Both the position numbers and the translations under genes were made by a program. This document shows, one piece after another, positions 1 to 64,000 of a DNA stretch of 64,000 bases. This DNA is from a virus. How positions within the stretch are numbered: the first letter of the stretch is position 1; the number at the start of each line of letters is the position of its first letter. The notes beneath the pieces were generated by a model. The model worked only from the letters and a program-made list of their open reading frames with translations. It made no database searches and was not told the DNA's origin. The stretch spans positions 1 to 64,000 of IMG/VR virus record IMGVR_UViG_3300050343_000281. One strand, given 5' to 3'.

Positions 1-93
1 AGGGGCAGGAGTGTCCTTTTCTACTATTACTGCATCTTGGGCATTACTTAGTGTTGAAGTGATCAACAATATCATTATCAGAAATTTTTTCAT
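1..93 (-). CDS. Secreted protein with Sec signal peptide (partial, runs off left edge)
   Basis: Begins at an ATG at 93 and is open to the window edge. The first 30 residues form a classic Sec signal peptide: MKKFLIMILLITSTLSNA, then QDAVIVEKDTPAP, with likely signal peptidase I cleavage after SNA. It lies out of frame inside the 3' end of the upstream gene (44-217), a nesting reminiscent of Rz/Rz1 spanin pairs, but no lipobox is seen and most of the protein is missing. The lysis role is inference only. Confidence 0.55.
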   Translation of the reverse strand, partial: MKKFLIMILLITSTLSNAQDAVIVEKDTPAP

Positions 94-217
94 TTTCTAT
101 CTCTTCTAGTTTTTTTTCAGTTTTTTCAATTTGTTCTTTTAAAAACTTCTCTTTAGTATCTACTTTTTTATTAAAACCTAGTAAATTTTTTATAAAGTTT
201 ATTATTTTTAATATCAT
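44..217 (-). CDS. Small coiled-coil protein (57 aa)
   Basis: Its ATG overlaps the TGA of the upstream gene (ATGA). It has an amphipathic or hydrophobic N-terminus (MILKIINFIKNLLGF) followed by a Lys/Glu-rich coiled coil. No family is recognised. The next gene begins inside its 3' end in another frame, so the two are probably translationally coupled. Confidence 0.6.
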   Translation of the reverse strand: MILKIINFIKNLLGFNKKVDTKEKFLKEQIEKTEKKLEEIENEKISDNDIVDHFNTK

Positions 218-657
218 AATTCTTCGTCCTTTGCTTCTGGACTATCATTTACTACCTCTTTGGTTTCAAAATCTTCTACTCTAATCAGATTTGAAATAAG
301 AACCATGGTGTCGTTTTCTTGGTCATAAAAGATACCATTATTAAAAAATTGATCCAAATAAGCCATAGTTTCTTTATTTAATTGTGTCTTTTTATCTAAA
401 GATTCATGCATTACTTTTATTAAATCATCTCTTTCTTCTATGGCTTTTCTTAAATTTTCTATGTCAGAATTTAATACATCTATTTGATTTTTCAAATCCT
501 TATCTTGAGCAGAATATTCTTCTATAAGAGTTCCCTTCTTATCTAGAGCTTCTTTATACTTTTCATTAGATATTCTTATTTTTCTTTTTAAATAAGATAT
601 TGAGTACAAAAGAAAGCCACAACTAATAAATAAAATAATTCCTATTAAAATTTCCAT
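214..657 (-). CDS. Membrane-anchored coiled-coil protein (147 aa)
   Basis: A single N-terminal transmembrane segment (residues about 3-22, ILIGIILFISCGFLLYSISY) is followed by a long charged coiled coil to about residue 100 and an acidic tail. This N-in, coil-out layout is that of i-spanin (Rz-like) or other phage inner-membrane proteins, but no specific family is recognised. A GAGG ribosome site lies 7 nt before the ATG. It sits in a leftward cluster of tiny membrane proteins. Confidence 0.7.
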   Translation of the reverse strand: MEILIGIILFISCGFLLYSISYLKRKIRISNEKYKEALDKKGTLIEEYSAQDKDLKNQIDVLNSDIENLRKAIEERDDLIKVMHESLDKKTQLNKETMAYLDQFFNNGIFYDQENDTMVLISNLIRVEDFETKEVVNDSPEAKDEEL

Positions 658-660
658 AAA

Positions 661-867
661 TTAACCTCTATTTAACTCTTTTTCTATTTCTTTTCTAATA
701 GGGGTATTAGCTGTCATATATTTTAAAGTACCTTTTAAAAGCCTTCTATAGTGACTTTTTTTAACATCAAGTTCTATTTCTAGGGATGTCAATTTTTGCA
801 AAGTATTTTTTAACATAATCATAAGTATGAGTATAATTACTGCAGGAATTGCTACTATAACATCCAT
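661..867 (-). CDS. Small single-pass membrane protein (68 aa)
   Basis: Residues 3-20 (VIVAIPAVIILILMIMLK) form one transmembrane segment, followed by a basic cytoplasmic-type tail. An AAGGA ribosome site precedes the ATG. The family is unknown; it is tightly packed with its neighbours in the small-membrane-protein cluster. Confidence 0.65.
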   Translation of the reverse strand: MDVIVAIPAVIILILMIMLKNTLQKLTSLEIELDVKKSHYRRLLKGTLKYMTANTPIRKEIEKELNRG

Positions 868-870
868 ACA

Positions 871-1116
871 CTATCCTTTGGGTTTCTTTTCTAATAAAGA
901 CTTTTCATAAAATAATTTTCTAAGTTCTTTATGTAATTGAATTATGTTTAGTACTTTATTTATTTTTTTAGTATTTTCTTCAAGTTTAGAAGAAAACATA
1001 GCTTCTTCGGAAACAAAAGTTGCTAATCTCCTAGCTTGCTTTAGTCCTAACTGAGTCTGCTCTAGTTTTCTTAACTCTTTTTTAGCTTCTTCATATGACA
1101 AAAACTTTTTGTTCAT
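871..1116 (-). CDS. Small basic coiled-coil protein (81 aa)
   Basis: Helical and Lys/Glu-rich with no recognisable motif. The ATG overlaps the TGA of the upstream gene (ATGA), so translation is probably coupled. Function unknown. Confidence 0.6.
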   Translation of the reverse strand: MNKKFLSYEEAKKELRKLEQTQLGLKQARRLATFVSEEAMFSSKLEENTKKINKVLNIIQLHKELRKLFYEKSLLEKKPKG

Positions 1117-1277
1117 TTTTTATTACCTTTTTCTTTTATCTGTAAGTATGCACTTCTAGCAAAACATCCTAGGGCCATACCCTGAAGAAATACTCCATCT
1201 TGTAGATAGTTTAATACAAATCCTACATAAAGTCCAGCAAAAAGAAACAAGTATCCTAATTTATCTTCCTTTCTCAT
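1113..1277 (-). CDS. Small two-helix membrane protein (54 aa)
   Basis: Translates as MRKEDKLGYLFLFAGLYVGF and onward, with two hydrophobic stretches (about 8-24 and 28-42) and a basic tail. The stop overlaps the next start. Size and two membrane helices would suit a holin, but this is only a positional guess. Confidence 0.6.
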   Translation of the reverse strand: MRKEDKLGYLFLFAGLYVGFVLNYLQDGVFLQGMALGCFARSAYLQIKEKGNKK

Positions 1278-1279
1278 TT

Positions 1280-1447
1280 TCAATCCCTTGATTTTATTAA
1301 ATATATAGACGTAGAAAAAAAACTAAGTAATGGAGTAATTAACAAAAAAGAAACAGCTTTTATAGTTAGTCCATTTTGTAAAGCTTCGTTAAATCCTATT
1401 AAAAAAGTGTAAAGGGATATTAAAAAAGATGTTAAGTAAAGTATCAT
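1280..1447 (-). CDS. Small two-helix membrane protein (55 aa)
   Basis: Two transmembrane segments (about 2-18 and 29-48) separated by a short polar turn (NEALQNG). An AAGGA site lies upstream of the ATG. With the gene at 1113-1277 it forms a pair of holin-sized membrane proteins; the function is inferred from size only. Confidence 0.6.
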   Translation of the reverse strand: MILYLTSFLISLYTFLIGFNEALQNGLTIKAVSFLLITPLLSFFSTSIYLIKSRD

Positions 1448-1456
1448 ATTTTTTCC

Positions 1457-1552
1457 TTAGTTTAGTTTATTAGATTTTATATACTCTTGCTTGAGTATTT
1501 TATATAATTCTGGGTATTTTTCTATTAACTCATTAAACATCCATATTGCCAT
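1457..1552 (-). CDS. Possible microprotein (31 aa)
   Basis: A short open frame (MAIWMFNELIEKYPELYKIL...) fills the gap between neighbours, but I see no good ribosome site, so it is tentative. Confidence 0.3.
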   Translation of the reverse strand: MAIWMFNELIEKYPELYKILKQEYIKSNKLN

Positions 1553-1572
1553 TTTTATTTTATTTGTATATA

Positions 1573-1842
1573 TCAACTAGCCCTCTTTAGACATTGTTTT
1601 TGTGATTTTATAGAAAGCCCGCCTTTTACATTACCTACTTTTTCTTTTACAAAATCTCCCACTAAGTAGTAGTATAAGTCGTTGCTATGGACCAGTAATC
1701 TTTTACAAGCTACTGCATGGTGCCCACAATTTGTACAGATTTCATTTTTGTCAACAATTACTAGTCTATAGGAAGTCCTACCTTCTTTTACTCTCCTATC
1801 ATTTTCTTTATTATTTAAACAGGTACAATAAAAATAAGCCAT
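1573..1842 (-). CDS. Zinc-ribbon-like small protein (89 aa)
   Basis: Contains Cys pairs compatible with zinc binding: CTC near residue 6 and CTNCGHHAVAC at residues 36-46. An AAGGG ribosome site lies upstream. No known family is recognised. It could be a host-interaction or nucleic-acid-binding microprotein. Confidence 0.65.
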   Translation of the reverse strand: MAYFYCTCLNNKENDRRVKEGRTSYRLVIVDKNEICTNCGHHAVACKRLLVHSNDLYYYLVGDFVKEKVGNVKGGLSIKSQKQCLKRAS

Positions 1843-1986
1843 TTATTTTCCCTTTTGTTTTTCTAATAAAAATATAACACAAGTAACTAAAACTAACAAG
1901 CTACAAATTATAATTTTATCATCGTCTAAATAAAGCCCACGTAAAAAGCTCATAAAAGAAAATAAACTATAAATATATAACTTCAT
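1843..1986 (-). CDS. Small membrane protein (47 aa)
   Basis: Starts MKLYIYSLFSFMSFLRGLYL, followed by an acidic turn (DDD) and a second hydrophobic helix (IIICSLLVLVTCVIFLL). Two membrane segments with a short basic tail. Its stop overlaps the start of the zinc-ribbon gene. Confidence 0.55.
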   Translation of the reverse strand: MKLYIYSLFSFMSFLRGLYLDDDKIIICSLLVLVTCVIFLLEKQKGK

Positions 1987-1987
1987 A

Positions 1988-2542
1988 TTATGAGCCTAAT
2001 CTCCAAATTATTTCATTATATTTATATTTTGGTAAAGATATTCCATTTTTAGAACATAAAGCATTATCTAAAAATTGTATTCTATATTGAGGATATAAGT
2101 GTATATTACCTTCTTCAGACTTTATAACATGAAACATTTTCCATTCTGTAGGATCTCTACTCAAGTCTTGATTTCCTATATGGTCAATAGTAAATAAATA
2201 CTCCCCTTTTATCAACTCTCCAGAGTCTAATTTTAAACTACACGGCATATATAACAAAGTGTCAAATTGTATAATTTGTATTTCAGAACTAATACTATCC
2301 CACATTTGACAATCTATTAACTCTCTATTTGGAGCATCTTCTTCAAAGCAAATAGCATGTGCTGGAAGTCCTGTAAACAAAGCACCAGTTTCTAACAATA
2401 CTTGAAATTGCATAGCTTGATTCTGTAAAGATCTAACTCCGATTAATCTTCCCCAGGTTTTGCCATTATATTCTGGATCATCTTCAAAGTGAGTAAATTT
2501 ATTTCTTACATATACTCCAATAGGAGGTAAGTTTACATTCAT
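1988..2542 (-). CDS. Hypothetical protein (184 aa)
   Basis: A soluble, mixed alpha/beta-looking protein with no signal peptide and no motif I recognise. It lies directly downstream of the DNA polymerase block in the leftward operon. The ATG at 2542 has an AGGA element upstream; a second ATG four bases later is out of frame. Confidence 0.75.
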   Translation of the reverse strand: MNVNLPPIGVYVRNKFTHFEDDPEYNGKTWGRLIGVRSLQNQAMQFQVLLETGALFTGLPAHAICFEEDAPNRELIDCQMWDSISSEIQIIQFDTLLYMPCSLKLDSGELIKGEYLFTIDHIGNQDLSRDPTEWKMFHVIKSEEGNIHLYPQYRIQFLDNALCSKNGISLPKYKYNEIIWRLGS

Positions 2543-2550
2543 TTTATATC

Positions 2551-2685
2551 CTACATACTTCTTCTTAAAGTATCTCTTATAGTCTCATGAACAGTCTGTT
2601 CATAGAACACTTTAGTCTTTGTTTTAAATCTCCAATTAGAATCTTCTCCAATTGCTACTATTGTAATAAATAATATTAAAAACAT
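2551..2685 (-). CDS. Small N-terminally hydrophobic protein (44 aa)
   Basis: Starts MFLILFITIVAIGEDSNWRF after a strong AAAGGAG site. The hydrophobic N-terminus could be a short signal peptide or membrane anchor. The remainder is polar and basic. No family recognised. Confidence 0.6.
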   Translation of the reverse strand: MFLILFITIVAIGEDSNWRFKTKTKVFYEQTVHETIRDTLRRSM

Positions 2686-2695
2686 ACCATCTCCT

Positions 2696-4969
2696 TTAAT
2701 GTCCATCTGCTAAATTTTTTGCTATTTCTGCAGGAGCTTTTAACTCTAAACTTAGCTTATAATTACTTTCCATAATTTCTTGAACTAATAATCTACACTC
2801 TTCTTCTTTTTCTACAGGTACGTTTACTACTAATTGATCATGAATTTGTAAAGATACCCATCCATTAATACCTTTTTTAATAAGCTCTCTATTTATTTCA
2901 ATAGCCGCCATATTAACTATACTAGCAGAAAGGCTTTGTATTTGGAAGTTTTTAGCATTATTAAGACCATTTTTATAATCTTTATACATACAATAAACTT
3001 CTTCTTTTCCATACTTTTTAGATATTTTATTTCTATATTTAAAATCCAATAACTTATCACCATGGATTTTATACAAATATTTTACTTTATCTAGATGTCT
3101 TTTTCTCCCCACTTCTGATTGAACATATCCTAAATGTCTCGCCATATCTTCAGAATTATCCATCCACTTTCTTAAATCTGGAAATCCCGATAAATAGCCC
3201 TCTATAAGTTCTTCAGCTTCTTCTGTATCAATCCCTAAAGTTTTACCTAGAGCAAAGCCTTTCATTCCATAAGGTACTCCTAAAGAATAAGCCTTGGCTT
3301 TTTGACGTAAAGGTTTATCCACTTTACCTAAATAATTATCAGCTTTTTTATCAGCACTAACTCCAGTAAGCCCTTCTGTAGCAATGGCAATAGTAGAATA
3401 AAAGTCATGTCCTTTTCTAAATATATCCCTTAATCCTTCATCTCCAGAAACATGAGCAAAAACATGCGGTTCTAAAGATTCGTAGTCATTGTCTATAAAA
3501 GATCTTCCATCTCCAGAAATAAAAAACTTTCTGATAATATTGTTATATTTTAAAACTAATGGGTCAAGTTCCCCTTCTTCTTTAGGTCTATTTAGCTGCT
3601 GCATATCGCTTCCATATCTTCCACTTATAGTTCTATGTTGAAAGAAACTAGGGTAAAATATACCATCTTCTTGAGCATCTAAAAACCTATCAATATAAGC
3701 ACCTTTTATTTTAACAAGTTTATTATAGTTACCTAACTTTCTAGCCCACTCAAGTTCCAATTCTTCCAGCTTTTGTATCATAATATCATTAAACTGAGGA
3801 GATCCTTTATCAGTTTTAGATACAGGTTCTATGTTCATAAAATCAAATACTATTTCTGCTAGTTGTTTTTTAGAACTTATGTTTAATAATTTACCCTCTT
3901 TATCAAGATGCATTTGGTATTGGATATTATAAATATCTTCTGCTTTTAATTCAGAATTACCTAGTAAAAAACCAGTAGCTATACAAGGTCTTTCTTGTTT
4001 TATAGATTTTTCTGTTAGACTATACTTTCCAGATTTAGTTTTAGGTATGTTTAAGTCAAAATATTCACAAACATATTGTCCAAACTTTCCTTTGTTGTTA
4101 ACAGGGTACTTTTCATTTAAGTACCAATTTAACCATGACTGCCCTGCATCTGTATTCATTATGTCATCAATTACTTCTTTTTCAAGCTTTAACATATCTT
4201 TTATTATACCTTTTTGGGTATAATTAATAAGATCTAGATCAAGAGCTATTCCTTTTTCTTCCATTTTAATAGTAACTTCTTTATACAAAGGCATTACTTC
4301 TTTATCATAAAATAACTCTTCAAGTCCCTCTTCAGCTAGTTTATCAGCAAACAACTCACCCAGTCTTAAAGTCAGATCAACATCGGCACAGGCATAAATA
4401 CCAATATCATATAAATCGGCTTTATATAGTTCATAGTTAGTTTTAGTAGAACTTCCACCATTTTTCTCTATACTAGATTTTAGTGCTAATTGTTCTTCGT
4501 TAGCTTCTTTTTCCATATCAAGACCTATCTGCTCTTGGTACTCAATAGCTACGTCTTTTAGTCTAAAGTTACCTTCTTCCTGGACCGTATGTTTCATTAA
4601 CATTATATCTGCTAAAAGGGAATTAGTAAGATCTAGTCCTAAATCATTCTTTACAATACGAATATCATAACTAGCGTTCCACATTAATAAGTCTTTTGAA
4701 GCTAATTCATGTAGCAAAATAAAATGGTCTACTGAATTATTTATGGGATGTTTTTTTAATTCCTGTGAATCAACGTCATAGTAGTATAAAGGCATATAAT
4801 ATCCTTTTCCTATTTCTCCAGAAAAAGAATATCCTATTACTTTATCTTTTCTTACATTAAGTCCTGTAGTCTCAGTATCAAATGCAAGGTAATCACAACT
4901 ATTTATATGATCAATAGCTTTTTTAAAGTCATGTATATCTGTAATTATTTTATAATCTTTTTTAACCAT
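2696..4969 (-). CDS. Family A DNA polymerase with 3'-5' exonuclease
   Basis: The phage replicative polymerase, 757 aa. The N-terminal DEDD proofreading exonuclease shows Exo I (DTETTGL at 31-37), Exo II (WNASYD) and Exo III (YACADVD). The polymerase domain has motif A (DYESLEP, D495 and E500), motif B (R555, K559, then YSLGVPYG) and motif C (HDQ, H710-D711-Q712). No 5'-nuclease domain is present. Two positions are unusual: the residue equivalent to E. coli Pol I Phe762 is Leu563, and the usual HDE of motif C reads HDQ. The start is supported by GAGG 4 nt upstream and by overlap with the upstream stop (TAATG). It is the largest gene of the leftward replication block and presumably works with the nearby helicase and primase. 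Confidence 0.97.
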   Translation of the reverse strand: MVKKDYKIITDIHDFKKAIDHINSCDYLAFDTETTGLNVRKDKVIGYSFSGEIGKGYYMPLYYYDVDSQELKKHPINNSVDHFILLHELASKDLLMWNASYDIRIVKNDLGLDLTNSLLADIMLMKHTVQEEGNFRLKDVAIEYQEQIGLDMEKEANEEQLALKSSIEKNGGSSTKTNYELYKADLYDIGIYACADVDLTLRLGELFADKLAEEGLEELFYDKEVMPLYKEVTIKMEEKGIALDLDLINYTQKGIIKDMLKLEKEVIDDIMNTDAGQSWLNWYLNEKYPVNNKGKFGQYVCEYFDLNIPKTKSGKYSLTEKSIKQERPCIATGFLLGNSELKAEDIYNIQYQMHLDKEGKLLNISSKKQLAEIVFDFMNIEPVSKTDKGSPQFNDIMIQKLEELELEWARKLGNYNKLVKIKGAYIDRFLDAQEDGIFYPSFFQHRTISGRYGSDMQQLNRPKEEGELDPLVLKYNNIIRKFFISGDGRSFIDNDYESLEPHVFAHVSGDEGLRDIFRKGHDFYSTIAIATEGLTGVSADKKADNYLGKVDKPLRQKAKAYSLGVPYGMKGFALGKTLGIDTEEAEELIEGYLSGFPDLRKWMDNSEDMARHLGYVQSEVGRKRHLDKVKYLYKIHGDKLLDFKYRNKISKKYGKEEVYCMYKDYKNGLNNAKNFQIQSLSASIVNMAAIEINRELIKKGINGWVSLQIHDQLVVNVPVEKEEECRLLVQEIMESNYKLSLELKAPAEIAKNLADGH

Positions 4970-5205
4970 TAGTCCTCAAATTCGTCATCATGCCAGTATA
5001 GTAAGTAATATCCTAATAAAGCCTGTCTTTCTTCTTCGGTTATTTCTCCCTTTTTTAAATAATTACCTATAATTTTACTTATTTGAGGATGCCTATCGTG
5101 GTCTAAATGTAGTATTTCTTCCATGAGATAATCATCGTCCATATCATACACTTCCATGAACAACTTCCACATTTTAACATTGCTCAATCCAGAATTAACG
5201 TCCAC
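4969..5205 (-). CDS. Small acidic hypothetical protein (78 aa)
   Basis: GTG start at 5205 preceded by GGAG; overlaps both neighbours by a few bases, so it is embedded in the polymerase operon. Asp/Glu-rich and helical, with no motif recognised. Confidence 0.7.
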   Translation of the reverse strand: MDVNSGLSNVKMWKLFMEVYDMDDDYLMEEILHLDHDRHPQISKIIGNYLKKGEITEEERQALLGYYLLYWHDDEFED

Positions 5206-5660
5206 TAGATCTCCTTCATCTGCTTAACATACTTTTTAAAATTATATTTATTACACCAAATCCCTGTATCTTTATAGTGCATAAAATTATCAGCACATCC
5301 CCAACTGTCTACTTTATTTATATGACCTATTTTTTTATAACAATGAGCTATTTCATGTGCTATCAGTAAAATTCTACCATGATAATTTAATTTATTCCAG
5401 CTTTTTTTATTAACTATTACCTCTCCTCTAAAAAAATAACAAGTTGCCAATACTCCATCTTTTTGACTACCAAAGTTAATGTTAAGATTAGTTCCATCTA
5501 GATTGCCATCAGATAACTCTTTAGTTTTTAAAACATAAAACATTAGAGAAGATTCTATTCCTGATTTTAATGGAACAAATGTTACTAAACTACTAAAAGT
5601 GATAGCAAATATCGCTAGTAATAACATAATTCTTCTAATTGGTAATTTCTTTAAATTCAT
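5205..5660 (-). CDS. Membrane-anchored metzincin-like zinc metallopeptidase
   Basis: 151 aa with an N-terminal hydrophobic anchor or uncleaved signal (about 12-30). HEIAHC at 102-107 gives the HExxH zinc site, with a third His at 113 (HExxHxxxxxxH) and a downstream Met in NFMHY at 126-129 that could be the Met-turn of metzincins. Known metzincins use HExxHxxGxxH, so the spacing here is one residue longer. Extra Cys pairs suggest disulfides and an exported location. It is a diverged paralogue of the lipoprotein at 6307-6738. The start is uncertain: an internal Met at residue 12 also has an AGAAG site. Confidence 0.75.
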   Translation of the reverse strand: MNLKKLPIRRIMLLLAIFAITFSSLVTFVPLKSGIESSLMFYVLKTKELSDGNLDGTNLNINFGSQKDGVLATCYFFRGEVIVNKKSWNKLNYHGRILLIAHEIAHCYKKIGHINKVDSWGCADNFMHYKDTGIWCNKYNFKKYVKQMKEI

Positions 5661-5976
5661 AACAAAGTACTTTCTTTTTTATTTTATCAGTATTTATAAT
5701 AGTAGCTTTTGCTAAAGTATAGTAATCTGTACTAATGCACTTTCCGTGAAATGGAAGTAAAAAGTACCTTTTAGCAGAGGATTCATGCATTAAGTTAGTT
5801 AATATAGTATCTTTATCTTGTTCTTCATGCTCTCCAGTAGCAAATTCAGTATATATTTCTACTTCATTACTTTTACCAATAAACATTAAATCTACTTTAA
5901 TTTTTGTCAACTCTACTTCTTTTTCTACTTTTATTGGATACTTTTCTTTTTCTTTGTTAGTAAAGTAATTTATCAT
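5635..5976 (-). CDS. Hypothetical protein (113 aa)
   Basis: Soluble, charged protein without recognised motifs, located between the two metallopeptidase genes. AAGGA lies upstream of the ATG. Its 3' end overlaps the start of the next gene in the operon. Confidence 0.65.
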   Translation of the reverse strand: MINYFTNKEKEKYPIKVEKEVELTKIKVDLMFIGKSNEVEIYTEFATGEHEEQDKDTILTNLMHESSAKRYFLLPFHGKCISTDYYTLAKATIINTDKIKKKVLCYEFKEITN

Positions 5977-6305
5977 ATATTTTCCTTTTTTTTATCACAG
6001 ATCTTACAATAGTAAAATTGCTGAGAAAGTCCTAAATAATATTGCCATTCATGGCTACAATTGTCTTTATTTAGTTCTCTGTCTATATTAAAATCTTCTA
6101 CAAAAGATATTATATCAAAATTTTCCATGTTTCTGTTTGAATATTTACCATCTGCGTAATGCCAAGTTCCGTTTACTATGTAATTTTTTCCTGGGTCGTG
6201 TTTAACAAAAACTGGCATGGTAGAATCATCAAATACTGTTATTTTACCTTTTGTATTATCTTTTAATATAACATATTTTCCTAAATCGTCTTTAGTTATA
6301 TTCAT
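5973..6305 (-). CDS. Small protein with C-terminal zinc-ribbon-like motif (110 aa)
   Basis: I place the start at the ATG at 6305, directly after the upstream TAA (TAATATG), rather than an upstream TTG. The N-terminal half contains a short SH3-like beta region (DLGKYVILKDNTKGKI). The C-terminus has CSHEW...YYCKICDKK, a plausible Cys/His zinc site. No named family. Confidence 0.65.
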   Translation of the reverse strand: MNITKDDLGKYVILKDNTKGKITVFDDSTMPVFVKHDPGKNYIVNGTWHYADGKYSNRNMENFDIISFVEDFNIDRELNKDNCSHEWQYYLGLSQQFYYCKICDKKKENI

Positions 6306-6306
6306 A

Positions 6307-6738
6307 TTACCTATTAACTCCAAAAACTTGATTATAGTATTTATTTTCGTATTTTTTAAAACATCTTGAACTAAACAAAGATCGGTACATAATTGAAACA
6401 GGACATTTATCTTTTAATAGTTTATTAGTATGTTCTAAGTTTTTATCACAATGTCCTATTTCGTGAATAAGTACCAACTTTTTTTGTACCTCTGAAGTTC
6501 TATCCCACTCTTTTCTGTTTATGTATATTACATTAAGAGCGTTTGTTTTATATTTTTTACATATAGCAACGTATTTATCTTCCACTTCTTTAAATTTTAT
6601 AGGAGTTTTTGTACTTATTTTAAATTCTCTTAATTTAGCCTTTATGTAAGGGTCTGTTTTGTTATTGTCCATTTCAATACCTATAGTCGGCTTTACGGCA
6701 CATGAAGCTATAAAAAAGAGTAAAAAAAATCGCACCAT
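6307..6738 (-). CDS. Metzincin-like zinc metallopeptidase lipoprotein
   Basis: Start chosen at the ATG at 6738 because GGGAG precedes it and it yields a clean lipoprotein signal, MVRFFLLFFIASC, with lipobox Cys13. HEIGHC at 92-97 plus His103 gives HExxHxxxxxxH, and SIMYR at 115-119 looks like a metzincin Met-turn. Extra Cys residues are consistent with an exported, disulfide-bonded domain. It resembles the anchored protease at 5205-5660, so the two look like a duplicated pair. Targets are unknown; remodelling or defence of the host envelope is a guess. Confidence 0.78.
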   Translation of the reverse strand: MVRFFLLFFIASCAVKPTIGIEMDNNKTDPYIKAKLREFKISTKTPIKFKEVEDKYVAICKKYKTNALNVIYINRKEWDRTSEVQKKLVLIHEIGHCDKNLEHTNKLLKDKCPVSIMYRSLFSSRCFKKYENKYYNQVFGVNR

Positions 6739-6817
6739 TAAAATTCTCCCTGTTTCACAGACGATCTTTTTATATAATATCATTTTATTTAAAAAAAATC
6801 AAAGGTGAGGGTAAGAT

Positions 6818-7201
6818 TTATTTTAAAGTTGTTATTTTACCTTTTGGTTTTTTTTGTAAAGAGTCAATATATTTTAATACCTCTTTAACTTCTTCTTTAC
6901 TTATTTCATGTTCTGGCATTATAGTAGGTTTGTATAATTCATAGACCTTAACTGCAGTTTGGTCTGGCTTTTCATAGCCTTCCTCTTCTTCGTCTCCAAA
7001 AATCATGCCTTCTGGGTAATTTATAAACTTTACTATCCAATCAACATCTCTTCTTTTAGATAACTCAGCTAAGTCTGGACCTATTTTATCACCTTCTCCA
7101 ACACTATGACAGGCTGTACAGTTTTGATTAAAATAATTTTTACCATTAAAAGCAAATACTTGATTTGTTAAAATAATATACAAAAAAATAAAATATTTCA
7201 T
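6818..7201 (-). CDS. c-type cytochrome (class I-like), exported
   Basis: 127 aa. A cleavable Sec signal peptide (MKYFIFLYIILTNQVFA) is followed by a mature domain beginning FNGKNYFNQNCTACH, with the haem-binding CxxCH at 28-32. The context GDKIGPDLAEL is typical of small class I cytochromes c, and PTIMPEH at 92-98 gives the distal axial Met95, followed by a C-terminal helix (KEEVKEVLKYIDSL). AAAGGAG lies just upstream of the ATG. The protein should act in the periplasm after haem attachment by the host system, shuttling electrons. It is an unusual phage gene and sits in the replication operon near exported proteases and a rhodanese. Confidence 0.88.
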   Translation of the reverse strand: MKYFIFLYIILTNQVFAFNGKNYFNQNCTACHSVGEGDKIGPDLAELSKRRDVDWIVKFINYPEGMIFGDEEEEGYEKPDQTAVKVYELYKPTIMPEHEISKEEVKEVLKYIDSLQKKPKGKITTLK

Positions 7202-7211
7202 AATAGCTCCT

Positions 7212-7790
7212 TTATATATCTTTCATTTTATTATATAAAAAGTGATGAAATCTAGCCGTGTTTAATGCGTCAATAACGGCATTATGTTTTCCACTACCTT
7301 GCCAAGTTAATCCACATCTTTTCATACATTTTGACAGACCTCCACTTCTATTTAATCCATTTGCTTCTGCATACATTTGATACAAATGTTTTATATTCAT
7401 TCCAGATCTTCCAAATTGCCATTCTACATCAGGAAGTTCTTTTCTAAGACAGTCCATGTCTCCTCCTCCCCACTGTTTGATTACTCTAGGAAAGTTATAT
7501 TTTTTTTGAAGATCTACCAATCTATTGTAAGATTCTTCTAAAGTTATTCCAGATTTTATATCATCGTCAGATATTTTTGTTAATTTTTTTATGAACTCAG
7601 AAAGTTTAACACCAATGTTAATGAAATCACTTACTTCTTCCAATACCTTAAACTCAGGTTCTATTTCGTATATAACGTACCCTACTTGAATTATCATCTC
7701 TTTATTTAACTGAGAGTCGGGAGTTTGGTGGTTTGTGTGTGGCTGTTCTAATTCTAGGTCAATGCAGCAGTGTATTTTGTTAGTGTTCAT
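7212..7790 (-). CDS. DEDDh-family 3'-5' exonuclease
   Basis: 192 aa, the length of a stand-alone DEDDh domain. Catalytic residues are visible: DLE at 11-13, D111 in GGGDMDCLR, and H169 and D174 in HNAVIDA. The overall pattern resembles ExoX/oligoribonuclease-like nucleases used to trim DNA or RNA ends. It overlaps the upstream gene by 4 nt in the replication operon. It may provide nucleotides from host DNA or process replication intermediates. Confidence 0.85.
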   Translation of the reverse strand: MNTNKIHCCIDLELEQPHTNHQTPDSQLNKEMIIQVGYVIYEIEPEFKVLEEVSDFINIGVKLSEFIKKLTKISDDDIKSGITLEESYNRLVDLQKKYNFPRVIKQWGGGDMDCLRKELPDVEWQFGRSGMNIKHLYQMYAEANGLNRSGGLSKCMKRCGLTWQGSGKHNAVIDALNTARFHHFLYNKMKDI

Positions 7791-8032
7791 TCTAAATCAT
7801 TCATATCTATACTATGTAACTCTAGTATAGAGTGAATCTCCTCTCTAATAGATTCTACAGTTAGTAAGGCAGTATTAGAATCTTCTTCCATTGGTAATTC
7901 ATACTTTATTTTTTGCCTAAGCATATTGTCGATATCGTGCAAACATAAATATGCATCTGTAGCAGAAACGCATCTTTTATGAGCTTTTCTATCGCTTGGA
8001 TCGTCTAGGTCAAATTCTAATTTAGCTTTCAT
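7787..8032 (-). CDS. Conserved-type small phage protein (81 aa)
   Basis: Begins MKAKLEFDLDDPSDRKAHKR and contains a helix DAYLCLHDIDNMLRQKIKYE. This opening, followed by a short helical region, resembles a small protein commonly seen beside nuclease and polymerase genes in podoviruses. Function unknown. Confidence 0.75.
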   Translation of the reverse strand: MKAKLEFDLDDPSDRKAHKRCVSATDAYLCLHDIDNMLRQKIKYELPMEEDSNTALLTVESIREEIHSILELHSIDMNDLE

Positions 8033-8336
8033 AATCTACCTTAAATTCATCATAATTTTTAAAAACTTTAATAATATCTTTATTTTTTTCTTCTTCATCA
8101 AATATAAAAGGCATTACAAGAGTAGAACCGTAAGATTTTTTGTGACATTTATAAACTGATCCGCTAAGTCCCTTAAGCAAGTAATAGTCTCCGTCTTCTT
8201 TTATGTTTTCAATTCCGCTATTTAATCTCCAACTATCTCCGTCTAGATAGCCTCCTCTCCATCCTCCTAATACTTTGTAAGTAGTTTCATCATCTTTTTT
8301 AAACCTAACTATTAACGATCTATCAGGACAATACAT
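8022..8336 (-). CDS. Hypothetical protein (104 aa)
   Basis: Beta-rich small protein (short strands separated by GG turns) with no recognised family. GGAG lies immediately upstream of the ATG. Confidence 0.7.
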   Translation of the reverse strand: MYCPDRSLIVRFKKDDETTYKVLGGWRGGYLDGDSWRLNSGIENIKEDGDYYLLKGLSGSVYKCHKKSYGSTLVMPFIFDEEEKNKDIIKVFKNYDEFKVDYES

Positions 8337-8345
8337 AGCATCTCC

Positions 8346-8885
8346 TTAATCCCAGAATTTATCTAAATATTCTGACATTAACTTATCATACCTTTTTTTT
8401 CTACTTTTTGCAATTTCTAAGTCTTTTGCATAAGCTTTTTTAAATGCTTCTTTATTTTTTATACCTTCATTTAAGTTTTCTAGTAAGTTAAAATGTCCAT
8501 ATTTTTTATAATACAAAGACATATAGTATCCATCATTAAATTCGTTTTCTACCTTTCTTTTACACAACTCTTCTAGCTCATATAATTTTCTTATAAGTCC
8601 TCTTTTTCTTCCGCTATTCCACATAAGATGAGTTTTATCAGAGTCCATAAACTTTCTTACTCTTTTTATATGAGAATATATTAAAATATCTAGGCTGTCA
8701 GCGTCAAAGTCATGGGCTTTTGTACCAGCTTTCCCATAGTATATAAATTTATCTACGTAGTTATAAAATCTTTTTGGTAGCCAAATTAGATTATAAATAG
8801 GAAGAAACATATCACTATAATACATTCCTTTTAGCATTCCATACTCTTTTATACAATCTATTAGATCTTCATATAAATCTTTCAT
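8346..8885 (-). CDS. Hypothetical helical protein (179 aa)
   Basis: A helical, Tyr- and Lys-rich soluble protein. I see no catalytic motif. A strong GGAG site precedes the ATG. Function unknown. Confidence 0.72.
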   Translation of the reverse strand: MKDLYEDLIDCIKEYGMLKGMYYSDMFLPIYNLIWLPKRFYNYVDKFIYYGKAGTKAHDFDADSLDILIYSHIKRVRKFMDSDKTHLMWNSGRKRGLIRKLYELEELCKRKVENEFNDGYYMSLYYKKYGHFNLLENLNEGIKNKEAFKKAYAKDLEIAKSRKKRYDKLMSEYLDKFWD

Positions 8886-8886
8886 A

Positions 8887-9123
8887 TTATCTCCGTAAAT
8901 TCAAGTAACTTCCACCATTTTTTGAATTAACTAAGTTATTTTTTATACAAATAAATAATGCTTGCCCAGCTCTTTTTCCAGACCTACAAACTATGGTTAC
9001 ATTAGTGTCTTTATCCAGAGTTTTTATATAATCTTCAAATTCTTCTAAAGGTACATTTATAGATCCTTCAACATGGCCTTGTTCAAACTCTTCTTTACTT
9101 CTTACATCTATTACTAAACTCAC
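8887..9123 (-). CDS. Rhodanese-domain sulfurtransferase-like protein
   Basis: A minimal rhodanese domain (78 aa). It begins VSLVIDVRSKEEFEQGHVEG, continues SINVPLEEF, and carries the active-site loop CRSGKRA with Cys46. I chose the GTG at 9123 because AGGAG precedes it and it follows the upstream stop by one base. A longer frame reaching 9204 would overlap the primase gene in another frame. Single-domain rhodaneses transfer sulfane sulfur to thiol or cyanide acceptors. The role in a phage is unknown. Confidence 0.85.
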   Translation of the reverse strand: MSLVIDVRSKEEFEQGHVEGSINVPLEEFEDYIKTLDKDTNVTIVCRSGKRAGQALFICIKNNLVNSKNGGSYLNLRR

Positions 9124-9124
9124 A

Positions 9125-10036
9125 TTATCTCCTAAAAATACTAGATCGCTTCTTTTTTGGTCTATTTTGTACTTTTTCTTCCTCTTTTCTCTTTTCCTGA
9201 CCATCTTTATAAGCCCTTTCTAGTAAATCCTCGTCATGAGCATCTAAGCTTTCAGGAGCTAATTCTTCAAATACTGCAGCTATATTCTGGAATGGTACAT
9301 TTTGTAGTGCTAATGTAAATATGAAACTGTTTGCTGAATTATGCCAAACTCCAGGAAGTCCTGTATTAGCTTCTCTAATGAAAAAATCTACTTGTTCTGG
9401 TATCTTTTCTCTAACTTCTCCGTATAAGGCTTTAACAATGTCCTCAACGTCTTCTCCTACTTCAATTGTATCTGAGTAGCTAAGTTTATTAAAAGTATCT
9501 GAGAGCTCAGGCTTAGGTTTTATGGGAGTATATAGGTTGCCGTCTATCCAAAAACCATCGTCCATTGTAGATCCATAGTAAAACCTCGCAAGGTCCTTGC
9601 ATTGTGAGTCTACGGGAAAGTATTCTGCTAATTTCATATAAGTTTCCTTATATTCATCAATATCGTATATAGCTCTTGAAAGAGGGAATATTAATCTAAA
9701 TTTATGATGAACTTCAGAATGACTAGTACTAGGCATACACAGTGCGCAAAGTTCCAACTTTTCTACTATTTTTTCAGCCTCATCTATAGTCATGCCGTCG
9801 TCTATATCAAACGCTATTAAATCTGTTTTTATAAAATCAGACTCTCTTCTATAATTTTCAAATATTAATGGACTCCAGGCATATTTAGTAATAATCTCTA
9901 TTAACTCGTTTTCGTTATCAAAAGAAATGGTCTTTGGATTATAAGGACTAGATGCAAATCTAGCATTTTTAACTTTTTCTTCCTTTGACTTAGGATGAGC
10001 TTTTGCTTTTGGGAATATAGAAAGTTTAATAGCCAT
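9125..10036 (-). CDS. Archaeo-eukaryotic-type (AEP) primase-like protein
   Basis: 303 aa. The AEP pattern is readable: motif I FDIDDG (D77, D79), motif II STSHSEVHHKFRLIFPL (103-119, His residues), and a downstream Asp in CKDLARFYYG (D148). The C-terminal region is helical and ends in a basic tail. It lies next to the DnaB-like helicase gene, so it most likely makes RNA primers for leftward replication. AAGGAAGGAG precedes the ATG. Confidence 0.8.
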   Translation of the reverse strand: MAIKLSIFPKAKAHPKSKEEKVKNARFASSPYNPKTISFDNENELIEIITKYAWSPLIFENYRRESDFIKTDLIAFDIDDGMTIDEAEKIVEKLELCALCMPSTSHSEVHHKFRLIFPLSRAIYDIDEYKETYMKLAEYFPVDSQCKDLARFYYGSTMDDGFWIDGNLYTPIKPKPELSDTFNKLSYSDTIEVGEDVEDIVKALYGEVREKIPEQVDFFIREANTGLPGVWHNSANSFIFTLALQNVPFQNIAAVFEELAPESLDAHDEDLLERAYKDGQEKRKEEEKVQNRPKKKRSSIFRR

Positions 10037-10048
10037 CTCCTTCCTTTT

Positions 10049-10435
10049 TTAAACTAACTTAATAGTATTTTTTTTTTCAGTCTTTTCAATAACTTCAATT
10101 AACTGTCTACCAAAATTTTCCCAAGACTCTATTCTTTCTTGTATTACTTCTTCTCCCACTTTTTCTTTTATCAACTTTGATCTAGTATTTAAGTAAACGG
10201 CATAGTCCAAAACAGTATTATATAGTTCATTTTGAAAATTATATAAATCTAATTTATTTTCATTAAATATATTAATAGAAGTTTCTATATTAAATTCTTT
10301 CCATTCCCCATTGTTAATAGGTCTTAGTCTCCAAAGAAAACCTTTTCCGTACATTATCTCGTATCCATTATTGTGAGAATAAAAATATCCACTTATACTA
10401 TCTTGAATGATTTCCATAGACTCTTCTATTTCCAT
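10049..10435 (-). CDS. Hypothetical protein (128 aa)
   Basis: Located between the primase and helicase genes with a GAGG site upstream. Mixed alpha/beta composition and no motif recognised. The position suggests a replication accessory role (inference only). Confidence 0.7.
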   Translation of the reverse strand: MEIEESMEIIQDSISGYFYSHNNGYEIMYGKGFLWRLRPINNGEWKEFNIETSINIFNENKLDLYNFQNELYNTVLDYAVYLNTRSKLIKEKVGEEVIQERIESWENFGRQLIEVIEKTEKKNTIKLV

Positions 10436-10444
10436 AAGCTACCT

Positions 10445-11464
10445 CTAATCTTCTGCTTTATCTCCACTAAAAATTTCTTTAATTTCTATTTCTTTTCCAT
10501 CTTTGCCCATTATTTTCTTAGTAAGATCATAAGAAAAAGCTTTGTTTCTTTCTTCTGCAGACTTCATTTCTAGGAGAGTATTGTAATATAATTTGAATAT
10601 TGTGTACTCTTCTGTAGTCATTTTTCTTAACATTCTCAGCTCTCTATCATAAGCTAGTAGTTTATTTTGCCCACGTTTAACTTTATCATTTTTATGAGCT
10701 TCTCTAATTTTTGCATACCCCCATCCAAGGATGCTAATTCCAGCATCTTCTTCTAGTCTGAGTATAGGCCTATGGATCTGGATAATGTTGTTAGCAATAT
10801 ACTTAAACTGACTACATGCTAAAACAGAATCTGCATCTAAAGGTATTTCCCCTTTACCTCCAGAAGACTTGTTAACCTGTGCCATAGCTATTCCTAAAGC
10901 ATCTAAATTAACTGCCATTTCTTTTACCATAACCATTATAGAGTTTAGCGTACTTGGATCATTTTCTCCAATTACATGCAAGTGATCAATTGCAAAACAA
11001 CTAACATCTCCAATAGCATCTTTATAAACATTTAACTGCTCTTTAATCCACCTCATACTAATGGAATCTCTTGACTTACCCTCATCATCATATCTAGATA
11101 AAATGAATAATCTTTCGGAAAGGTCCTCATCATCTCCAGTCATATCAAACCATCTCTTAGCAATTTCTTGGTCAGTCATTTCAAGAGAAACATAAACAGC
11201 ACAACTATTTTTATTTGATATTAGAACGTCTTTCATTAACTGAAGTACTACTTCTGATTTACCAACACCGCTGTCTCCAAGTACTCCAAGAACTTCTTTA
11301 CGACTCCATTTATGTACTAAACAATCAAATTCTGGAGTAGATTTTACATATAAAGCAGGGTCGCTTCCTTTCTTGACTCTACCACTTCTTCTAAGTTCTC
11401 CAAGAGATCTTATACCAGCTTGTTCTCTTCTTTTTTGTGCAAAATTCACCACTCCTCCTTTCAT
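10445..11464 (-). CDS. DnaB-like replicative helicase ATPase (RecA fold)
   Basis: 339 aa, shorter than full DnaB because the N-terminal domain is lacking. Walker A is GDSGVGKS at 63-70. The DnaB H1a-like strand is YVSLEMTDQEIAKRW, Walker B is CFAIDHLH (D160), and an AMAQVNK segment follows, as in DnaB motif H3. It should unwind the fork ahead of the family A polymerase. The ATG at 11464 has AGGAG 5 nt upstream; an in-frame GTG at codon 6 with GGAGG is an alternative start. Confidence 0.88.
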   Translation of the reverse strand: MKGGVVNFAQKRREQAGIRSLGELRRSGRVKKGSDPALYVKSTPEFDCLVHKWSRKEVLGVLGDSGVGKSEVVLQLMKDVLISNKNSCAVYVSLEMTDQEIAKRWFDMTGDDEDLSERLFILSRYDDEGKSRDSISMRWIKEQLNVYKDAIGDVSCFAIDHLHVIGENDPSTLNSIMVMVKEMAVNLDALGIAMAQVNKSSGGKGEIPLDADSVLACSQFKYIANNIIQIHRPILRLEEDAGISILGWGYAKIREAHKNDKVKRGQNKLLAYDRELRMLRKMTTEEYTIFKLYYNTLLEMKSAEERNKAFSYDLTKKIMGKDGKEIEIKEIFSGDKAED

Positions 11465-11493
11465 TACAGCTCCTTTTATTATAACACATGTAG

Positions 11494-11703
11494 TTATTTA
11501 TATCCAAAAAAATCTTTTATGGCTTTAATTCTTTCTTCACAATTCTCTTTTTCTTCTGGTACTAATTCCATCAATAGTTCATACACAACTATGGTAGGAA
11601 CTCCAGTTAAAGCAGAGTAAAGAGACATTTCTCCAAAACCGTGTCTTTTATAATGTGATAAAAGAGAGTGTAAACAGTCTCTATAGTCTTCTTTATTATA
11701 CAT
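11494..11703 (-). CDS. Small hypothetical protein (69 aa)
   Basis: The start is placed at the ATG at 11703, because an upstream in-frame TTG would lie inside the terminator hairpin. The product is helical (MYNKEDYRDCLHSLLSHYKR...) without recognised motifs. It lies at the head of the helicase-primase group. Confidence 0.65.
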   Translation of the reverse strand: MYNKEDYRDCLHSLLSHYKRHGFGEMSLYSALTGVPTIVVYELLMELVPEEKENCEERIKAIKDFFGYK

Positions 11704-11720
11704 TAAATTAATCTTCTTTA

Positions 11721-11746
11721 AAAAAAGCCCCAATTAAGGGGCTATC
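11721..11746 (-). terminator. Intrinsic terminator (leftward)
   Basis: On the minus strand AGCCCC-TTAATT-GGGGCT is followed by seven T residues: a 6-bp GC-rich stem with a U-tract. It separates the recombination block (12-15.6 kb) from the helicase-primase-polymerase block. The downstream genes therefore need read-through or their own promoter. Confidence 0.85.
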
Positions 11747-11785
11747 GGAAATATAAGTTAAATTAAGAAAAGGAGAGGGAGAAAC

Positions 11786-12106
11786 TTAATTTAACTTTAC
11801 TGTACCTTCTTCGATAATATAATCAGGAATTTTAGATATACGATCTTCAGCCTGATTTTCTGTCATTGTTCCGTTTTCTAACATGATTTGAAATTTTTCT
11901 GCTGGATCATTTACATAAATAGTTTTACCATTTACGTTTACTCCATTAATTTCAATGTTAACATAATCAGAGTTTTTTACAAATTGAATATACTCAGAAC
12001 CATCTTCGCCTTTTTTAACTTCAAATAATGTCACGTATCCTGTAGTTTTTAAGTTACCTGAGTTAGTATTTTCTCTTGTGGAAGTTCTTCTAGATGTTCT
12101 TGTCAT
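11786..12106 (-). CDS. Hypothetical small protein (106 aa), possibly DNA-associated
   Basis: Begins with a Thr/Arg/Ser-rich tail (MTRTSRRTSTRENTNSG) followed by a compact beta-rich domain and acidic stretches. Its place just before the terminator in the recombination operon would suit an accessory or single-strand-binding protein, but I recognise no OB-fold signature. Confidence 0.65.
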   Translation of the reverse strand: MTRTSRRTSTRENTNSGNLKTTGYVTLFEVKKGEDGSEYIQFVKNSDYVNIEINGVNVNGKTIYVNDPAEKFQIMLENGTMTENQAEDRISKIPDYIIEEGTVKLN

Positions 12107-12539
12107 TTGTAGTCTCCTTTGATTTTCTTAGCTCTTGTATTTTTTGTTGTATCTGTTCAATATTTTCTTCTGTATCTTCTTCAACATCTACATCACTATT
12201 TAAGTTTAGCTTTTTAGAATCTTTTTGTAAAGCATTATTTTCTTCTATTTTTACTTTTCTTTTGTTTATTTCAGAAGTACCAACAGAATCTAACATGTAT
12301 GGAGTTTCTGTAACTCCTAAGTTTCTATCATAAAGTTTATATTGTCTAACCAGATCATCTTCTATTAGATAAACATTTCCCTTAACATCTTCTGCTACAT
12401 GGTAATGCCAAGATCCCATATTTCTAATTTTTACAGGACTAATGTTAGCAACTCCGTCTGTTAAGTCAGTGTAGTTAGGAATAACATTTCTTTTTAGATT
12501 CTTTTCATTAATTCTATATGCTCTAACTTTCTGAGTCAT
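12090..12539 (-). CDS. Hypothetical protein with acidic coiled-coil tail (149 aa)
   Basis: The N-terminal 95 residues look like a small folded domain; the C-terminal region is acidic and Gln/Lys-rich, probably a coiled coil. It overlaps both flanking genes in the recombination operon. Function unknown. Confidence 0.68.
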   Translation of the reverse strand: MTQKVRAYRINEKNLKRNVIPNYTDLTDGVANISPVKIRNMGSWHYHVAEDVKGNVYLIEDDLVRQYKLYDRNLGVTETPYMLDSVGTSEINKRKVKIEENNALQKDSKKLNLNSDVDVEEDTEENIEQIQQKIQELRKSKETTNDKNI

Positions 12540-12801
12540 CTTTCTTCTCCTGCTCTTTAAGAGCTAAACTAACCATCCCCATTTTTAGCTGCATTTCTTT
12601 TAAAGCGGCTCCCATTTTATAAACATCAACTTCTATTTGATTAGTTAGACTTTTACTAGGAGGTACTGGATATTCCATTACTGCCATAAATACCCTACTT
12701 AATTCTTTCTTTTTTAAATTAATTGCAGAATCTTGTAAGTCTATTGTAAGTTGAGCTGATATTTTTGCTAGTTTTTCAAATTCTTGTTTTAACTCACTCA
12801 T
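12523..12801 (-). CDS. Small helical protein (92 aa)
   Basis: All-helical sequence with an acidic end, overlapping the annealing-protein gene upstream by 4 nt, which implies coupled translation. It could be a partner of the annealing protein; no family recognised. Confidence 0.68.
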   Translation of the reverse strand: MSELKQEFEKLAKISAQLTIDLQDSAINLKKKELSRVFMAVMEYPVPPSKSLTNQIEVDVYKMGAALKEMQLKMGMVSLALKEQEKKDDSES

Positions 12802-13358
12802 TCTGCAGTTCTCCTTCTAAATCCTCGTTTGTTTTTAGTTTCTTTTTTTGCAATCAGACTTATATCAGTAGTAGTTTCAGAACTATCAACACTGGTTTCT
12901 TGACTAGTTCCAACTTTTTTAGACCTTGTACTAGTTTTTTTAACTTCTTTTTCTCCAGATTCATCTTCGGGAAGATCCTCTCCAGCATAAATATAAAGTC
13001 CTAATCCATGTAATCCAATGGCTTTTACCGTAGCTCTTTGTATAGCTTTATTGACATCCATCATGTCAAAGACATCTTTGGAAATAGATTTGTTTTTAAA
13101 GTCCATTAAAGGCAAGTAGCTAATATGTTCTACTCCATTTACTTCTACTCCAACTTTTACAATAACTCCAGCTTCAGATTCAAAATATGGCATATTATCT
13201 TTTTCGTTATGATAAACTGTGACCCTGGCATCTGGAGCTACTTTCTTCAGTTCTCCCCAAGCAAAAGCCCAAGATAAATAAGTAAATTTACCTTTCTTTT
13301 CAGTTTTATCATTTACGTTTACTTTACTTAAAGAGTCAAATAAGCTTTCATTACTCAT
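12798..13358 (-). CDS. DUF1071-type single-strand annealing protein
   Basis: 186 aa. The opening FTYLSWAFAWGELKKVAPDA, followed by VKVGVEVNG and then MDVNKAIQRATVKAIGLHGL and YIYAGEDLPE, is the hallmark of DUF1071 proteins. These are regarded as phage recombinases/single-strand annealing proteins of the Sak/RecT/Erf functional group. The C-terminal 50 residues are a low-complexity basic tail. It is encoded with a Fe-S PD-(D/E)XK nuclease (14126-15106), a classic exonuclease plus annealing-protein pairing. Confidence 0.82.
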   Translation of the reverse strand: MSNESLFDSLSKVNVNDKTEKKGKFTYLSWAFAWGELKKVAPDARVTVYHNEKDNMPYFESEAGVIVKVGVEVNGVEHISYLPLMDFKNKSISKDVFDMMDVNKAIQRATVKAIGLHGLGLYIYAGEDLPEDESGEKEVKKTSTRSKKVGTSQETSVDSSETTTDISLIAKKETKNKRGFRRRTAE

Positions 13359-13803
13359 CTGAGATCTCCTCTTTTAAGTCGTTTTCTGTAATGTCATATC
13401 TACTAAATACAGTAGATTCTAATCTTGTTTTAAATTCTCTCAATCCCTGGACCTCTTCTTCCGCTCCACCTAAATTGATGATTTGACTAATCATGTTATC
13501 AATTTGTAGATAAGATTTCATTTCAACTCTAGACTGATTGAAAGCTTCTCCTAAAGAGTATTCTATTAACTTACTATCTACTTTATCTACAGTAATTTCT
13601 TCTTCTTCTGCAATTTCTTCTACATCTACATCTAGTTTCGTAATTAAATGAGACTCTAAAGTACTAACTACTTTAGACAATTCTGTTTCAATGCCCAACT
13701 TAGGAGCAATTTTTTCTAGTAATTGTCTATTATTCAATAACATTCCTAGTTCAAAATCTAAATCTTCATGTCTTGCATTTAAAGTTTCTGTAAGTTTACC
13801 CAT
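13351..13803 (-). CDS. Hypothetical acidic helical protein (150 aa)
   Basis: A strongly acidic, helical protein overlapping the annealing-protein start by 8 nt. No motif recognised. It could be a recombination accessory factor by context. Confidence 0.68.
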   Translation of the reverse strand: MGKLTETLNARHEDLDFELGMLLNNRQLLEKIAPKLGIETELSKVVSTLESHLITKLDVDVEEIAEEEEITVDKVDSKLIEYSLGEAFNQSRVEMKSYLQIDNMISQIINLGGAEEEVQGLREFKTRLESTVFSRYDITENDLKEEISDE

Positions 13804-14125
13804 TTAATACCTCCGAATTATATACTTGTTGATACATTTTTTCTGCTATTACCATTTCTAATCTATATAGTGCTAATTCTTTACTACTTTCTTTAATTTG
13901 TTGAACAACTTTTACATTATTGCTTTCTGGAGAATATTTTAAAACATCTACTACATGGGAGTTACCGTTTTTGTAATAGGTATTTGCAAATAATGGAAGT
14001 TTATTTTCATCTAACTCACCGTTTTTTAAGTTATCTAACTCTTTTTTTAATAATTTGTTTTCCTGTTTCAACTCTCTAGCTAGGGCAATTAAGTCTTTTT
14101 TTGTAAGTTTTTCTAATGCTGCCAT
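13796..14125 (-). CDS. Coiled-coil hypothetical protein (109 aa)
   Basis: N-terminal SAP/Rho-N-like start (ALEKLTKKDLIALARELKQ) continuing into a coiled coil, then a mixed C-terminal half. It is encoded directly after the nuclease gene in the same operon. Function unknown. Confidence 0.65.
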   Translation of the reverse strand: MAALEKLTKKDLIALARELKQENKLLKKELDNLKNGELDENKLPLFANTYYKNGNSHVVDVLKYSPESNNVKVVQQIKESSKELALYRLEMVIAEKMYQQVYNSEVLNG

Positions 14126-15106
14126 TTAAATTCCTTTTAATCCCTTTTTATTTTGTCCATCACTTCTACAGTAAGAATAGTATGGACATGGTTTACCAAA
14201 AAAATAACATCCCGAATCATAGTTTTTTTCAAAGAAACCAATAGAGATTCCCTCTAGTACATTATCATATACTTTGAATGTTTCGTCAATAGTTTTTTCT
14301 GGTATTTTATCTATAATTAATTGTGTTCTAGTTTTAGGTTCTCTTTTTCTTATTTTTTTTTCTACAACTCCATAAGCTCCCCATTCTAATCCCTCATGTT
14401 CTACATAAGTTGCTAGTTGTGGGCTATTAGCCACAGAGTCTTCTGTGTAAGCTTTTGAACTTGATTTGTTATCCAATACTACCTTTCTATCTGGAGCATC
14501 TATAAAGCTAACTACAGCGTCAATATACCCTATTAGAATATTACCTCTATCATCTGGTAACTCTACTTTTTTTTGTATATCAAATACTGTATGGATTTTT
14601 GGCAAAATGTCGTCATGATAGGCTTTTATTAACATGCTACCCTTTTTTAGCAGACATTCCCAAGCTATTCTTTTATATAATATTTTATCTTCTGGAGATA
14701 GTTCTTCTTTATTTTTTATAATATCAAAACATTCTTTTATAAATAATTCGTGATCTCTAACTTCTGGGTCAAATACAGTTAAGTCTTTTAGGTCGGATTG
14801 ATCTAGCAGGGATAGGTCTATGTCGGATTTAAAGTAATCTATGTTATTTTGATCAACTTTGTCATCCCATTGGTCTTCAAATTCTATAATTGCTTTTTGT
14901 AATAATGATATATTCTGTGCTTCTATACCCAGTTGCATACTTTTCTTAGACTCTAAAAGTACATTAAAAGATTCATCTAATGCACTACCAAAATATAAGG
15001 CACTACTATTTGAAATAGGTCTTATCCTATCAATGTAATGATATTTATACATTGCAGGACATTGTTCGTATTTATTAGCTGCAGAATGTGATAATTGGAT
15101 TGTCAT
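14126..15106 (-). CDS. Fe-S cluster PD-(D/E)XK nuclease (Cas4/AddB-like)
   Basis: 326 aa. The RecB/Cas4-like start LSHSAANKYEQCP carries Cys16, and three more Cys residues sit at 300, 307 and 313, matching the split four-Cys iron-sulfur site of AddB/Cas4 nucleases. Catalytic elements are GYIDAVV (D196), VLDNKSS (D212 and K214) and the PQLATY motif (229-234). It probably resects DNA ends to feed the DUF1071 annealing protein encoded three genes downstream. Confidence 0.86.
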   Translation of the reverse strand: MTIQLSHSAANKYEQCPAMYKYHYIDRIRPISNSSALYFGSALDESFNVLLESKKSMQLGIEAQNISLLQKAIIEFEDQWDDKVDQNNIDYFKSDIDLSLLDQSDLKDLTVFDPEVRDHELFIKECFDIIKNKEELSPEDKILYKRIAWECLLKKGSMLIKAYHDDILPKIHTVFDIQKKVELPDDRGNILIGYIDAVVSFIDAPDRKVVLDNKSSSKAYTEDSVANSPQLATYVEHEGLEWGAYGVVEKKIRKREPKTRTQLIIDKIPEKTIDETFKVYDNVLEGISIGFFEKNYDSGCYFFGKPCPYYSYCRSDGQNKKGLKGI

Positions 15107-15107
15107 A

Positions 15108-15578
15108 TTACTCCCATACAGGAATTAGTTTATCAGTATCCCATCTATCATTCAAGTATAATTTATACGCTTCATATACATTATCTACATGTTTGTAACT
15201 AACATTAAATTGCTGATTAGCCGCACAATTAGGCTTTTTAGTTAATCCATTGGATGGTATCAATTTTCTAGCCTGTAGTTTTATGTCTGAGTTTATAAAC
15301 TTAATAAAAGACTTATGTACTTTTCCTCTACGTTTTTTATATTCTAATGCTAAAGCTACCATATGATTCCATAACCATGTCCAATTTTCATAACTATGAG
15401 TAGCCCATAAAGTACTAGGATGATTTTTGTGAGTAGATTTATATGGAGCATGTCCTCCATTTTGTATTACTGCCGTTGAAAGCATTTGGCAACTTTCTAG
15501 TATCATTTTATTTACTCTTTTAGTATCTAAGTACTTAGCAGATTTTAAAGGACTTTTATCTGTAAAAAATATATTCAA
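15108..15578 (-). CDS. Pyrimidine-dimer DNA glycosylase-like protein
   Basis: 156 aa. The pattern MNIFFTDKSPLKSAKYLDTK, then KMILESCQMLSTA, YKSTHKNHPSTLWATHSYEN and a C-terminal YEAYKLYLNDRW resembles the phage protein family annotated as pyrimidine-dimer DNA glycosylases (Pyr_excise-like). The repair activity is inferred from family resemblance only. It lies in the recombination and repair block. Confidence 0.65.
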   Translation of the reverse strand: MNIFFTDKSPLKSAKYLDTKRVNKMILESCQMLSTAVIQNGGHAPYKSTHKNHPSTLWATHSYENWTWLWNHMVALALEYKKRRGKVHKSFIKFINSDIKLQARKLIPSNGLTKKPNCAANQQFNVSYKHVDNVYEAYKLYLNDRWDTDKLIPVWE

Positions 15579-15580
15579 AA

Positions 15581-15784
15581 TTATCTCCTATGTATTTTCT
15601 CGCAAATAGCAAAAGCATCCTCAATATCTACACCTTGTTCTGTCATAAAGTCATCAATACATTCCTTTAATCTTTGTATATGGGTTTTGTTTTTTTTCTT
15701 TTTAACGCTTCTTTCTGGCAAATTTAAGGCACAAGAAGAAAATACGCAAAATACGATTAAAATGATTAAATTTTTTAATAACAT
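15581..15784 (-). CDS. Small lipoprotein (67 aa)
   Basis: MLLKNLIILIVFCVFSSC is a lipoprotein signal with lipobox ending at Cys18, followed by a Lys-rich linker and a helical segment with two Cys. Small phage lipoproteins of this size can be outer spanins or superinfection-exclusion factors; neither can be assigned here. Confidence 0.72.
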   Translation of the reverse strand: MLLKNLIILIVFCVFSSCALNLPERSVKKKKNKTHIQRLKECIDDFMTEQGVDIEDAFAICEKIHRR

Positions 15785-15785
15785 G

Positions 15786-15878
15786 TTATTCCTTTTCTTT
15801 ATATAAATTTTGTAAAAACTTTATAAAACTTACATAATCTGATTCTCTAAATAGTTTTATTATAAGTTTAACATCCAT
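15786..15878 (-). CDS. Possible microprotein (30 aa)
   Basis: An ATG after AAGGG opens a short frame (MDVKLIIKLFRESDYVSFIK...) that fills the gap exactly. It is plausible but supported only by spacing and ribosome site. Confidence 0.4.
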   Translation of the reverse strand: MDVKLIIKLFRESDYVSFIKFLQNLYKEKE

Positions 15879-15888
15879 ATCATCCCTT

Positions 15889-16671
15889 TTAAAAACTGGA
15901 TAGTGTTTTAATAGTTAATGATCCGTTATAATTTGATCCACTTATATTATTACTTTTATATTGCAGTTGTCCATTATTGGTTATACTAAAATCAACTCCC
16001 GCATAACTTCCAGAAAAGTTATTTGATATGCTAAACTCAGATCCTTCTTTAATAACCCTCATCTCTCCTACTTCTGTAAAGTCTAAGTTATCAACACTTC
16101 TAGAAACATTGTAATGTAATATAGTAGATTTCAAACTAGAATCTATCAATGCTCCTGTAATGTTAGAAAAAGAAGTTATATTGTTTACTATATTAAAAGA
16201 GTCGACTAATAAATCTGAACTAGGTTCTACAACTTGCTCTTTTAATAACTTATAAAAAGAGCTATTGTAAAATAACAATTGTAAAGTGTTGTTTGATGCT
16301 ATGGTAGAAAAAGAAGTATTATCATTATTGTTTACAGAAACTTCTTCGCTAGAGGCATTATGTAAATTTAACAAATATCCACTATTTAAAGAAGAAGTTA
16401 GGGGTAGTTTTAAAGAAAATCCAGTACCTGTACCGACTATAATAAAGTTACTAGATAGATTTTGAGAAACTTCATAAACTCCATTATTTGAGGTAGTAAC
16501 TAGTGTCGGCTCAAAATAAATACTTTTTATATTTGTTAGACTATTACTACCCAAGCTTAAATCACCTTGCATTGTATCGCCTGATCTATTTACTTTTTTA
16601 TTATCAAGCTCCAATAATTCAGTATCGTCTGTCATTGCAGAGCTAATGAATTTCGGGTCAATTTTTGGCAT
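15889..16671 (-). CDS. Tail-fibre-like protein carrying the shared C-terminal tip module
   Basis: 260 aa, encoded on the opposite strand from all other structural genes. The N-terminus contains GDTMQGDLSLGSNSLTNIKS, a common fibre shaft signature. The last ~78 residues (GEMRVI, then NNFSGSYAGVDFSI and NNGQLQYKS) match the C-terminal module of proteins at 50401-51213 and 36369-37937, and more weakly 35876-36355 and 42416-44530. It may encode an alternative receptor-binding tip or a donor copy for recombination with the rightward fibres. Its leftward orientation suggests expression with the accessory genes. Confidence 0.75.
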   Translation of the reverse strand: MPKIDPKFISSAMTDDTELLELDNKKVNRSGDTMQGDLSLGSNSLTNIKSIYFEPTLVTTSNNGVYEVSQNLSSNFIIVGTGTGFSLKLPLTSSLNSGYLLNLHNASSEEVSVNNNDNTSFSTIASNNTLQLLFYNSSFYKLLKEQVVEPSSDLLVDSFNIVNNITSFSNITGALIDSSLKSTILHYNVSRSVDNLDFTEVGEMRVIKEGSEFSISNNFSGSYAGVDFSITNNGQLQYKSNNISGSNYNGSLTIKTLSSF

Positions 16672-16673
16672 AG

Positions 16674-16898
16674 TTACCTCTTATCTTTATATTGATTTAA
16701 TTCAATTCTTAGTTCACTTATAGTATTTATCAACATTTTTTTCTCTTCTTGCATAAGAACGTAAGCTTCTTTAACTCTTTCTTGAGTCTCTTCCAGTCTT
16801 TTTTTATAACTATTGGTTTCTAACTCATAGTTAGCCGTCAAACCTCTACTAAAAATATAACACAATGTTACAATTAATGCAAGTTTTATAAATATCAT
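16674..16898 (-). CDS. Single-pass membrane coiled-coil protein (74 aa)
   Basis: The ATG at 16898 is preferred over an upstream TTG because AGGA lies 7 nt before it. MIFIKLALIVTLCYIFS is one membrane helix, followed by a Glu/Lys coiled coil. The topology fits an i-spanin-like (Rz) protein, and a small lipoprotein gene (15581-15784) lies nearby, but the pairing is speculative. Confidence 0.65.
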   Translation of the reverse strand: MIFIKLALIVTLCYIFSRGLTANYELETNSYKKRLEETQERVKEAYVLMQEEKKMLINTISELRIELNQYKDKR

Positions 16899-16953
16899 TG
16901 TTCTGTTCCTATAATGTAGCAAAATATTAAAAATAATAGTACAAATAAAAGTA

Positions 16954-17190
16954 TTATAATTTACTTAAACCATCGTACGTTTTTAAAGCTCTTGCATTAT
17001 TAGCCAAAGTTCCTAATAGATTTGCATATGCATCTTCTAAACTATTTCCTTTTACTACAGCTACGGTTGTTTTTGTAGACAGGTCTTCTAGTTCTAGTGT
17101 AATTTTATTACTTATTGTAAGTATTACATCTAAGTCGTTCTCAAATAATTTCTTTTGAAGTAATGCTAGTAAGTTTAAATTATTTTCCAT
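16954..17190 (-). CDS. Hypothetical protein (78 aa)
   Basis: Helical N-terminus, then beta-like VILTISNKITLELEDL and a C-terminal helix. AAAGGA lies before the ATG. No family recognised. Confidence 0.6.
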   Translation of the reverse strand: MENNLNLLALLQKKLFENDLDVILTISNKITLELEDLSTKTTVAVVKGNSLEDAYANLLGTLANNARALKTYDGLSKL

Positions 17191-17191
17191 T

Positions 17192-17416
17192 TTATTTTCC
17201 TTTTTTTATCAATGATTTTAGCTCATCTGTGTTTACATTTATTTTTAAAATAGCTTCGGATAGTGTTAAGTTAGTAAGGTCTTTATTTGAAGTATACTCT
17301 GATACTATAAAACTTTGATCGCTTTTAACTAAATCAATTATATAATTTAAATTAACATACTCGCTAATTTTACGACTATATAACTTTCTATTTTTATACT
17401 TTATAATATTTTCCAT
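17192..17416 (-). CDS. Hypothetical protein (74 aa)
   Basis: A short basic protein whose ATG overlaps the stop of the NUMOD-like gene upstream. No motif recognised. Confidence 0.6.
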   Translation of the reverse strand: MENIIKYKNRKLYSRKISEYVNLNYIIDLVKSDQSFIVSEYTSNKDLTNLTLSEAILKINVNTDELKSLIKKGK

Positions 17417-18057
17417 TACTTAATCTCCTCCTTTCTAACTTTATACCCTTCTTTATTTTTAGTTTTCCCTTGGGAATAGTGAATTATACTAGTTTCTGAT
17501 ACTCCAATAGCTTTTCCAGCATCCTTAGCACCTATGAATTTTCCTATTTCTTTTCCAGCTTTTGTTACGATAAAATAAAATCTTTTTTTGTTTTTAGTAA
17601 CTAGTTTTCTATCTTTTTTATTCTTTAACTCTTCTCTTTTTATTAAGATGGGTAATCTTTGCCTACCCCCCGTATTTTTTACTTGCTCGCTATTTCTTTT
17701 CATTATATTTATAATAGTTTCTTTGCTTACTTTTAGCTTATCTGCTATTTCATTCATACTATAAGCTTCTGCTAATAAGCTCCCTTTCGGACAAGTTGCT
17801 ACATATTTGTAAAACTTTCTTCCACCAGAATATAGATCTTCTTTAGATCTTCCATCAACTACAGGACATAAGTCTATAACTTCCTCTTTTTCATTTATTA
17901 ATATTTTTCTAAAACCAGAACCAATGGGTTCTAATACTTCTACCAAATCATCTTCTTTATGTCTTTCTTTTAGTCTAATCTTGAACAACTCCTCAAACTG
18001 CTTTACATTTGCAGGAATCATGTTATCAAATTTTTTTATTTTATCCGCTATGTTCAT
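17416..18057 (-). CDS. NUMOD-like helix-turn-helix DNA-binding protein, copy 1
   Basis: 213 aa from the ATG at 18057 (AGGGA upstream). Two DNA-binding modules are visible: SMNEIADKLKVSKETIINIM with a following basic region, and a C-terminal NUMOD1-like repeat (KEIGKFIGAKDAGKAIGVS, then SIIHYSQGKTKNKEGYKV). Such modules normally flank HNH or GIY-YIG homing endonucleases, but no nuclease motif is present. It is a paralogue of the protein at 19428-20048, with shared DNMI/KILIN/YKY landmarks. Probably a regulator or a remnant of a mobile endonuclease. Confidence 0.72.
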   Translation of the reverse strand: MNIADKIKKFDNMIPANVKQFEELFKIRLKERHKEDDLVEVLEPIGSGFRKILINEKEEVIDLCPVVDGRSKEDLYSGGRKFYKYVATCPKGSLLAEAYSMNEIADKLKVSKETIINIMKRNSEQVKNTGGRQRLPILIKREELKNKKDRKLVTKNKKRFYFIVTKAGKEIGKFIGAKDAGKAIGVSETSIIHYSQGKTKNKEGYKVRKEEIK

Positions 18058-18064
18058 AAGATCC

Positions 18065-18244
18065 CTATTGTATGCTTTCGCTGTCAATGCTAATTTCATT
18101 ATCGTCAAGCTTTTCCAATTCTTTTTCAATTTTTTGTACGATATTTACAGACTTCTCATAATTTTTTTTAGACATTGCTAAATCATAGTCTGATAAAAGA
18201 TTATCAATAGTACTTTCAATTTTTGTAATTTCTTTTAAATTCAT
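18065..18244 (-). CDS. Small coiled-coil protein (59 aa)
   Basis: Starts MNLKEITKIESTIDNLLSDY after GGAG. An earlier in-frame ATG at 18268 is less well placed. All helical and acidic; no family recognised. Confidence 0.62.
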   Translation of the reverse strand: MNLKEITKIESTIDNLLSDYDLAMSKKNYEKSVNIVQKIEKELEKLDDNEISIDSESIQ

Positions 18245-18441
18245 TGTTTTTTCTCCTTTAATCCACATGTAGCATTATATACTCTTTTTTCTTTTTTAAC
18301 AAATTTTTTTAAACATGGCTGATCGCCATACCTAGAATCACTAGAACATACATATTGACTTCTTTTTATAGCTTTAAAATCTGTATTATTTAGTGGAAAA
18401 CTAGTTAAGTTAATAATAATAGTTGTCATACAAATTAACAT
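18241..18441 (-). CDS. Small Cys-containing, N-terminally hydrophobic protein (66 aa)
   Basis: The N-terminus MLICMTTIIINLTSF could be a weak signal peptide. The remainder has three well-spaced Cys residues and a Lys-rich tail, suggesting an exported disulfide protein. AAGGA lies upstream. Function unknown. Confidence 0.58.
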   Translation of the reverse strand: MLICMTTIIINLTSFPLNNTDFKAIKRSQYVCSSDSRYGDQPCLKKFVKKEKRVYNATCGLKEKKQ

Positions 18442-18453
18442 AATATATTCCTT

Positions 18454-18873
18454 TTAAAATGATATAGTTATAGCATGTGTTATAATACCAAAAGACACAA
18501 TATTGTCTAATGCTATTATAGTGTCGTTTTTTTTATATAATGGTATTTTATAATCAATGCCCAAAACTGGAGTAATGTTTCCAGAAGTTATAGGAGTTAT
18601 GTCCCTATCGTAAAACTTTTTATGATTTGTATTATACCCACCTACTATAAAGCTAAAGCTATCGTTTACATTTAAAGACGCAATAGGTCCAACTATATCT
18701 CCGCAAGCTGAATCTTTTCCCATAATTAAACCAATTTGCAAACCTTTAGAGCCAACTAAAGCCCCTACATAATTATTTTGTATTGTTCCGACTTCATTTA
18801 TTTGATTACAGTAGTTAAGATCAGTTGCAATATAGTGATGAGTTATACCGCCTAAAAGTAAAGTAGTTAGCAT
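18454..18873 (-). CDS. Possible small outer-membrane beta-barrel protein (139 aa)
   Basis: Alternating hydrophobic/polar strands rich in Gly, with turns (YVGALVGSKGLQIGLIMG, then FSFIVGGYN) and a terminal ITISF ending in Phe, as in the beta-signal of outer-membrane proteins. The N-terminus is short and only weakly signal-like. If exported it could alter the host surface, for example blocking superinfection; this is inference. Possible disulfide Cys residues are present. Confidence 0.6.
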   Translation of the reverse strand: MLTTLLLGGITHHYIATDLNYCNQINEVGTIQNNYVGALVGSKGLQIGLIMGKDSACGDIVGPIASLNVNDSFSFIVGGYNTNHKKFYDRDITPITSGNITPVLGIDYKIPLYKKNDTIIALDNIVSFGIITHAITISF

Positions 18874-18882
18874 ATTATTTTC

Positions 18883-19137
18883 CTAAAAAGTTAAAGTTTC
18901 TTTGTTAGACTTTACTTCTTTTACAGTATTTAAGTTAACGGTTCTATATTGTTTTTTTCCAAGATCAAAAACTGTTAGGTAGTTGAAATCATCTGGATTA
19001 TAAAATTTTTTCCCACCTTTTAAATACTTAGTTACTCCAAGTCTTGCGTTCATTTTTCTTAAAGTACCATCTTTTTTAATAAACGATATTGTAAAAAATT
19101 TATTTCCTACTAGTTTAATAATTTTTTCTTTATTCAT
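18883..19137 (-). CDS. SH3-like beta-barrel small phage protein (84 aa)
   Basis: The pattern FTISFIKKDGTLRKMNARLG, then LTVFDLGKKQYRTVNLNTV matches the small beta-barrel proteins often annotated in phages as SH3 beta-barrel fold-containing proteins. The biochemical role is not established. AGG-type site upstream. Confidence 0.65.
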   Translation of the reverse strand: MNKEKIIKLVGNKFFTISFIKKDGTLRKMNARLGVTKYLKGGKKFYNPDDFNYLTVFDLGKKQYRTVNLNTVKEVKSNKETLTF

Positions 19138-19166
19138 AACACTCTCCTATAGTTTTAACTCTTTTT

Positions 19167-19361
19167 TTATTCATTTTTATTCACCTTTTCGTAATAAGCT
19201 TGTTTAATTTCTTCTATGTAAGGCTGATAATCATGACCATTTATACCACGGTTATAGGGTTCATTTATTATTTCTAGTGGTTTATCTTTACTCCAATGTT
19301 TAAAGTTTTTATAAGTCCTAGTATCTTTTTTCCTTATATGTCCTTTATTTAAAATAAACAT
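19167..19361 (-). CDS. Small basic protein (64 aa), first gene of a sigma70 unit
   Basis: A Lys/His-rich protein (MFILNKGHIRKKDTRTYKNF...) lying directly downstream of the promoter at 19385-19413. No recognised motif. Early host-takeover microprotein by context. Confidence 0.6.
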   Translation of the reverse strand: MFILNKGHIRKKDTRTYKNFKHWSKDKPLEIINEPYNRGINGHDYQPYIEEIKQAYYEKVNKNE

Positions 19362-19384
19362 ATTAATACTCCTTTCCTGTTATT

Positions 19385-19413
19385 ATTATCTCATATTATA
19401 CGCAACGTGTCAA
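19385..19413 (-). promoter_or_regulatory. Sigma70-type promoter with TGACACGTTGC element
   Basis: TTGACA at 19413-19408 and GATAAT at 19390-19385 with a 17-nt spacer. The block AGTTGACACGTTGC is shared with the promoter near 21.9 kb, so the -35 box appears to be overlapped by an operator-like sequence. Confidence 0.78.
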
Positions 19414-19427
19414 CTATTATTTTATAA

Positions 19428-20048
19428 CTAACTACATTTATCAGAAATTCTTTTGACCGTATAACCATTTTTGTTTTTTATTTCGCCTCTTAAATATCTA
19501 GCAAGGGTATTTAACCCAACTCCAATTTTATTAGCTGTTTCTTTTTGTCCATAAAATTTTCCAATACTTTTACCTTTTAAAAATACTTCATATAAATGTT
19601 TTGGTTGCTTTGTTTTATTTTCTATCCTTTCTTTGTCGCTCATTAGTATTTTTTCTATAATAAAATCTTTACTTGGGCGACCTCTAAAATTCTTTTCTTT
19701 TGTTTCATTTTTTAGTAAATTTTGTACGGTAGATGTACAAATATTTAACTTTTTTGCTAAACCTTTTAAGGTATAGTCTATTGCTAATAAAGTACCATCT
19801 TTGTTACTAGCTTGATATTTATATCCTTTTTTCTTAAAATCAACAGGTTTCTTTTTTGCGTTGTTTATATCTAAAAATATTATATCTTTATTGATTAGTA
19901 TTTTTCTTTTTCCATCTGGCATTAAATTTAATATTTCTACTATACTTTTTTTTGAATATCCTTTTACTTTTATATTGAATATTTTTTCAAAAAATAGTAA
20001 AGAATTATCTAGAGAATTATCAAATCGTAGTATTTTTTGTCCTATCAT
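19428..20048 (-). CDS. NUMOD-like helix-turn-helix DNA-binding protein, copy 2
   Basis: 206 aa from the ATG at 20048, which has AAAGGA at correct spacing. Layout parallels copy 1: an N-terminal domain with FDN and KILIN landmarks, a central HTH (LKGLAKKLNICTSTVQNLL), and a C-terminal NUMOD1-like repeat (KGKSIGKFYGQKETANKIGV, then YLRGEIKNKNGYTV). No nuclease residues are seen. It lies immediately upstream of the promoter at 19385-19413, so it may act locally. Confidence 0.72.
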   Translation of the reverse strand: MIGQKILRFDNSLDNSLLFFEKIFNIKVKGYSKKSIVEILNLMPDGKRKILINKDIIFLDINNAKKKPVDFKKKGYKYQASNKDGTLLAIDYTLKGLAKKLNICTSTVQNLLKNETKEKNFRGRPSKDFIIEKILMSDKERIENKTKQPKHLYEVFLKGKSIGKFYGQKETANKIGVGLNTLARYLRGEIKNKNGYTVKRISDKCS

Positions 20049-20057
20049 TGTCATCCT

Positions 20058-20135
20058 TTAAAATAAATCATAAACTTTTAAAGTAAAGTATAAAGCTATA
20101 ATTCCTAAAATAGTTATCATTGCATCAACTTCCAT
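20058..20135 (-). CDS. Possible membrane microprotein (25 aa)
   Basis: Starts in a TAATG overlap with the upstream stop and encodes a single hydrophobic helix (AMITILGIIALYFTL). Translational coupling makes it plausible. Confidence 0.45.
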   Translation of the reverse strand: MEVDAMITILGIIALYFTLKVYDLF

Positions 20136-20326
20136 TAAAATATCCTTTCAACTACTAGATCATAAACATAACTACTATCTTGATTTAATTCATCCAATTC
20201 TTTCTCCGTCGCTTCTCTTATGTCTTCATTATCAAGTAAAACATTCGCACTAGATATAAAAGCATCACAAAAGTCTGGATAATCATTTGTATTTATACCG
20301 TTTAATTCAATATCAATATATTTCAT
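20135..20326 (-). CDS. Small acidic protein (63 aa)
   Basis: Acidic (many Asp/Glu), possibly a DNA-mimic-sized host-interaction protein. It overlaps the upstream gene by 4 nt. No family recognised. Confidence 0.6.
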   Translation of the reverse strand: MKYIDIELNGINTNDYPDFCDAFISSANVLLDNEDIREATEKELDELNQDSSYVYDLVVERIF

Positions 20327-20508
20327 TTTTTAATCCCTATTGTAAAATGATGTTTATTTAGATAAAAGTTTATTGGCATAATGCCTTTTCCGTTATTGTC
20401 TTCAAAGTAAACATAACCATGAGAAACTTTAGTAACAAAATAATATTTTTTAAATTTAGTATGAATTATGTACATACCGCTTTTTATTTTACTTGGATCT
20501 TTAATCAT
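20323..20508 (-). CDS. Small beta-rich protein (61 aa)
   Basis: Short beta strands (GMYIIHTKFKKYYFVTKVSH, then YVYFEDNNGKG) resemble an SH3-like barrel; no firm assignment. Confidence 0.6.
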   Translation of the reverse strand: MIKDPSKIKSGMYIIHTKFKKYYFVTKVSHGYVYFEDNNGKGIMPINFYLNKHHFTIGIKK

Positions 20509-20537
20509 TCAATACTCCTTTATTCATCATGGTCTTG

Positions 20538-20654
20538 TCATTCTTTTACTACATGTGCCTTTGATTTACAAACAGGGCATTTAGTTTTATTATACTTGTC
20601 GTAATTTCTATAGTCACATTTAGTGCAAGAAATGTCATACATAACACTTGCCAT
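20538..20654 (-). CDS. Zinc-ribbon microprotein (38 aa)
   Basis: Encodes MASVMYDISCTKCDYRNYDK and then TKCPVCKSKAHVVKE, giving two CxxC knuckles (CTKC and CPVC) of a minimal zinc ribbon. GAGG lies 7 nt before the ATG. It is short but the metal-site pattern is convincing. Confidence 0.72.
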   Translation of the reverse strand: MASVMYDISCTKCDYRNYDKYNKTKCPVCKSKAHVVKE

Positions 20655-20656
20655 AA

Positions 20657-21661
20657 TTAAACCTCACTTAGATCATACTTACTAAATAATTTCATAACAC
20701 TCCCATATAGTTCTATTTGATCATTTGTATAGTCATTTTCTTTACCTATTTCTTTATAGTCTTTTAACCAATCTTTATAAGGTAATACTTTACATCCTAT
20801 CTTAAAATAATGTTCGTTATCGTAATAAAAATACACTAATAAATCTTTTTCCCCATTAAAAGACATTATACCTTTTGCCTCATTTAAGTTTGCTCCACGT
20901 AATTCTGCCTCACCTAAGTTTACTCCACTAAAGTCTGCCCAACGTAAGTCTGCCTTACGTAAGTTTGCTCCACCTAAGTTTGTCCCACTTAAGTTTGCCT
21001 CACGTAAGTCTGCTCCACTAAAGTTTGCCTCATTTAAGTCTGCTCCACTAAAGTTTGCCCCATACAAGTCTACCCCACCTAAGTCTGCCTTACGTAAGTT
21101 TGCCCCACGTAAGTCTGCCTTACGTAAGCTTGCCCCACCTAAGTTTGCTCCACCTAAGTTTGCCCCACGTAAGTTTGCCCCACTTAAGTTTGCTCCACTT
21201 AAGTCTGCCTTACGTAAGTTTGCCTTACCTAAGTATGCCTCATACAAGTTTGCCCCACGTAAGTCTGCCTTACGTAAGCTTGCCCCACCTAAGTTTGCCC
21301 AACGTAAGTTTGCTCCACCTAAGTTTGCCCCACGTAAGTTTGCCCCACCTAAGTTTGTTTTATTTAAGTTTGCCTTACCTAAGTATGCCTCATACAAGTT
21401 TGCCCCACTTAAGTTTACTCCACTTAAGTTTGCCCAAAACAAGTTTGTCCCACTTAAGTTTGCTCCACGTAAGTTTGCCCCATACAAGTTTGCTTCACGT
21501 AAGTTTGCCCCACTTAAGTTTGCTCCACTTAAGTCTGCCTTAAGTAAGTTTGCTCCACGTAAGTTTGCTCCACTTAAGTCTGCCTTACGTAAGTTTGCTC
21601 CACGTAAGTTTGCCTCACGTAAGTATGCTTTAGGTTCTATTTTATAATTATATACTATCAT
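20657..21661 (-). CDS. Pentapeptide-repeat protein (right-handed quadrilateral beta-helix)
   Basis: 334 aa. From about residue 12 to 265 it consists of roughly 50 tandem A(N/D)LxX pentapeptides (for example ANLRGANLRKADLSGANL). A non-repeat C-terminal domain of about 70 residues follows. Pentapeptide-repeat proteins fold as DNA-like beta-helices; some (Qnr, MfpA) bind DNA gyrase. The coding DNA is a visible 15-bp tandem repeat array. A role in protecting or modulating gyrase, or in another host interaction, is inference. Confidence 0.93.
   Translation of the reverse strand: MIVYNYKIEPKAYLREANLRGANLRKADLSGANLRGANLLKADLSGANLSGANLREANLYGANLRGANLSGTNLFWANLSGVNLSGANLYEAYLGKANLNKTNLGGANLRGANLGGANLRWANLGGASLRKADLRGANLYEAYLGKANLRKADLSGANLSGANLRGANLGGANLGGASLRKADLRGANLRKADLGGVDLYGANFSGADLNEANFSGADLREANLSGTNLGGANLRKADLRWADFSGVNLGEAELRGANLNEAKGIMSFNGEKDLLVYFYYDNEHYFKIGCKVLPYKDWLKDYKEIGKENDYTNDQIELYGSVMKLFSKYDLSEV
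20870..21640 (-). repeat. 15-bp tandem repeat array inside the pentapeptide gene
   Basis: About 50 imperfect copies of a 15-bp unit (plus-strand form AAGTTTGCYCCACYT) in register with the five-residue coding repeat. Such arrays expand and contract by recombination or slippage, so length variation between isolates is expected. Plus-strand frames through it are only mirror images of the repeat. Confidence 0.9.
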
Positions 21662-21891
21662 TTATCCCTCTCATATTCCATTGCATAATCAATTCTTAGG
21701 TCGATATCATTTTTATTAACAACTTTACCATTACAAAGGTTTATCCAGTCTTCTATAAAATCATTTTCGTCTTGTCCCTCATGTTTTAATTCCATTATAA
21801 GATCAACTAATTCATCTTTAGAACATGATTCGTAATGTCTTAAAAGGTCATTTTCCATGCCGTCAATGTCTTCTATAAGCCTTTTATTCAT
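21658..21891 (-). CDS. Small acidic protein (77 aa), leads the pentapeptide operon
   Basis: Acidic helical protein (IEDIDGMENDLLRHYESCSK...) whose stop overlaps the start of the pentapeptide gene. It is directly downstream of the promoter at 21.92 kb. Function unknown. Confidence 0.65.
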   Translation of the reverse strand: MNKRLIEDIDGMENDLLRHYESCSKDELVDLIMELKHEGQDENDFIEDWINLCNGKVVNKNDIDLRIDYAMEYERDK

Positions 21892-21913
21892 TATTATTTC
21901 CTTTCCTATAGTT

Positions 21914-21942
21914 ACTTTACTAAATTATATGCAACGTGTCAA
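21914..21942 (-). promoter_or_regulatory. Sigma70-type promoter with TGACACGTTGC element
   Basis: TTGACA at 21942-21937; at 17-nt spacing the -10 is TAAAGT (weak), while TATAAT occurs only 7 nt downstream of the -35. The AGTTGACACGTTGC block is shared with the 19.4-kb promoter. It probably drives the acidic protein and pentapeptide gene. Confidence 0.65.
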
Positions 21943-21950
21943 CTATTTTA

Positions 21951-22031
21951 TTAAAATATACATTTTAATCTAAAAAGATCATGAAGATTATCAATATTGC
22001 TAAACATAAAAGCCAATGCTCCTAACTCCAT
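21951..22031 (-). CDS. Possible microprotein (26 aa)
   Basis: A short frame after an AAGGA site (MELGALAFMFSNIDNLHDLF...) whose end overlaps the promoter region. Weakly supported. Confidence 0.3.
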   Translation of the reverse strand: MELGALAFMFSNIDNLHDLFRLKCIF

Positions 22032-22088
22032 AAATCCTTTTCCTTTATAAAGTCTAATCTCATTTTATTAAATTGAGTATTATACTTT

Positions 22089-22289
22089 CTATTCACTATC
22101 TTGTTTGCTAATTTCTTCAAAAATTGTAACATAATAACCGTCCTCATCTCTATTTAGAATATCACTTGACATGATTACTCTATATGTTTTTTTAGTAGAC
22201 TTTTTTAAAAGACCATTAGGTTCTGTAATTTCAACTATACTATTCTTTTTGAATTGCTGCTCTGTTTTGATCCATCTAGTTTTATCCAT
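22089..22289 (-). CDS. Hypothetical beta-rich protein (66 aa)
   Basis: I place the start at the ATG at 22289 (MDKTRWIKTEQQF), which has GGAG 6 nt upstream. Short strands (NSIVEITEPNGLL, YRVIMSSDIL) suggest a small barrel. No family recognised. Confidence 0.6.
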   Translation of the reverse strand: MDKTRWIKTEQQFKKNSIVEITEPNGLLKKSTKKTYRVIMSSDILNRDEDGYYVTIFEEISKQDSE

Positions 22290-22315
22290 TAATTTCTCCA
22301 TTTAGTACAATGTCT

Positions 22316-22705
22316 TTAAATAGTATAGTATAAATCATTTAACTTTGTATAATTATTTTTACTCTTTGCTGTTTTTTCATCAACTCTTTGTAATTTACCT
22401 AGCTTTTGCTCTTTTCCATCTGAGTAAATCAACCAACTTAAACCATTACTATCTTGATGTAAAATAGACTCTTGTTTGAAGTTTAAGAAAGCAAATGACT
22501 TTAAAGCCTCTAATTCTACATTATCCCTTACCACAACTACAAAACTATTTTCTAAATTACCTTGATAAAATCCTTGAGATTTTCCATAATGAAAATTACA
22601 CTCAGCAAGACATTTTTCTAAATTAGAGGTTCTTCTTTTATTCTCTTCTGAAGTGTTATTTTCTAATTCAGCCGATAAAATTACAATCCTTGACATTATT
22701 CTCAT
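22316..22705 (-). CDS. Hypothetical protein, possibly DUF3293-related (129 aa)
   Basis: The layout NKRRTSNLEKCLAECNFHYG, then GFYQGNLENSFVVVV, LNFKQESILHQD and WLIYSDGK resembles small bacterial and phage proteins of the DUF3293 type, but I cannot confirm this. No catalytic motif is evident. Confidence 0.65.
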   Translation of the reverse strand: MRIMSRIVILSAELENNTSEENKRRTSNLEKCLAECNFHYGKSQGFYQGNLENSFVVVVRDNVELEALKSFAFLNFKQESILHQDSNGLSWLIYSDGKEQKLGKLQRVDEKTAKSKNNYTKLNDLYYTI

Positions 22706-22729
22706 TTTTATACTCCCTTTTTAATACCA

Positions 22730-22855
22730 TTAGCTTTTTATATCTTTCTTTTTATTTCTATAAACTTTGTATGATTCATAAATATCTAATATTATACTAA
22801 AAAATATACATAAAGCAGTTATAATTAAATATATTAAGATATCGTGTATAAACAT
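22730..22855 (-). CDS. Small membrane protein (41 aa)
   Basis: Starts in a TAATG overlap with the upstream stop; ILIYLIITALCIFFSIIL forms one membrane helix, followed by a basic tail. Translational coupling supports it. Confidence 0.6.
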   Translation of the reverse strand: MFIHDILIYLIITALCIFFSIILDIYESYKVYRNKKKDIKS

Positions 22856-23070
22856 TACAAGCCCCTATGATTATCTAAAATATTTAGTAACTTAATATTA
22901 ATGTCATAAACTTTTTGATCTAATTCTTTTACTTCATTACTATCGTTTCCCCACATAATATTATAAACTTCTATCTTTTTTAATAAAATATTTAACTCTT
23001 TGTATAACATCAAATAAGTACTCTTTGTAAAAGCGTCCATTGATTCTGTAATTTTTGTTTGATTGTTCAT
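22855..23070 (-). CDS. Small helical protein (71 aa)
   Basis: All-helical (MNNQTKITESMDAFTKSTYL...), first gene behind the promoter at 23104-23132, with AGAGGG before the ATG. No family recognised. Confidence 0.63.
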   Translation of the reverse strand: MNNQTKITESMDAFTKSTYLMLYKELNILLKKIEVYNIMWGNDSNEVKELDQKVYDINIKLLNILDNHRGL

Positions 23071-23103
23071 ACGGTCCCTCTTTTGTTTATTTCCTTAATA
23101 TTA

Positions 23104-23132
23104 ATTATAGTGTATAACGCAATGCAATGCAA
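23104..23132 (-). promoter_or_regulatory. Sigma70-type promoter
   Basis: TTGCAT at 23132-23127 and a perfect TATAAT at 23109-23104 with 17-nt spacing, 34 nt upstream of the start at 23070. The spacer contains repeated TGCATTGC units. Confidence 0.75.
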
Positions 23133-23224
23133 CAAAAAAATAACATAGTGTGTAAAAAAATGTAATATTGTAATGATTTCAATAAAAGAGTAACAATTCC
23201 GTAACTTATCCGTAAGTAATTAAA

Positions 23225-23237
23225 TTTAACAACTATA
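23225..23237 (+). promoter_or_regulatory. Late-type promoter box TTTAACAACTATA (structured RNA)
   Basis: Exact copy of the box found upstream of plus-strand structural operons, here pointing rightward into a gene-free interval between leftward genes. It is followed by TATATATAAG, then the structured RNA. Confidence 0.72.
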
Positions 23238-23625
23238 TATATATAAGACTAAGACCGTAAAAAAATGCCTTAAGATGTACATGCAAGAGGCGACTAGGAT
23301 AGCCCCACTAACTTAGGTTAGTATATCACTACAAGTCGAGGGATTAAGTTTGTAGCGGAACGCTTAGTTTAGTATAAAGAGTAAGTACACGCTCTAAAAT
23401 GCGACCAATCAGAGCTTGATAGCTAAAGCCTTAACCGAAAGTACAAATAAAGTTAAGCGCATAACATAACCAAACTAGAGTTTTTCGGACTACTAGTAAA
23501 GTATTGTTATGCCTTGAAACGTAGCTTTATAAAGATATAGCCCCTTATCCTTGGAGCTATTTAGAAGTGTATAATGTTGCATTGAACAATGCTTGTTAAA
23601 TCGGTGGGACCATTGAAATGTATTC
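23238..23625 (+). ncRNA. Structured non-coding RNA, about 390 nt (new candidate family)
   Basis: No protein of useful length fits, yet the sequence is unusually rich in complementary arms. CGACT/AGTCG (23291/23334) encloses ACTAAC-TTAG-GTTAGT. AGCG-GAA-CGCT sits at 23354. ATGCG/CGCAT (23399/23458) encloses AGCT-TGAT-AGCT and CTTAAC/GTTAAG. CATAAC/GTTATG (23465/23506) encloses ACTAGAGT/ACTACTAGT. ATAGCCCC/GGAGCTAT is at 23537/23553 and GCATT-GAAC-AATGC at 23579. It lies just downstream of a late-type promoter box on the same strand. I see no tRNA, tmRNA or RNase P signature. The 3' end is uncertain (23.60-23.64 kb). Confidence 0.62.
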
Positions 23626-23653
23626 TATTATATCCGTATAAGTGTTAAATGTA

Positions 23654-23845
23654 TTATCTTGTTTTGATAGTCTCAATTAAAGATAGTATTAGTTTATAAT
23701 TAGTTGAATTTTTATACCAAATCACTCTATCCATTACCTCATCTTCCAAATAACTCTCCAATATAAACTCACTATCAGTACAATATAAGCTATAATCATA
23801 CTGTACATTCCTACAATCTCCAGTAAAGTCCTCTAATAGTTGCAT
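23654..23845 (-). CDS. Small acidic protein (63 aa)
   Basis: Acidic, Tyr-rich (MQLLEDFTGDCRNVQYDYSL...) with GGGAGATATC before the ATG. Sole gene behind a consensus promoter, ending just before the structured RNA. Convergent with that RNA, so its transcript may run antisense to it. Confidence 0.62.
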   Translation of the reverse strand: MQLLEDFTGDCRNVQYDYSLYCTDSEFILESYLEDEVMDRVIWYKNSTNYKLILSLIETIKTR

Positions 23846-23855
23846 GATATCTCCC

Positions 23856-23873
23856 TTGTGCTATGTGTCATTT
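23856..23873 (-). promoter_or_regulatory. Conserved 5'-leader element AAATGACACATAGCACAA
   Basis: Differs by one base from the element at 24352-24369 and occupies the same place between -10 box and ribosome site. It includes TGACACATAGC, related to the TGACACGTTGC of two other promoters; a repressor operator or leader RNA element. Confidence 0.6.
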
Positions 23874-23882
23874 TCTATATAA

Positions 23883-23911
23883 ATTATATCTTATCTAAAA
23901 TATCCTGTCAA
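23883..23911 (-). promoter_or_regulatory. Consensus sigma70 promoter
   Basis: TTGACA at 23911-23906, 17-nt spacer, TATAAT at 23888-23883: both hexamers match the consensus exactly. It drives the gene at 23654-23845. Confidence 0.88.
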
Positions 23912-23920
23912 GTACTTTTC

Positions 23921-23944
23921 TAAAAAATGTTCCATCCATAGAAC
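23921..23944 (-). terminator. Intrinsic terminator (leftward)
   Basis: Minus strand GTTCTA-TGGA-TGGAAC (6 bp with one G-U pair) followed by ATTTTTT. It closes the two-gene unit 24339-23964 and insulates the next promoter. Confidence 0.72.
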
Positions 23945-23963
23945 TAAGGAGAAGGTATTGTAT

Positions 23964-24155
23964 TTAGTATAAAGAACCAGTTAACTCTATGGTTCCGACT
24001 AAAAACTCTAAATTATTGTAGTCGTCTAATACGTTACATATGTCTTTATTATTTAAAATCCAAGTATTGTTATCAGTTTCTATATAGCCCTTGTTCTTTA
24101 TTGAATCATATACAAATCTATATTTATTACTGTCATCATTAATTACTGTTAACAT
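23964..24155 (-). CDS. Small acidic protein (63 aa)
   Basis: Asn/Asp-rich beta-like protein with AAAGGGAG upstream, second gene of the unit driven from 24384. No family recognised. Confidence 0.6.
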   Translation of the reverse strand: MLTVINDDSNKYRFVYDSIKNKGYIETDNNTWILNNKDICNVLDDYNNLEFLVGTIELTGSLY

Positions 24156-24156
24156 A

Positions 24157-24339
24157 TTACTCTCCCTTTAACCAAGTTAGGTGTTTTACTATAGTACTTG
24201 TAATATTTAGATTACTCTTGTTGCATAACTGTGACTCTTTTTTACTTAGTAATACTGAGTTACCAATCAATGTATTAGTTATAATGCCGCCATCACCATT
24301 GTACTTGTAGTGGTAGTCTCCAATAAATACTGATATCAT
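24157..24339 (-). CDS. Small protein (60 aa)
   Basis: First gene after the promoter and conserved leader near 24.36 kb (MISVFIGDYHYKYNGDGGII...). Beta-rich N-terminus, helical C-terminus; family unknown. Confidence 0.6.
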   Translation of the reverse strand: MISVFIGDYHYKYNGDGGIITNTLIGNSVLLSKKESQLCNKSNLNITSTIVKHLTWLKGE

Positions 24340-24351
24340 ATGTCCCTCTCT

Positions 24352-24369
24352 TTGTGCTACGTGTCATTT
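24352..24369 (-). promoter_or_regulatory. Conserved 5'-leader element AAATGACACGTAGCACAA
   Basis: Located between the promoter -10 box and the ribosome site of 24157-24339. Nearly identical to 23856-23873. Contains TGACACGTAGC, one base different from the -35 overlapping blocks at 19.4 and 21.9 kb. Confidence 0.6.
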
Positions 24370-24378
24370 CCTAATACT

Positions 24379-24406
24379 AGTATACCACACTTACAACTCC
24401 TGTCAA
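24379..24406 (-). promoter_or_regulatory. Sigma70-type promoter
   Basis: TTGACA at 24406-24401 and TATACT at 24384-24379 with a 16-nt spacer. Drives the two small genes 24339-23964. Confidence 0.8.
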
Positions 24407-24775
24407 GGGGAAAGTACACTATATTAAAATAAAATTCAGTATTACAATGATGACAGATAATTAGTTACTTTATATATTCTAGTCTATATAATGTAATATT
24501 GGAGAGTGATGTATGCAAGGATGGTACCAAGTATGTGGTAAGTATTTTGCTAATGCAAGAATCGTGCCCACCAATATGGCACAGTATTTGCAGGGGGGAA
24601 TGCTTGGCATAGTAATTGCTAATGCAAGAGCGATACCAGAAAGTTGGCATGGGGATTGTAGGGGGGGTGGGTGGTTCTAGCTGTGTACTGTTGGTTACGT
24701 ATAGGGCTGAGAGTGCGTAGGTACTAAATATATTTATTACACGTAATATAACCTCTATACTACCCTATTTACCAT
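24407..24775. other. Gene-free G-rich repeat region, candidate replication origin or RNA
   Basis: A 370-nt interval without a credible gene. Two copies of a 68-69-nt unit run from 24547 and 24616. Each begins TTGCTAATGCAAGA (TTGC/GCAA inverted repeat), continues to TGGCAY, and ends TTGYA plus a run of six or seven G (24593-24598 and 24661-24667). GTGCC/GGCAC, ATGC-TTG-GCAT and TACG/CGTA could form hairpins. G-runs this long stand out in an AT-rich genome. Iteron-like repeats suggest an origin; a structured transcript is the alternative. Confidence 0.5.
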
Positions 24776-24922
24776 TTACTTTACTCCATTTAATTGATCT
24801 ATTATATACTTACATAATAATACAGGTAATACTAAAGGAGTTGATATAATTATAACAACTGCTGTTATGCCCAAAAAAAAACTCATTAATACAAAAACCA
24901 ATGCACTTTCTGTTATATTCAT
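24776..24922 (-). CDS. Small membrane protein (48 aa)
   Basis: Two hydrophobic helices (ALVFVLMSFFLGITAVVIII, then LVLPVLLCKYII) with GAGG 4 nt before the ATG, which overlaps the upstream TGA. Unknown function. Confidence 0.62.
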   Translation of the reverse strand: MNITESALVFVLMSFFLGITAVVIIISTPLVLPVLLCKYIIDQLNGVK

Positions 24923-25092
24923 AAATCCTCTAAATAATCTTTAATTATTTCTATTCTAAACTGTGGAGCATATGGTTTATTCTGATCAAAGCTTTTCTCA
25001 AGATCTGCCAAATATAAGTATATATCATCAGAGACTAATCTATCAACATAAGAATCATCAATTCCAATAAGCCATATTCTAATATATTTCAA
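24919..25092 (-). CDS. Small acidic protein with TTG start (57 aa)
   Basis: AGGAG lies 5 nt before a TTG. The frame (KYIRIWLIGIDDSYVDRLVS...) runs to a TGA overlapping the next ATG. Codon use and coupling support it despite the rare start. Confidence 0.65.
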   Translation of the reverse strand: MKYIRIWLIGIDDSYVDRLVSDDIYLYLADLEKSFDQNKPYAPQFRIEIIKDYLEDL

Positions 25093-25205
25093 TACTGCTC
25101 CTATTTATTACACTTAATTTCGACAACCTCTTAAATTAGCTTTATTTGCGTTTTTTAGATAAGACATATAAAGTATAGGGTTAGGGTGTTTAGAGAATTT
25201 AAACG

Positions 25206-25226
25206 GCAAATTAAGGGCTAATTTGC
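25206..25226 (-). terminator. Inverted repeat, probable terminator
   Basis: A perfect 8-bp stem GCAAATTA/TAATTTGC with a 5-nt loop begins at the stop codon of the gene at 25226-25435. The minus-strand T-tract is weak (CGTTTAAATT), so it could instead protect the mRNA 3' end. Confidence 0.55.
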
Positions 25227-25435
25227 TAGTCTTTTCCTTCCATGTCGCATCTAAGAATTGCATAGTCTATTTTTAGACGTAACATTTCAAGTTCAGTGAC
25301 TGTTTCTTCATATTCTTCTATAAGTCTATTTAACTCCTGATCTGTTTTTGGAAGCTCTTCCCAGCCAGGATATTGTTTTTCTGAGTAGGCGAAATTATAT
25401 CGAGTCATTTCGTTGATTAATAATAGCTTTTTCAT
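25226..25435 (-). CDS. Small helical protein (69 aa), tandem paralogue A
   Basis: Shares NF..SE..Y.GW.ELP and a downstream YEE..TELE..L helix with the adjacent gene 25436-25651; the two are tandem duplicates. Predicted helical hairpin, function unknown. Confidence 0.66.
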   Translation of the reverse strand: MKKLLLINEMTRYNFAYSEKQYPGWEELPKTDQELNRLIEEYEETVTELEMLRLKIDYAILRCDMEGKD

Positions 25436-25651
25436 TTAAAAACTTTCCTTTTTATCACTTTCTAGTCTTTCTAGTTCTCTTTCAAAAAGGATTTGTAAAG
25501 CTTTTAATTCTCTTCTAATGTCTTCATAATCTTGTAATATGTTATTTAATCTTGGTGAATATGGTAATTCTTTCCACCCTACGTATATTTCTTCGGATTC
25601 TGTAAAATTATACACCAATTCATTGGTAATACACATTTGTAGTAATTTCAT
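25436..25651 (-). CDS. Small helical protein (71 aa), tandem paralogue B
   Basis: Paralogue of the preceding entry (YNFTESEEIYVGWKELP, then LQDYEDIRRELKALQ). It lies directly downstream of a minus-strand copy of the late promoter box, unlike most leftward genes. Confidence 0.66.
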   Translation of the reverse strand: MKLLQMCITNELVYNFTESEEIYVGWKELPYSPRLNNILQDYEDIRRELKALQILFERELERLESDKKESF

Positions 25652-25675
25652 GCTCTATTCTCCTTCCTTTATAAA

Positions 25676-25689
25676 TATAGTTGTTATTT
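25676..25689 (-). promoter_or_regulatory. Late-type promoter box on the minus strand
   Basis: Minus strand reads AAATAACAACTATATTTATAA: 11 consecutive matches (TAACAACTATA) to the rightward late box, ending 25 nt before the start at 25651. Confidence 0.6.
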
Positions 25690-25716
25690 TAGAAGGATAA
25701 AAAGTAATACATTTAC

Positions 25717-25944
25717 TTAAATTTTATAGGATTTATAGTCGTTTTTCCAGTTTTCTATGTCTTCATACGTTCTTAAAGCATCATAAGATTCAACCCATCT
25801 TACATCTCCTGGATCGTCTACCCAATAAAATCTATTATCATGAGCTTTAATACAGAAAAAACCAGCATCTGTTATTTTAATCAACTCTCCAGACATTAAT
25901 TTGTTTTCAAATCGGTGCAAAAACACTACGTATATCTTTTCCAA
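25717..25944 (-). CDS. Small beta-rich protein (75 aa)
   Basis: KIYVVFLHRFENKLMSGELI, then AGFFCIKAHDNRFYWVDDPG suggests a small beta-barrel. Unknown family. Confidence 0.62.
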   Translation of the reverse strand: MEKIYVVFLHRFENKLMSGELIKITDAGFFCIKAHDNRFYWVDDPGDVRWVESYDALRTYEDIENWKNDYKSYKI

Positions 25945-25952
25945 GACAACTC

Positions 25953-26138
25953 CTATAGTTTATTTTTAGAATATCTAGCTTTTTCTAGTAATTTATCAGT
26001 TATTACATCTATTCTGCGTATTATAAACTTCTTTTCTGACTCAGAAATGCTATAAGTACTTAGAATCCTAAGTAATTCTTCTCTTTCTTTCTTAATTTTT
26101 TCAATTTTTTCTTTATCTTCAAATGGGCTTAAACGCAC
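25953..26138 (-). CDS. Small basic coiled-coil protein (61 aa)
   Basis: Lys/Glu-rich helical protein overlapping the upstream gene by 20 nt. No family recognised. Confidence 0.58.
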   Translation of the reverse strand: MRLSPFEDKEKIEKIKKEREELLRILSTYSISESEKKFIIRRIDVITDKLLEKARYSKNKL

Positions 26139-26415
26139 GAAAAGTTCCTTTATCTAAATCAAACTCTAATTCATATACCTGACCTTGAGAATTAAATAAA
26201 AATCCCTGATTACCATTACACATTGGACTAGTTTCTAGTTTTTTATCGAAAAAAAACCAGTAATTCATAGAATATGCACCAGAATGGTTCATTTTACTTG
26301 TAAAAAAGTATCCAAATTTGTCATATATTTTTAAATACACCGTAGCAGACAGGACTAGAGTATTAGTACACCCTGCATATAATCTTAAGTCCATGTCTAA
26401 AAAGTCCCGTCCCAA
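26119..26415 (-). CDS. Hypothetical beta-rich protein (98 aa)
   Basis: Mixed beta strands (LVLSATVYLKIYDKFGYFFT, then MNYWFFFDKKLE), no signal peptide. Overlaps its upstream neighbour by 19 nt. Unknown. Confidence 0.62.
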   Translation of the reverse strand: MGRDFLDMDLRLYAGCTNTLVLSATVYLKIYDKFGYFFTSKMNHSGAYSMNYWFFFDKKLETSPMCNGNQGFLFNSQGQVYELEFDLDKGTFRAFKPI

Positions 26416-26651
26416 TCATCTCCATCATAATCAAAATCTAATTGAGAAATAAGCTCTTCCCAATCTTCTATGTTACCTAGTCTATATTCTTTAGTTCCAG
26501 AAGCAGAGGATTTTTTTAATACAACTATATCTTCTGCTGTTTTTCCACAAGGTTTGCAATCATACCATATATTAACTCCAAAAGAAGTTCTAGTCCACTT
26601 GGTATCGCAGATAGGGCATTTTTCAGTTTCTGGTTTAAATTGCTTTGTCAC
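26397..26651 (-). CDS. Zinc-ribbon protein (84 aa)
   Basis: CPICDTKW and, about 18 residues later, CKPCGK form a four-Cys zinc ribbon (residues about 12-36), followed by an acidic C-terminus. Likely binds nucleic acid or a host polymerase; the target is unknown. Confidence 0.7.
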   Translation of the reverse strand: MTKQFKPETEKCPICDTKWTRTSFGVNIWYDCKPCGKTAEDIVVLKKSSASGTKEYRLGNIEDWEELISQLDFDYDGDDWDGTF

Positions 26652-26838
26652 TTTCTAAGATCTCCTTTCTCTTGCGAATAGACCACACTACATGTGTTCT
26701 ATTAACAGTAGAACATGCCATTCCTAATTTTACCTGGGTTTCTGGTTTTAGTAAAGAAAAATCTGTTTCACAAGGTTTTTTTTCTTGCTTTACAGGCTGC
26801 GGACTGCTAAAAAACAATGCTATTAGTAATTCTTTCAT
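26635..26838 (-). CDS. Small N-terminally hydrophobic protein (67 aa)
   Basis: MKELLIALFFSSPQP is a short signal-like stretch, followed by a polar region with two Cys. AAGGTG lies upstream. No family recognised. Confidence 0.55.
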   Translation of the reverse strand: MKELLIALFFSSPQPVKQEKKPCETDFSLLKPETQVKLGMACSTVNRTHVVWSIRKRKEILESDKAI

Positions 26839-26876
26839 GTTATTACACCTTTTCGGGAGATCGTATTTTTGTGAAA

Positions 26877-26909
26877 CAAAAAACGAAAGGGCTTTCCACC
26901 CTTATTTTA
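26877..26909. terminator. Bidirectional terminator hairpin
   Basis: Stem AAGGG/CCCTT (26887-26891 and 26899-26903), flanked by CGTTTTTTG on the minus strand and ATTTTAAT on the plus strand. It separates the leftmost-starting leftward genes from those downstream. Confidence 0.6.
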
Positions 26910-26981
26910 ATATATCTGTCACTTTTTGTACTTTTTGTTATATTTTTCATATAAAATAGCCCATCTGTCACTAAAATTATA

Positions 26982-27221
26982 TTAGTCCTTATCCGTCATA
27001 TCTTTGTAATCTTCGTCCGACACTATAATAGCTGCATTGTACTGAAGGTAGATTCCAAAAAAGTATAAAAATATATTTAGAAAAAATATCAATACTTGTA
27101 GAGGATATAAAGAAGATATTATAGCTATTTTAAAAGCACTTAATCTTTCTGGATAATTATATATTCTAAAAGTAGTCAGTCCTAGATATATAGAAAGATA
27201 TAATATTATTAAAAGTTCCAT
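26982..27221 (-). CDS. Small two-pass membrane protein (79 aa)
   Basis: Hydrophobic helices at about 2-18 and 33-62 (FKIAIISSLYPLQVLIFFLN, IFLYFFGIYL), acidic C-terminus. The second gene of the leftward unit starting at 27.37 kb. Confidence 0.65.
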   Translation of the reverse strand: MELLIILYLSIYLGLTTFRIYNYPERLSAFKIAIISSLYPLQVLIFFLNIFLYFFGIYLQYNAAIIVSDEDYKDMTDKD

Positions 27222-27370
27222 GAATCCTCATTAGTAGGTACTAAATATCCTAAAGATGCTAATTTAGTTTCCATATACAGCGTGTCACATACCATTTCTA
27301 TAGCTTCTTCTAAATCTTCTGCCATAAAAGTAAAAAATGCATAATCCCTTGCCACTTTTCCTACTATCAT
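27209..27370 (-). CDS. Small acidic protein (53 aa), first leftward gene
   Basis: Start set at the ATG at 27370 (MIVGKVARDYAFFTFMAEDL...), which has GGAGG 6 nt upstream; an in-frame upstream extension to 27427 would cross the promoter. It opens the leftward transcription unit at the divergent control region. Confidence 0.68.
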   Translation of the reverse strand: MIVGKVARDYAFFTFMAEDLEEAIEMVCDTLYMETKLASLGYLVPTNEDSWNF

Positions 27371-27389
27371 ATTAAATCCTCCAGTAATT

Positions 27390-27418
27390 ATAATAGTATT
27401 ATAAGTAATGTAAGTCAA
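27390..27418 (-). promoter_or_regulatory. Sigma70-type promoter at the divergent junction
   Basis: TTGACT at 27418-27413, 17-nt spacer, TATTAT at 27395-27390. It faces away from the late box at 27428-27440, only 10 bp apart, making this the early/late switch point of the window. Confidence 0.72.
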
Positions 27419-27427
27419 TAAGTACAT

Positions 27428-27440
27428 TTTAACAACTATA
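27428..27440 (+). promoter_or_regulatory. Late-type promoter box TTTAACAACTATA
   Basis: First rightward copy, 28 nt before the start at 27469, followed by ACATTG. Confidence 0.75.
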
Positions 27441-27468
27441 ACATTGTATTAATCAGGAGGATTGTGGT

Positions 27469-27708
27469 ATGATGGGAGAAATGGAGCGTATAAAAGCTAT
27501 TATAGCAAAAAAGAAAGCTGAAAAAGACAAAAAAGAAGCTGAAAGAATAGCTAAAAGAAAAAAAGAAAGAGAAAGGGCTAGAATATTTGAAATAGCTGGT
27601 GATGAAAGAGCTCCTGTAAAGTATAGACAGGCTTATATAGCTAAAAAAGCCGCTATAGAAAAAGAAGAAAGGGAAAAAAGAAGATCAAATAAAGATAAAA
27701 GAAGCTAA
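27469..27708 (+). CDS. Small highly charged helical protein (79 aa; possible frameshift extension)
   Basis: Lys/Arg/Glu-rich single helix (MERIKAIIAKKKAEKDKKEA...) after AGGAGG. In the +1 frame the same composition continues without a start codon from 27659 to a TAA at 27803-27805 (EDQIKIKEAKKRELEDYFKK and onward). A +1 frameshift or a one-base error near the A-rich tract at 27670-27682 would give a longer 111-112-residue protein. Confidence 0.7.
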   Translation: MMGEMERIKAIIAKKKAEKDKKEAERIAKRKKERERARIFEIAGDERAPVKYRQAYIAKKAAIEKEEREKRRSNKDKRS

Positions 27709-27785
27709 AAAAAGAGAATTAGAGGATTATTTTAAAAAAGCTAGTGAAAGAAGAAGGATAAGAGTTGAAAGGTTAAGGGAAAAGT

Positions 27786-27956
27786 ATGGAAAAGTCAAAA
27801 AATAAGCCATATGGAGCATTAACTTTTGGAAAAGCTGATCCTATATTTAAAGAAATATATGCAGATAAGGTAGAAAAGCCTACATATAAGAATAAACGTA
27901 AGTTTTCTAAAATAAGAAATACAATCGGAAGAAAAAAGAAAAGATCTACACCTTAG
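27786..27956 (+). CDS. Small basic protein (56 aa)
   Basis: ATG after AAGGG (MEKSKNKPYGALTFGKADPI...), ending in a Lys/Arg-rich tail (KRKFSKIRNTIGRKKKRS). Possibly DNA- or RNA-binding; precedes the packaging genes. Confidence 0.68.
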   Translation: MEKSKNKPYGALTFGKADPIFKEIYADKVEKPTYKNKRKFSKIRNTIGRKKKRSTP

Positions 27957-27992
27957 TACAAGACTAGACTTTATTTTTTTACAGGAGATTAC

Positions 27993-28277
27993 ATGAAATC
28001 TATTAAAAAAGCCCTCCCATTTGTGCTATTAGCATCTTTTTTAGCACTTTCACACTACAAACAAGCTCAAATAGCTGATTCTATAATTATTATAGCTTTG
28101 GCTTCATTATGTGCATTTAGCATGTACCTAGAAACAAAAAAGAGTCCAAATTACCTAGAACAATTTCAAAAAGACCTTGAAAACAAGGATAAAGAGATAA
28201 AAGAACTACAAACTTCTTTGGGCATTTATAATATGTCTCAAAAAAGAAAAGAACAAGTAGAAAATATTATCTGGTAG
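27993..28277 (+). CDS. Membrane protein with coiled-coil tail (94 aa)
   Basis: Hydrophobic segments about 8-20 and 31-46 (IIIIALASLCAFSMYL), then a Lys/Glu coiled coil. The topology would fit a holin or spanin-like protein; it lies before the terminase genes. Unknown. Confidence 0.68.
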   Translation: MKSIKKALPFVLLASFLALSHYKQAQIADSIIIIALASLCAFSMYLETKKSPNYLEQFQKDLENKDKEIKELQTSLGIYNMSQKRKEQVENIIW

Positions 28278-28283
28278 GTATAA

Positions 28284-28634
28284 ATGAGTGATTATAAAGA
28301 TGTTGAATACGAAATATCTATATTAAAGGATAAAATACTCCAATTAGAATCAGAAAATCAAAAAATGAAGCAGGTTATTTTAGATAACGAGCTTGAGAAT
28401 GAAATTGATGGCTTAGATGCTATATCTGAAGAAGAGTATATTTGTGTAAAGGGTATAGGACATTTAAAAAAACTATTTGAAAATGGAACATTTACTAAAG
28501 ACGATACTCAACAATTAGACTTACTTATAAAAAACCTTAGAATGATACGGGGACAAAGTAGTAAAAAAGCTAAAGGCAAAAGACTAAAAACAGAAGATGT
28601 AGCAGAGTTATTTAGTATAGTAAAAGGTAAATAA
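28284..28634 (+). CDS. Putative small terminase subunit or packaging accessory protein (116 aa)
   Basis: N-terminal coiled coil (ISILKDKILQLESENQKMKQ), then a helical domain with DLLIKNLRMIRGQSSKKAKG. It overlaps the large terminase start by one base, the usual place of TerS. The assignment is by position and size, not by motif. Confidence 0.55.
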   Translation: MSDYKDVEYEISILKDKILQLESENQKMKQVILDNELENEIDGLDAISEEEYICVKGIGHLKKLFENGTFTKDDTQQLDLLIKNLRMIRGQSSKKAKGKRLKTEDVAELFSIVKGK

Positions 28635-30097
28635 TGTCTAAAGAAGAGCAAAAAAAACTTGCGGCTAAGCATAAACTATGGAGAATGGGAGAATTAAGCT
28701 GGAAGTTAAAAGGAAAACAAGAAGATATATATAAAAACATGAGAGAAACTACTCATGATGTATCTTGTATATTGGTATCTAGACGTTTTGGTAAATCTTT
28801 TACAAACTGTCTTTTAGCAGTTGAAACTTGTCTTAAAAATCCTAATGCTATTGTTAAATATGCTTGTCCTAAGCAAAGAATGGTTCAAACTATAATTAAA
28901 CCCATAATGCGTGAAATATTTAAAGATGCCCCAGAAGAGTTTAATTTATCTGATATGTGGAAAGCTAATGATAAAGTATACCAATTTCCTAACGGATCAG
29001 AAATACAAATAGCGGGAACTGATAATGGTAATGCCGAAAACCTACGTGGTGGTTATGCTCAGTTGCTCATATGTGACGAAGCTGGATTTATGGACGATTT
29101 AGACTACGTAGTAAATTCTATACTACTTCCTACCACAGATACAACAGATGGTAAGTTAATTCTTACATCTACTCCAAATTATAAAGATCCTCAACATGAA
29201 TTTCATACAGAATTTGTATTCCCTCTAGAAGCAGAAGAAAGGCTTATAAAATATACTTTATATGAATCTCCAATGGTAGATGAAGATAAAATACAAAAGA
29301 TTATATCAAGATACCCTGGTGGAGCAGAGAATCCTAAGTTTAGATGCGAGTATCTTTGTGAGATACCTAAATTAACAGAAAACACTGTAATACCTGAATA
29401 TGGCTATAATAAACATGAGATCGTAATAGATGATGTAGCCCTTCCAGATCACTTTGATGCCTACGTAGCAGCAGATATTGGATTTAGGGACTTAACCGTA
29501 GTTTTATTCGGTTACTATGACTTTATGAACGCTCAGTTAGTTATATTAGATGAACTAGTAATGAACGGTCCAGAAATGACTACTGACGAACTAGCTAAAA
29601 GAATTAATCAAAAAGAAGAACTCAGATTTCATTTAGATTCTATTAACATGCCAGTAGCTCCGTATTTACGTATTATGGACAATGATTTAAAGCTTATAAA
29701 TGACTTAGTTAGGCTACATAATATTCATTTTATAGCTACTAAAAAAGATAATAAAGAAGCTCAAATTAACCAAGTTAGGTTGTGGGTACATCAAGGTAAG
29801 ATTAAAATTCATGAAAGATGTAAACATCTAAGGTATCATTTAGAAAATGCACAATGGGATAAGCATAGAAAATCTTTTATACAATTAAAAGATACTCCTA
29901 ATGGAGAAATTAGAGGAGGCCACTGTGATGCTCTTGACGCTCTTATATATCTAGTTAGAAATGTTAATGAAGGTAGAAATCCTTTTCCAGAAGATTATAA
30001 TAAATTAAGAGGACCAGGAATATTTAAAAGTCTCCATAAACCTAAAGAATCAAAATTACAGGAACTTATGGATACTATCATGGGAAAGATAAAATAA
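28634..30097 (+). CDS. terL: Terminase large subunit (ATPase-nuclease)
   Basis: 487 aa, typical TerL length. The ATPase has an atypical Walker A SRRFGKS (49-55), a Walker B LLICDEA (D148, E149) and a coupling LTSTPN (177-182). The C-terminal RNase H-like nuclease shows ADIGF (D281), IMDND (348-351) and HCDALDAL (D432/D435). It cuts and translocates concatemeric DNA into the procapsid through the portal encoded just downstream. Confidence 0.95.
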   Translation: MSKEEQKKLAAKHKLWRMGELSWKLKGKQEDIYKNMRETTHDVSCILVSRRFGKSFTNCLLAVETCLKNPNAIVKYACPKQRMVQTIIKPIMREIFKDAPEEFNLSDMWKANDKVYQFPNGSEIQIAGTDNGNAENLRGGYAQLLICDEAGFMDDLDYVVNSILLPTTDTTDGKLILTSTPNYKDPQHEFHTEFVFPLEAEERLIKYTLYESPMVDEDKIQKIISRYPGGAENPKFRCEYLCEIPKLTENTVIPEYGYNKHEIVIDDVALPDHFDAYVAADIGFRDLTVVLFGYYDFMNAQLVILDELVMNGPEMTTDELAKRINQKEELRFHLDSINMPVAPYLRIMDNDLKLINDLVRLHNIHFIATKKDNKEAQINQVRLWVHQGKIKIHERCKHLRYHLENAQWDKHRKSFIQLKDTPNGEIRGGHCDALDALIYLVRNVNEGRNPFPEDYNKLRGPGIFKSLHKPKESKLQELMDTIMGKIK

Positions 30098-30118
30098 TAT
30101 ACTCTAAAAATACACCAT

Positions 30119-30131
30119 TTTAACAACTATA
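30119..30131 (+). promoter_or_regulatory. Late-type promoter box TTTAACAACTATA
   Basis: Located 30 nt before the portal start; followed by AATGTG. Confidence 0.75.
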
Positions 30132-30161
30132 AATGTGTAATAAACCACTTTAGGAGTTAAA

Positions 30162-32251
30162 ATGAAAGACAGCGTTTACTTTGCTGCAGATACATCTGAA
30201 AAAGCTGCCAGTTACTTACAACACAAAACCAAAGAATGGTTTCAAAACATAAGTGTAAACAACTATCTAAATAAAATCAAAAAATCATGGGCTGCTTATC
30301 ATGGAAATTACTACGCTAGTAGTCATGAAATAACCTTTGGCGGGGAACAAGGAGAGCTTGTAAACCTAGCCGTAAATCACTATTCCAACCTATGTACTCA
30401 CATGCTTAATATGGTAACTGGGTCTCGACCTAGTTTTCAATGTAGGGCAATTAACACTGATAGAAAATCTAAAATCCAAGCTGAACTGGGTAATGGACTA
30501 CTAGAATATTATATGCGTGAAAAAAGACTAGAGCGTAATATAAAAGCTGCTGTAGAATATGCTATTGTATTAGGATCTGGTTTTGTTAAAATGGAATGGA
30601 ACGCTACTAGAGGCGAAATAAGTGATTATTTAGATATAAGTCCAGAAGATATTGCATCTTTTGATGAAGAAGGTAATCCATTAGACGAAGATGGAAATAT
30701 GCTTTCTCCCACTCCAATATACGATGGTGACGTAGATTTTTACACACTATCTCCTTTCGATGTCGCATTTGATCCAACTAAAGAAACTCCAGATTTACAT
30801 GAATGGGTAGTTATTAGAACTTTTGTAAACAGGTACAATCTTAAAGAAAAGTATCCTGAGTATGCAGAAGAAATTATGAGGATTGGAACTAAAGACACTC
30901 AAAATTCAAACAATAGAATATCTCTAACATCTTTTAGTAAAACTGATGATATACCAGTATATGAATTATATCATAAAAGAACTGAAGCTTGTCCAGAAGG
31001 TAGATTTATGATGTATCTTACTAGCGATATAGTATTAGAAGATACTGACATGCCTTATAGAGACTTACCTATATTTAGAATAGCTCCTAGGAACGTACTA
31101 GGGACTCCTTTTGGTTATACATCTATGTGGGATATTTTACCACTCCAAGATGCTGTTAATAGTCTTTATTCTACAATAATGACTAATAATAACGCTTTTG
31201 GGGTGCAAAATATTCTCAACCCACAAGGAAACAATCTAAAAGTTAATCAACTAGAAGGTGGGCTAAATTTTATAGAATATAATCAAACAGTTGGGAAACC
31301 AGAACCACTACAACTTACATCTACTGCTCCAGAAACTTATAACTTTTTAGGAATGTTAGAAAAGACCATGGAAACAGTTTCTGGCATTAACTCAGTAGCT
31401 AGGGGTAATCCTGAATCTAGTTTAAGATCCGGTACTGCATTAGCACTAGTACAATCTCAAGCTTTACAATTTATGTCAGGACTACAACAATCTTATATTC
31501 AATTATTAGAAGATGTAGGAACTGGATTAATTAACATATTAAAAGATTTTGCAGATGCTCCAAGAATTGCAGCAATTGCAGGAATATCAAATACCAGTAA
31601 AATGGTAACATTTAAGTCTGAGGATTTAGAAGCAATAAATAGGGTTGTAGTTGATGTCGGTAACGCACTCGCACAAACACCTGCTGGTAGAGCGCAAATT
31701 GCAGAAAATCTTCTTCAAATGGGGTTAATTACTACTCCAGAAAGATACTTAGAAGTACTAAATACTGGTAACTTGAAAACAGCAACACAAGGAATTACAA
31801 GCGAATTAGATACTATAAATTCAGAAAATGAAGCATTATTAAAAGGACAGAGTGAAGTCATTGCTATTGCAACAGATCACCATGCCATGCACATTAGAGA
31901 ACACAGATCTGTACTCTCCGACCCTGCATTAAGACTTGACTCAGAATTAGTAGCCAGGACTCTTGCTCATATTAATGAACATATCAGACTCCTTCAAGAA
32001 ACAGATCCTAACTTACTATCCATCATCGGGAGCAGCCCCTTGCTCCTCCTGGTGGATCTCCTATTAATCCTCAACAACAAGGCGGTATGCCTGGTGCTCA
32101 AGGTGCTTCTGCTCCATTACAAGGAACTCCAATGACTCAAGCAATGCCTGGTATGCCTAGTCCTGCTCAAGCTCCTGATATATTAGGACAAGGGCAACCT
32201 CAAACTCCTGAAGAATTACTGGCAATGAATTTAGGTGGAGGTAACTTCTAA
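30162..32251 (+). CDS. Portal protein (P22-like size), C-terminus reached by -1 frameshift
   Basis: In frame 0 the protein is 657 aa, and its last ~35 residues (LLLLVDLLLILNN...) are out of character. In the -1 frame, open from 32012, the sequence reads APPGGSPINPQQQGGMPGAQ and continues Pro/Gly/Gln-rich to LLAMNLGGGNF, ending at 32251 where the next ATG overlaps (TAATG). The switch is best placed at CCCC (32036-32039), inside a GC-rich hairpin GGGAGCA/TGCTCCT. This means either programmed -1 frameshifting or a lost base. The body (DVAFDPTKET, LYHKRTEACPEGRFMMYLTS, then DSELVARTLAHINEHIRLLQ) fits a dodecameric portal of the P22/podovirus type. Confidence 0.85.
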
Positions 32252-32595
32252 TGAAAAGAATAAGATATAAAAAAACAGATAAAGAAAATATTGTAATATC
32301 AAATAAGATTATTAGATCTCAAAGAACTGGAGCAGAGTACCTAGTTTACCTAGATCTAGAAAATGTAACATATAAAATTAAAAATATAAATTCGGAAAAC
32401 GTACATAGAGGTGGGGATAATATTAACAATCTAAATGTACTTAAAAGATCGGTAAAAACTAGACTTGAAGGTATGGGTGTAGTTTTTGCAGAAGAAGAAC
32501 GTGATAGGACCTTCGGAAGATGTCCTAAAGGATGGAATCAAAAAAAACAAGAACAAATTAGTAGTTATGTTATTGAAGAGGGAGAAAATGAGTAA
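32251..32595 (+). CDS. Hypothetical protein (114 aa)
   Basis: Starts in a TAATG overlap with the frameshifted portal end, which itself supports that frame. The first 70 residues are beta-rich and the rest helical and basic. Unknown; possibly a head-completion factor. Confidence 0.7.
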   Translation: MKRIRYKKTDKENIVISNKIIRSQRTGAEYLVYLDLENVTYKIKNINSENVHRGGDNINNLNVLKRSVKTRLEGMGVVFAEEERDRTFGRCPKGWNQKKQEQISSYVIEEGENE

Positions 32596-32770
32596 GAAAA
32601 AAAGTTGTGCAGGTAAGACAGCTAATGGAGCTTGTCCTACTAAGCCAGAATTATACCAAAGAATAAAAGCTAAAATAAAAGCTAAATTTGGAGAAGATTA
32701 TCCAAGTGCTTATGCCAGCTCTGCGCTTGTAAAAGAATACAAGGAAAAGGGTGGAGGATATAAGAAATGA
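32588..32770 (+). CDS. Small Lys-rich protein (60 aa)
   Basis: I place the start at the ATG at 32588 (MSKKKSCAGKTANGACPTKP) behind GGGAG. Lys/Ala-rich helical end (RIKAKIKAKFGEDYPSAYAS). Similar tiny basic proteins occur beside portal genes in marine phages and may bind packaged DNA. Confidence 0.7.
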   Translation: MSKKKSCAGKTANGACPTKPELYQRIKAKIKAKFGEDYPSAYASSALVKEYKEKGGGYKK

Positions 32771-33045
32771 GTAAGCCTAGTGCGAAACAAGGCGGTCTTG
32801 TTAGATGGCACAAGGAAAAATGGAAAGACTCTAAAGGTAGAGAATGTGGTCATGGAGATGACGACAGTTACTGCAGACCTAGTAAAAGGGTTACTAAAAG
32901 TACTCCAAAAACTTGGGGAGAATTATCTGAATCTGAAAAGAAAAGTGCTTTAAAGGCTAAAGCGAAAGCTAGAAGAGAAGGTAATCAATATAGTAGTAAA
33001 AGGTTTTCTAAAATTAAAAGGAAGTTAGATAATGAAAAAAAGTAA
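32767..33045 (+). CDS. Small basic phage protein, DUF5872-like (92 aa)
   Basis: GGLVRWHKEKWKDSKGRECG, then YCRPSKRVTKSTPKTWGELS is a recognisable conserved phage pattern with two or three Cys and a very basic C-terminus. Likely virion-associated DNA-binding protein (inference). Confidence 0.72.
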   Translation: MSKPSAKQGGLVRWHKEKWKDSKGRECGHGDDDSYCRPSKRVTKSTPKTWGELSESEKKSALKAKAKARREGNQYSSKRFSKIKRKLDNEKK

Positions 33046-33202
33046 AAAAGAAGATGGAGAATTTCTTGCAAAGTTTAGGAAAGGCTTTAAAGGGTCTGAT
33101 GAAGATAAAGAAAGAATGGAACTTAGTGAAGATCAGCAAGAAAGACTAAAGAAGAAGAAAAAGAAAGGGTTATTTTCAAAAATAAAATCAATGTTAGAAT
33201 AA
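33032..33202 (+). CDS. Small highly charged protein (56 aa)
   Basis: Overlaps the previous gene's end; AAGGAAG lies before the ATG. Lys/Glu-rich (MKKSKKEDGEFLAKFRKGFK...), ending GLFSKIKSMLE. Unknown. Confidence 0.65.
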   Translation: MKKSKKEDGEFLAKFRKGFKGSDEDKERMELSEDQQERLKKKKKKGLFSKIKSMLE

Positions 33203-33263
33203 GATTTACAAACTGCCTACCCATAGTGGATGGCTAACAAACATATACAACTAAGGAGTTATT

Positions 33264-34262
33264 ATGTCTGATGAAATCGTAGAAACAAATGATGTACAAG
33301 ATGAAGTAGTACAAAACGAACTAGTAGAAGAATCTATTGATGATTCTGGATTAGAAGCATCTTCTGAATCAGTAGAAGCTAGTACAGTAGAAGATCTTGA
33401 AGAAGAGTTAGTAGAAGCTGCAGAAAATGGTGCTTCTCAACAAGAACTTCAAAACATGATTAAAGAGTTTGAGCTAAAAGTTAATGGTAAAACTCTAAAG
33501 AAAAGAATTGACCTAAGTGATGAAGACGCTGTAAAAAGAGAACTTCAAAAAGCCTATGCTGGTCAATTAGCAATGCAAGAAAAGGCTGAATTAGAAAATG
33601 CTCTTAAGAGTAGAGTAAATGATTGGAAAAACAACCCTTGGCAATTCTTTGAAGAAATTGGTTTAGATGCTGACGAATTAGCCGAAATCAGACTTGCTCA
33701 AAGATTAGAAGAGATGAAGAAAGATCCAGCAGAACTTGAAAGAGAGCAAAGAGAATTAGAACTTCAACAATTAAGAGGACAATTAAAAGATAAAGAAGAA
33801 AGAGAAAAGCAACTTGAGTACGAAAGATTACAAGAAGAGGCTGCAATGCAACTTGACGTTGAGATTTCTGAAGCATTAGATGCACATCCAAGTCTTCCAG
33901 CTACTCCAAGAGTTATACGACAAATTGCTGATACTCTAGCTTGGGCAATTACTCCACAAAACGAAAATGGCGGTGGATTTGATCCAGATGAAATTTCAGT
34001 GTCTGATATTCTTCCTACAGTTGAAGCTGAAATAAGAAAGGAAATATCTGATCTTATGGCTTCTCTACCAGAAGAAATGATTGAACAATATATTGGCAAT
34101 AAAGGTATTGAAAGGCTTAAGAAAAAGACTATTGCTAAAGTGAAAAAGGCACCTAAGTCTGCAAAATCATTGAACAAACCATCTGCACCTAAAGAAGAAA
34201 GTAAAGTAGAGCCTAAAAAGAAGGGCAGACTTGATGATTTCTTTAGTGTAAGAAATAGATAA
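33264..34262 (+). CDS. Capsid scaffolding protein
   Basis: 332 aa, very acidic N-terminal 70 residues, long helical coiled-coil centre (ELEREQRELELQQLRGQLKD...), Lys-rich C-terminus (KPSAPKEESKVEPKKKGRLD). Its location between portal and coat genes and its composition are those of phage scaffolds, which interact with coat through a basic C-terminus. Confidence 0.82.
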   Translation: MSDEIVETNDVQDEVVQNELVEESIDDSGLEASSESVEASTVEDLEEELVEAAENGASQQELQNMIKEFELKVNGKTLKKRIDLSDEDAVKRELQKAYAGQLAMQEKAELENALKSRVNDWKNNPWQFFEEIGLDADELAEIRLAQRLEEMKKDPAELEREQRELELQQLRGQLKDKEEREKQLEYERLQEEAAMQLDVEISEALDAHPSLPATPRVIRQIADTLAWAITPQNENGGGFDPDEISVSDILPTVEAEIRKEISDLMASLPEEMIEQYIGNKGIERLKKKTIAKVKKAPKSAKSLNKPSAPKEESKVEPKKKGRLDDFFSVRNR

Positions 34263-34264
34263 AT

Positions 34265-34277
34265 TTTAACAACTATA
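34265..34277 (+). promoter_or_regulatory. Late-type promoter box TTTAACAACTATA (coat protein)
   Basis: Begins 2 bp after the scaffold stop and starts a 186-nt leader before the coat gene. Confidence 0.75.
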
Positions 34278-34280
34278 AAA

Positions 34281-34303
34281 ATACGAGGTATATTACCTCG
34301 TAT
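34281..34303 (+). promoter_or_regulatory. Perfect 10-bp hairpin in the coat-gene leader
   Basis: ATACGAGGTA-TAT-TACCTCGTAT lies 4 nt after the late box, so it would be at the very 5' end of the coat mRNA. It is followed by TAATATACTTTTAA, so it could alternatively terminate the scaffold transcript. A 5' stabilising stem is plausible for a highly expressed message. Confidence 0.6.
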
Positions 34304-34463
34304 TAATATACTTTTAACTAGGTTTTAGTAAATTTAGTGAGACTTCTAGATACCCTTAATAGGGCTTTAGAACATCGAGTTAAGGAGAAAGGGTTGATGT
34401 TGAATTTATATAAAACTTTTAAATTTTAAATTAACAAAAAACTATTTTATAGGAGAATTAAAA

Positions 34464-35747
34464 ATGGCTGATATTGGAAACGCTCTACCAGGGGTAGAAA
34501 ACGCTCAAAGTTCACTAAACGGATTATTTAAAGAAATTTACAACCAACTTAAGGACTTAGTACCTGCTAATACTAAAATGGCAGATATGATTCCTTTCGC
34601 ACCAGGAGACAAAGAACTAGGTGCTGCTTATAACGAGCCAGTAGTTCTAGGTTTAGAAGGTGGTGTAAGTTATGGTGGATCTGACGGAGAAGCTTTCGCA
34701 TTAAGAACTCCAAGTTCATTTACACTTAAAAACGCAAGAGTAAAGTCTGTAGAAATGGTATTAAGATCTGCAATTTCTACTGCTGTAGCTTCAAGATCTC
34801 AAAACTCTAACGGTGCTTTTGAAAGAGGTATTAAACTTCTTACTGGTAATATGATGAAATCTATGTACCACAGATTAGAAGTATCAATGCTTTACGGACA
34901 ACAAGGAATTGCTGTTGTAGAGTCTGTAGCTGGAACTGGTCCATCTGTAATTAAAGTAGAAGATCAAGAATGGGCTGCTGGTATTTGGGTTGGAACTACT
35001 AAGCACAAAATAGAAGTATTTAGTGCAGATTTAGCTACAAAAAGAGCTGAATTAACTATTTCAGGATATGATATTGGTGCTAAAACAGTAACTGTTATAG
35101 AAGATGCTTCTACATTACAAGCTACTGACGTAATCTTCTTTTCTGGTGCTGCTGAAGCAGGAGCTGTTCACAAGGATATGCTAGGTCTTCACAAAATCGC
35201 TTCAGAAAGAGTTTCATTATTTGAAATTTCTAACGCTACTGAGCCACTTTTCCAAGGTAACATCGTAGATGTTGGTGAACTTGCTAACGCTGCTGTACTT
35301 TCTTTTGCTAAAGTAGAAGAAGCTGTTGCAAAAGCTGTAGAAAAAGGTCTTGGAGAAGAGCAAATGACTGTTATAGTTAACGTAAACTCTTGGAATGACT
35401 TACTTACTGAGCAAACTGCTAAGAGAAGATTTACTTCTGACTACTCTTCTAAAATCAAAGAAGGTTCTAGAGCAATTGAATTTGAAGGACAAGCTGGTTC
35501 TATCAAAATTGTCCCTTCTACTTACGTAAAAGAAGGATACGCTTACGCTTTTTGTGAAAAAGATCTAATCAGAATCGGCTCTTCTAACATTACTTTTGAT
35601 CCAAAAGGATACGAAGGTGAATTTTTCAGACTACTAGATAACCACTCAGGTTACGAAATTAGAGCATACTCTGATCAAGCTCTTTTCTCTAGTAGACCAA
35701 GCTGTATTACTGTATTAAGGTACATTAAAAACGCTACACACGCATAA
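34464..35747 (+). CDS. Major capsid protein
   Basis: 427 aa, following the scaffold gene; strong ribosome site (AGGAGAAT) and codon use biased to GCT/GGT/AAC-type codons compared with neighbours, as expected for the most abundant protein. The sequence (FKEIYNQLKDLVPANTKMAD, SYGGSDGEAFALRTPSS, MYHRLEVSMLYGQQG, CITVLRYIKNATHA) fits an HK97-fold coat of podovirus type. It has its own late box, long leader and strong terminator, so it is a separate transcription unit. Confidence 0.93.
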   Translation: MADIGNALPGVENAQSSLNGLFKEIYNQLKDLVPANTKMADMIPFAPGDKELGAAYNEPVVLGLEGGVSYGGSDGEAFALRTPSSFTLKNARVKSVEMVLRSAISTAVASRSQNSNGAFERGIKLLTGNMMKSMYHRLEVSMLYGQQGIAVVESVAGTGPSVIKVEDQEWAAGIWVGTTKHKIEVFSADLATKRAELTISGYDIGAKTVTVIEDASTLQATDVIFFSGAAEAGAVHKDMLGLHKIASERVSLFEISNATEPLFQGNIVDVGELANAAVLSFAKVEEAVAKAVEKGLGEEQMTVIVNVNSWNDLLTEQTAKRRFTSDYSSKIKEGSRAIEFEGQAGSIKIVPSTYVKEGYAYAFCEKDLIRIGSSNITFDPKGYEGEFFRLLDNHSGYEIRAYSDQALFSSRPSCITVLRYIKNATHA

Positions 35748-35776
35748 AATTACTATTCTAGTGATTCAAAGTATAT

Positions 35777-35806
35777 AGCCCAGATGCAATGTCTGGGCTT
35801 TTTATT
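35777..35806 (+). terminator. Strong intrinsic terminator after the coat gene
   Basis: AGCCCAGA-TGCAATG-TCTGGGCT, an 8-bp GC-rich stem, then TTTTATTT. Confidence 0.9.
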
Positions 35807-35827
35807 TAATACAACAAAACCTTTATT

Positions 35828-35840
35828 TTTAACAACTATA
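35828..35840 (+). promoter_or_regulatory. Late-type promoter box TTTAACAACTATA
   Basis: 36 nt before the start at 35876; followed by GAGTAT, a G at the expected +1. Confidence 0.78.
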
Positions 35841-35875
35841 GAGTATATATCTATATAATATAATAAAGGATAGAC

Positions 35876-36355
35876 ATGTCAACGATACGACTCAGATTAG
35901 GTGATGATGTTTTTGATATACCTGTTGTTGGAGCAAGCAATTGGGGAGAACAAATAACTCTTTATCTAAGAAAAAATTCCGAAATAATTGAAAATATACA
36001 AGGTCCACAAGATATTCTATTAACTTCTGATACTTTACAAAACGGAGTATCAATTGAAGCTCCAGAAGATGTTAAAGGGTTAAATTTCAATACTAATGAT
36101 ATTCAAAATATAATAGTAGATGGTTATATAAAAAGAACTATTACAGGCGATGTTAAAGTAGATTCTTTTCGATGTGAAGGTATCTATGATAGTTCTAATT
36201 TTCATGTAGATATAAATTACACAGGAACTGATACAGGAGTTAGAATATTTCCAGATGAAATGGGAACTGGTCAGTTTAAATATACTTCAGAAGATGTAGC
36301 TAATACTACAAATATACAAATATTTTTTAGAGCTAAAACAATTATAGAAGAGTAG
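35876..36355 (+). CDS. Tail-appendage protein with shared tip module (159 aa)
   Basis: N-terminus TIRLRLGDDVFDIPVVGASNWGEQI is a phage base or fibre-connector-like opening. The C-terminal half (GTDTGVRIFPDEMGTGQFKY) matches the Gly-Val-x-Phe/NGQxQY landmarks of the module shared with four other fibre proteins. Probably part of the adsorption apparatus. Confidence 0.68.
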   Translation: MSTIRLRLGDDVFDIPVVGASNWGEQITLYLRKNSEIIENIQGPQDILLTSDTLQNGVSIEAPEDVKGLNFNTNDIQNIIVDGYIKRTITGDVKVDSFRCEGIYDSSNFHVDINYTGTDTGVRIFPDEMGTGQFKYTSEDVANTTNIQIFFRAKTIIEE

Positions 36356-36368
36356 GGAGATATAAACC

Positions 36369-37937
36369 ATGCCAATCGTAAGAAAACGTCATATAAAAGG
36401 GATTAATCTAGATCCAGTTGATTTAACCTTAGATTCGTTGAATAAAGAAGGTGATTTAGCTTTAGATTCTAGTGATAGTAAATTAAAATATAGGGATGGA
36501 TCTGCTACTAGAACAGTAGTAAATACAGACGAAGAGCAAACATTTTCTAATAAAAATTTAGATAATACTAATACAGTAAATTATGAAAACTTAGCAATTG
36601 GGACAATAGATCCTTTACAAAAGGACATGGCTGATGTAGATAATGTAGCAGATGCATTAGATGCTATTAGAGTTTTAATAGACGGACAAGATCAGGCTAG
36701 TGAGATAGGTTATACTATAAAAACAGGTACTGGAGATAATTGGAACTCTTTTATAGACGAAGAAATTACTAAAGTAGATTTAGCTTTAGATGAACTAGCG
36801 TCTAGAGTTACTGCTAATAAAGAAGATATTATTTCAGATGGACAAGCATTACAAAATCACTTAAACAATGCTACAGGTGCTCACGCTGCATCTGCAATAT
36901 CAAGTGTTGCTTCTGGTAATTTAACTGCAACAGACGTACAAGCTGCTTTAGATGAGCTACAATCAGATGTAGACACTAGAGCATTAGCTGATATGGGAAC
37001 TATAACAAATGCTACTATACAAGACGCTTCTATAGAAAGTCCTATTAGATTGGACGTAAAAAAAGATGAGCTAACTGATTTAGAAACATATGCTACTACT
37101 GCTTCTGATGGGCAAATAGTATTTGCAACAGATACTAAAAAAATGTTTCAAGTTATAGACAATGTTTTAGAACCTATTGGAGCAGGTGGAGCTACTCAAT
37201 TTGAAGTAGATCAAGTTGCACATGGACTTTTAGTAGGATCTGGTGTTTATTACAATGGTACTTCTAATCAATGGGAAACAGCTCAAGCTGATAGTGCAGA
37301 TACTTTAGCTACATATGTAGTAATTGAAGCTTCTACGGATAAATTCGTAGCTGCAGACTTTGGGAGAGTAGAAGTTAGTTTACTTACCAATCCTTATTCT
37401 TTAGCTGCAGGAAATGAACTATACCTTTCTGAAGATATAGCTGGACAGCCTACTACAACAGAACCTAGTATTTTTTCTAATCCATTGTTTTATGTAGAAT
37501 CTTTAGATGCAACAGATCCAAATAACCAGTTAGCAATATTACAAGTTAAAGTATATAGGCCAGAATCTGTAGAAGCAGATGAACTATTTCCTGAAATATC
37601 ACAAACTATTTTAGATAATCAATCTGATGTATCAGTAAATGGAATAGCCTTAAATACTGCAGTACATAGAGGACTATCTTTATCTTATTCTCTTTTTAGA
37701 ACTAATGATGAGGGATTAGAAGTAGCTCAAATTGGACAGCTAAGAATAGTTTATAAAGTAGATAATGTTTCTATGAGTAATGTATTTTCTATATCAGACG
37801 ACTTTGCAGGAGATGATTCTGGAATAGAGTTTAGTGTAGATGCTAATGGTCAGGTTCAATATACTAGTTCTGCTTTAGGTGGTACTAGCCCTACAGGAAT
37901 ATTGAAGATAAAAGGATCAGAAGTATTCTTTCAATAA
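36369..37937 (+). CDS. Tail fibre protein (522 aa) with shared tip module
   Basis: The N-terminus IKGINLDPVDLTLDSLNKEG, then KLKYRDGSATRTVVN is a typical fibre attachment opening. The middle contains HLNNATGAHAASAIS and DVQAALDELQSDVDTRALAD repeats common in fibre shafts. The last ~95 residues (GLSLSYSLFR, IGQLRIVYKV, DDFAGDDSGIEFSV, NGQVQYTSS) form the shared tip module. Likely receptor-binding. Confidence 0.82.
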   Translation: MPIVRKRHIKGINLDPVDLTLDSLNKEGDLALDSSDSKLKYRDGSATRTVVNTDEEQTFSNKNLDNTNTVNYENLAIGTIDPLQKDMADVDNVADALDAIRVLIDGQDQASEIGYTIKTGTGDNWNSFIDEEITKVDLALDELASRVTANKEDIISDGQALQNHLNNATGAHAASAISSVASGNLTATDVQAALDELQSDVDTRALADMGTITNATIQDASIESPIRLDVKKDELTDLETYATTASDGQIVFATDTKKMFQVIDNVLEPIGAGGATQFEVDQVAHGLLVGSGVYYNGTSNQWETAQADSADTLATYVVIEASTDKFVAADFGRVEVSLLTNPYSLAAGNELYLSEDIAGQPTTTEPSIFSNPLFYVESLDATDPNNQLAILQVKVYRPESVEADELFPEISQTILDNQSDVSVNGIALNTAVHRGLSLSYSLFRTNDEGLEVAQIGQLRIVYKVDNVSMSNVFSISDDFAGDDSGIEFSVDANGQVQYTSSALGGTSPTGILKIKGSEVFFQ

Positions 37938-37967
37938 TATACTATAAATACTTGTTTTTATTATAAA

Positions 37968-37980
37968 ATTAACAACTATA
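37968..37980 (+). promoter_or_regulatory. Late-type promoter box (ATTAACAACTATA)
   Basis: One mismatch at the first T of the box; followed by a leader containing AGTGTCA/TGACACT complementary arms (37987 and 38035), just before the gene at 38071. Confidence 0.72.
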
Positions 37981-38070
37981 TAATATAGTGTCAATAACGA
38001 CGCTTATTCTAACCTGAAAGGGAGTGACACTAGTTATTCTCTATTTGGAAAGTGAAAATAGGAGATACTC

Positions 38071-39438
38071 ATGAGTAAAGATTTTTTTAAGGTGAAGAAA
38101 GGCTTACACATTAAGCCATCTGATCCCTCAACACTCACTGATCTAGAAGATGGCGACATCATTGTAGACAGTACCGACAACCAACTTAAAAAGTACAGTG
38201 AAGAAGACGGAGAATTTGCAACAATTGCAGGTTCTGGTGGATCTTCTGGTAATATCATGCAAGATATTGAGAAATTAACTCCAACAGTAACTAACGTAGT
38301 TGCTACAACGGATACAGTTACTTTCTTACCAATTGAAGATAACAACAAATCAGTTAAAGCTGTATTTTCTGGATCTGATGGTTCAATAAGATACGATGCT
38401 GCTTGTGATGCAAGTTTAGACGGAGTTGAAGGTTCTGTTAAAGTTTGGATTAAAACTGCTTTAGATAACTTAACAATAGTTGCTACTAAAGATGGTGTAG
38501 CACAAAACGAAGGACTAACAATTAACTCTACTGATAAGTGGAGACAATATGAAATTCCTGTAGTATTAGGCGATGCTGATTATGGATTTGAAGTACAAGC
38601 TTCTGGATCTGTAGCTGGTGATGTTCATATTGACGAGGGGTTTGTTAAAGTTGAAAAACAAATACAGATTGAAGAAGTAACAGCTGACTTAACTGCTGCA
38701 ACTGCTAATGAATTAAGTGCAAGTGTTACTTCTGCTGCATCAATAACAAGTCAAAATTATAATTATTTAAGTAATTGTGTAAATAATTTTGCAGGTTCTT
38801 ATACTTGTAATTTTGAAGCAGCATTGTTTAGTGAATCACCTAGCTGTGTTGTAACTACAGAAAGTGATGGTATATTAGCGGCTATTTCAGCCACAAGTAC
38901 TTCAAGCCTTACTGTAAGAACTAGAAGACATGACAATTCACCTTTAAATGCAGCTTTCAAATTACACTGTTCAAAGCAAGGTGCAGATGTTAACAAATCT
39001 TTTGTAGGTGCTGTTATTAAAGAATCTAGCATTAGTCAGACTAAGTGTCAGACTAAGTTTTTAAGTCTTAATAGAACTTCAGATGTAACAAATGAACCTG
39101 ACTTGCGATTTAATAACTTAACAATTGGTAAAAAATACGAGTTAAATTTAAGCTTTAGATCACAAAGGTCTTCTACAGGTACTGACAACATTGGTTTGGT
39201 TATAAATCATAACAGTTCTATTGTTTTAGATACAAATCACTCTCATGCTAATGCTGGAGGTACTTCAGTTTATCAAACAGGTGCTTCTTCAAAATTTACA
39301 GCATCTACAACTGAGATAACTACAAATCTAACCAGTATATCAACAAACTCGTTAGTTAAAGGTGGTGACAACAGAAGTTCAACTTGGATTGAATTATGCC
39401 AGCTTCCAGACACAGTTATAGATACTGACGAATGGTAA
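38071..39438 (+). CDS. Tail fibre/appendage protein (455 aa)
   Basis: Opening FKVKKGLHIKPSDPSTLTDL, then GDIIVDSTDNQLKKYSEEDG parallels the fibre at 36369. The centre has a beta-sandwich-like, carbohydrate-binding-type region (GSIRYDAACDASLDGVEGSV, KWRQYEIPVVL). The C-terminal part (ELNLSFRSQRSSTGTDNIGL, then WIELCQLPDTV) is another jelly-roll-like domain. Adsorption role inferred. Confidence 0.78.
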   Translation: MSKDFFKVKKGLHIKPSDPSTLTDLEDGDIIVDSTDNQLKKYSEEDGEFATIAGSGGSSGNIMQDIEKLTPTVTNVVATTDTVTFLPIEDNNKSVKAVFSGSDGSIRYDAACDASLDGVEGSVKVWIKTALDNLTIVATKDGVAQNEGLTINSTDKWRQYEIPVVLGDADYGFEVQASGSVAGDVHIDEGFVKVEKQIQIEEVTADLTAATANELSASVTSAASITSQNYNYLSNCVNNFAGSYTCNFEAALFSESPSCVVTTESDGILAAISATSTSSLTVRTRRHDNSPLNAAFKLHCSKQGADVNKSFVGAVIKESSISQTKCQTKFLSLNRTSDVTNEPDLRFNNLTIGKKYELNLSFRSQRSSTGTDNIGLVINHNSSIVLDTNHSHANAGGTSVYQTGASSKFTASTTEITTNLTSISTNSLVKGGDNRSSTWIELCQLPDTVIDTDEW

Positions 39439-39445
39439 AACAAAT

Positions 39446-39465
39446 GGCAGGGATAATTCCCTGCC
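39446..39465 (+). terminator. Hairpin after fibre gene (weak terminator)
   Basis: GGCAGGGA-TAAT-TCCCTGCC, a perfect GC-rich stem, but without a T-tract. It lies between the fibre stop and the sigma70 promoter of the thioredoxin gene. Confidence 0.55.
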
Positions 39466-39473
39466 CTAAATGC

Positions 39474-39503
39474 TTGACAATATGTTAGATTACATGGTAT
39501 GAT
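39474..39503 (+). promoter_or_regulatory. Sigma70-type promoter on the plus strand
   Basis: TTGACA at 39474-39479, 18-nt spacer, TATGAT at 39498-39503, 26 nt before the thioredoxin-like gene: a host-type promoter inside the late region. Confidence 0.68.
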
Positions 39504-39529
39504 TTAACTATTTATCAAGGAGATTTTGT

Positions 39530-40012
39530 ATGATTAATATCGACAATGTAGAACAAGCTAATAAATTCAAGGAAGAAGAATTTTCAGTACTTTTAATATG
39601 GGCAGAAGGATGTGAGTTTTGTGAAGAAGCGAAACCCATGTTCCAAGTCCTAGAAGATAAGTTCACTGACTTTAATTTTTATCAGTGGAAACTCGACAAG
39701 GATAGTTTCGAGTTTTATTCTCAGTATGAGGAAAAAGAACCTATTAGAATACCTTCTGTGGACGAAGATGGCGACCCCATTCTAGATGCTAAAGGTAATC
39801 AGATTTCACAACTGGCTACTGACGAAAATGGGGAAGTTGTAAAACGTGCTCCAATAGCAGTCCCTAAGCTTTACGTATTCCACGGAGAAGAGTCTACAGA
39901 GGAGAACCCTTATGGACTATTAGGTAAAGTAGACGGCTTCAATATGGAGCAATTAGAGGCTATTTTAGGGCAGATTAAGGGTATGCAGGAGGAAGAAGAT
40001 GGGGAAGCTTAA
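39530..40012 (+). CDS. Thioredoxin-fold protein
   Basis: 160 aa. FSVLLIWAEGCEFCEEAKPM gives a CxxC redox centre (C28, C31) at the thioredoxin position, with a cis-Pro-like AVPKLYVF downstream. An insertion of about 30 residues (residues 74-104) and an acidic tail are atypical. Cytoplasmic disulfide reductase or folding helper; it could also aid a polymerase, as host thioredoxin does for T7, but there is no direct evidence. It has its own sigma70 promoter. Confidence 0.8.
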   Translation: MINIDNVEQANKFKEEEFSVLLIWAEGCEFCEEAKPMFQVLEDKFTDFNFYQWKLDKDSFEFYSQYEEKEPIRIPSVDEDGDPILDAKGNQISQLATDENGEVVKRAPIAVPKLYVFHGEESTEENPYGLLGKVDGFNMEQLEAILGQIKGMQEEEDGEA

Positions 40013-40238
40013 AAGCGGAGCTAAAAGTCTATTTACAATTGCTAAAAACGCTGCTAAAGGAGTGGACCAATCTGTTCCAGAAGAAGTGGCTAAAGAGAGA
40101 TTAGAAATCTGCAATAATTGTCCAAAAATGATAAAATTGACTGGTAATTGTGCGGAATGTGGTTGCTTTCTTTCAGCCAAGAGTAAATTTAGACAAGAAA
40201 AGTGTCCTTTAGGTAAATGGGACGAATGGAAGCCTTAA
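39999..40238 (+). CDS. Zinc-ribbon small protein (79 aa)
   Basis: CNNCPKM, then CAECGCFLSAKSKF and KCPLGKW form a five- to six-Cys zinc knuckle seen in small phage proteins (DUF6171-like). Overlaps the thioredoxin-like gene by 14 nt, so it is co-translated. Confidence 0.75.
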   Translation: MGKLKSGAKSLFTIAKNAAKGVDQSVPEEVAKERLEICNNCPKMIKLTGNCAECGCFLSAKSKFRQEKCPLGKWDEWKP

Positions 40239-40251
40239 TTTAACAACTATA
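40239..40251 (+). promoter_or_regulatory. Late-type promoter box TTTAACAACTATA
   Basis: Starts right after the zinc-ribbon stop, 29 nt before the start at 40280. Confidence 0.76.
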
Positions 40252-40279
40252 ACTATAAGATATTGAAATAGGTATAGTT

Positions 40280-41017
40280 ATGGGTTTTGTTAAGAAAAAA
40301 GGCATTAAAGAAGAGCTTGTTACAAAAAACGACTCTCAACATGTAAAAAATAAAAATATAACAAATTCAATAATATCTAATAGTAAATTACAGAACGTAG
40401 AATTAGAAAATTGTACTATTACAAATACAAAAAACAACTTAATACGATGTTTCAATAACTTAGAAGATGCAGAAAAAGAAACTGATATTGTAAAAGTTGG
40501 AGAAATAATTTACGTAAACGATTTACAAAAATTATTCCAAACAGATTTAGTTAAAGGTGAAAAAGCTTTTATAGAGCTTTTGAAAAAAATACCGCCAGTT
40601 ACTCTGAAAGCTTCAGATACTAGTGGTCAATATATAACTGCTAATTCAGAAAACGTGTTGTTGTTCAGTAATATTGATTATAAAACAGATGACATAGAAT
40701 TACAAGGTAATAATGTAGTTAGTATTGAAAAAACAGGAGTATATCTATTAACTGCTAATTTTACTGTAAATAACGTAGTTAAAGAAGATACTTTAAATAA
40801 ATTTGCAATTAAAAAAAGCAATAAAGAAATAATTAATATAACTAACTTTTTTATAAAACAAGATAGTATAGGATATTTATCTGGAAGATTTGAAGGAATA
40901 TTTGAAAAAGGTACTAGCTTTAGCTTAGTTTTGAATATAAATGGAAACCAAGATAAATACCTTGATTTAAAAAAAGGTACTAATTATCTAAATATAAAAC
41001 TTTTAGAAGAATTATAA
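40280..41017 (+). CDS. C1q/TNF-like jelly-roll appendage protein (245 aa)
   Basis: N-terminal short beta-helix-like stretch (NKNITNSIISNSKLQNVELE), then an attachment-like IIYVNDLQKLFQTD. The C-terminal domain (VVSIEKTGVYLLTANFTVNN, then SGRFEGIFEKGTSFSLVLNI) is the C1q/TNF jelly-roll pattern found at fibre tips. Function in attachment is inferred. Confidence 0.72.
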   Translation: MGFVKKKGIKEELVTKNDSQHVKNKNITNSIISNSKLQNVELENCTITNTKNNLIRCFNNLEDAEKETDIVKVGEIIYVNDLQKLFQTDLVKGEKAFIELLKKIPPVTLKASDTSGQYITANSENVLLFSNIDYKTDDIELQGNNVVSIEKTGVYLLTANFTVNNVVKEDTLNKFAIKKSNKEIINITNFFIKQDSIGYLSGRFEGIFEKGTSFSLVLNINGNQDKYLDLKKGTNYLNIKLLEEL

Positions 41018-41029
41018 AGAAGAAATAAT

Positions 41030-41314
41030 ATGGCAAAGTTTAGTAAAATAAAAGAAAAAATGCGTTGCGGAGAAGTTAAGACATCTAGCAGACCTGGAAA
41101 AAAGGTTATGAAGAAAGTATGTAAAGACGGTAAAGAAAAAATCGTACATGCTGGTGCAAAAGGATACAAGCATAACTATTCTAAGGACGCTAAGAAATCT
41201 TTTAGAGCTAGACATAAGTGCGATGAGCCTAAAGCATGGGACTCTGCTCAAAAAGTAGCTTGTGAAGAGCTGTGGAGTAGGAGTATGAAGATTGGTAAGA
41301 AGAGAAAGAAGTAA
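41030..41314 (+). CDS. Small basic Cys-containing virion-type protein (94 aa)
   Basis: Lys-rich; CKDGKEKIVHAGAKGYKHNY, then RHKCDEPKAWDSAQKVACEE and a Lys-rich end. This pattern is seen in small basic phage proteins near structural genes. Probably nucleic-acid binding. Confidence 0.7.
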   Translation: MAKFSKIKEKMRCGEVKTSSRPGKKVMKKVCKDGKEKIVHAGAKGYKHNYSKDAKKSFRARHKCDEPKAWDSAQKVACEELWSRSMKIGKKRKK

Positions 41315-41793
41315 TGCACTTTGTTATCATTACCAACTTAGTATTAAACAAAAAGTATATTGGTAAGTTTGATACTAAAAAAGAATGTGATGAGTGGGTA
41401 AAAAACCACAAATTAAAAGGCAAAGATAGAGTAATAAAAAGATCTGATAAAAAGTTAAAAGGATTTGAAGTTTTATTAGAAGATAAAGACTCTGATGGAA
41501 ATATAGAATACGTTTTAGAAGGAGCTAGTGAGTATAAAGTTGAGTATTTATCTCATGATCCATTTGAAGCAGTAAATCATTGGAATGACTTTAGTAGTAG
41601 AAGGCTATGGTTATTAAAAGAAACTGATTGGAGTCAAATATCTGATGCTGAGATTTCTACTGAAGAAAGAAGATTATATAAAGAATATAGAAAGTATATA
41701 AGAAGAAAAAATAAAGAATATAATGACGAAACTATAAAAAATTGGAAGATACTTAGTTACAGAGAATATGTAAGAATGAAGTATCCAAAATAA
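41314..41793 (+). CDS. Tail-fibre assembly chaperone-like protein (159 aa)
   Basis: The segment LLKETDWSQISDAEISTEER, followed by YKEYRKYIR, matches the C-terminal signature of small phage tail/fibre assembly proteins. Located between fibre genes. Overlaps the previous stop by one base. Confidence 0.62.
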   Translation: MHFVIITNLVLNKKYIGKFDTKKECDEWVKNHKLKGKDRVIKRSDKKLKGFEVLLEDKDSDGNIEYVLEGASEYKVEYLSHDPFEAVNHWNDFSSRRLWLLKETDWSQISDAEISTEERRLYKEYRKYIRRKNKEYNDETIKNWKILSYREYVRMKYPK

Positions 41794-41802
41794 GGAGAAT
41801 AT

Positions 41803-42042
41803 ATGGATCAGTTTATTTTTTTAATGGAGCAGTATCCAGTAATAAAAGATATAGTAGCTGCTATGGTATTATGTAGAATAGTGTTTAAAACAGTATTTAC
41901 AGTAGCTCAAAAATATGTAGATTTTACTGTAACTAAAGAAGATGATAAAAAACTACATAAAATAATGGATAGTAAGTATTACAAAATAGCTGCTTTTTTG
42001 GTTGATTTACTAGCTAGTGTTAAGTTACCAAAATTAAAATAA
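41803..42042 (+). CDS. Small membrane protein (79 aa), holin-like
   Basis: One or two hydrophobic segments (YPVIKDIVAAMVLCRIVFKT and KIAAFLVDLLASVKL) flanking a charged loop. Similar small hydrophobic proteins accompany fibre genes in aquatic phages. A holin role is possible but unproved. Confidence 0.68.
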   Translation: MDQFIFLMEQYPVIKDIVAAMVLCRIVFKTVFTVAQKYVDFTVTKEDDKKLHKIMDSKYYKIAAFLVDLLASVKLPKLK

Positions 42043-42051
42043 GGAATAATC

Positions 42052-42405
42052 ATGGGTTTTGTATTAGACGCAATTCTTAAAAAAATAATAGATTCTGACT
42101 TTACTGTAAATACAGAGTATGTTTCTCCTGCTATAGACATTGATAATAGAGAAGATGACTTTTCAGTACAGTTAGTTTACGATAACGGAACTAATGTAGA
42201 TATGCTACTCCAACTAGAGGTTTCTACTAATGGAGTAGATTTTTCTACTATTAATGAAGCTAATCAAAATATTACTGATAGTAGTGGATCTCATATTTGG
42301 GACATTTCTGGTTCTGGAGTTAGTTATTTAAGAGTTAAAGTTGTAGTTACAACAGGATCTATTGATGTTAGTAATGTTATATATTCAGCTAAAAGAAGAC
42401 ACTAA
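42052..42405 (+). CDS. Small appendage protein, beta-sandwich-like (117 aa)
   Basis: DDFSVQLVYDNGTNVDMLLQ, LEVSTNGVDFS and YLRVKVVVTTGSIDVSNVI suggest a discoidin-type or beta-sandwich module used as a tail decoration. Lies just before the long fibre gene. Confidence 0.65.
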   Translation: MGFVLDAILKKIIDSDFTVNTEYVSPAIDIDNREDDFSVQLVYDNGTNVDMLLQLEVSTNGVDFSTINEANQNITDSSGSHIWDISGSGVSYLRVKVVVTTGSIDVSNVIYSAKRRH

Positions 42406-42415
42406 GGAGTAAGTA

Positions 42416-44530
42416 GTGGCTAATACTTATATAAGAATAGGAATAGGACTTACTGGATCAGGATCAGGAGGAGATACATTTAGAGTAAAAATATCTTCAG
42501 ATGATAATACTCCAGCTTTTTTAGAAGATAAAATTAAAGTAGGATCTAATAAACTTACTAAAGTAATAGAAAATCCTGGTGCAGATGAAAGAGTTGTATT
42601 AGATATTAGTCAAGAATTTATAGACACAGAAATAGAATTAAAATTAGAGGAGTTAGAAAGTTCATTAAATTCTTTAATACTTAATATAACTGAAGGAATA
42701 GACGAAAATATAGATTCTATTAATTCAAACATTAATAACATAAACCAACTAATACAAGAATTAAATTTAGAAATAACAGAAGTAGAAGAGTCCACTTTAA
42801 TTATAATAATAGCCTTAAAAGAAGAACTAGAACTAAATTTGCAAAATCTCAAATCTCAAATTGATGAAATAGAAGATATGGATGATAATCTTGCTCAAGG
42901 GTTATCAGAATTAGAAGATTCTTTATTGAATATAATAATTTCTAATAAATTAGATACTGATGCTGATTTATTAGAAGTAAAGGAAAGTTTAGAAAGTCAA
43001 GTAAGTGAAATTAAGGATAATGTAGATTTAATAGAATCTAATTTAGAAGACATAATAATTTCTAATAAATTAGATACTGATGCTGATATAGTAAATTTGG
43101 AAAATTCTATATCTACTAGTATAGAAAGTTCTATCTCAGAAATAACAGAAGCAACTAATGAACCAACTGGTTTTGTAAATAGAACTGACAGTGTAGTTAC
43201 ATTTGACGATGTTACTTTTACATTAAGTATTCAGCCTACAGTAGACTCTTTTGATATTTTTATAAAAGGAAATAAATGTACAAAAACTTCTGAAGAAAGT
43301 GTGTCTTTAGATAACAACTTATCTGGTAATCATTATTTTTTCTATAACGAAGACGGAGTTTTAATTGTATCTAATATATTTACTCCTAATATTTTTATAG
43401 AAAATGCAATTGTAGCTGTAGTATATTGGAATACAGATTTACAAGAACATGTTTATTTTGCAGAAGAGAGACATGGACTTCAAATGGACGGAGCTACTCA
43501 TGGATATTTACACACTACTTTCGGTGCTAGGTATATATCAGGGTTAGCTTTAGAAAATTTTTCTAATGTAGGAGGTCCGAGTTTAGATGTATCTTCTGGT
43601 AGTATTAGGGACGAAGATTTACTGCTCCAAATAAATCCTTCTACAACTTCACAACTTGGTATTATGTATAGAATTGGGAATCAATGGAGAAAAGATGGCG
43701 GACTTTCTTATCCTTTATTATACGGAGGATCTGTTTCTTCTTATCAAGGACTTGATTTAAGAGTTCCTTATAATGAATTTGATGAAATGTCCCAAGCTTG
43801 GGCTTTAGTGGAGGCTGATAATAATAACTTTGTATTAGTACATTACTTTGCTACGAACGACGTAGAGACTCCTATAGTAGCTATTCAAGGCACACAGCAA
43901 TATAATAATATACCTGATGCTAAAAATGGCGCAGCTAGTGAGATTAACTTACTTTCTGGATTACCGTTTTTAGAATTTGTTTCTATTGGTACAGTTGTAT
44001 ATGAAACTTCAAATGGTTTTACTAGACCTTCTTTAGCTGAATATGTAGAAATACAACCTGGAGTTGATTACGTAGACTTTAGAGGAACACAACCATATAC
44101 TCCTGCAGGTACTGCTACTTCTCATAGTATATTATCAGGACTAGCTAACGATGATCACTTTCAATATCTTACAGAAGAAAGGGCAGATATTTGGTATCAA
44201 AATAAATTCCCTTTAGAGATACTAGAACAAGATGTTACTTTTTTAGATGCTCAAACAGATGTAAATTCTGGTATAGTTTTAACAAATGATATGCAGGCTG
44301 TAAACATAGAAGTTGCTATAGAAAGAGGAACTAATATAGAATATTTACAGGTAGAAGCTGTAAGAACTCCTGCCAGCTTAGATTGGGCTGTTTCTACTAC
44401 ATCTCTGGGAAATAATAGCGGAGTTTCTATAGATGTAATAGGAAATAATATAAAATATACGTGTACTAGTACAGGAATAAATGCCCTAGCTAGAATAAAA
44501 GTAAACGGAATAGGATACAACATACCATAG
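42416..44530 (+). CDS. Long coiled-coil tail fibre protein (704 aa)
   Basis: GTG start behind AAGGAG. Residues about 60-245 are trimeric-type coiled coil with internal repeats, including two exact 36-bp copies (42932-42967 and 43052-43087) encoding ISNKLDTDAD. The middle is a globular beta-rich domain. HSILSGLANDDHFQYLTEER is a common fibre-shaft segment. The last ~90 residues resemble the shared tip module (NNSGVSIDVIGNNIKYTCTS). Likely a receptor-binding fibre. Confidence 0.82.
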   Translation: MANTYIRIGIGLTGSGSGGDTFRVKISSDDNTPAFLEDKIKVGSNKLTKVIENPGADERVVLDISQEFIDTEIELKLEELESSLNSLILNITEGIDENIDSINSNINNINQLIQELNLEITEVEESTLIIIIALKEELELNLQNLKSQIDEIEDMDDNLAQGLSELEDSLLNIIISNKLDTDADLLEVKESLESQVSEIKDNVDLIESNLEDIIISNKLDTDADIVNLENSISTSIESSISEITEATNEPTGFVNRTDSVVTFDDVTFTLSIQPTVDSFDIFIKGNKCTKTSEESVSLDNNLSGNHYFFYNEDGVLIVSNIFTPNIFIENAIVAVVYWNTDLQEHVYFAEERHGLQMDGATHGYLHTTFGARYISGLALENFSNVGGPSLDVSSGSIRDEDLLLQINPSTTSQLGIMYRIGNQWRKDGGLSYPLLYGGSVSSYQGLDLRVPYNEFDEMSQAWALVEADNNNFVLVHYFATNDVETPIVAIQGTQQYNNIPDAKNGAASEINLLSGLPFLEFVSIGTVVYETSNGFTRPSLAEYVEIQPGVDYVDFRGTQPYTPAGTATSHSILSGLANDDHFQYLTEERADIWYQNKFPLEILEQDVTFLDAQTDVNSGIVLTNDMQAVNIEVAIERGTNIEYLQVEAVRTPASLDWAVSTTSLGNNSGVSIDVIGNNIKYTCTSTGINALARIKVNGIGYNIP

Positions 44531-44548
44531 ACATAATAGGATTTTACA

Positions 44549-44857
44549 ATGGACAATTACAAAAGACAAGAAGAAGAGGAAGCAAAAGAAGCTATTAGAA
44601 AGATAGCATCTGCTAGAATACAACCTTATTTAGAAAAAGCTGCTAAAAAAGCAGAAAGAAAATTATCTGACCTTGCATATGACGGTGGATTAGATGATGA
44701 GACTCTGAAAAAAATTGCAGGTACAGTAGGCGCTTTAGGTGCTATTGGCAAGGGAGAATTAGAAGGTGGTTTTGATATTGACGAAAATACTAGAGTAGAA
44801 GGTAGAGTTTCTCCTAGAGAACAAGCCATTAGGTTATTGTATAATCAGAGATTTTAA
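44549..44857 (+). CDS. Small helical virion-type protein (102 aa)
   Basis: Helical, Glu/Lys/Ala-rich with a Gly-rich centre (IAGTVGALGAIGKGELEGGF). Found at the end of the fibre operon; unknown function. Confidence 0.66.
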   Translation: MDNYKRQEEEEAKEAIRKIASARIQPYLEKAAKKAERKLSDLAYDGGLDDETLKKIAGTVGALGAIGKGELEGGFDIDENTRVEGRVSPREQAIRLLYNQRF

Positions 44858-44877
44858 ATTTTTTATTAAAAAAAGGG

Positions 44878-44905
44878 TTGACTTACTTTAAATTAAGCTT
44901 ATAAT
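44878..44905 (+). promoter_or_regulatory. Sigma70-type promoter on the plus strand
   Basis: TTGACT at 44878-44883, 16-nt spacer, TATAAT at 44900-44905. A ~110-nt leader with TACGTA-type complementary arms follows before the gene at 45019. Confidence 0.7.
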
Positions 44906-45018
44906 ATATACTATAGAACGCTCTAAAAATCCCCAATATATAGTATTTGTTATCAAGCTACGTATTAAAAATACATGATACGTAAATTAACGCTCGGTAT
45001 AGAACTATAGGGAATTAT

Positions 45019-45921
45019 ATGAAACTTGTAAATAATAAAAAAGTTTTAGTAGAAGATGTAGAAGGTACATCTCAATACGATGGACAACAAGTATTAAAAG
45101 ATGTCCACTCCCTTCCAGGGCATTATTTACGAACTAAAGACGCATTTTCTCTAGTTACAGCTCATTTTGACAGCTTTCAAGTTACTTACGATTCTAACAA
45201 TAATCCTACATTTATATCATATCTAGTTGGAATTACTCCACATTTAACAACTATAGGACTATCTGGAGATGTTAATGGATCTTTACAAGATACTGGATTT
45301 ATTATAAGTTCTTCTAAGAAGGAAAAAAGATTTGCTATTTACTATACAGTATCTGGACAAGGTAGTGCTCCTAGTATGGATGGAGTTACTAACATAGAAG
45401 TGCCTCTTGAATTAGATGATAGTGGGCAAATAGTAGCTCTTGCTACTAAATTAGCACTAGAAAAAACTTGTGAATTTGATATTAAAACTTTTAACTCTGT
45501 TTTAGAAATAAAAACTAAAGAGTTAGGAATTACAAATAATACAATACTTCTACCAAATTCTTCATTTTTGATACAAAATACAAGTGGAGAAGTAGAAAAA
45601 GTAGAAGAAGTTAATATAAGTTACTCAGACTCTGGATACCCTATTTGGCAGGGACAAGAGTTAAAAGAACATAAGTATAATATATATACTGCGAAATTTG
45701 AAACATTAGTTGCAGATTATACAGATGTTTATGGAAAGAAGTCTTTAAATGTAGTAAATTCTGATGAAGTAGTATGGGACGAAATAGTAACTTCTTTTCC
45801 AGATACGACATCTGAACTATACACGTATAGATTTGAACAAAATACTGTTCAAACTGTTTTAGTAACTTATGCTAACGGAAGTAGAAGTTCTATTTTGAGT
45901 GTAGTAAAAACAAGGGTATAA
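45019..45921 (+). CDS. Structural protein of the appendage cluster (300 aa)
   Basis: Beta-rich and acidic; ends SILSVVKTRV. No motif recognised. An exact copy of the late box lies inside the coding sequence at 45243-45255. Role inferred from location among fibre genes. Confidence 0.7.
   Translation: MKLVNNKKVLVEDVEGTSQYDGQQVLKDVHSLPGHYLRTKDAFSLVTAHFDSFQVTYDSNNNPTFISYLVGITPHLTTIGLSGDVNGSLQDTGFIISSSKKEKRFAIYYTVSGQGSAPSMDGVTNIEVPLELDDSGQIVALATKLALEKTCEFDIKTFNSVLEIKTKELGITNNTILLPNSSFLIQNTSGEVEKVEEVNISYSDSGYPIWQGQELKEHKYNIYTAKFETLVADYTDVYGKKSLNVVNSDEVVWDEIVTSFPDTTSELYTYRFEQNTVQTVLVTYANGSRSSILSVVKTRV
45243..45255 (+). promoter_or_regulatory. Late-type promoter box inside a coding sequence
   Basis: An exact TTTAACAACTATA followed by GGACTA, the preferred +1 G context, within the gene at 45019-45921. 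It could drive the downstream haloperoxidase cluster or be fortuitous. Confidence 0.5.
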
Positions 45922-45922
45922 A

Positions 45923-46111
45923 ATGGCTTGGAGATTTGATCCACAAATTATAGATATAGTATTTGTTCAAAATCCAGATCAAATTCAGGCTAGCGGTTCT
46001 ATTGATTTTGGAGAAGACATTACTTCAGATATATCAATTGATACTGGAGATAGAACTAATGATACCTCCATACTAGATCAAGGCGAGAGAGTAATAGATG
46101 GCAATATTTAA
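45923..46111 (+). CDS. Small acidic protein (62 aa)
   Basis: Asp/Ser/Thr-rich with no motif; overlaps the next gene by 14 nt and follows the previous stop by one base, so it is clearly in the same operon. Confidence 0.6.
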   Translation: MAWRFDPQIIDIVFVQNPDQIQASGSIDFGEDITSDISIDTGDRTNDTSILDQGERVIDGNI

Positions 46112-46475
46112 AGTACCTAGAATAACAACATCTCAAAGGCAGAATCTAATTCTTCAAATTGGAGAAATAGTTTATGATACTGACCAAGATATTTTTTATG
46201 GAGGAGATGATGAAACTTTAGGTGGATTTACTATAGGTAAAGGTGCTGGAGATGTCGTAGAACGTATAGAATTAGAAGAAGAAAATATATTTAACAAATT
46301 TGTAACACTAGGAGATACTCCTGTAATATCTCAAAACGTAACTGTTACTCCAGAAGGCGGAATAACTCAAGTTAACGGCATAGACTTTAGAGTAGTAGGA
46401 AATACTATTAGATGGGATGGCATGGGACTTGATGGAGTTTTAGATAAAGACGATTCTTTAATAGTACAATATTAA
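46098..46475 (+). CDS. Fibre-tip-like small protein (125 aa)
   Basis: N-terminus FKVPRITTSQRQNLILQIGE, then IVYDTDQDIFYGGDDETLGG is a fibre attachment signature. The C-terminus VTVTPEGGITQVNGIDFRVV, then GNTIRWDGMGLDGVL resembles a small beta domain found at phage fibre ends. It directly precedes the haloperoxidase gene. Confidence 0.7.
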   Translation: MAIFKVPRITTSQRQNLILQIGEIVYDTDQDIFYGGDDETLGGFTIGKGAGDVVERIELEEENIFNKFVTLGDTPVISQNVTVTPEGGITQVNGIDFRVVGNTIRWDGMGLDGVLDKDDSLIVQY

Positions 46476-46478
46476 GTT

Positions 46479-46498
46479 TTACAGCTAAACTGCTGTAA
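46479..46498 (+). promoter_or_regulatory. Hairpin upstream of the haloperoxidase gene
   Basis: TTACAGC-TAAACT-GCTGTAA, a perfect 7-bp stem 10 nt before the AAAAGGAG ribosome site. Without a clear T-tract it may be a weak terminator or a leader structure. Confidence 0.5.
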
Positions 46499-46518
46499 TT
46501 AAACCAAAAGGAGTGTGT

Positions 46519-48045
46519 ATGAAAAAAAACACAAAAGACATCAAAGATTCTGTATTAAAAACCAGAATTAAACAGGCTAATAAAAGAGCCAAAGAAGTAG
46601 AAGCTTCTCAAGGGAAAAGTGATGATATAGTTAATGATAACTATGCAGCACTTTATTCTAAAGGACTAGCTCACGATTCTACTACTATGTTAGCAAGTGA
46701 AGCTGATATTAAAGAGATCCAAATTGCATTAGAAACTGGAGAACAATCTGATTTTGACGACATTAAACTTGTAGGAGCTAGAAAACAAGCTTCTCCTCAA
46801 GGTTCTTTATCTTCAGAAATTTCTGGTGGAGATCCAGAAGGATTTTCTATGAAAAAAGCTCCAGCTCTTGATTCAAGAGAAGCTGCTGCTGAAATGGCTG
46901 AAGTTTATCTTAAAAACATAATGAGAGACAAGCCATTTAAAGATTACGAAGATGGTTCTCAAGAAATTCAAGATGCTTTAGATATTCTTAATGCATTTGG
47001 AAGTGATTTTTTAGGACTAAAAGAAAACGGATCAGTAACTCCTAAAACTCTTTTTAGAGGAACATCCCCAGGATGCTCTGTTGGCGGATACGTATCTCAA
47101 CTGTTTCTTAATGAAATTGGAGTAGGTAATTTTTCTTATGAGCCAAAAGGACCAACTAAAACTGGAATCTATGGAAATACTAAAGCTAATTATTTACAAA
47201 TCCAAAACGGTAATGTACCAGTATCTCAAACTGTTGATTCAGTTAAAAAATGCATGTTTAACGGTAGACAACTTGGTTCTACAGTTCACATTGACCTAGT
47301 TTTTCAACATTTCTATGAAGCTGCTGCTATTCTTTTAAATGCAGGTGTAGGAGCTGGTGCTCAAGTTAAGGTTGGAGCTAAAGAAGGTAACTTTTTAGGC
47401 GGACCAGTATTACTTACTACTGCAATTGCTGAAGTATCTAGACACGCTCTAAGAGCAGCTTGGGTACAAAAGTGGAGAAAAAACCAAAGATTAAGACCAG
47501 AAGCTATGGCTGCAAGAGTTGTTGCTGAAAAAGCTGGAGATATTCCTTCTGGAACAGTACATGCTGATTTAATGTCAAGTGCTATTGTAGGAGCGGTTGA
47601 AGCTTTTAACGTAGCTAACAGTGGAGATAATGCAGCATTTTTACCTCTTCAGTATGCTGAAGGTAGTCCGACGCATCCTGCATATCCTGCTGGACACGCT
47701 ACAATTTCAGGAGCTTGTGCTACTATTCTTAAGATAATGTTTGCTGATGCAAATTGGTCGACTACTGGTCTTTCTGAAGTTCAAGGTAATAGTGATGGGT
47801 CTGTTGTAGAAGCTTATTCTGGCGCAGATGCTGGACAAATTACTATCCATGGAGAAATTGACAAATTAGCACATAACGTAGCTTTAGGAAGAGACTATGC
47901 TGGAGTGCATTACAGAAGTGACTCTGAATTAGCTCTTGGAGAAAAAGTAGCTATTCAATTTTACAAGGATCAAAAAGCACTTTTCAACGAAGAAGTTGAG
48001 GAAGTTACTTTTATTGGATTTGATGGTAATCCAATTACTGTATAA
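46519..48045 (+). CDS. Vanadium-dependent haloperoxidase family protein
   Basis: 508 aa from the ATG at 46519 (AAAAGGAG 5 nt upstream). The vanadate-binding pattern of the PAP2/haloperoxidase fold is readable: KWRKNQRLRPEA (K318, R326, with the eight-residue spacing of algal bromoperoxidases); PTHPAYPAGHA (384-394, catalytic His393); and GRDYAGVHYR (R458, vanadate-ligand His464). The Ser of the usual PSGH is Ala391. Family members oxidise halides with hydrogen peroxide to hypohalous acid, and some relatives are phosphatases. No signal peptide. Its location between two fibre-type genes suggests a virion-associated enzyme (inference). Confidence 0.87.
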   Translation: MKKNTKDIKDSVLKTRIKQANKRAKEVEASQGKSDDIVNDNYAALYSKGLAHDSTTMLASEADIKEIQIALETGEQSDFDDIKLVGARKQASPQGSLSSEISGGDPEGFSMKKAPALDSREAAAEMAEVYLKNIMRDKPFKDYEDGSQEIQDALDILNAFGSDFLGLKENGSVTPKTLFRGTSPGCSVGGYVSQLFLNEIGVGNFSYEPKGPTKTGIYGNTKANYLQIQNGNVPVSQTVDSVKKCMFNGRQLGSTVHIDLVFQHFYEAAAILLNAGVGAGAQVKVGAKEGNFLGGPVLLTTAIAEVSRHALRAAWVQKWRKNQRLRPEAMAARVVAEKAGDIPSGTVHADLMSSAIVGAVEAFNVANSGDNAAFLPLQYAEGSPTHPAYPAGHATISGACATILKIMFADANWSTTGLSEVQGNSDGSVVEAYSGADAGQITIHGEIDKLAHNVALGRDYAGVHYRSDSELALGEKVAIQFYKDQKALFNEEVEEVTFIGFDGNPITV

Positions 48046-48098
48046 TTAAAAAATAAAAAAAGCAAAGTTGCTTCCTATTTTAACAAAAGGAGAGCCAC

Positions 48099-50342
48099 AT
48101 GGCACAACAATTAAAGAAGAAGTTTATTGCCGACAACGCAGTTGACGGTGATAAAATCAAACTACTTAAAGATCAGTCTTTAGAAATTGAAAATCAAGCT
48201 GGTCAAGTAATTAGCTTGTTACAATTAAATGCTTCTGATGAAGTTCTTATTAAAGGCGAAGCTGCTGCTACAAGAGCTTACGTTGATCAAGAAGTTAGTG
48301 CAGAAGAGACTAGAGCAATGGCTGCTGAAAGTGTTTTACAGGGCGAAATTAATGCAGAAGAAGTAGCTAGAATTGCTGCAGACTCTGCTTTACAAGATGC
48401 TGTAGATGCTGAAGTAGCTGCAAGAATTGCTGCTGACGATGTTTTAGATACTGCAATTAGTGCAGAGCAATCTAGAGCACAAGGCGAAGAAGCAAGAATT
48501 GAAGGTAAAGTAGATCAAGAAGTAATTGATAGAGCTGCTGCTGATACCACATTACAAGGTAATATAGATGCAGAAGAATCTAGAGCACTTGCTCAAGAAG
48601 CTGCTATCAGAGGCGAATTTGCTGCTGCTGATACTGCACTACATACTACTATTTCTGCAGAAATTGATGCAGATGTTTTAGTAGAAACTCAAAGAGCACA
48701 AGGTGAAGAGTCTAGAATTGAAGGTATAGTAGATCAAGAGGTTCTTGATAGAGCTGCTGCTGATACTACATTACAAAGTGCAATTGATACTGAAAAAAGT
48801 AGAATTGATGCAATTTTATCAGCTTCTACTGCAAATGCGGACAGTTTCAAAGAAATTGTTGACTTAATCAATTCAGTTGATACTGCAAACGATGACGCTT
48901 TTGCTGCCTATGTACTATCTAATAACGCTGCATTAGCTGCTGAAGTATCAGCTAGAGGGACACTAGAAGGCGAATTTGATGCTTACGTAATTTCTAACGA
49001 TGCTGCATTAGCACAAGAAGTTAGTGATAGAGCTGCTGACGTAAATGCAGAAGAAACCAGAGCACTAGCTGCTGAAGGTGTTTTACAAGGTAATATTGAT
49101 TCAGAAGCTGCTTCTAGAGCTGCTGAAGATCTATTAATGTTAAAATTAGATGGGTCTAGACCAATGGGGGCTGCTTTAGCTATGGGATCTTTTAAGATTT
49201 CAGGAATGGCAGACGGTTCTGTTGCTTCAGATGCTATTAATAAAGGTCAATTAGATGCTGCAATCGCTGGAGCTGCTTCAGACGTAACAGCTTTAGAAAA
49301 TGAGTTAACTCAAGAAATTTCTGACAGAGAAGCTGGCGACGCTGCTATAAAAGGTGTTCTGGGAGGAATGGAAGCTTATACTACTATTAAAGCTCTAAGT
49401 GACGCTGTAGAAGCTGAAGAGTCTGCTAGAGGTACTTTAGAAGGCGAGTTCGATGCTTATGTTATATCTAACGATGCTGCATTAGCACAAGAAGTTTCTG
49501 ATAGAAGTGCATTAGAAGGGGAGTTTGACGCTTATAAAATCTCTAATGATGCGGCTTTAGCTGCTGAAGTATCAGCTAGAGAAACTTTAGAAGGTGAGCA
49601 TGACGCTTATGTTATCTCAAATAATGCTGCATTAGCACAAGAAGTTTCAGCCAGAGGCTCTGCTGACAATACGCTACAAAGTAACATTGATGCTGAAGCA
49701 TCAGCTAGAATTGCTGCAGACGTTGTTTTACAAAGTGCAATTGACACTGAAAAAGGTAGAATTGATACTATCTTAGATATGTCTACTGCAGATGCGGACA
49801 GTTTCAAAGAAATTGTTGACTTAATCAATAGCGTAGATACTGAAAATGATAATTTATTTTCTGGACATGTAACAACTTATAACGCTTATGTTACTGCAAA
49901 CGACGCTAGAGTTTTAGCTGTAGAAGGCGAAGTTGATACTCTTCAGTCTGAAATGAGTGCTGTAGAAGGTAGACTTGATATAGTTGAGCCAAAAGTTTCT
50001 ACTCTAGAAATGGAAATGGACGCTGTAGAAAACAGAGCTACTACTTTAGAAGGTGAAATGGACTCTGCTGAAGGAAGATTAGACGCTATTGAAGCTGAAG
50101 TTTTCCATAAAGAGCAGTTTGTTCTTACTCAAATTCAAATAGACGCTCAAAAAGTAGTTCTTTCTAATGCTCCACAAGCTAACTCTGTAGTAGCTTTTGC
50201 GGGTAGACTAGCTCTTCACGAAGGTGCTGCTCAAGATTACGAAATGTCTGGTTCTGATTTTCAATTCAGAGGAGACATTGCTACAGCCGGAGTTTCTGCT
50301 CTTGTAGCTGGAGATGTTATTACTATAGTTTACTACAAGTAA
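48099..50342 (+). CDS. Long repetitive tail fibre protein (747 aa)
   Basis: Mostly tandem coiled-coil repeats of the AEETRALAAEGVLQGNID type, with longer duplicated blocks (FKEIVDLINSVDTAND near 250 and 568; EGEFDAYVISNDAALAQEVS several times). The C-terminal ~75 residues (SVVAFAGRLALHEGAAQDYE, then FQFRGDIATAGVSALVAGDV) form a small beta domain related in style to 46098-46475. Codon bias resembles the coat gene, suggesting high expression. Confidence 0.85.
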   Translation: MAQQLKKKFIADNAVDGDKIKLLKDQSLEIENQAGQVISLLQLNASDEVLIKGEAAATRAYVDQEVSAEETRAMAAESVLQGEINAEEVARIAADSALQDAVDAEVAARIAADDVLDTAISAEQSRAQGEEARIEGKVDQEVIDRAAADTTLQGNIDAEESRALAQEAAIRGEFAAADTALHTTISAEIDADVLVETQRAQGEESRIEGIVDQEVLDRAAADTTLQSAIDTEKSRIDAILSASTANADSFKEIVDLINSVDTANDDAFAAYVLSNNAALAAEVSARGTLEGEFDAYVISNDAALAQEVSDRAADVNAEETRALAAEGVLQGNIDSEAASRAAEDLLMLKLDGSRPMGAALAMGSFKISGMADGSVASDAINKGQLDAAIAGAASDVTALENELTQEISDREAGDAAIKGVLGGMEAYTTIKALSDAVEAEESARGTLEGEFDAYVISNDAALAQEVSDRSALEGEFDAYKISNDAALAAEVSARETLEGEHDAYVISNNAALAQEVSARGSADNTLQSNIDAEASARIAADVVLQSAIDTEKGRIDTILDMSTADADSFKEIVDLINSVDTENDNLFSGHVTTYNAYVTANDARVLAVEGEVDTLQSEMSAVEGRLDIVEPKVSTLEMEMDAVENRATTLEGEMDSAEGRLDAIEAEVFHKEQFVLTQIQIDAQKVVLSNAPQANSVVAFAGRLALHEGAAQDYEMSGSDFQFRGDIATAGVSALVAGDVITIVYYK

Positions 50343-50359
50343 TAGATATTAATTAAATT

Positions 50360-50382
50360 GGAGGGCTTTGCCCTCCTCTTTA
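50360..50382 (+). terminator. Intrinsic terminator after the long fibre gene
   Basis: GGAGGGC-TTT-GCCCTCC followed by TCTTTAT; a 7-bp GC-rich stem with a short T-tract. Confidence 0.78.
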
Positions 50383-50400
50383 TAAAACAAAGGAATTAAA

Positions 50401-51213
50401 ATGTTAACTATAAATGGAGATTTACAAAAAGGCTCAGAAGTAGAATTTGTGCTAAATCTAAACGATCTTCTAGCACATTCTAAAGTTTCTAGTGACGGCT
50501 ATTTTTCTAATCAAGGGATTTGGGATAAAATTCTTTTAAGTTATTCTAGTGTACCTGGACTTCAAAAAGAAGTATTAGTATTTAAAGATGTAGATCTTGG
50601 TATAGATAGTTCTGCAGATTTTGGAGTATTTTCAAATGCTAGGGATAGTTTTTTTATAAAAAGCTTAACAATTTTAGACAAACAAGGTGGATATTTACAG
50701 ATAAAAAGAGATGAGCTAACAGTAGCTGATTTTGACATTCATCTAGGAGACGCTCCATTAGAGTTTAATGGTTTTAGCGGAGTAGGGTCTAATGATGTTG
50801 AAATAAACTTAATAGATACTATTCAAAGTGATATTGTAACCCTTCAAAATGAAGTAAATACACTTAAACAAAGTCCTACAGCTCCTGGTAATTTAGTAGA
50901 CGCTGCTGAAATAACAAATAACCAAAGTGTTTTTGTTAACATAGCTGATGCAGTATTACCAGAAGGAACTAAAACTGCTATATTACACTATAGCGTAGAA
51001 AGATCTAATAGTGTGGATAGTTTTTTACAAATTGGAGAACTAAAAGTTGTTACCGATGGAACTAGTTTTTTTATAAACGATAGTTTTAGTGGTGATTTTG
51101 CTGGAGTAGATTTTAATATCACAAGCTCAGGTCAGATACAATATAAAAGCTCTTACATGGCTTCAATTAGCTATCAAAGTAAGTTGTATATTAAAATAGT
51201 ATCTTCTTTTTAG
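50401..51213 (+). CDS. Fibre protein with shared tip module (270 aa)
   Basis: The last ~80 residues (AILHYSVERS, IGELKVVTDG, DSFSGDFAGVDFNI, SSGQIQYKSS, IKIVSSF) are strikingly close to the end of the opposite-strand protein at 15889-16671. The N-terminal part is beta-rich. Probably one of several alternative adhesin tips. Confidence 0.78.
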   Translation: MLTINGDLQKGSEVEFVLNLNDLLAHSKVSSDGYFSNQGIWDKILLSYSSVPGLQKEVLVFKDVDLGIDSSADFGVFSNARDSFFIKSLTILDKQGGYLQIKRDELTVADFDIHLGDAPLEFNGFSGVGSNDVEINLIDTIQSDIVTLQNEVNTLKQSPTAPGNLVDAAEITNNQSVFVNIADAVLPEGTKTAILHYSVERSNSVDSFLQIGELKVVTDGTSFFINDSFSGDFAGVDFNITSSGQIQYKSSYMASISYQSKLYIKIVSSF

Positions 51214-51310
51214 TATATAAAAAATACTAACTTAGTATCGTCCTGGATTTTTATTTTAATAATGTAATTACAAGGATTTATAGAATATTATATTCATATA
51301 ATGTTGATTT

Positions 51311-51323
51311 TTTAACAACTATA
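51311..51323 (+). promoter_or_regulatory. Late-type promoter box TTTAACAACTATA
   Basis: 20 nt before the start at 51344; followed by GTACAA. It begins the tail-nozzle operon. Confidence 0.78.
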
Positions 51324-51343
51324 GTACAAATAGGAGTGTACAC

Positions 51344-51703
51344 ATGAAAAAAGATAAAAGAATGAAAGGAATGGCTAAGTTAAGTCAGTTAAGTGAGCTT
51401 AGTAAAGAAATGAAAAAAATGATGGGCGATGACTATGCTAAGGGACTTCAAAAAGTTACAGTAGCATCTGACTCTCCAGAAGGTCTTAAAAAAGGACTAT
51501 CAAAAGCACAAGAAATCATGGAAAAAAAAGGTCTTATGAAAGAAGAAAAAGAAGATAAGGCTGAAGAAAAAGAAGAAGATGAAATGTGCGAAGCTTGCGA
51601 AGGAGAAGGTTGCGAAGCTTGTGAAGAACAAGAAGAAATGTCTCCAGAAGTAATTAAAAAACAAATCAAGGAACTTCAGGCAAAATTAGCTGAAATGGAG
51701 TAA
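51344..51703 (+). CDS. Acidic protein with Cys pairs (119 aa)
   Basis: Basic N-terminal half, then Glu-rich segment with CEACEGEGCEACEEQEE, four Cys in two CxxC pairs, and a terminal helix. Could be a metal-binding structural or assembly protein; no family recognised. Confidence 0.68.
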   Translation: MKKDKRMKGMAKLSQLSELSKEMKKMMGDDYAKGLQKVTVASDSPEGLKKGLSKAQEIMEKKGLMKEEKEDKAEEKEEDEMCEACEGEGCEACEEQEEMSPEVIKKQIKELQAKLAEME

Positions 51704-51706
51704 TAG

Positions 51707-52708
51707 ATGGCAAGACCAATAATTGCCTCTAAGCTGATCAGATCAGTTAGAAATAGGGCTTTAATCCCAACAGATACTTCTACATACCAAGACCAAGATA
51801 TTCTCGATATTCTAAACGAGGAAGTTACACAAGGTCTTTTATCCACAATTATGTCTCTAAATGAAGAACATTTAGTAGACCATATCGACATTCCAATAAA
51901 CTCAACTCAAGACTTATCAAACGGTATAAAAATACCAGAAAGAGCAGTAGGTAATAAATTAAGAGAAGTTTCCTATATTAGAGAAGGAAATATATACGAA
52001 TTATCTAGAATCTCTTTAGAAGAACTTTCTGACTACAGAAATGACTTTGATAGATATAACTATAACCTAGACCTTTTTTATATAGAAGGAGATAGGATTA
52101 AATTTGTATCTAATAGAGTTAGTGCTGATTTTGTAAGAGTATATTTTTACATGATGCCTAATGATATAGTACTTGAAACAGAATGTGCTCAAATAATAAA
52201 TATACTTGATAACGGAGATGGAACTACAAAGTTAACTTTATCTACTTTTCCAGAAAGTTTATTAGCTGTAAATGGAGATTATCCTTTATATGACTTTGTT
52301 AGTCCAAAAGTTCCTAATAAAATTACAGGATTTGATGTAAAACTATTAGAAACTGAAAGTCCTATAAACCAAAACGATAAAACTATACTTTTTAAAACAG
52401 AAGATCTTCCATCTAACTTAGAAAAAAATGATTATTTATGTAAGCAATTTACCACTCCTTATCTAAACATGCCTACAGAAATGCACTCATTATTAGCACA
52501 AAGAGCTGCTATATATATCCTTGAAGCACTTGGAGATACAGAAGGCTTAAGAAACGCTGCTGCTAGATTACAGGGAATGAATGTATCTATTCAAACTGTT
52601 TTAGAAGATAGAGTAGAAGGTGCTCCACAAAAAATTAACCCAAGACACTCACCTCTTTCTCAGACATCTTGGGTTGGGACAAGAGGTAGAAATAAAGGGA
52701 GAGGATAA
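51707..52708 (+). CDS. Head-tail adaptor or tail tubular A-like protein (333 aa)
   Basis: RSVRNRALIPTDTSTYQDQD, then ILDILNEEVTQGLLSTIMSL is the opening of podovirus ring/adaptor proteins, with a mostly helical end (MHSLLAQRAAIYILEALGDT, then LRNAAARLQGM). It overlaps the giant nozzle gene by one base, the conserved gene order of tubular tail proteins. Confidence 0.72.
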   Translation: MARPIIASKLIRSVRNRALIPTDTSTYQDQDILDILNEEVTQGLLSTIMSLNEEHLVDHIDIPINSTQDLSNGIKIPERAVGNKLREVSYIREGNIYELSRISLEELSDYRNDFDRYNYNLDLFYIEGDRIKFVSNRVSADFVRVYFYMMPNDIVLETECAQIINILDNGDGTTKLTLSTFPESLLAVNGDYPLYDFVSPKVPNKITGFDVKLLETESPINQNDKTILFKTEDLPSNLEKNDYLCKQFTTPYLNMPTEMHSLLAQRAAIYILEALGDTEGLRNAAARLQGMNVSIQTVLEDRVEGAPQKINPRHSPLSQTSWVGTRGRNKGRG

Positions 52709-55700
52709 TGTCTCAAAGATCCAATACCATTAAAGCTGCAGGATTATATACATTTTTATCAGAGCTACAAGCTCCAGAAGGGAGTTTAGTAAAAGCTGAT
52801 AATATAAATATAGATGAAATGGGAGTTATCACTCCTAGAAGAGGCTTTGGTGATTATGGAGAAGAACTTCCTAATACTAGTCAAACAGTTAAACAATTAT
52901 TAGAATATAAAAACAGAATACTAAGACATTATAACGGTAAGTTAGAATTTGACGATGGTAACGGAGTATTCACTCCATTCTTAGAAACTATTGAAGAAGT
53001 AGAGCCAGGTCTTAGAATAAAATCAAAACAAGTAAACAGTAATTTATATTTTACTAGTAGCGAAGGTATAAAAAAACTTTCTGCAAAAACATCAGCAGAT
53101 TTAAGTAATATTAACATTGATAATGCAGGAGTCCCAAAAGCAGTAGACCTAACTGCTAAAGTATCTCCAGCTTCTACAGCACTAGGTTTTTTACCCCCTA
53201 GATCTAAAGTAGGTTATAAAATTCTCTATGGATATAGAGATTTAAATAATGTACTTATATTAGGAGCACCTACTTCAATAACCGTTGTTACAAATGCTGA
53301 AAGAGATATTCCTACTCCAGAACAGTTTAGTATTACTTTTCAAGAAGGTACTAGTGCTGAGCAAGATTTTATAAGTACTGAAGGAATTGGAAAATACTTT
53401 ACAATATCTACATTAGATATAGACTACTATGTTTGGTATAATATAGCAGATATTGGAGACTCAGAAACGGCTACTGAAAGACCAGAAGACGAAGATACTT
53501 TTGGGAAAATACCAATTCAAGTTAATGTTAATAAAACTGACACTAATGAAAAAATAGCTGCAAAAACAGCAAACGTACTAAACAATGAATTATCTTCTCA
53601 ATTTGAAGTAATATTTTTAGGAAATAAGATTACACTAAAGAGTAAAGAAGATGGTAATATAAAAAACGCAACTAATGGAAATTTAACAGCTAATGAAATC
53701 TTACTAGAGATCATTCTAGAAGGTAATTTAATAGAAGGTAAAAACGTAAATTGCGAAATAGAAACGGTAATACCAAATACAATAGATAAAGACAGATTAC
53801 CGTTTTTTATTCAAATATATAGAACTAGATTTATAACAGCTACTGAAGATCAAGAACTTTCTGATATACTTCCAGGAGAAGAATGTAACTTGGTCCATGA
53901 AGAAGCTATAACACTAGAGCCTGGGCAAATATATACCCATATAGATGACGTAACAGAAGACTTTAGAGATAGAGGAACTCCTTTATACAATAATCCATTT
54001 TCAGGAGAAGGTCTACTACAAACCAATGAAATCCCACCTATTGCAAAGGATATAGAAAACTTTAATAACTATACCTTTTATTCCAACACAAAAACATTCC
54101 ACAGATCTCAATTTAGATTTATTTCAGTAGACGATTTTAAAAACGAAGAAACAGCTATATTTATAGGAAATGAAGATATACTTAATCAATATGTTTTTAG
54201 AGGAGTACAGGAACAAACTACAATTACTTGTGGAACAAAAGCTAATACAGCAGAGTCTGTTATTGAAGAAAATCAATTAGTTTTTAAAAACCCTAATTTA
54301 AATTATTTAAAAGATACTGCAGAGTTTCAAGTTGCGGTAGATAATGGGATAGTGTCATCGTCCAGTGCTTCTTTAGCAATTTTTGAAAATTACTTGGCAG
54401 ATGCACCATCTTTAAATACTTTAAATTTTTATGAAATAGTTAATAACCAGTTAATATTAAAAAACAATAATATAGAAATTTTTAATGAAGAAATAAAATC
54501 TATAAGCATATATCAAAACTATTTAGCAACTTTAAGCCTAAGAGGAGATCCTCCCAATACTGATGGAGTTTTACGTTTATATGAGATCATAAAAGATCCT
54601 GTTACTGAGGACATAATTCTTAATGGAGCCGGATTTTCTACTTTTGATTCTAATGTTTTATCTAATAATAGTGTGTTGTCTATTTTTAACGATACTGTGG
54701 TTCATACAAATGAAGATGGTGATAATATATTTATACATAAAATACAAAACAACACTATAAACCCTACTCCAGACCTTATAATAGATAATCAAACAATTAC
54801 TGATTTAAAAATATCTAGTTTGAGTCTTTATCAAGATTTATTATTAGTAGGAGGAGAAAAAACTTTATTAATTGATATATCTGATTTGCAGAATATAGTT
54901 ATAAAAAATGAAATTAACACTGAAATGCAAGAATCTTTTGTATCAATACAAGGATCATATGCTTTAGTATCTAATGTTTTATCTTCTGGAAGTAACGATT
55001 CTTTTACTAATGCTGGAGAGGTTAAAGTATATAAAATTAATACAAATAATCAACTAAATTTGTTAACCACTTTGTACTCTCCTATTGAAATAGATAGTGG
55101 CTCTTTTGGAAGATCTGTAGACGTTTATAACAATTATATAATAATAGGACAAAGAAAAAGAACCTTACCTTCAGGAGAAGGAAATTCATTTTTATTTAGA
55201 ATAAATAATGACGATTCTATAGAATTAATTGATGTACAAAGCTCTAGTGATGAAACGCAAACAACTTCTTTTGGAGAAATGGTAAGATTGTATGATGATA
55301 AAATAGCTGTAGGAACTACGGGACCTGTTGGAGCACCAGGCACTCATTTATTTCAAATAAAAAACAGCGAATATCTTCCAATAGAATCTACTCAACAAAA
55401 TCCAGCATATTTAAAAATATACTCAAGAGAAGACGAAAACAAATATTATTTATGGTATAATCTAGGACAGGGGGTAGATCCATCAACATTAGATAATACT
55501 TTAGAAGATTTTACTGGGATAGAGGTAAATATAACAGAAAATGACAATTTTACTGAAATACTAGAGTCAACAAAAGAAAGTCTTGAAGTATTTTCGGATT
55601 TTCAAATAAACACTGTAAATTTATTGGAAAGTTTTTTAGCAAAACAATCAACTAACATATTTAATAAAGAAAATCACGGACTTGTTACTAATACTAAAGT

Positions 55701-58700
55701 TATCTATAAAGATAAAAATTGTAATGCAATTCCGATAGATAATAACAACTTTAAGTTATATGATATAGATTCAAGCTCTGAAATTAAAGTTGGATCTATA
55801 CTAACAGAAGTATTACAAAACCCTTTAGATCACCGCCTAGAAAAAGATAATCATGGATTACAAAATGGAAACAGTGTAACTTATAATAATATAGATTACA
55901 TAGTAACTAAAGCTACTGAAAATCACTTTAAGTTATTAGAAGATGATGGCCAAGAAGTGGAAATACCAGGAATTGTTTTAGAAAATGTTACAGTTACTAG
56001 TAATGAGTTTGCAAGTAATGGTCATGGATTATTAAATAATGATTTTGTAAGACTAATAGGCACAGTAGATGATCCAAGTAAAGACGGAGAATACTTTGTT
56101 ATAAATACTATGACAGACACTTTCCAACTATCTATTACAGAAGGAGGACCTGCAGAAACATTTACTGATACGTCTAATTTAACTTTATATTCTTTGGAAG
56201 AAATAGATATACAAGTAAACGATAATTCAAGTACAATTGAAATTACTACTCCATTTAGACTTAATGTAAAAAACTCAAATGCAGGACAATCGACTGGTAT
56301 TGAAAATGTAGATCAAACCGAGGTAGAAGTTGTAAATGTTTCTCAAGGATTATCATCATATATTAATTTATATTCTGCAGAAGACACAATACATTATTAT
56401 ATTTGGTTCAATAAAGGAAATTCTATTGATCCTTTAGTAAATCAAGCTATAGGCATAGAAGTTGATATTTCTAGTGAATTAATAGCAGATAGCGAAAACG
56501 TATCTGTATATTTAAGACAAGCTTTATTAGATAATTTAGATTTTTTTGTAACACTTACAAATCCTTCTGGTGGAGTAATTGTAACTAATTCTGAAAACGG
56601 AGAGTCTACAAATTCCAGTACATTTGAAAATATTGAAACTGACATAGGTAATGGATGGGCTATTACTACGGATATTGAAGGCATAGGAGAAGATACTAGT
56701 ACTCAATCGTGTAAGTGGTCTATAAACCCATCAATAGCTATAAGCATAGAAGAAACAGCTAGGTCTTTTGTAAGAGTTGTTAATAGGGATGTAGATAGTC
56801 CAGTAAATGCATTTTATTTATCTGGAGAAGAAGACATACCAGGATTAATATTATTAGAAAATAGAAATGTAGAAGATAAACCATTTTATGTAGGAGTTAG
56901 AAATACTGGAAATATAGGCAAAGACATATCTACAGAGTTTGATCCAGCCCTGCCATTTGCAGAAGGAAAACTTGGAACTGAAATTACTGTAGGTGATATT
57001 GTTAAACTATTAGGAGAAGATATAATAAGGGTAAGTTTTGAAAAACATGGATTAAATGTAGGAGATGAAATATATTTTTATTTAGGACCAATAGACGAAC
57101 AGTCCAATGTAGATCAAATAAAACAAACTTTTACTGTTATAGAAAAAATAGAGGAAGGGATAGATCCTAATAATAATTTTTATTTGGAGTTTTCACAAAT
57201 AATAGACACCACTAACAGCCCTAGCTTTTACTTTTACAAAACAGATCAAGCTTCTGAAAACGAAGTAAAACCAAATAGGTTATATTACTCTAAGTTACTA
57301 CAACCAGAAGCAGTTCCTATTGGTAACTTTTTGGATGTAGGTAGTAGAGATTTTCCTATAGAAAGAATAATTGCATTAAGAGATACTTTGTTTGTTTTAA
57401 AAACAGACGGTATATATATGTTAACAGGATTTGGTGCTCCATTTGCAGTAAGGATATTAGATAATACTAGTAAAATAATCGCTCCAGATTCTGCAGTAGT
57501 GTTAAATAATCAAATATACTGCTTAACTGATGACGGAGTGGCTTCTATTACGGAAAGCGGAATATCTATTATATCAAGACCGATAGAAGATAGATTACTA
57601 GAAGTTACTGGGCAAGACTTTGATTTTAGACTTAGTACTTTTGCAGTACCTTACGATAACGATAAAGCATATATACTGTGGCTTCCAGTATCTTCTGAAG
57701 ACACAGTTTCTAAACAAGCCTATAGATACAACTACTATGAAAGAACTTGGACAAGATGGACAGTATCAGCTACTTCTGGAGTAGTATCAAATGATAGTAT
57801 CTTATATTTAGGTGACGGAGAACGACCATATACACTAAAAGAAAGAAAATCAAGATCTAGATTAGATTTTTCTGACATAAACTTTACTTTACAAATACCT
57901 CCTGATTCTGTAATTGGAGAAACTACTATAAGGTTGTCTAATTTTTCTAAGGTTGAAGTAGGGGATGTTTTAGTACAAGAACAATACGTTACAATTGACG
58001 TATATAATAATTTATTACTAAAACTAGATTTAGATCCCTTAGTAATTCCAGATGAAAATGAAAAATACGAAGCAATAAAAGCTGCTCCAGGAGATAACAT
58101 ATCTACAAAATTAGATCAACTTGAACAAAAACTAATATCAGATGGGATAAATATATCCGATAGAACATGGATACCATCTGCTCAAGATCTTGAAACTAGT
58201 ACATTTGCAGAATATATTAGGGATGAATTTAATGCATTTATAGATGAGTTGAATAACGAAAATAGTGGAACACAGTATAAAACTTATTCAAAAGCTAATC
58301 AGTTAATTCAATATGAATCTATAGTAGATAGCAAAAATACAAAAAGACCTGACTTAAATCGAATATCTGTTTTAATGCCTCATAGATTTTTTGAAGGAGA
58401 TATAGAAATATATAAAGCTATAAAAGCAGAAATACAATGGAATCCATTACATTTTGGAGATCCATCAGCCCAAAAGCAATTTAGTAAAGGTACGGTAATA
58501 GTAGATCAAAATAATTTTACAAAAGCAACTGTTTCTTATTCTTCAGATGTCTCGCAAGGATTTGTGGACATAGAAAAACAAGGTAAGGGAGTCGGATATT
58601 TTTCTTCTGGAAATTACGGAGATTCTAATTTGTATTGGGGAGGAGATGGAAATGATGTTCCATTGTTGAATATCATTCCTAGAGAAAAACAAAGAGGAAG

Positions 58701-58803
58701 ATACCTTAACGTAAAATTCCAACATGCAGTAGCTAGAGAAGGATTTAGAGTATTGGGAGTAACCACAGTAGTAAGAGCTGTATCAGATAGGGGATATAGA
58801 TAA
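52708..58803 (+). CDS. Giant tail nozzle / tubular tail protein (2031 aa)
   Basis: N-terminus EGSLVKADNINIDEMGVITP, then RRGFGDYG, and C-terminal propeller-like strands (IIALRDTLFVLKTDGIYMLT, NNQIYCLTDDGVASITESGI, YYERTWTRW) fit T7 gp12-type nozzle proteins, which are usually 700-900 aa. The excess comes from insertions: a domain repeated three times with the core YYxWYN or YYIWFN and a following IEVDI/IEVNI strand (near residues 240, 920 and 1230), and HGL-type repeats (NHGLVTNTKVIY, NHGLQNGNSVTY, GHGLLNNDFVRL, KHGLNVGDEIYF). It forms the tail tube end and may carry adhesin or sensor functions. Confidence 0.83.
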   Translation: MSQRSNTIKAAGLYTFLSELQAPEGSLVKADNINIDEMGVITPRRGFGDYGEELPNTSQTVKQLLEYKNRILRHYNGKLEFDDGNGVFTPFLETIEEVEPGLRIKSKQVNSNLYFTSSEGIKKLSAKTSADLSNINIDNAGVPKAVDLTAKVSPASTALGFLPPRSKVGYKILYGYRDLNNVLILGAPTSITVVTNAERDIPTPEQFSITFQEGTSAEQDFISTEGIGKYFTISTLDIDYYVWYNIADIGDSETATERPEDEDTFGKIPIQVNVNKTDTNEKIAAKTANVLNNELSSQFEVIFLGNKITLKSKEDGNIKNATNGNLTANEILLEIILEGNLIEGKNVNCEIETVIPNTIDKDRLPFFIQIYRTRFITATEDQELSDILPGEECNLVHEEAITLEPGQIYTHIDDVTEDFRDRGTPLYNNPFSGEGLLQTNEIPPIAKDIENFNNYTFYSNTKTFHRSQFRFISVDDFKNEETAIFIGNEDILNQYVFRGVQEQTTITCGTKANTAESVIEENQLVFKNPNLNYLKDTAEFQVAVDNGIVSSSSASLAIFENYLADAPSLNTLNFYEIVNNQLILKNNNIEIFNEEIKSISIYQNYLATLSLRGDPPNTDGVLRLYEIIKDPVTEDIILNGAGFSTFDSNVLSNNSVLSIFNDTVVHTNEDGDNIFIHKIQNNTINPTPDLIIDNQTITDLKISSLSLYQDLLLVGGEKTLLIDISDLQNIVIKNEINTEMQESFVSIQGSYALVSNVLSSGSNDSFTNAGEVKVYKINTNNQLNLLTTLYSPIEIDSGSFGRSVDVYNNYIIIGQRKRTLPSGEGNSFLFRINNDDSIELIDVQSSSDETQTTSFGEMVRLYDDKIAVGTTGPVGAPGTHLFQIKNSEYLPIESTQQNPAYLKIYSREDENKYYLWYNLGQGVDPSTLDNTLEDFTGIEVNITENDNFTEILESTKESLEVFSDFQINTVNLLESFLAKQSTNIFNKENHGLVTNTKVIYKDKNCNAIPIDNNNFKLYDIDSSSEIKVGSILTEVLQNPLDHRLEKDNHGLQNGNSVTYNNIDYIVTKATENHFKLLEDDGQEVEIPGIVLENVTVTSNEFASNGHGLLNNDFVRLIGTVDDPSKDGEYFVINTMTDTFQLSITEGGPAETFTDTSNLTLYSLEEIDIQVNDNSSTIEITTPFRLNVKNSNAGQSTGIENVDQTEVEVVNVSQGLSSYINLYSAEDTIHYYIWFNKGNSIDPLVNQAIGIEVDISSELIADSENVSVYLRQALLDNLDFFVTLTNPSGGVIVTNSENGESTNSSTFENIETDIGNGWAITTDIEGIGEDTSTQSCKWSINPSIAISIEETARSFVRVVNRDVDSPVNAFYLSGEEDIPGLILLENRNVEDKPFYVGVRNTGNIGKDISTEFDPALPFAEGKLGTEITVGDIVKLLGEDIIRVSFEKHGLNVGDEIYFYLGPIDEQSNVDQIKQTFTVIEKIEEGIDPNNNFYLEFSQIIDTTNSPSFYFYKTDQASENEVKPNRLYYSKLLQPEAVPIGNFLDVGSRDFPIERIIALRDTLFVLKTDGIYMLTGFGAPFAVRILDNTSKIIAPDSAVVLNNQIYCLTDDGVASITESGISIISRPIEDRLLEVTGQDFDFRLSTFAVPYDNDKAYILWLPVSSEDTVSKQAYRYNYYERTWTRWTVSATSGVVSNDSILYLGDGERPYTLKERKSRSRLDFSDINFTLQIPPDSVIGETTIRLSNFSKVEVGDVLVQEQYVTIDVYNNLLLKLDLDPLVIPDENEKYEAIKAAPGDNISTKLDQLEQKLISDGINISDRTWIPSAQDLETSTFAEYIRDEFNAFIDELNNENSGTQYKTYSKANQLIQYESIVDSKNTKRPDLNRISVLMPHRFFEGDIEIYKAIKAEIQWNPLHFGDPSAQKQFSKGTVIVDQNNFTKATVSYSSDVSQGFVDIEKQGKGVGYFSSGNYGDSNLYWGGDGNDVPLLNIIPREKQRGRYLNVKFQHAVAREGFRVLGVTTVVRAVSDRGYR

Positions 58804-59210
58804 TGGCAAAAATAAATAACTATAAAGCTATATCTTACGAAGACTATTCAGAAGAAGCTGCTGAAATAATGGAAGACCTTGCTGATATTCTAAATCCTTT
58901 TATGAGGGAAGTGACCGATGTAATAAACGGTAATCTAGATTTTGAGAACTTACAACAAAATATAGTAGAGTTACAAGTTACTGTAAATTCTAATGGAGTA
59001 CCTAATGTAAATAAACTAAATGTAGGGAGATCTTCTGTAAAAGGACTAGATGTCATAAATGCTAGAAATCTTACAAATTCAAGTACTTATCCTACAGCTA
59101 AACCATTTATATCATTTTCTCCAACAACTACGTCAAATGTAGTTACTTTAAATAATATCAGTGGTTTACCAGCTAACAACAAATTTATATTAACAATAGT
59201 AGTATATTAA
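58803..59210 (+). CDS. Tail-associated protein (135 aa)
   Basis: Overlaps the nozzle stop by one base (TAATG). Helical N-terminus (YSEEAAEIMEDLADILNPFM), beta C-terminus with Thr/Asn runs (FISFSPTTTSNVVTLNNISG). Similar small proteins follow the nozzle gene in podoviruses; the function is not known. Confidence 0.7.
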   Translation: MAKINNYKAISYEDYSEEAAEIMEDLADILNPFMREVTDVINGNLDFENLQQNIVELQVTVNSNGVPNVNKLNVGRSSVKGLDVINARNLTNSSTYPTAKPFISFSPTTTSNVVTLNNISGLPANNKFILTIVVY

Positions 59211-59220
59211 TTATTTGATT

Positions 59221-59233
59221 TTTAACAACTATA
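59221..59233 (+). promoter_or_regulatory. Late-type promoter box TTTAACAACTATA
   Basis: 32 nt before the GTG at 59266; followed by GGTATA, closest of all copies to a T7/SP6-like ACTATAGG start. Confidence 0.8.
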
Positions 59234-59265
59234 GGTATATAATATCAATGAAATAGGGTGGAAGA

Positions 59266-60969
59266 GTGTCTAAAAAAACAATTAGAGACCGCAGATTAAC
59301 TGGAGAAAATAGCCTAACCAACGTACTAGCTGGACAAGGTGGAGCTGTGTCTGAAGATCCAACTCAGCCTGGAATTACTGGGACTCCAGAAGATGGTACT
59401 GGTACTTCAGTAAAAACTACTACAAGTACTCAAGCTGGACAGCAACAAGCTGGACAACAGAATCAACAAAAACCTAATATTGCTACAAAAACCCCTAAAC
59501 AACCAGCTAGATCTGGAATGTTCACAAACATAAAACAATTCTTAGAAAAAAATAAACCTGCTGTTCAACAAATGGGAGAACAAGCTGGTAGACAATTTGC
59601 TACTACTGCTGAAAAAGTAAAAGAACAAGCTAAAACAGCAGACATAGGGTACCAAAGAAGATTACAAGAATCACAAGAAGCCATTGGATCTCAATTAACT
59701 GGTGGACAACAAGCTATAGAAACTGCTTTACAAGCTGCACCAGGCCAGTCTACAACACCTGCAGAAGATATTACAACTCCTACAGAACAACCAGAACAAA
59801 GAACTTTGTCTGATTATGCAAAACAAGCTGAAGAATTAGCTGCAAGTACATCCTCTTTAAATTTACAAGATCAAATAAAAAAAGCAGAACAACTACAAAA
59901 ACAATCACAAGGTATTTTAACAGACGCTGGAAGAAGAGATTTACTTAAAGATGTGTTTGGTAGAGGAACTAGACAATATACTAGTGGATCGCAAGCATTA
60001 GATAATTTATTACTTGCTGCAGATCCAAGAGCTGGACAAAGACTAGAAGAGACTATACAAACTTCAGCTAGAGGTTTAGAAGACGTTTCTAGAAGGCAAC
60101 AAGCTGCTGCTGAATCTTTTCAAGCACTGAAACAAAGAGCTGGTGGAGTTGGTGATATATTAGAAAAGCAATCTGAACAAGCCTTGCAACAACAGTTCGA
60201 AGATGCATCAGACTCTCAAGGTGGGTATTTACAGCAAAGAAGTGGTATATTAGGAGATATTATAGCAGGTGCTAATAAACAATTTCAAGATATATATAAA
60301 AATTTACAATATAATTATATAGATAATGACAGGTACTTAACACAAAAGTCGGAAAATCCAGATACCATAAGTTATAATTTTAATGAAAATTTATATGATC
60401 AATATAACTTAGATAAATTGGGATACGATAGAGCAAAGTTTGATAAAATAATAAAAGACTATATGCCAAGAAGCTTATATAAATATAAATCTACAAAAGG
60501 TGAAGATTTGTATAATGATGATCCTGGACATAATAATGATATATGGGTTAGTGGCAAAGAAAGAAGAGAACAAAATAAAGCTGTAGATACTTTTAAAGCC
60601 CAAATAGAAAATTATTTAAACGAAGGAATGTCTCCTGAAATGCAAAAAGTAGACGGACTAGAAATAAATCCATATGCTTTATCAGCTATTAATAGCTACC
60701 TAACAGGACAAGGACAAGCTTCTTTATCTGATCTATTAGCAGGGTCTGATATAGATCCAGAAAAATTTTACGGATTCTCTGCAGAAAATGCAGCTAGAAT
60801 AAATGCTCTTAAGAGATTAAGAGGAGAAGCAGAAGTATTACCAAGTGAAAATTATTTTAGATTAGAAGATTTACAAAATTTATTAGGAAACAAAGGTGGG
60901 TATGAATTAGAAAATTTATACGATGATATACTTTATCCATACCTTAATCCAGATAGACCAAGAAGTTAA
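59266..60969 (+). CDS. Gln-rich internal virion / ejection protein (567 aa)
   Basis: GTG start behind a GGTGGAAGAG site. Gln/Ala/Thr-rich, low-complexity N-terminal half (QAGQQQAGQQNQQKPNIATK), helical middle, and a C-terminal region with Tyr/Asp. The composition and position match inner-core or ejected proteins of podoviruses. Confidence 0.72.
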   Translation: MSKKTIRDRRLTGENSLTNVLAGQGGAVSEDPTQPGITGTPEDGTGTSVKTTTSTQAGQQQAGQQNQQKPNIATKTPKQPARSGMFTNIKQFLEKNKPAVQQMGEQAGRQFATTAEKVKEQAKTADIGYQRRLQESQEAIGSQLTGGQQAIETALQAAPGQSTTPAEDITTPTEQPEQRTLSDYAKQAEELAASTSSLNLQDQIKKAEQLQKQSQGILTDAGRRDLLKDVFGRGTRQYTSGSQALDNLLLAADPRAGQRLEETIQTSARGLEDVSRRQQAAAESFQALKQRAGGVGDILEKQSEQALQQQFEDASDSQGGYLQQRSGILGDIIAGANKQFQDIYKNLQYNYIDNDRYLTQKSENPDTISYNFNENLYDQYNLDKLGYDRAKFDKIIKDYMPRSLYKYKSTKGEDLYNDDPGHNNDIWVSGKERREQNKAVDTFKAQIENYLNEGMSPEMQKVDGLEINPYALSAINSYLTGQGQASLSDLLAGSDIDPEKFYGFSAENAARINALKRLRGEAEVLPSENYFRLEDLQNLLGNKGGYELENLYDDILYPYLNPDRPRS

Positions 60970-60970
60970 T

Positions 60971-61057
60971 ATGAAATTATATGCAGATTACTTAAAAGAA
61001 AGAGAAAATATAGAATGTAAATATAATGAATATATATTTGCTACTTATAAAATATAA
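60971..61057 (+). CDS. Possible microprotein (28 aa)
   Basis: A short frame starting 2 nt after the preceding stop (MKLYADYLKERENIECKYNE...), coupled by spacing to the internal protein gene. Weak support. Confidence 0.4.
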   Translation: MKLYADYLKERENIECKYNEYIFATYKI

Positions 61058-61129
61058 TATAAAATAAATAAAATTTTATCCGTAATCATTAAGTAATTAT
61101 GTTATAAAAATTAAACAGGAGAATATAAA

Positions 61130-62077
61130 ATGCCTATAGCAGTAGGAACAGCGTTAGCACTATCAGCAGGAGCAAGTGCTTTAGGAAATTACCTTGGAGG
61201 AAAAGCCCAAGAAAGGGGCGCTAAAGCAGCAGCAGCCACCCAGGCTAGAGCACAGGCAAAAATCCAAAAAATGCTAGAAGACATCGGAATACCTTCTGTA
61301 GAAGCTCAACAAATATCTTTAGAAGCTCCAGAATTAGTAGGATTGCTAAATGCAGAACAACTAGAAGATACAGAACTTAAACAAATACAAGAAGATACAA
61401 GGCTTAGAGAAGCTCAAATGGATGCTTTACGTAATCTCCAAACTCTTGGAGAAGTTGGACTATCTCCAGAAGAAAGAGCACAAAGATCTGAAATGTTAAG
61501 ACAGGGTGCTGCTCAAGAACAGGCTAGACAAAAACAAATACTACAAGGAATGGCTCAAAGAGGTACTTTAGATTCTGGAGCATCATTACTAGCTCAACTA
61601 CAATCAAGTTCTGCAGCAGGAGCTGATACGAGAAGACAATCTGAACAAATGGCAGCAGATATAGCAGCTAGAAGACGACAAGCTTTAGCACAAGCTGGAT
61701 CTATGGCTAGTACAATGAGTGCGGAAGATTTTAGAAGAGGAGCTACTACAGCATCTGCACAAGATCAAATAGCGAGGTTTAATGCAATGCAAAGAGCTGG
61801 AACAGCTCAACAAAATTTAGCAGCAAAACAAAATATTGCTAACCAAAAAGCAGATTTAGCTAATCAACAACAAATATATAATAAACAACTACTACAACAG
61901 CGTTATCAAAATGAAATGGATAAAGCTAGAACTTTAGCTGGAGTAGAATCTCAAGGTGCTACACAACAAGCTAATTATAAACTACAACAAGGTTCTGCAC
62001 AAGCTGGAGTGTATTCTGGATTAGGAAATGCAGCTATGACATCAGGATTAGCTTACGCAGATTACAAGAAACCATAA
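61130..62077 (+). CDS. Internal virion protein, T7 gp14-like (315 aa)
   Basis: The N-terminal Ala/Gly-rich hydrophobic helix (PIAVGTALALSAGASALGNY) is followed by long Ala/Gln/Arg helices (QAKIQKMLEDIGIP, QRGTLDSGASLLAQLQSSSA). This is the pattern of ejected proteins that form a channel across the cell envelope. AGGAGAAT precedes the ATG. Confidence 0.78.
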   Translation: MPIAVGTALALSAGASALGNYLGGKAQERGAKAAAATQARAQAKIQKMLEDIGIPSVEAQQISLEAPELVGLLNAEQLEDTELKQIQEDTRLREAQMDALRNLQTLGEVGLSPEERAQRSEMLRQGAAQEQARQKQILQGMAQRGTLDSGASLLAQLQSSSAAGADTRRQSEQMAADIAARRRQALAQAGSMASTMSAEDFRRGATTASAQDQIARFNAMQRAGTAQQNLAAKQNIANQKADLANQQQIYNKQLLQQRYQNEMDKARTLAGVESQGATQQANYKLQQGSAQAGVYSGLGNAAMTSGLAYADYKKP

Positions 62078-62088
62078 AAAGGAGATAC

Positions 62089-63432
62089 ATGAAAAATCCA
62101 TTTTTAGATCTAATAAACAAAGAAAGAGATGAATACATAACTGCTATTCCAGAAGTAGAAGATGGTATTTTACAAGAAGAGTATCCAACTTTAGATAATT
62201 TACCAGATATAGGATCTAAAGATCCCATAGAAGAGATTAGAAAAGAAGCTGTAGCAAGTTCTGTTCCAAAATTAAGTGAGCAAAAAGGTTTATTAGCTTC
62301 TAATGACGCAGCTAAAACAATAGAAGATGCTGCAGCAAGTCTAGACTTGTCTAAAACAGATGAAGATGTAGAAAGTGACGAGCCTACTAGTGATATGCAA
62401 AAATATAAAAACTTAATAGAAGAGTACAGAGCTAATAGAGAAGGTAGAGCAAAAAAAATAGAAGCTGCTGCAGAACAAGATAGAAAGACAAGGTTACTAA
62501 ACAATCTAAGTAAAGCAATGGCTCAACTAAATACAGGATTAGCATCAGGATATGCTAATATTAAAGTAGATCCTATAGATCTAGGTCCAGCAGATGCAGA
62601 AGCTAAAGTAAGAGCTGCACAGCAAGGGAAATTAGGAGAGTTGTTAACTGAGTATAAGCTACAAAAAACTATGGGACCTGAAACCGAAAGTGCTGCAGAA
62701 AAACTTAAAAGAGAAAAAATGGAAGCTGATAGAGATTATAAAAAAGAACAAATAAGTAAAATAAGAGGCGAAGGAATATATGCTAAGAAAGAAGAAAAAG
62801 AAGACAAAAAGCCTACCATTTTTGAAAAAAAATTAGAAGAAAAAGCAGCAGAAGATTATATAAAAGTTCAACAAGTAGCAGAAGATTCTGTAAAACAAAA
62901 TGCACAATTAGAAGATGCTTTACAGTCTCAATTAAAATTTTCAAAAGACACTGTTTTTGGTACAGGTTTATTGTACTCGGATCTTCCTTTTACTGATAAA
63001 AGCCCTTTTAGGGGATTAAACAGAGAAGCAGAACAATTAGATGCAAAATACAAACAATTAGGCCTAGATAAAATGGTAAAAATGTTTAGCGGTATGTCAA
63101 AAGCAGTAGATTCTGATGCAGAAAGATTAGCTTTTGAAAAAACCACACCTAGTATAAAAAATGATGATGCTACAAATACTCAAATTATTTTAGGAGCTAA
63201 AGCTATTAACTTTAGAAATAAAGTAGAAGCTAAAGCTCAACAAAAATATTTAAAAGAGCACGGAGACTTAAAAGAATATACAAGTCCTATGATGGACACT
63301 CCTACTTCAGTAGTTGTAGATAAAACCGGTAATTTTAAGTTAATACCAACTAAACAATTAGACTTAGCTCAAAAAAATGGCTTTATGACTATTGATAATT
63401 ATGCCAACTCTTTAATATATTCTGATAAATAA
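62089..63432 (+). CDS. Internal virion protein (447 aa)
   Basis: Charged, helical protein following the gp14-like gene. Rich in Lys/Glu with long coils (KLKREKMEADRDYKKEQISK). A C-terminal globular part includes GLDKMVKMFSGMSKAVDSDA. Probably ejected with DNA; the family is not recognised. Confidence 0.7.
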   Translation: MKNPFLDLINKERDEYITAIPEVEDGILQEEYPTLDNLPDIGSKDPIEEIRKEAVASSVPKLSEQKGLLASNDAAKTIEDAAASLDLSKTDEDVESDEPTSDMQKYKNLIEEYRANREGRAKKIEAAAEQDRKTRLLNNLSKAMAQLNTGLASGYANIKVDPIDLGPADAEAKVRAAQQGKLGELLTEYKLQKTMGPETESAAEKLKREKMEADRDYKKEQISKIRGEGIYAKKEEKEDKKPTIFEKKLEEKAAEDYIKVQQVAEDSVKQNAQLEDALQSQLKFSKDTVFGTGLLYSDLPFTDKSPFRGLNREAEQLDAKYKQLGLDKMVKMFSGMSKAVDSDAERLAFEKTTPSIKNDDATNTQIILGAKAINFRNKVEAKAQQKYLKEHGDLKEYTSPMMDTPTSVVVDKTGNFKLIPTKQLDLAQKNGFMTIDNYANSLIYSDK

Positions 63433-63443
63433 AGGAAATGTAA

Positions 63444-64000
63444 ATGAAAAATGATCAAGAAAAGTTAACATTCTTAGATGAAGATATATTAAATGAAACA
63501 AAAAGAGAGCCTTTAGAAGAAGATACTTTAACTTTTTTAGATGAAGGTGTTGAAAGTTTTTCACAAGATGTAATAGATAAAGATAAAATGAACATAGTAG
63601 AAGCATTGTCTAGAGCGGGAGTTAGTGGAGCTGCTCTTGGTCTTGCTCCCTTTGTTGGAGGAGCAGGAGAAGCTGGAAAAGTATTAGAAGATTTTGCAAG
63701 TCCCTCTGGTGAACCAGCTACTTATAAAGGTATGCCTATGGGTAAACCTAAATCTAAAGAAGAAATAAGAAAATTTAAAGATTATTCTGATCTTTTGTCT
63801 CAACTAAAAGAAGCTTATTATAAAGGAAGAGATGAAACAATAGAAAAAGAAAAAGAAGCAATAGAAGACTATCCAGTATTAGGTACTGGAGCTTTAATAG
63901 CAGGGTCAATACCTACTACAATATCTACTGGTGGATTAGCTGGTGGAGGAAGAGCTGCTCAATTAGCTAGTAAAGTACTACCAAAAGCTGAAAGTTTAAC
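63444..64000 (+). CDS. Large internal virion protein, N-terminus (partial, runs off right edge)
   Basis: ATG after AAAGGAA. The visible 185 residues contain two TFLDED/TFLDEG motifs, a Gly/Ala hydrophobic segment (ALSRAGVSGAALGLAPFVGG), a charged coil and a second hydrophobic segment (GTGALIAGSIPTTISTGGLA). The order after two internal proteins suggests the large, gp16-like ejection protein, often fused to a lytic transglycosylase or polymerase in other phages. Confidence 0.72.
   Translation, partial: MKNDQEKLTFLDEDILNETKREPLEEDTLTFLDEGVESFSQDVIDKDKMNIVEALSRAGVSGAALGLAPFVGGAGEAGKVLEDFASPSGEPATYKGMPMGKPKSKEEIRKFKDYSDLLSQLKEAYYKGRDETIEKEKEAIEDYPVLGTGALIAGSIPTTISTGGLAGGGRAAQLASKVLPKAESL

Follow-up and report, generated by a model that had tools for sequence, protein, structure and literature searches.

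A vanadium bromoperoxidase-class gene carried in the late region of tailed phages

Vanadium haloperoxidases (VHPOs) of the kind considered here give off hypohalous acid in diffusible form and modify both signals and surfaces (PMC8407465). The closest described systems are the solved enzymes of Ascophyllum nodosum (1QI9), Corallina (1QHB, 1UP8, 7QVW) and Acaryochloris marina (5LPC, 8Q20-22). The pocket position that corresponds to residue 315 of the phage enzyme described below matters for chloride: the Corallina and Acaryochloris enzymes have Arg there, and those of Curvularia and Ascophyllum, which chlorinate, have Trp; in A. marina, substitution by Trp did not increase chlorination (PMC11871015). 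Phosphate is able to take the place of vanadate in the site, as seen in crystals (PMC11871015).

The phage genomes, phage families and literature searched yielded no haloperoxidase. Using three members of the phage clade described below as queries, tblastn against 50,697 phage records gave no match at E 0.01; a VHPO-like PHROG family was not found, and the matches in the viral structure library BFVD include no tailed phage with the VHPO fold. The sole other viral proteins found, also in BFVD, belong to Sylvanvirus, Hokovirus and Yasminevirus (E 1e-38 to 1e-26), giant viruses of protists whose matching proteins are annotated as uncharacterised or PAP2. No paper on a phage haloperoxidase was found in the literature searched, which covers few subscription journals, and earlier reports are possible.

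The window, i.e. the whole 64,000-nucleotide stretch of DNA analysed here, is part of a 74,400-base IMG/VR virus record. The record encodes a terminase, a portal, a capsid protein and a family A DNA polymerase, and is a tailed phage. The hints as to its host diverge: a Silvanigrella phage is suggested by terminase and capsid (26-32%), Flavobacterium phages by the DNA polymerase (47%). The relevant features of the window are the following:

28634..30097, + strand: terminase large subunit (phrog_2, 1e-37)
30162..32135, + strand: portal protein (phrog_156, 2.6e-28)
34464..35747, + strand: major capsid protein (phrog_14242, 1e-10)
46098..46475, + strand: small neighbour 5' of the VHPO gene, 125 aa, no family (ORF list, weak similarity)
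46506..46513, + strand: ribosome-binding site AAAAGGAG, 5-6 nt 5' of the VHPO ATG (sequence)
46519..48045, + strand: VHPO gene, 508 aa, vanadium bromoperoxidase-class (ORF list, homology, predicted fold)
48099..50342, + strand: fibre-type coiled stalk gene, 53 nt 3' of the VHPO gene (Pfam YadA_stalk 3.4e-07, above cut-off)
50360..50376, + strand: strong terminator-like hairpin, 3' of the fibre gene (terminator scan)

The VHPO reading frame is uninterrupted from its ATG at 46519 to its stop at 48045, and the opposite strand is closed. Together with a good ribosome-binding site and homology far beyond chance, this confirms the gene proposed in the initial annotation. No signal-like hydrophobic stretch was found in any phage VHPO protein examined. 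Twin-Arg signals are present in several of the nearest cellular VHPOs; since a signal is missing from other cellular VHPOs too, its absence is not specific to the phage proteins.

The late region occupies approximately 27.5 to 66.7 kb of the + strand of the record, and its last gene encodes a large protein whose C-terminus is endolysin-like. The VHPO gene had been described as lying near one end of this region; in fact it sits in the middle, between the capsid gene (34.5 kb) and presumed tail genes (51.7-58.8 kb), the latter assigned by gene order in the absence of a profile match. Its placement in the late operon beside a fibre-type gene holds, as the YadA_stalk gene follows on the same strand. 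Of the two fibre-type neighbours originally proposed, only this downstream one has profile support; the upstream one is the 125-aa frame, which is weakly similar to a gene three genes ahead of the VHPO gene in a podophage contig (L005). The downstream gene resembles fibre-like genes of two T4-like contigs (L010, L056). No terminator-like site was found on the + strand between the VHPO and fibre genes, and the two may share one transcript end.

Comparison with solved structures by phmmer aligns residues 40-493 of the window VHPO with Ascophyllum 1QI9 (2.3e-46), with further matches to Corallina 7QVW (3.8e-46) and Acaryochloris 5LPC (1.6e-45). A bacterial iodoperoxidase, next after the bromoperoxidases, matches at E 0.18. 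The profile of the phage family matches Corallina vanadium bromoperoxidase (VBPO) at 7e-71, and no usable family for the protein exists in PHROGs, NCBIfam or Pfam. An AlphaFold (AF2) model computed from 41 aligned sequences gave a pLDDT of 92.2 and a pTM of 0.92 (an earlier model from 4 sequences gave a pLDDT of 38 and was discarded). The best 12 Foldseek matches of this model are solved VBPO chains throughout (E 4e-32 to 1e-28, TMq 0.84-0.89), and the next class follows at E 3e-4 or above and TM 0.23. Full-length homology, a conserved vanadate pocket and the VBPO fold thus coincide, and within the limits of sequence and predicted fold the assignment to the algal/cyanobacterial bromoperoxidase class is settled. 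The earlier reading as a full-length VHPO-family protein of algal type is borne out by phmmer, AlphaFold and Foldseek alike.

The vanadate pocket is encoded in three parts, each located by alignment:

47461..47496, + strand: pocket part 1, W315, K318 and R326 (WVQKWRKNQRLR)
47665..47700, + strand: pocket part 2, SPTHPAYPAGHA, with H386 and A391-G392-H393
47887..47916, + strand: pocket part 3, GRDYAGVHYR, with R458 and H464 (vanadate-binding His)

According to the phmmer alignment, W315, K318, R326 and H386 correspond to Ascophyllum residues 338, 341, 349 and 411, and A391, G392, H393, R458 and H464 to residues 416, 417, 418, 480 and 486, which we take to be active-site residues of that structure. 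K318, R326, H386, A391-G392-H393, R458 and H464 fall where they had been placed initially. All nine pocket residues (W-K-R-H-A-G-H-R-H) are invariant across 13 phage proteins with identities down to 43%.

The Ser of the SGH motif is absent in the window VHPO (Ala391), which had been taken to suggest that the substrate is unusual or the enzyme a phosphatase. This argument does not survive the set of 41 aligned sequences, as Ala occupies position 391 in 36 of them and Ser is restricted to Saprospiraceae/Chitinophagales and one Acidobacterium. Since the solved A. marina enzyme likewise has AGHA, the Ser is not a defining feature of the bromoperoxidase class.

Among the closest systems, Ascophyllum 1QI9 shares with the phage VHPO the fold over residues 40-493, the K-R spacing of eight, both His, the Arg, and a Trp three residues ahead of the pocket Lys; it differs in that the phage-encoded enzyme is only 28% identical and has Ala at the pocket Ser. 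The A. marina VHPO is a full-length class match with AGHA instead of SGHA, but has Arg (R425) at the position of phage Trp315 and is about 150 aa longer. The Corallina bromoperoxidases are the best profile and fold matches, although the wild types carry Arg and Ser at the two variable pocket positions and are about 90 aa longer. All phage enzymes have Trp at position 315, from which we predict that the phage VHPO could oxidise chloride.

The survey of other phages suggested at the outset shows that the gene recurs near virion genes in several phage types. IMG/VR (2.9 million) was examined by protein-guided scans and a DNA pattern scan, which detect only those copies containing the selected peptides. 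VHPO genes were identified on at least 13 more phage contigs (L002-L011, L056, L058, L064), representing podo-, sipho- and T4-like phages; the gene is rare, with 14 phage contigs and a few more among the 2.9 million. In the podophage contig L005, terminase, portal and capsid genes lie upstream of the VHPO gene, which is immediately preceded by two fibre-like genes. The siphophage contig L002 has a head-tail adaptor 53 nt 3' of its VHPO gene, with a tape measure further along. Four contigs (L010, L011, L056, L058) are T4-like and show the order portal, prohead genes, capsid, VHPO, fibres, L058 ending inside the VHPO gene. The VHPO gene lies 1.4-1.5 kb past a capsid gene in L004 and L007, and the distance 3' of the capsid gene is 1.2-1.6 kb when L010/L056 are considered along with these two. 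It follows a transglycosylase and a spanin-like gene in L064. The neighbours in L003, L006, L008 and L009 are not clearly virion genes: in L006 a ClpP-like neighbour has matches both to head maturation proteases and to Clp protease, and in L009 the VHPO gene adjoins metabolic/stress genes, IMPDH and ClpX among them. In approximately 10 of the 14 contigs a head, connector, fibre or lysis-type gene is found no more than 2 kb from the VHPO gene, a count to which no probability is attached, as the contigs are non-independent and virion genes fill much of phage genomes.

Phylogenetic analysis with 37 cellular VHPOs places the phage rows on one side of a single branch (support 100/100), and 12 phage rows stay together when more viral rows are added (98/97). 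The phage VHPOs thus form one clade apart from all cellular VHPOs sampled. The window VHPO and that of the siphophage L002 are sisters (80% identical), to the exclusion of the podophage L005 (73%). Since the closest copy is that of a siphophage, and since the portal proteins of the window and L005 share just 23% identity, the comparison indicates that the gene moves between phage types. Estimates of dN/dS among phage VHPOs are 0.09-0.17, rough values with several dS near saturation, and indicate purifying selection.

Other VHPO-like or PAP2-like genes were seen on virus-classed contigs. A second VHPO clade (100/100), apart from the phage clade, occurs on L079, L080, L085/L060 and L090, contigs of 147, 152, 96 and 619 kb with GC of about 0.6 and local tRNA genes, which may be huge phages or mis-classed bacterial DNA. 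Two viral-classed contigs with GC of about 0.65 (L072, L088) carry VHPO-like genes that branch beside the phage clade, with a DnaB-like gene nearby in L072. Nine low-GC viral contigs (L066, L067, L070, L071, L074, L075, L077, L083, L086) encode small PAP2-like proteins of about 220-250 aa, mostly 228, with the motif HPAYPSGHA, a different group, probably of phosphatases.

The data are best explained by an intact VHPO that tailed phages have long carried and exchanged as one of the accessory genes in their late (virion) region. Regarding its role, we lean somewhat towards a late-made accessory enzyme that leaves with the progeny, in the virion or in the lysate, and makes hypohalous acid outside the cell. 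We infer its enzyme activity, activation outside the cell, virion attachment, target and substrate in the following scheme. The VHPO would be made late, together with capsid and fibre proteins, and, lacking a signal peptide, would exit with the progeny, attached to virions or free in the lysate. In surroundings that would offer vanadate, bromide and iodide but little phosphate, it would bind vanadate through H464 and use peroxide to oxidise halide to HOBr or HOI, perhaps HOCl, and the hypohalous acid would then oxidise whatever is near the particle or the burst cell. Surface modification, attack on matrix, interference with quorum signals and competition, as put forward at the outset, are candidate roles. 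Seawater contains vanadate, bromide and iodide and little phosphate, and a saline habitat is assumed for the record. Action outside the cell is favoured because making hypohalous acid within the cell that produces the phage would damage its progeny, and because the occupation of the vanadate site by phosphate in crystals fits inhibition in the cytosol. The location of the gene in L003, L006, L008 and L009, away from clear virion genes, and the rarity of the gene weigh against this explanation.

A stricter form, a virion-borne halogenating oxidase in several tailed-phage morphotypes that would generate hypohalous acid where the particle touches a cell or biofilm, seems to us possible but doubtful. 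The window VHPO is encoded within a virion gene cluster, and accessory genes also occupy such slots. In the jumbo phage PA5oct, which is related to the T4-like carriers, the interval between capsid and fibres holds a homing endonuclease and unknown genes, which are not marked as detected by mass spectrometry, whereas its portal, capsid and fibre proteins are; a series of small unknown genes occupies this interval in Vibrio phage 2.275.O. The argument that the neighbourhood proves virion incorporation is weakened by these two maps, and because the PA5oct slot also takes non-virion cargo, the place of the gene is by itself no proof that its product belongs to the virion.

The rival that survives best, although we regard it as rather unlikely, is an intracellular peroxide defence, by which the VHPO would consume H2O2 with halide late in infection and so protect replication or assembly. 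Algal VHPOs respond to oxidative stress (PMC8407465), the phage proteins lack a signal peptide, and some carriers place the gene by metabolic/stress genes, as in L009. However, the product inside the cell would be hypohalous acid, cytosolic phosphate would presumably compete for the vanadate site, and in most carriers the gene stands among virion genes. The same capsid and fibre neighbourhood might instead suit a structural or decoration protein built on an old enzyme fold without catalysis, but a pocket kept invariant in 13 divergent phage copies makes this improbable. We consider it highly improbable that the protein is a PAP2-superfamily phosphatase rather than an oxidase, although both belong to one superfamily, the profile comparison proposed initially gave a weak Pfam PAP2 match (0.013; 15.7 bits, below the gathering score of 27.2), and small PAP2-like proteins (~228 aa) occur in other viral contigs: acid phosphatases reach E 0.3 or above and TMq 0.18 or below in Foldseek, full-length matches are to VBPOs only, and about 450 aa of algal-type fold are retained, so that this reading was rejected on fold and length. 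A transient passenger or misassembled host gene, as the GC of 0.368 against 0.31 for the window might suggest, is barely credible and already largely refuted by a GC3 (0.145) equal to that of adjacent phage genes, tightly spaced neighbours, and a separate phage clade of 12 rows from several phage types.

Given a phage VHPO clade, halogenating enzymes could reach water and biofilms upon lysis, and signals, competitors, host surfaces and the production of halocarbons might be affected. The VHPO is also a concrete and readily assayed enzyme for asking whether phages use extracellular oxidative chemistry.

Several further genes of the record were observed. On the - strand of the window are a phage-encoded c-type cytochrome with a likely signal peptide (6818-7201, Pfam Cytochrom_C 2e-10), a rhodanese-like domain (8887-9204), a pyrimidine dimer glycosylase-like protein (15108-15578) and a long pentapeptide-repeat protein (20657-21661, Pfam 5e-89). 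Two early gene pairs on this strand are duplicated, 17416-18129 with 19428-20054, and 5205-5660 with 6307-6783, the latter with metallopeptidase-like motifs (HEIAHC/HEIGHC). Two ClpP-like proteases lie at 67.6-68.3 and 71.9-72.5 kb of the record (L065 11570-12331 and 15934-16503, both - strand); one of them has a likely signal peptide, and a gene resembling aminotransferases is nearby. Finally, a C-terminal module of about 80-120 aa is common to 36369-37937 (+), 50401-51213 (+) and 15889-16671 (-) of the window, the last carrier being on the opposite strand in the early region.
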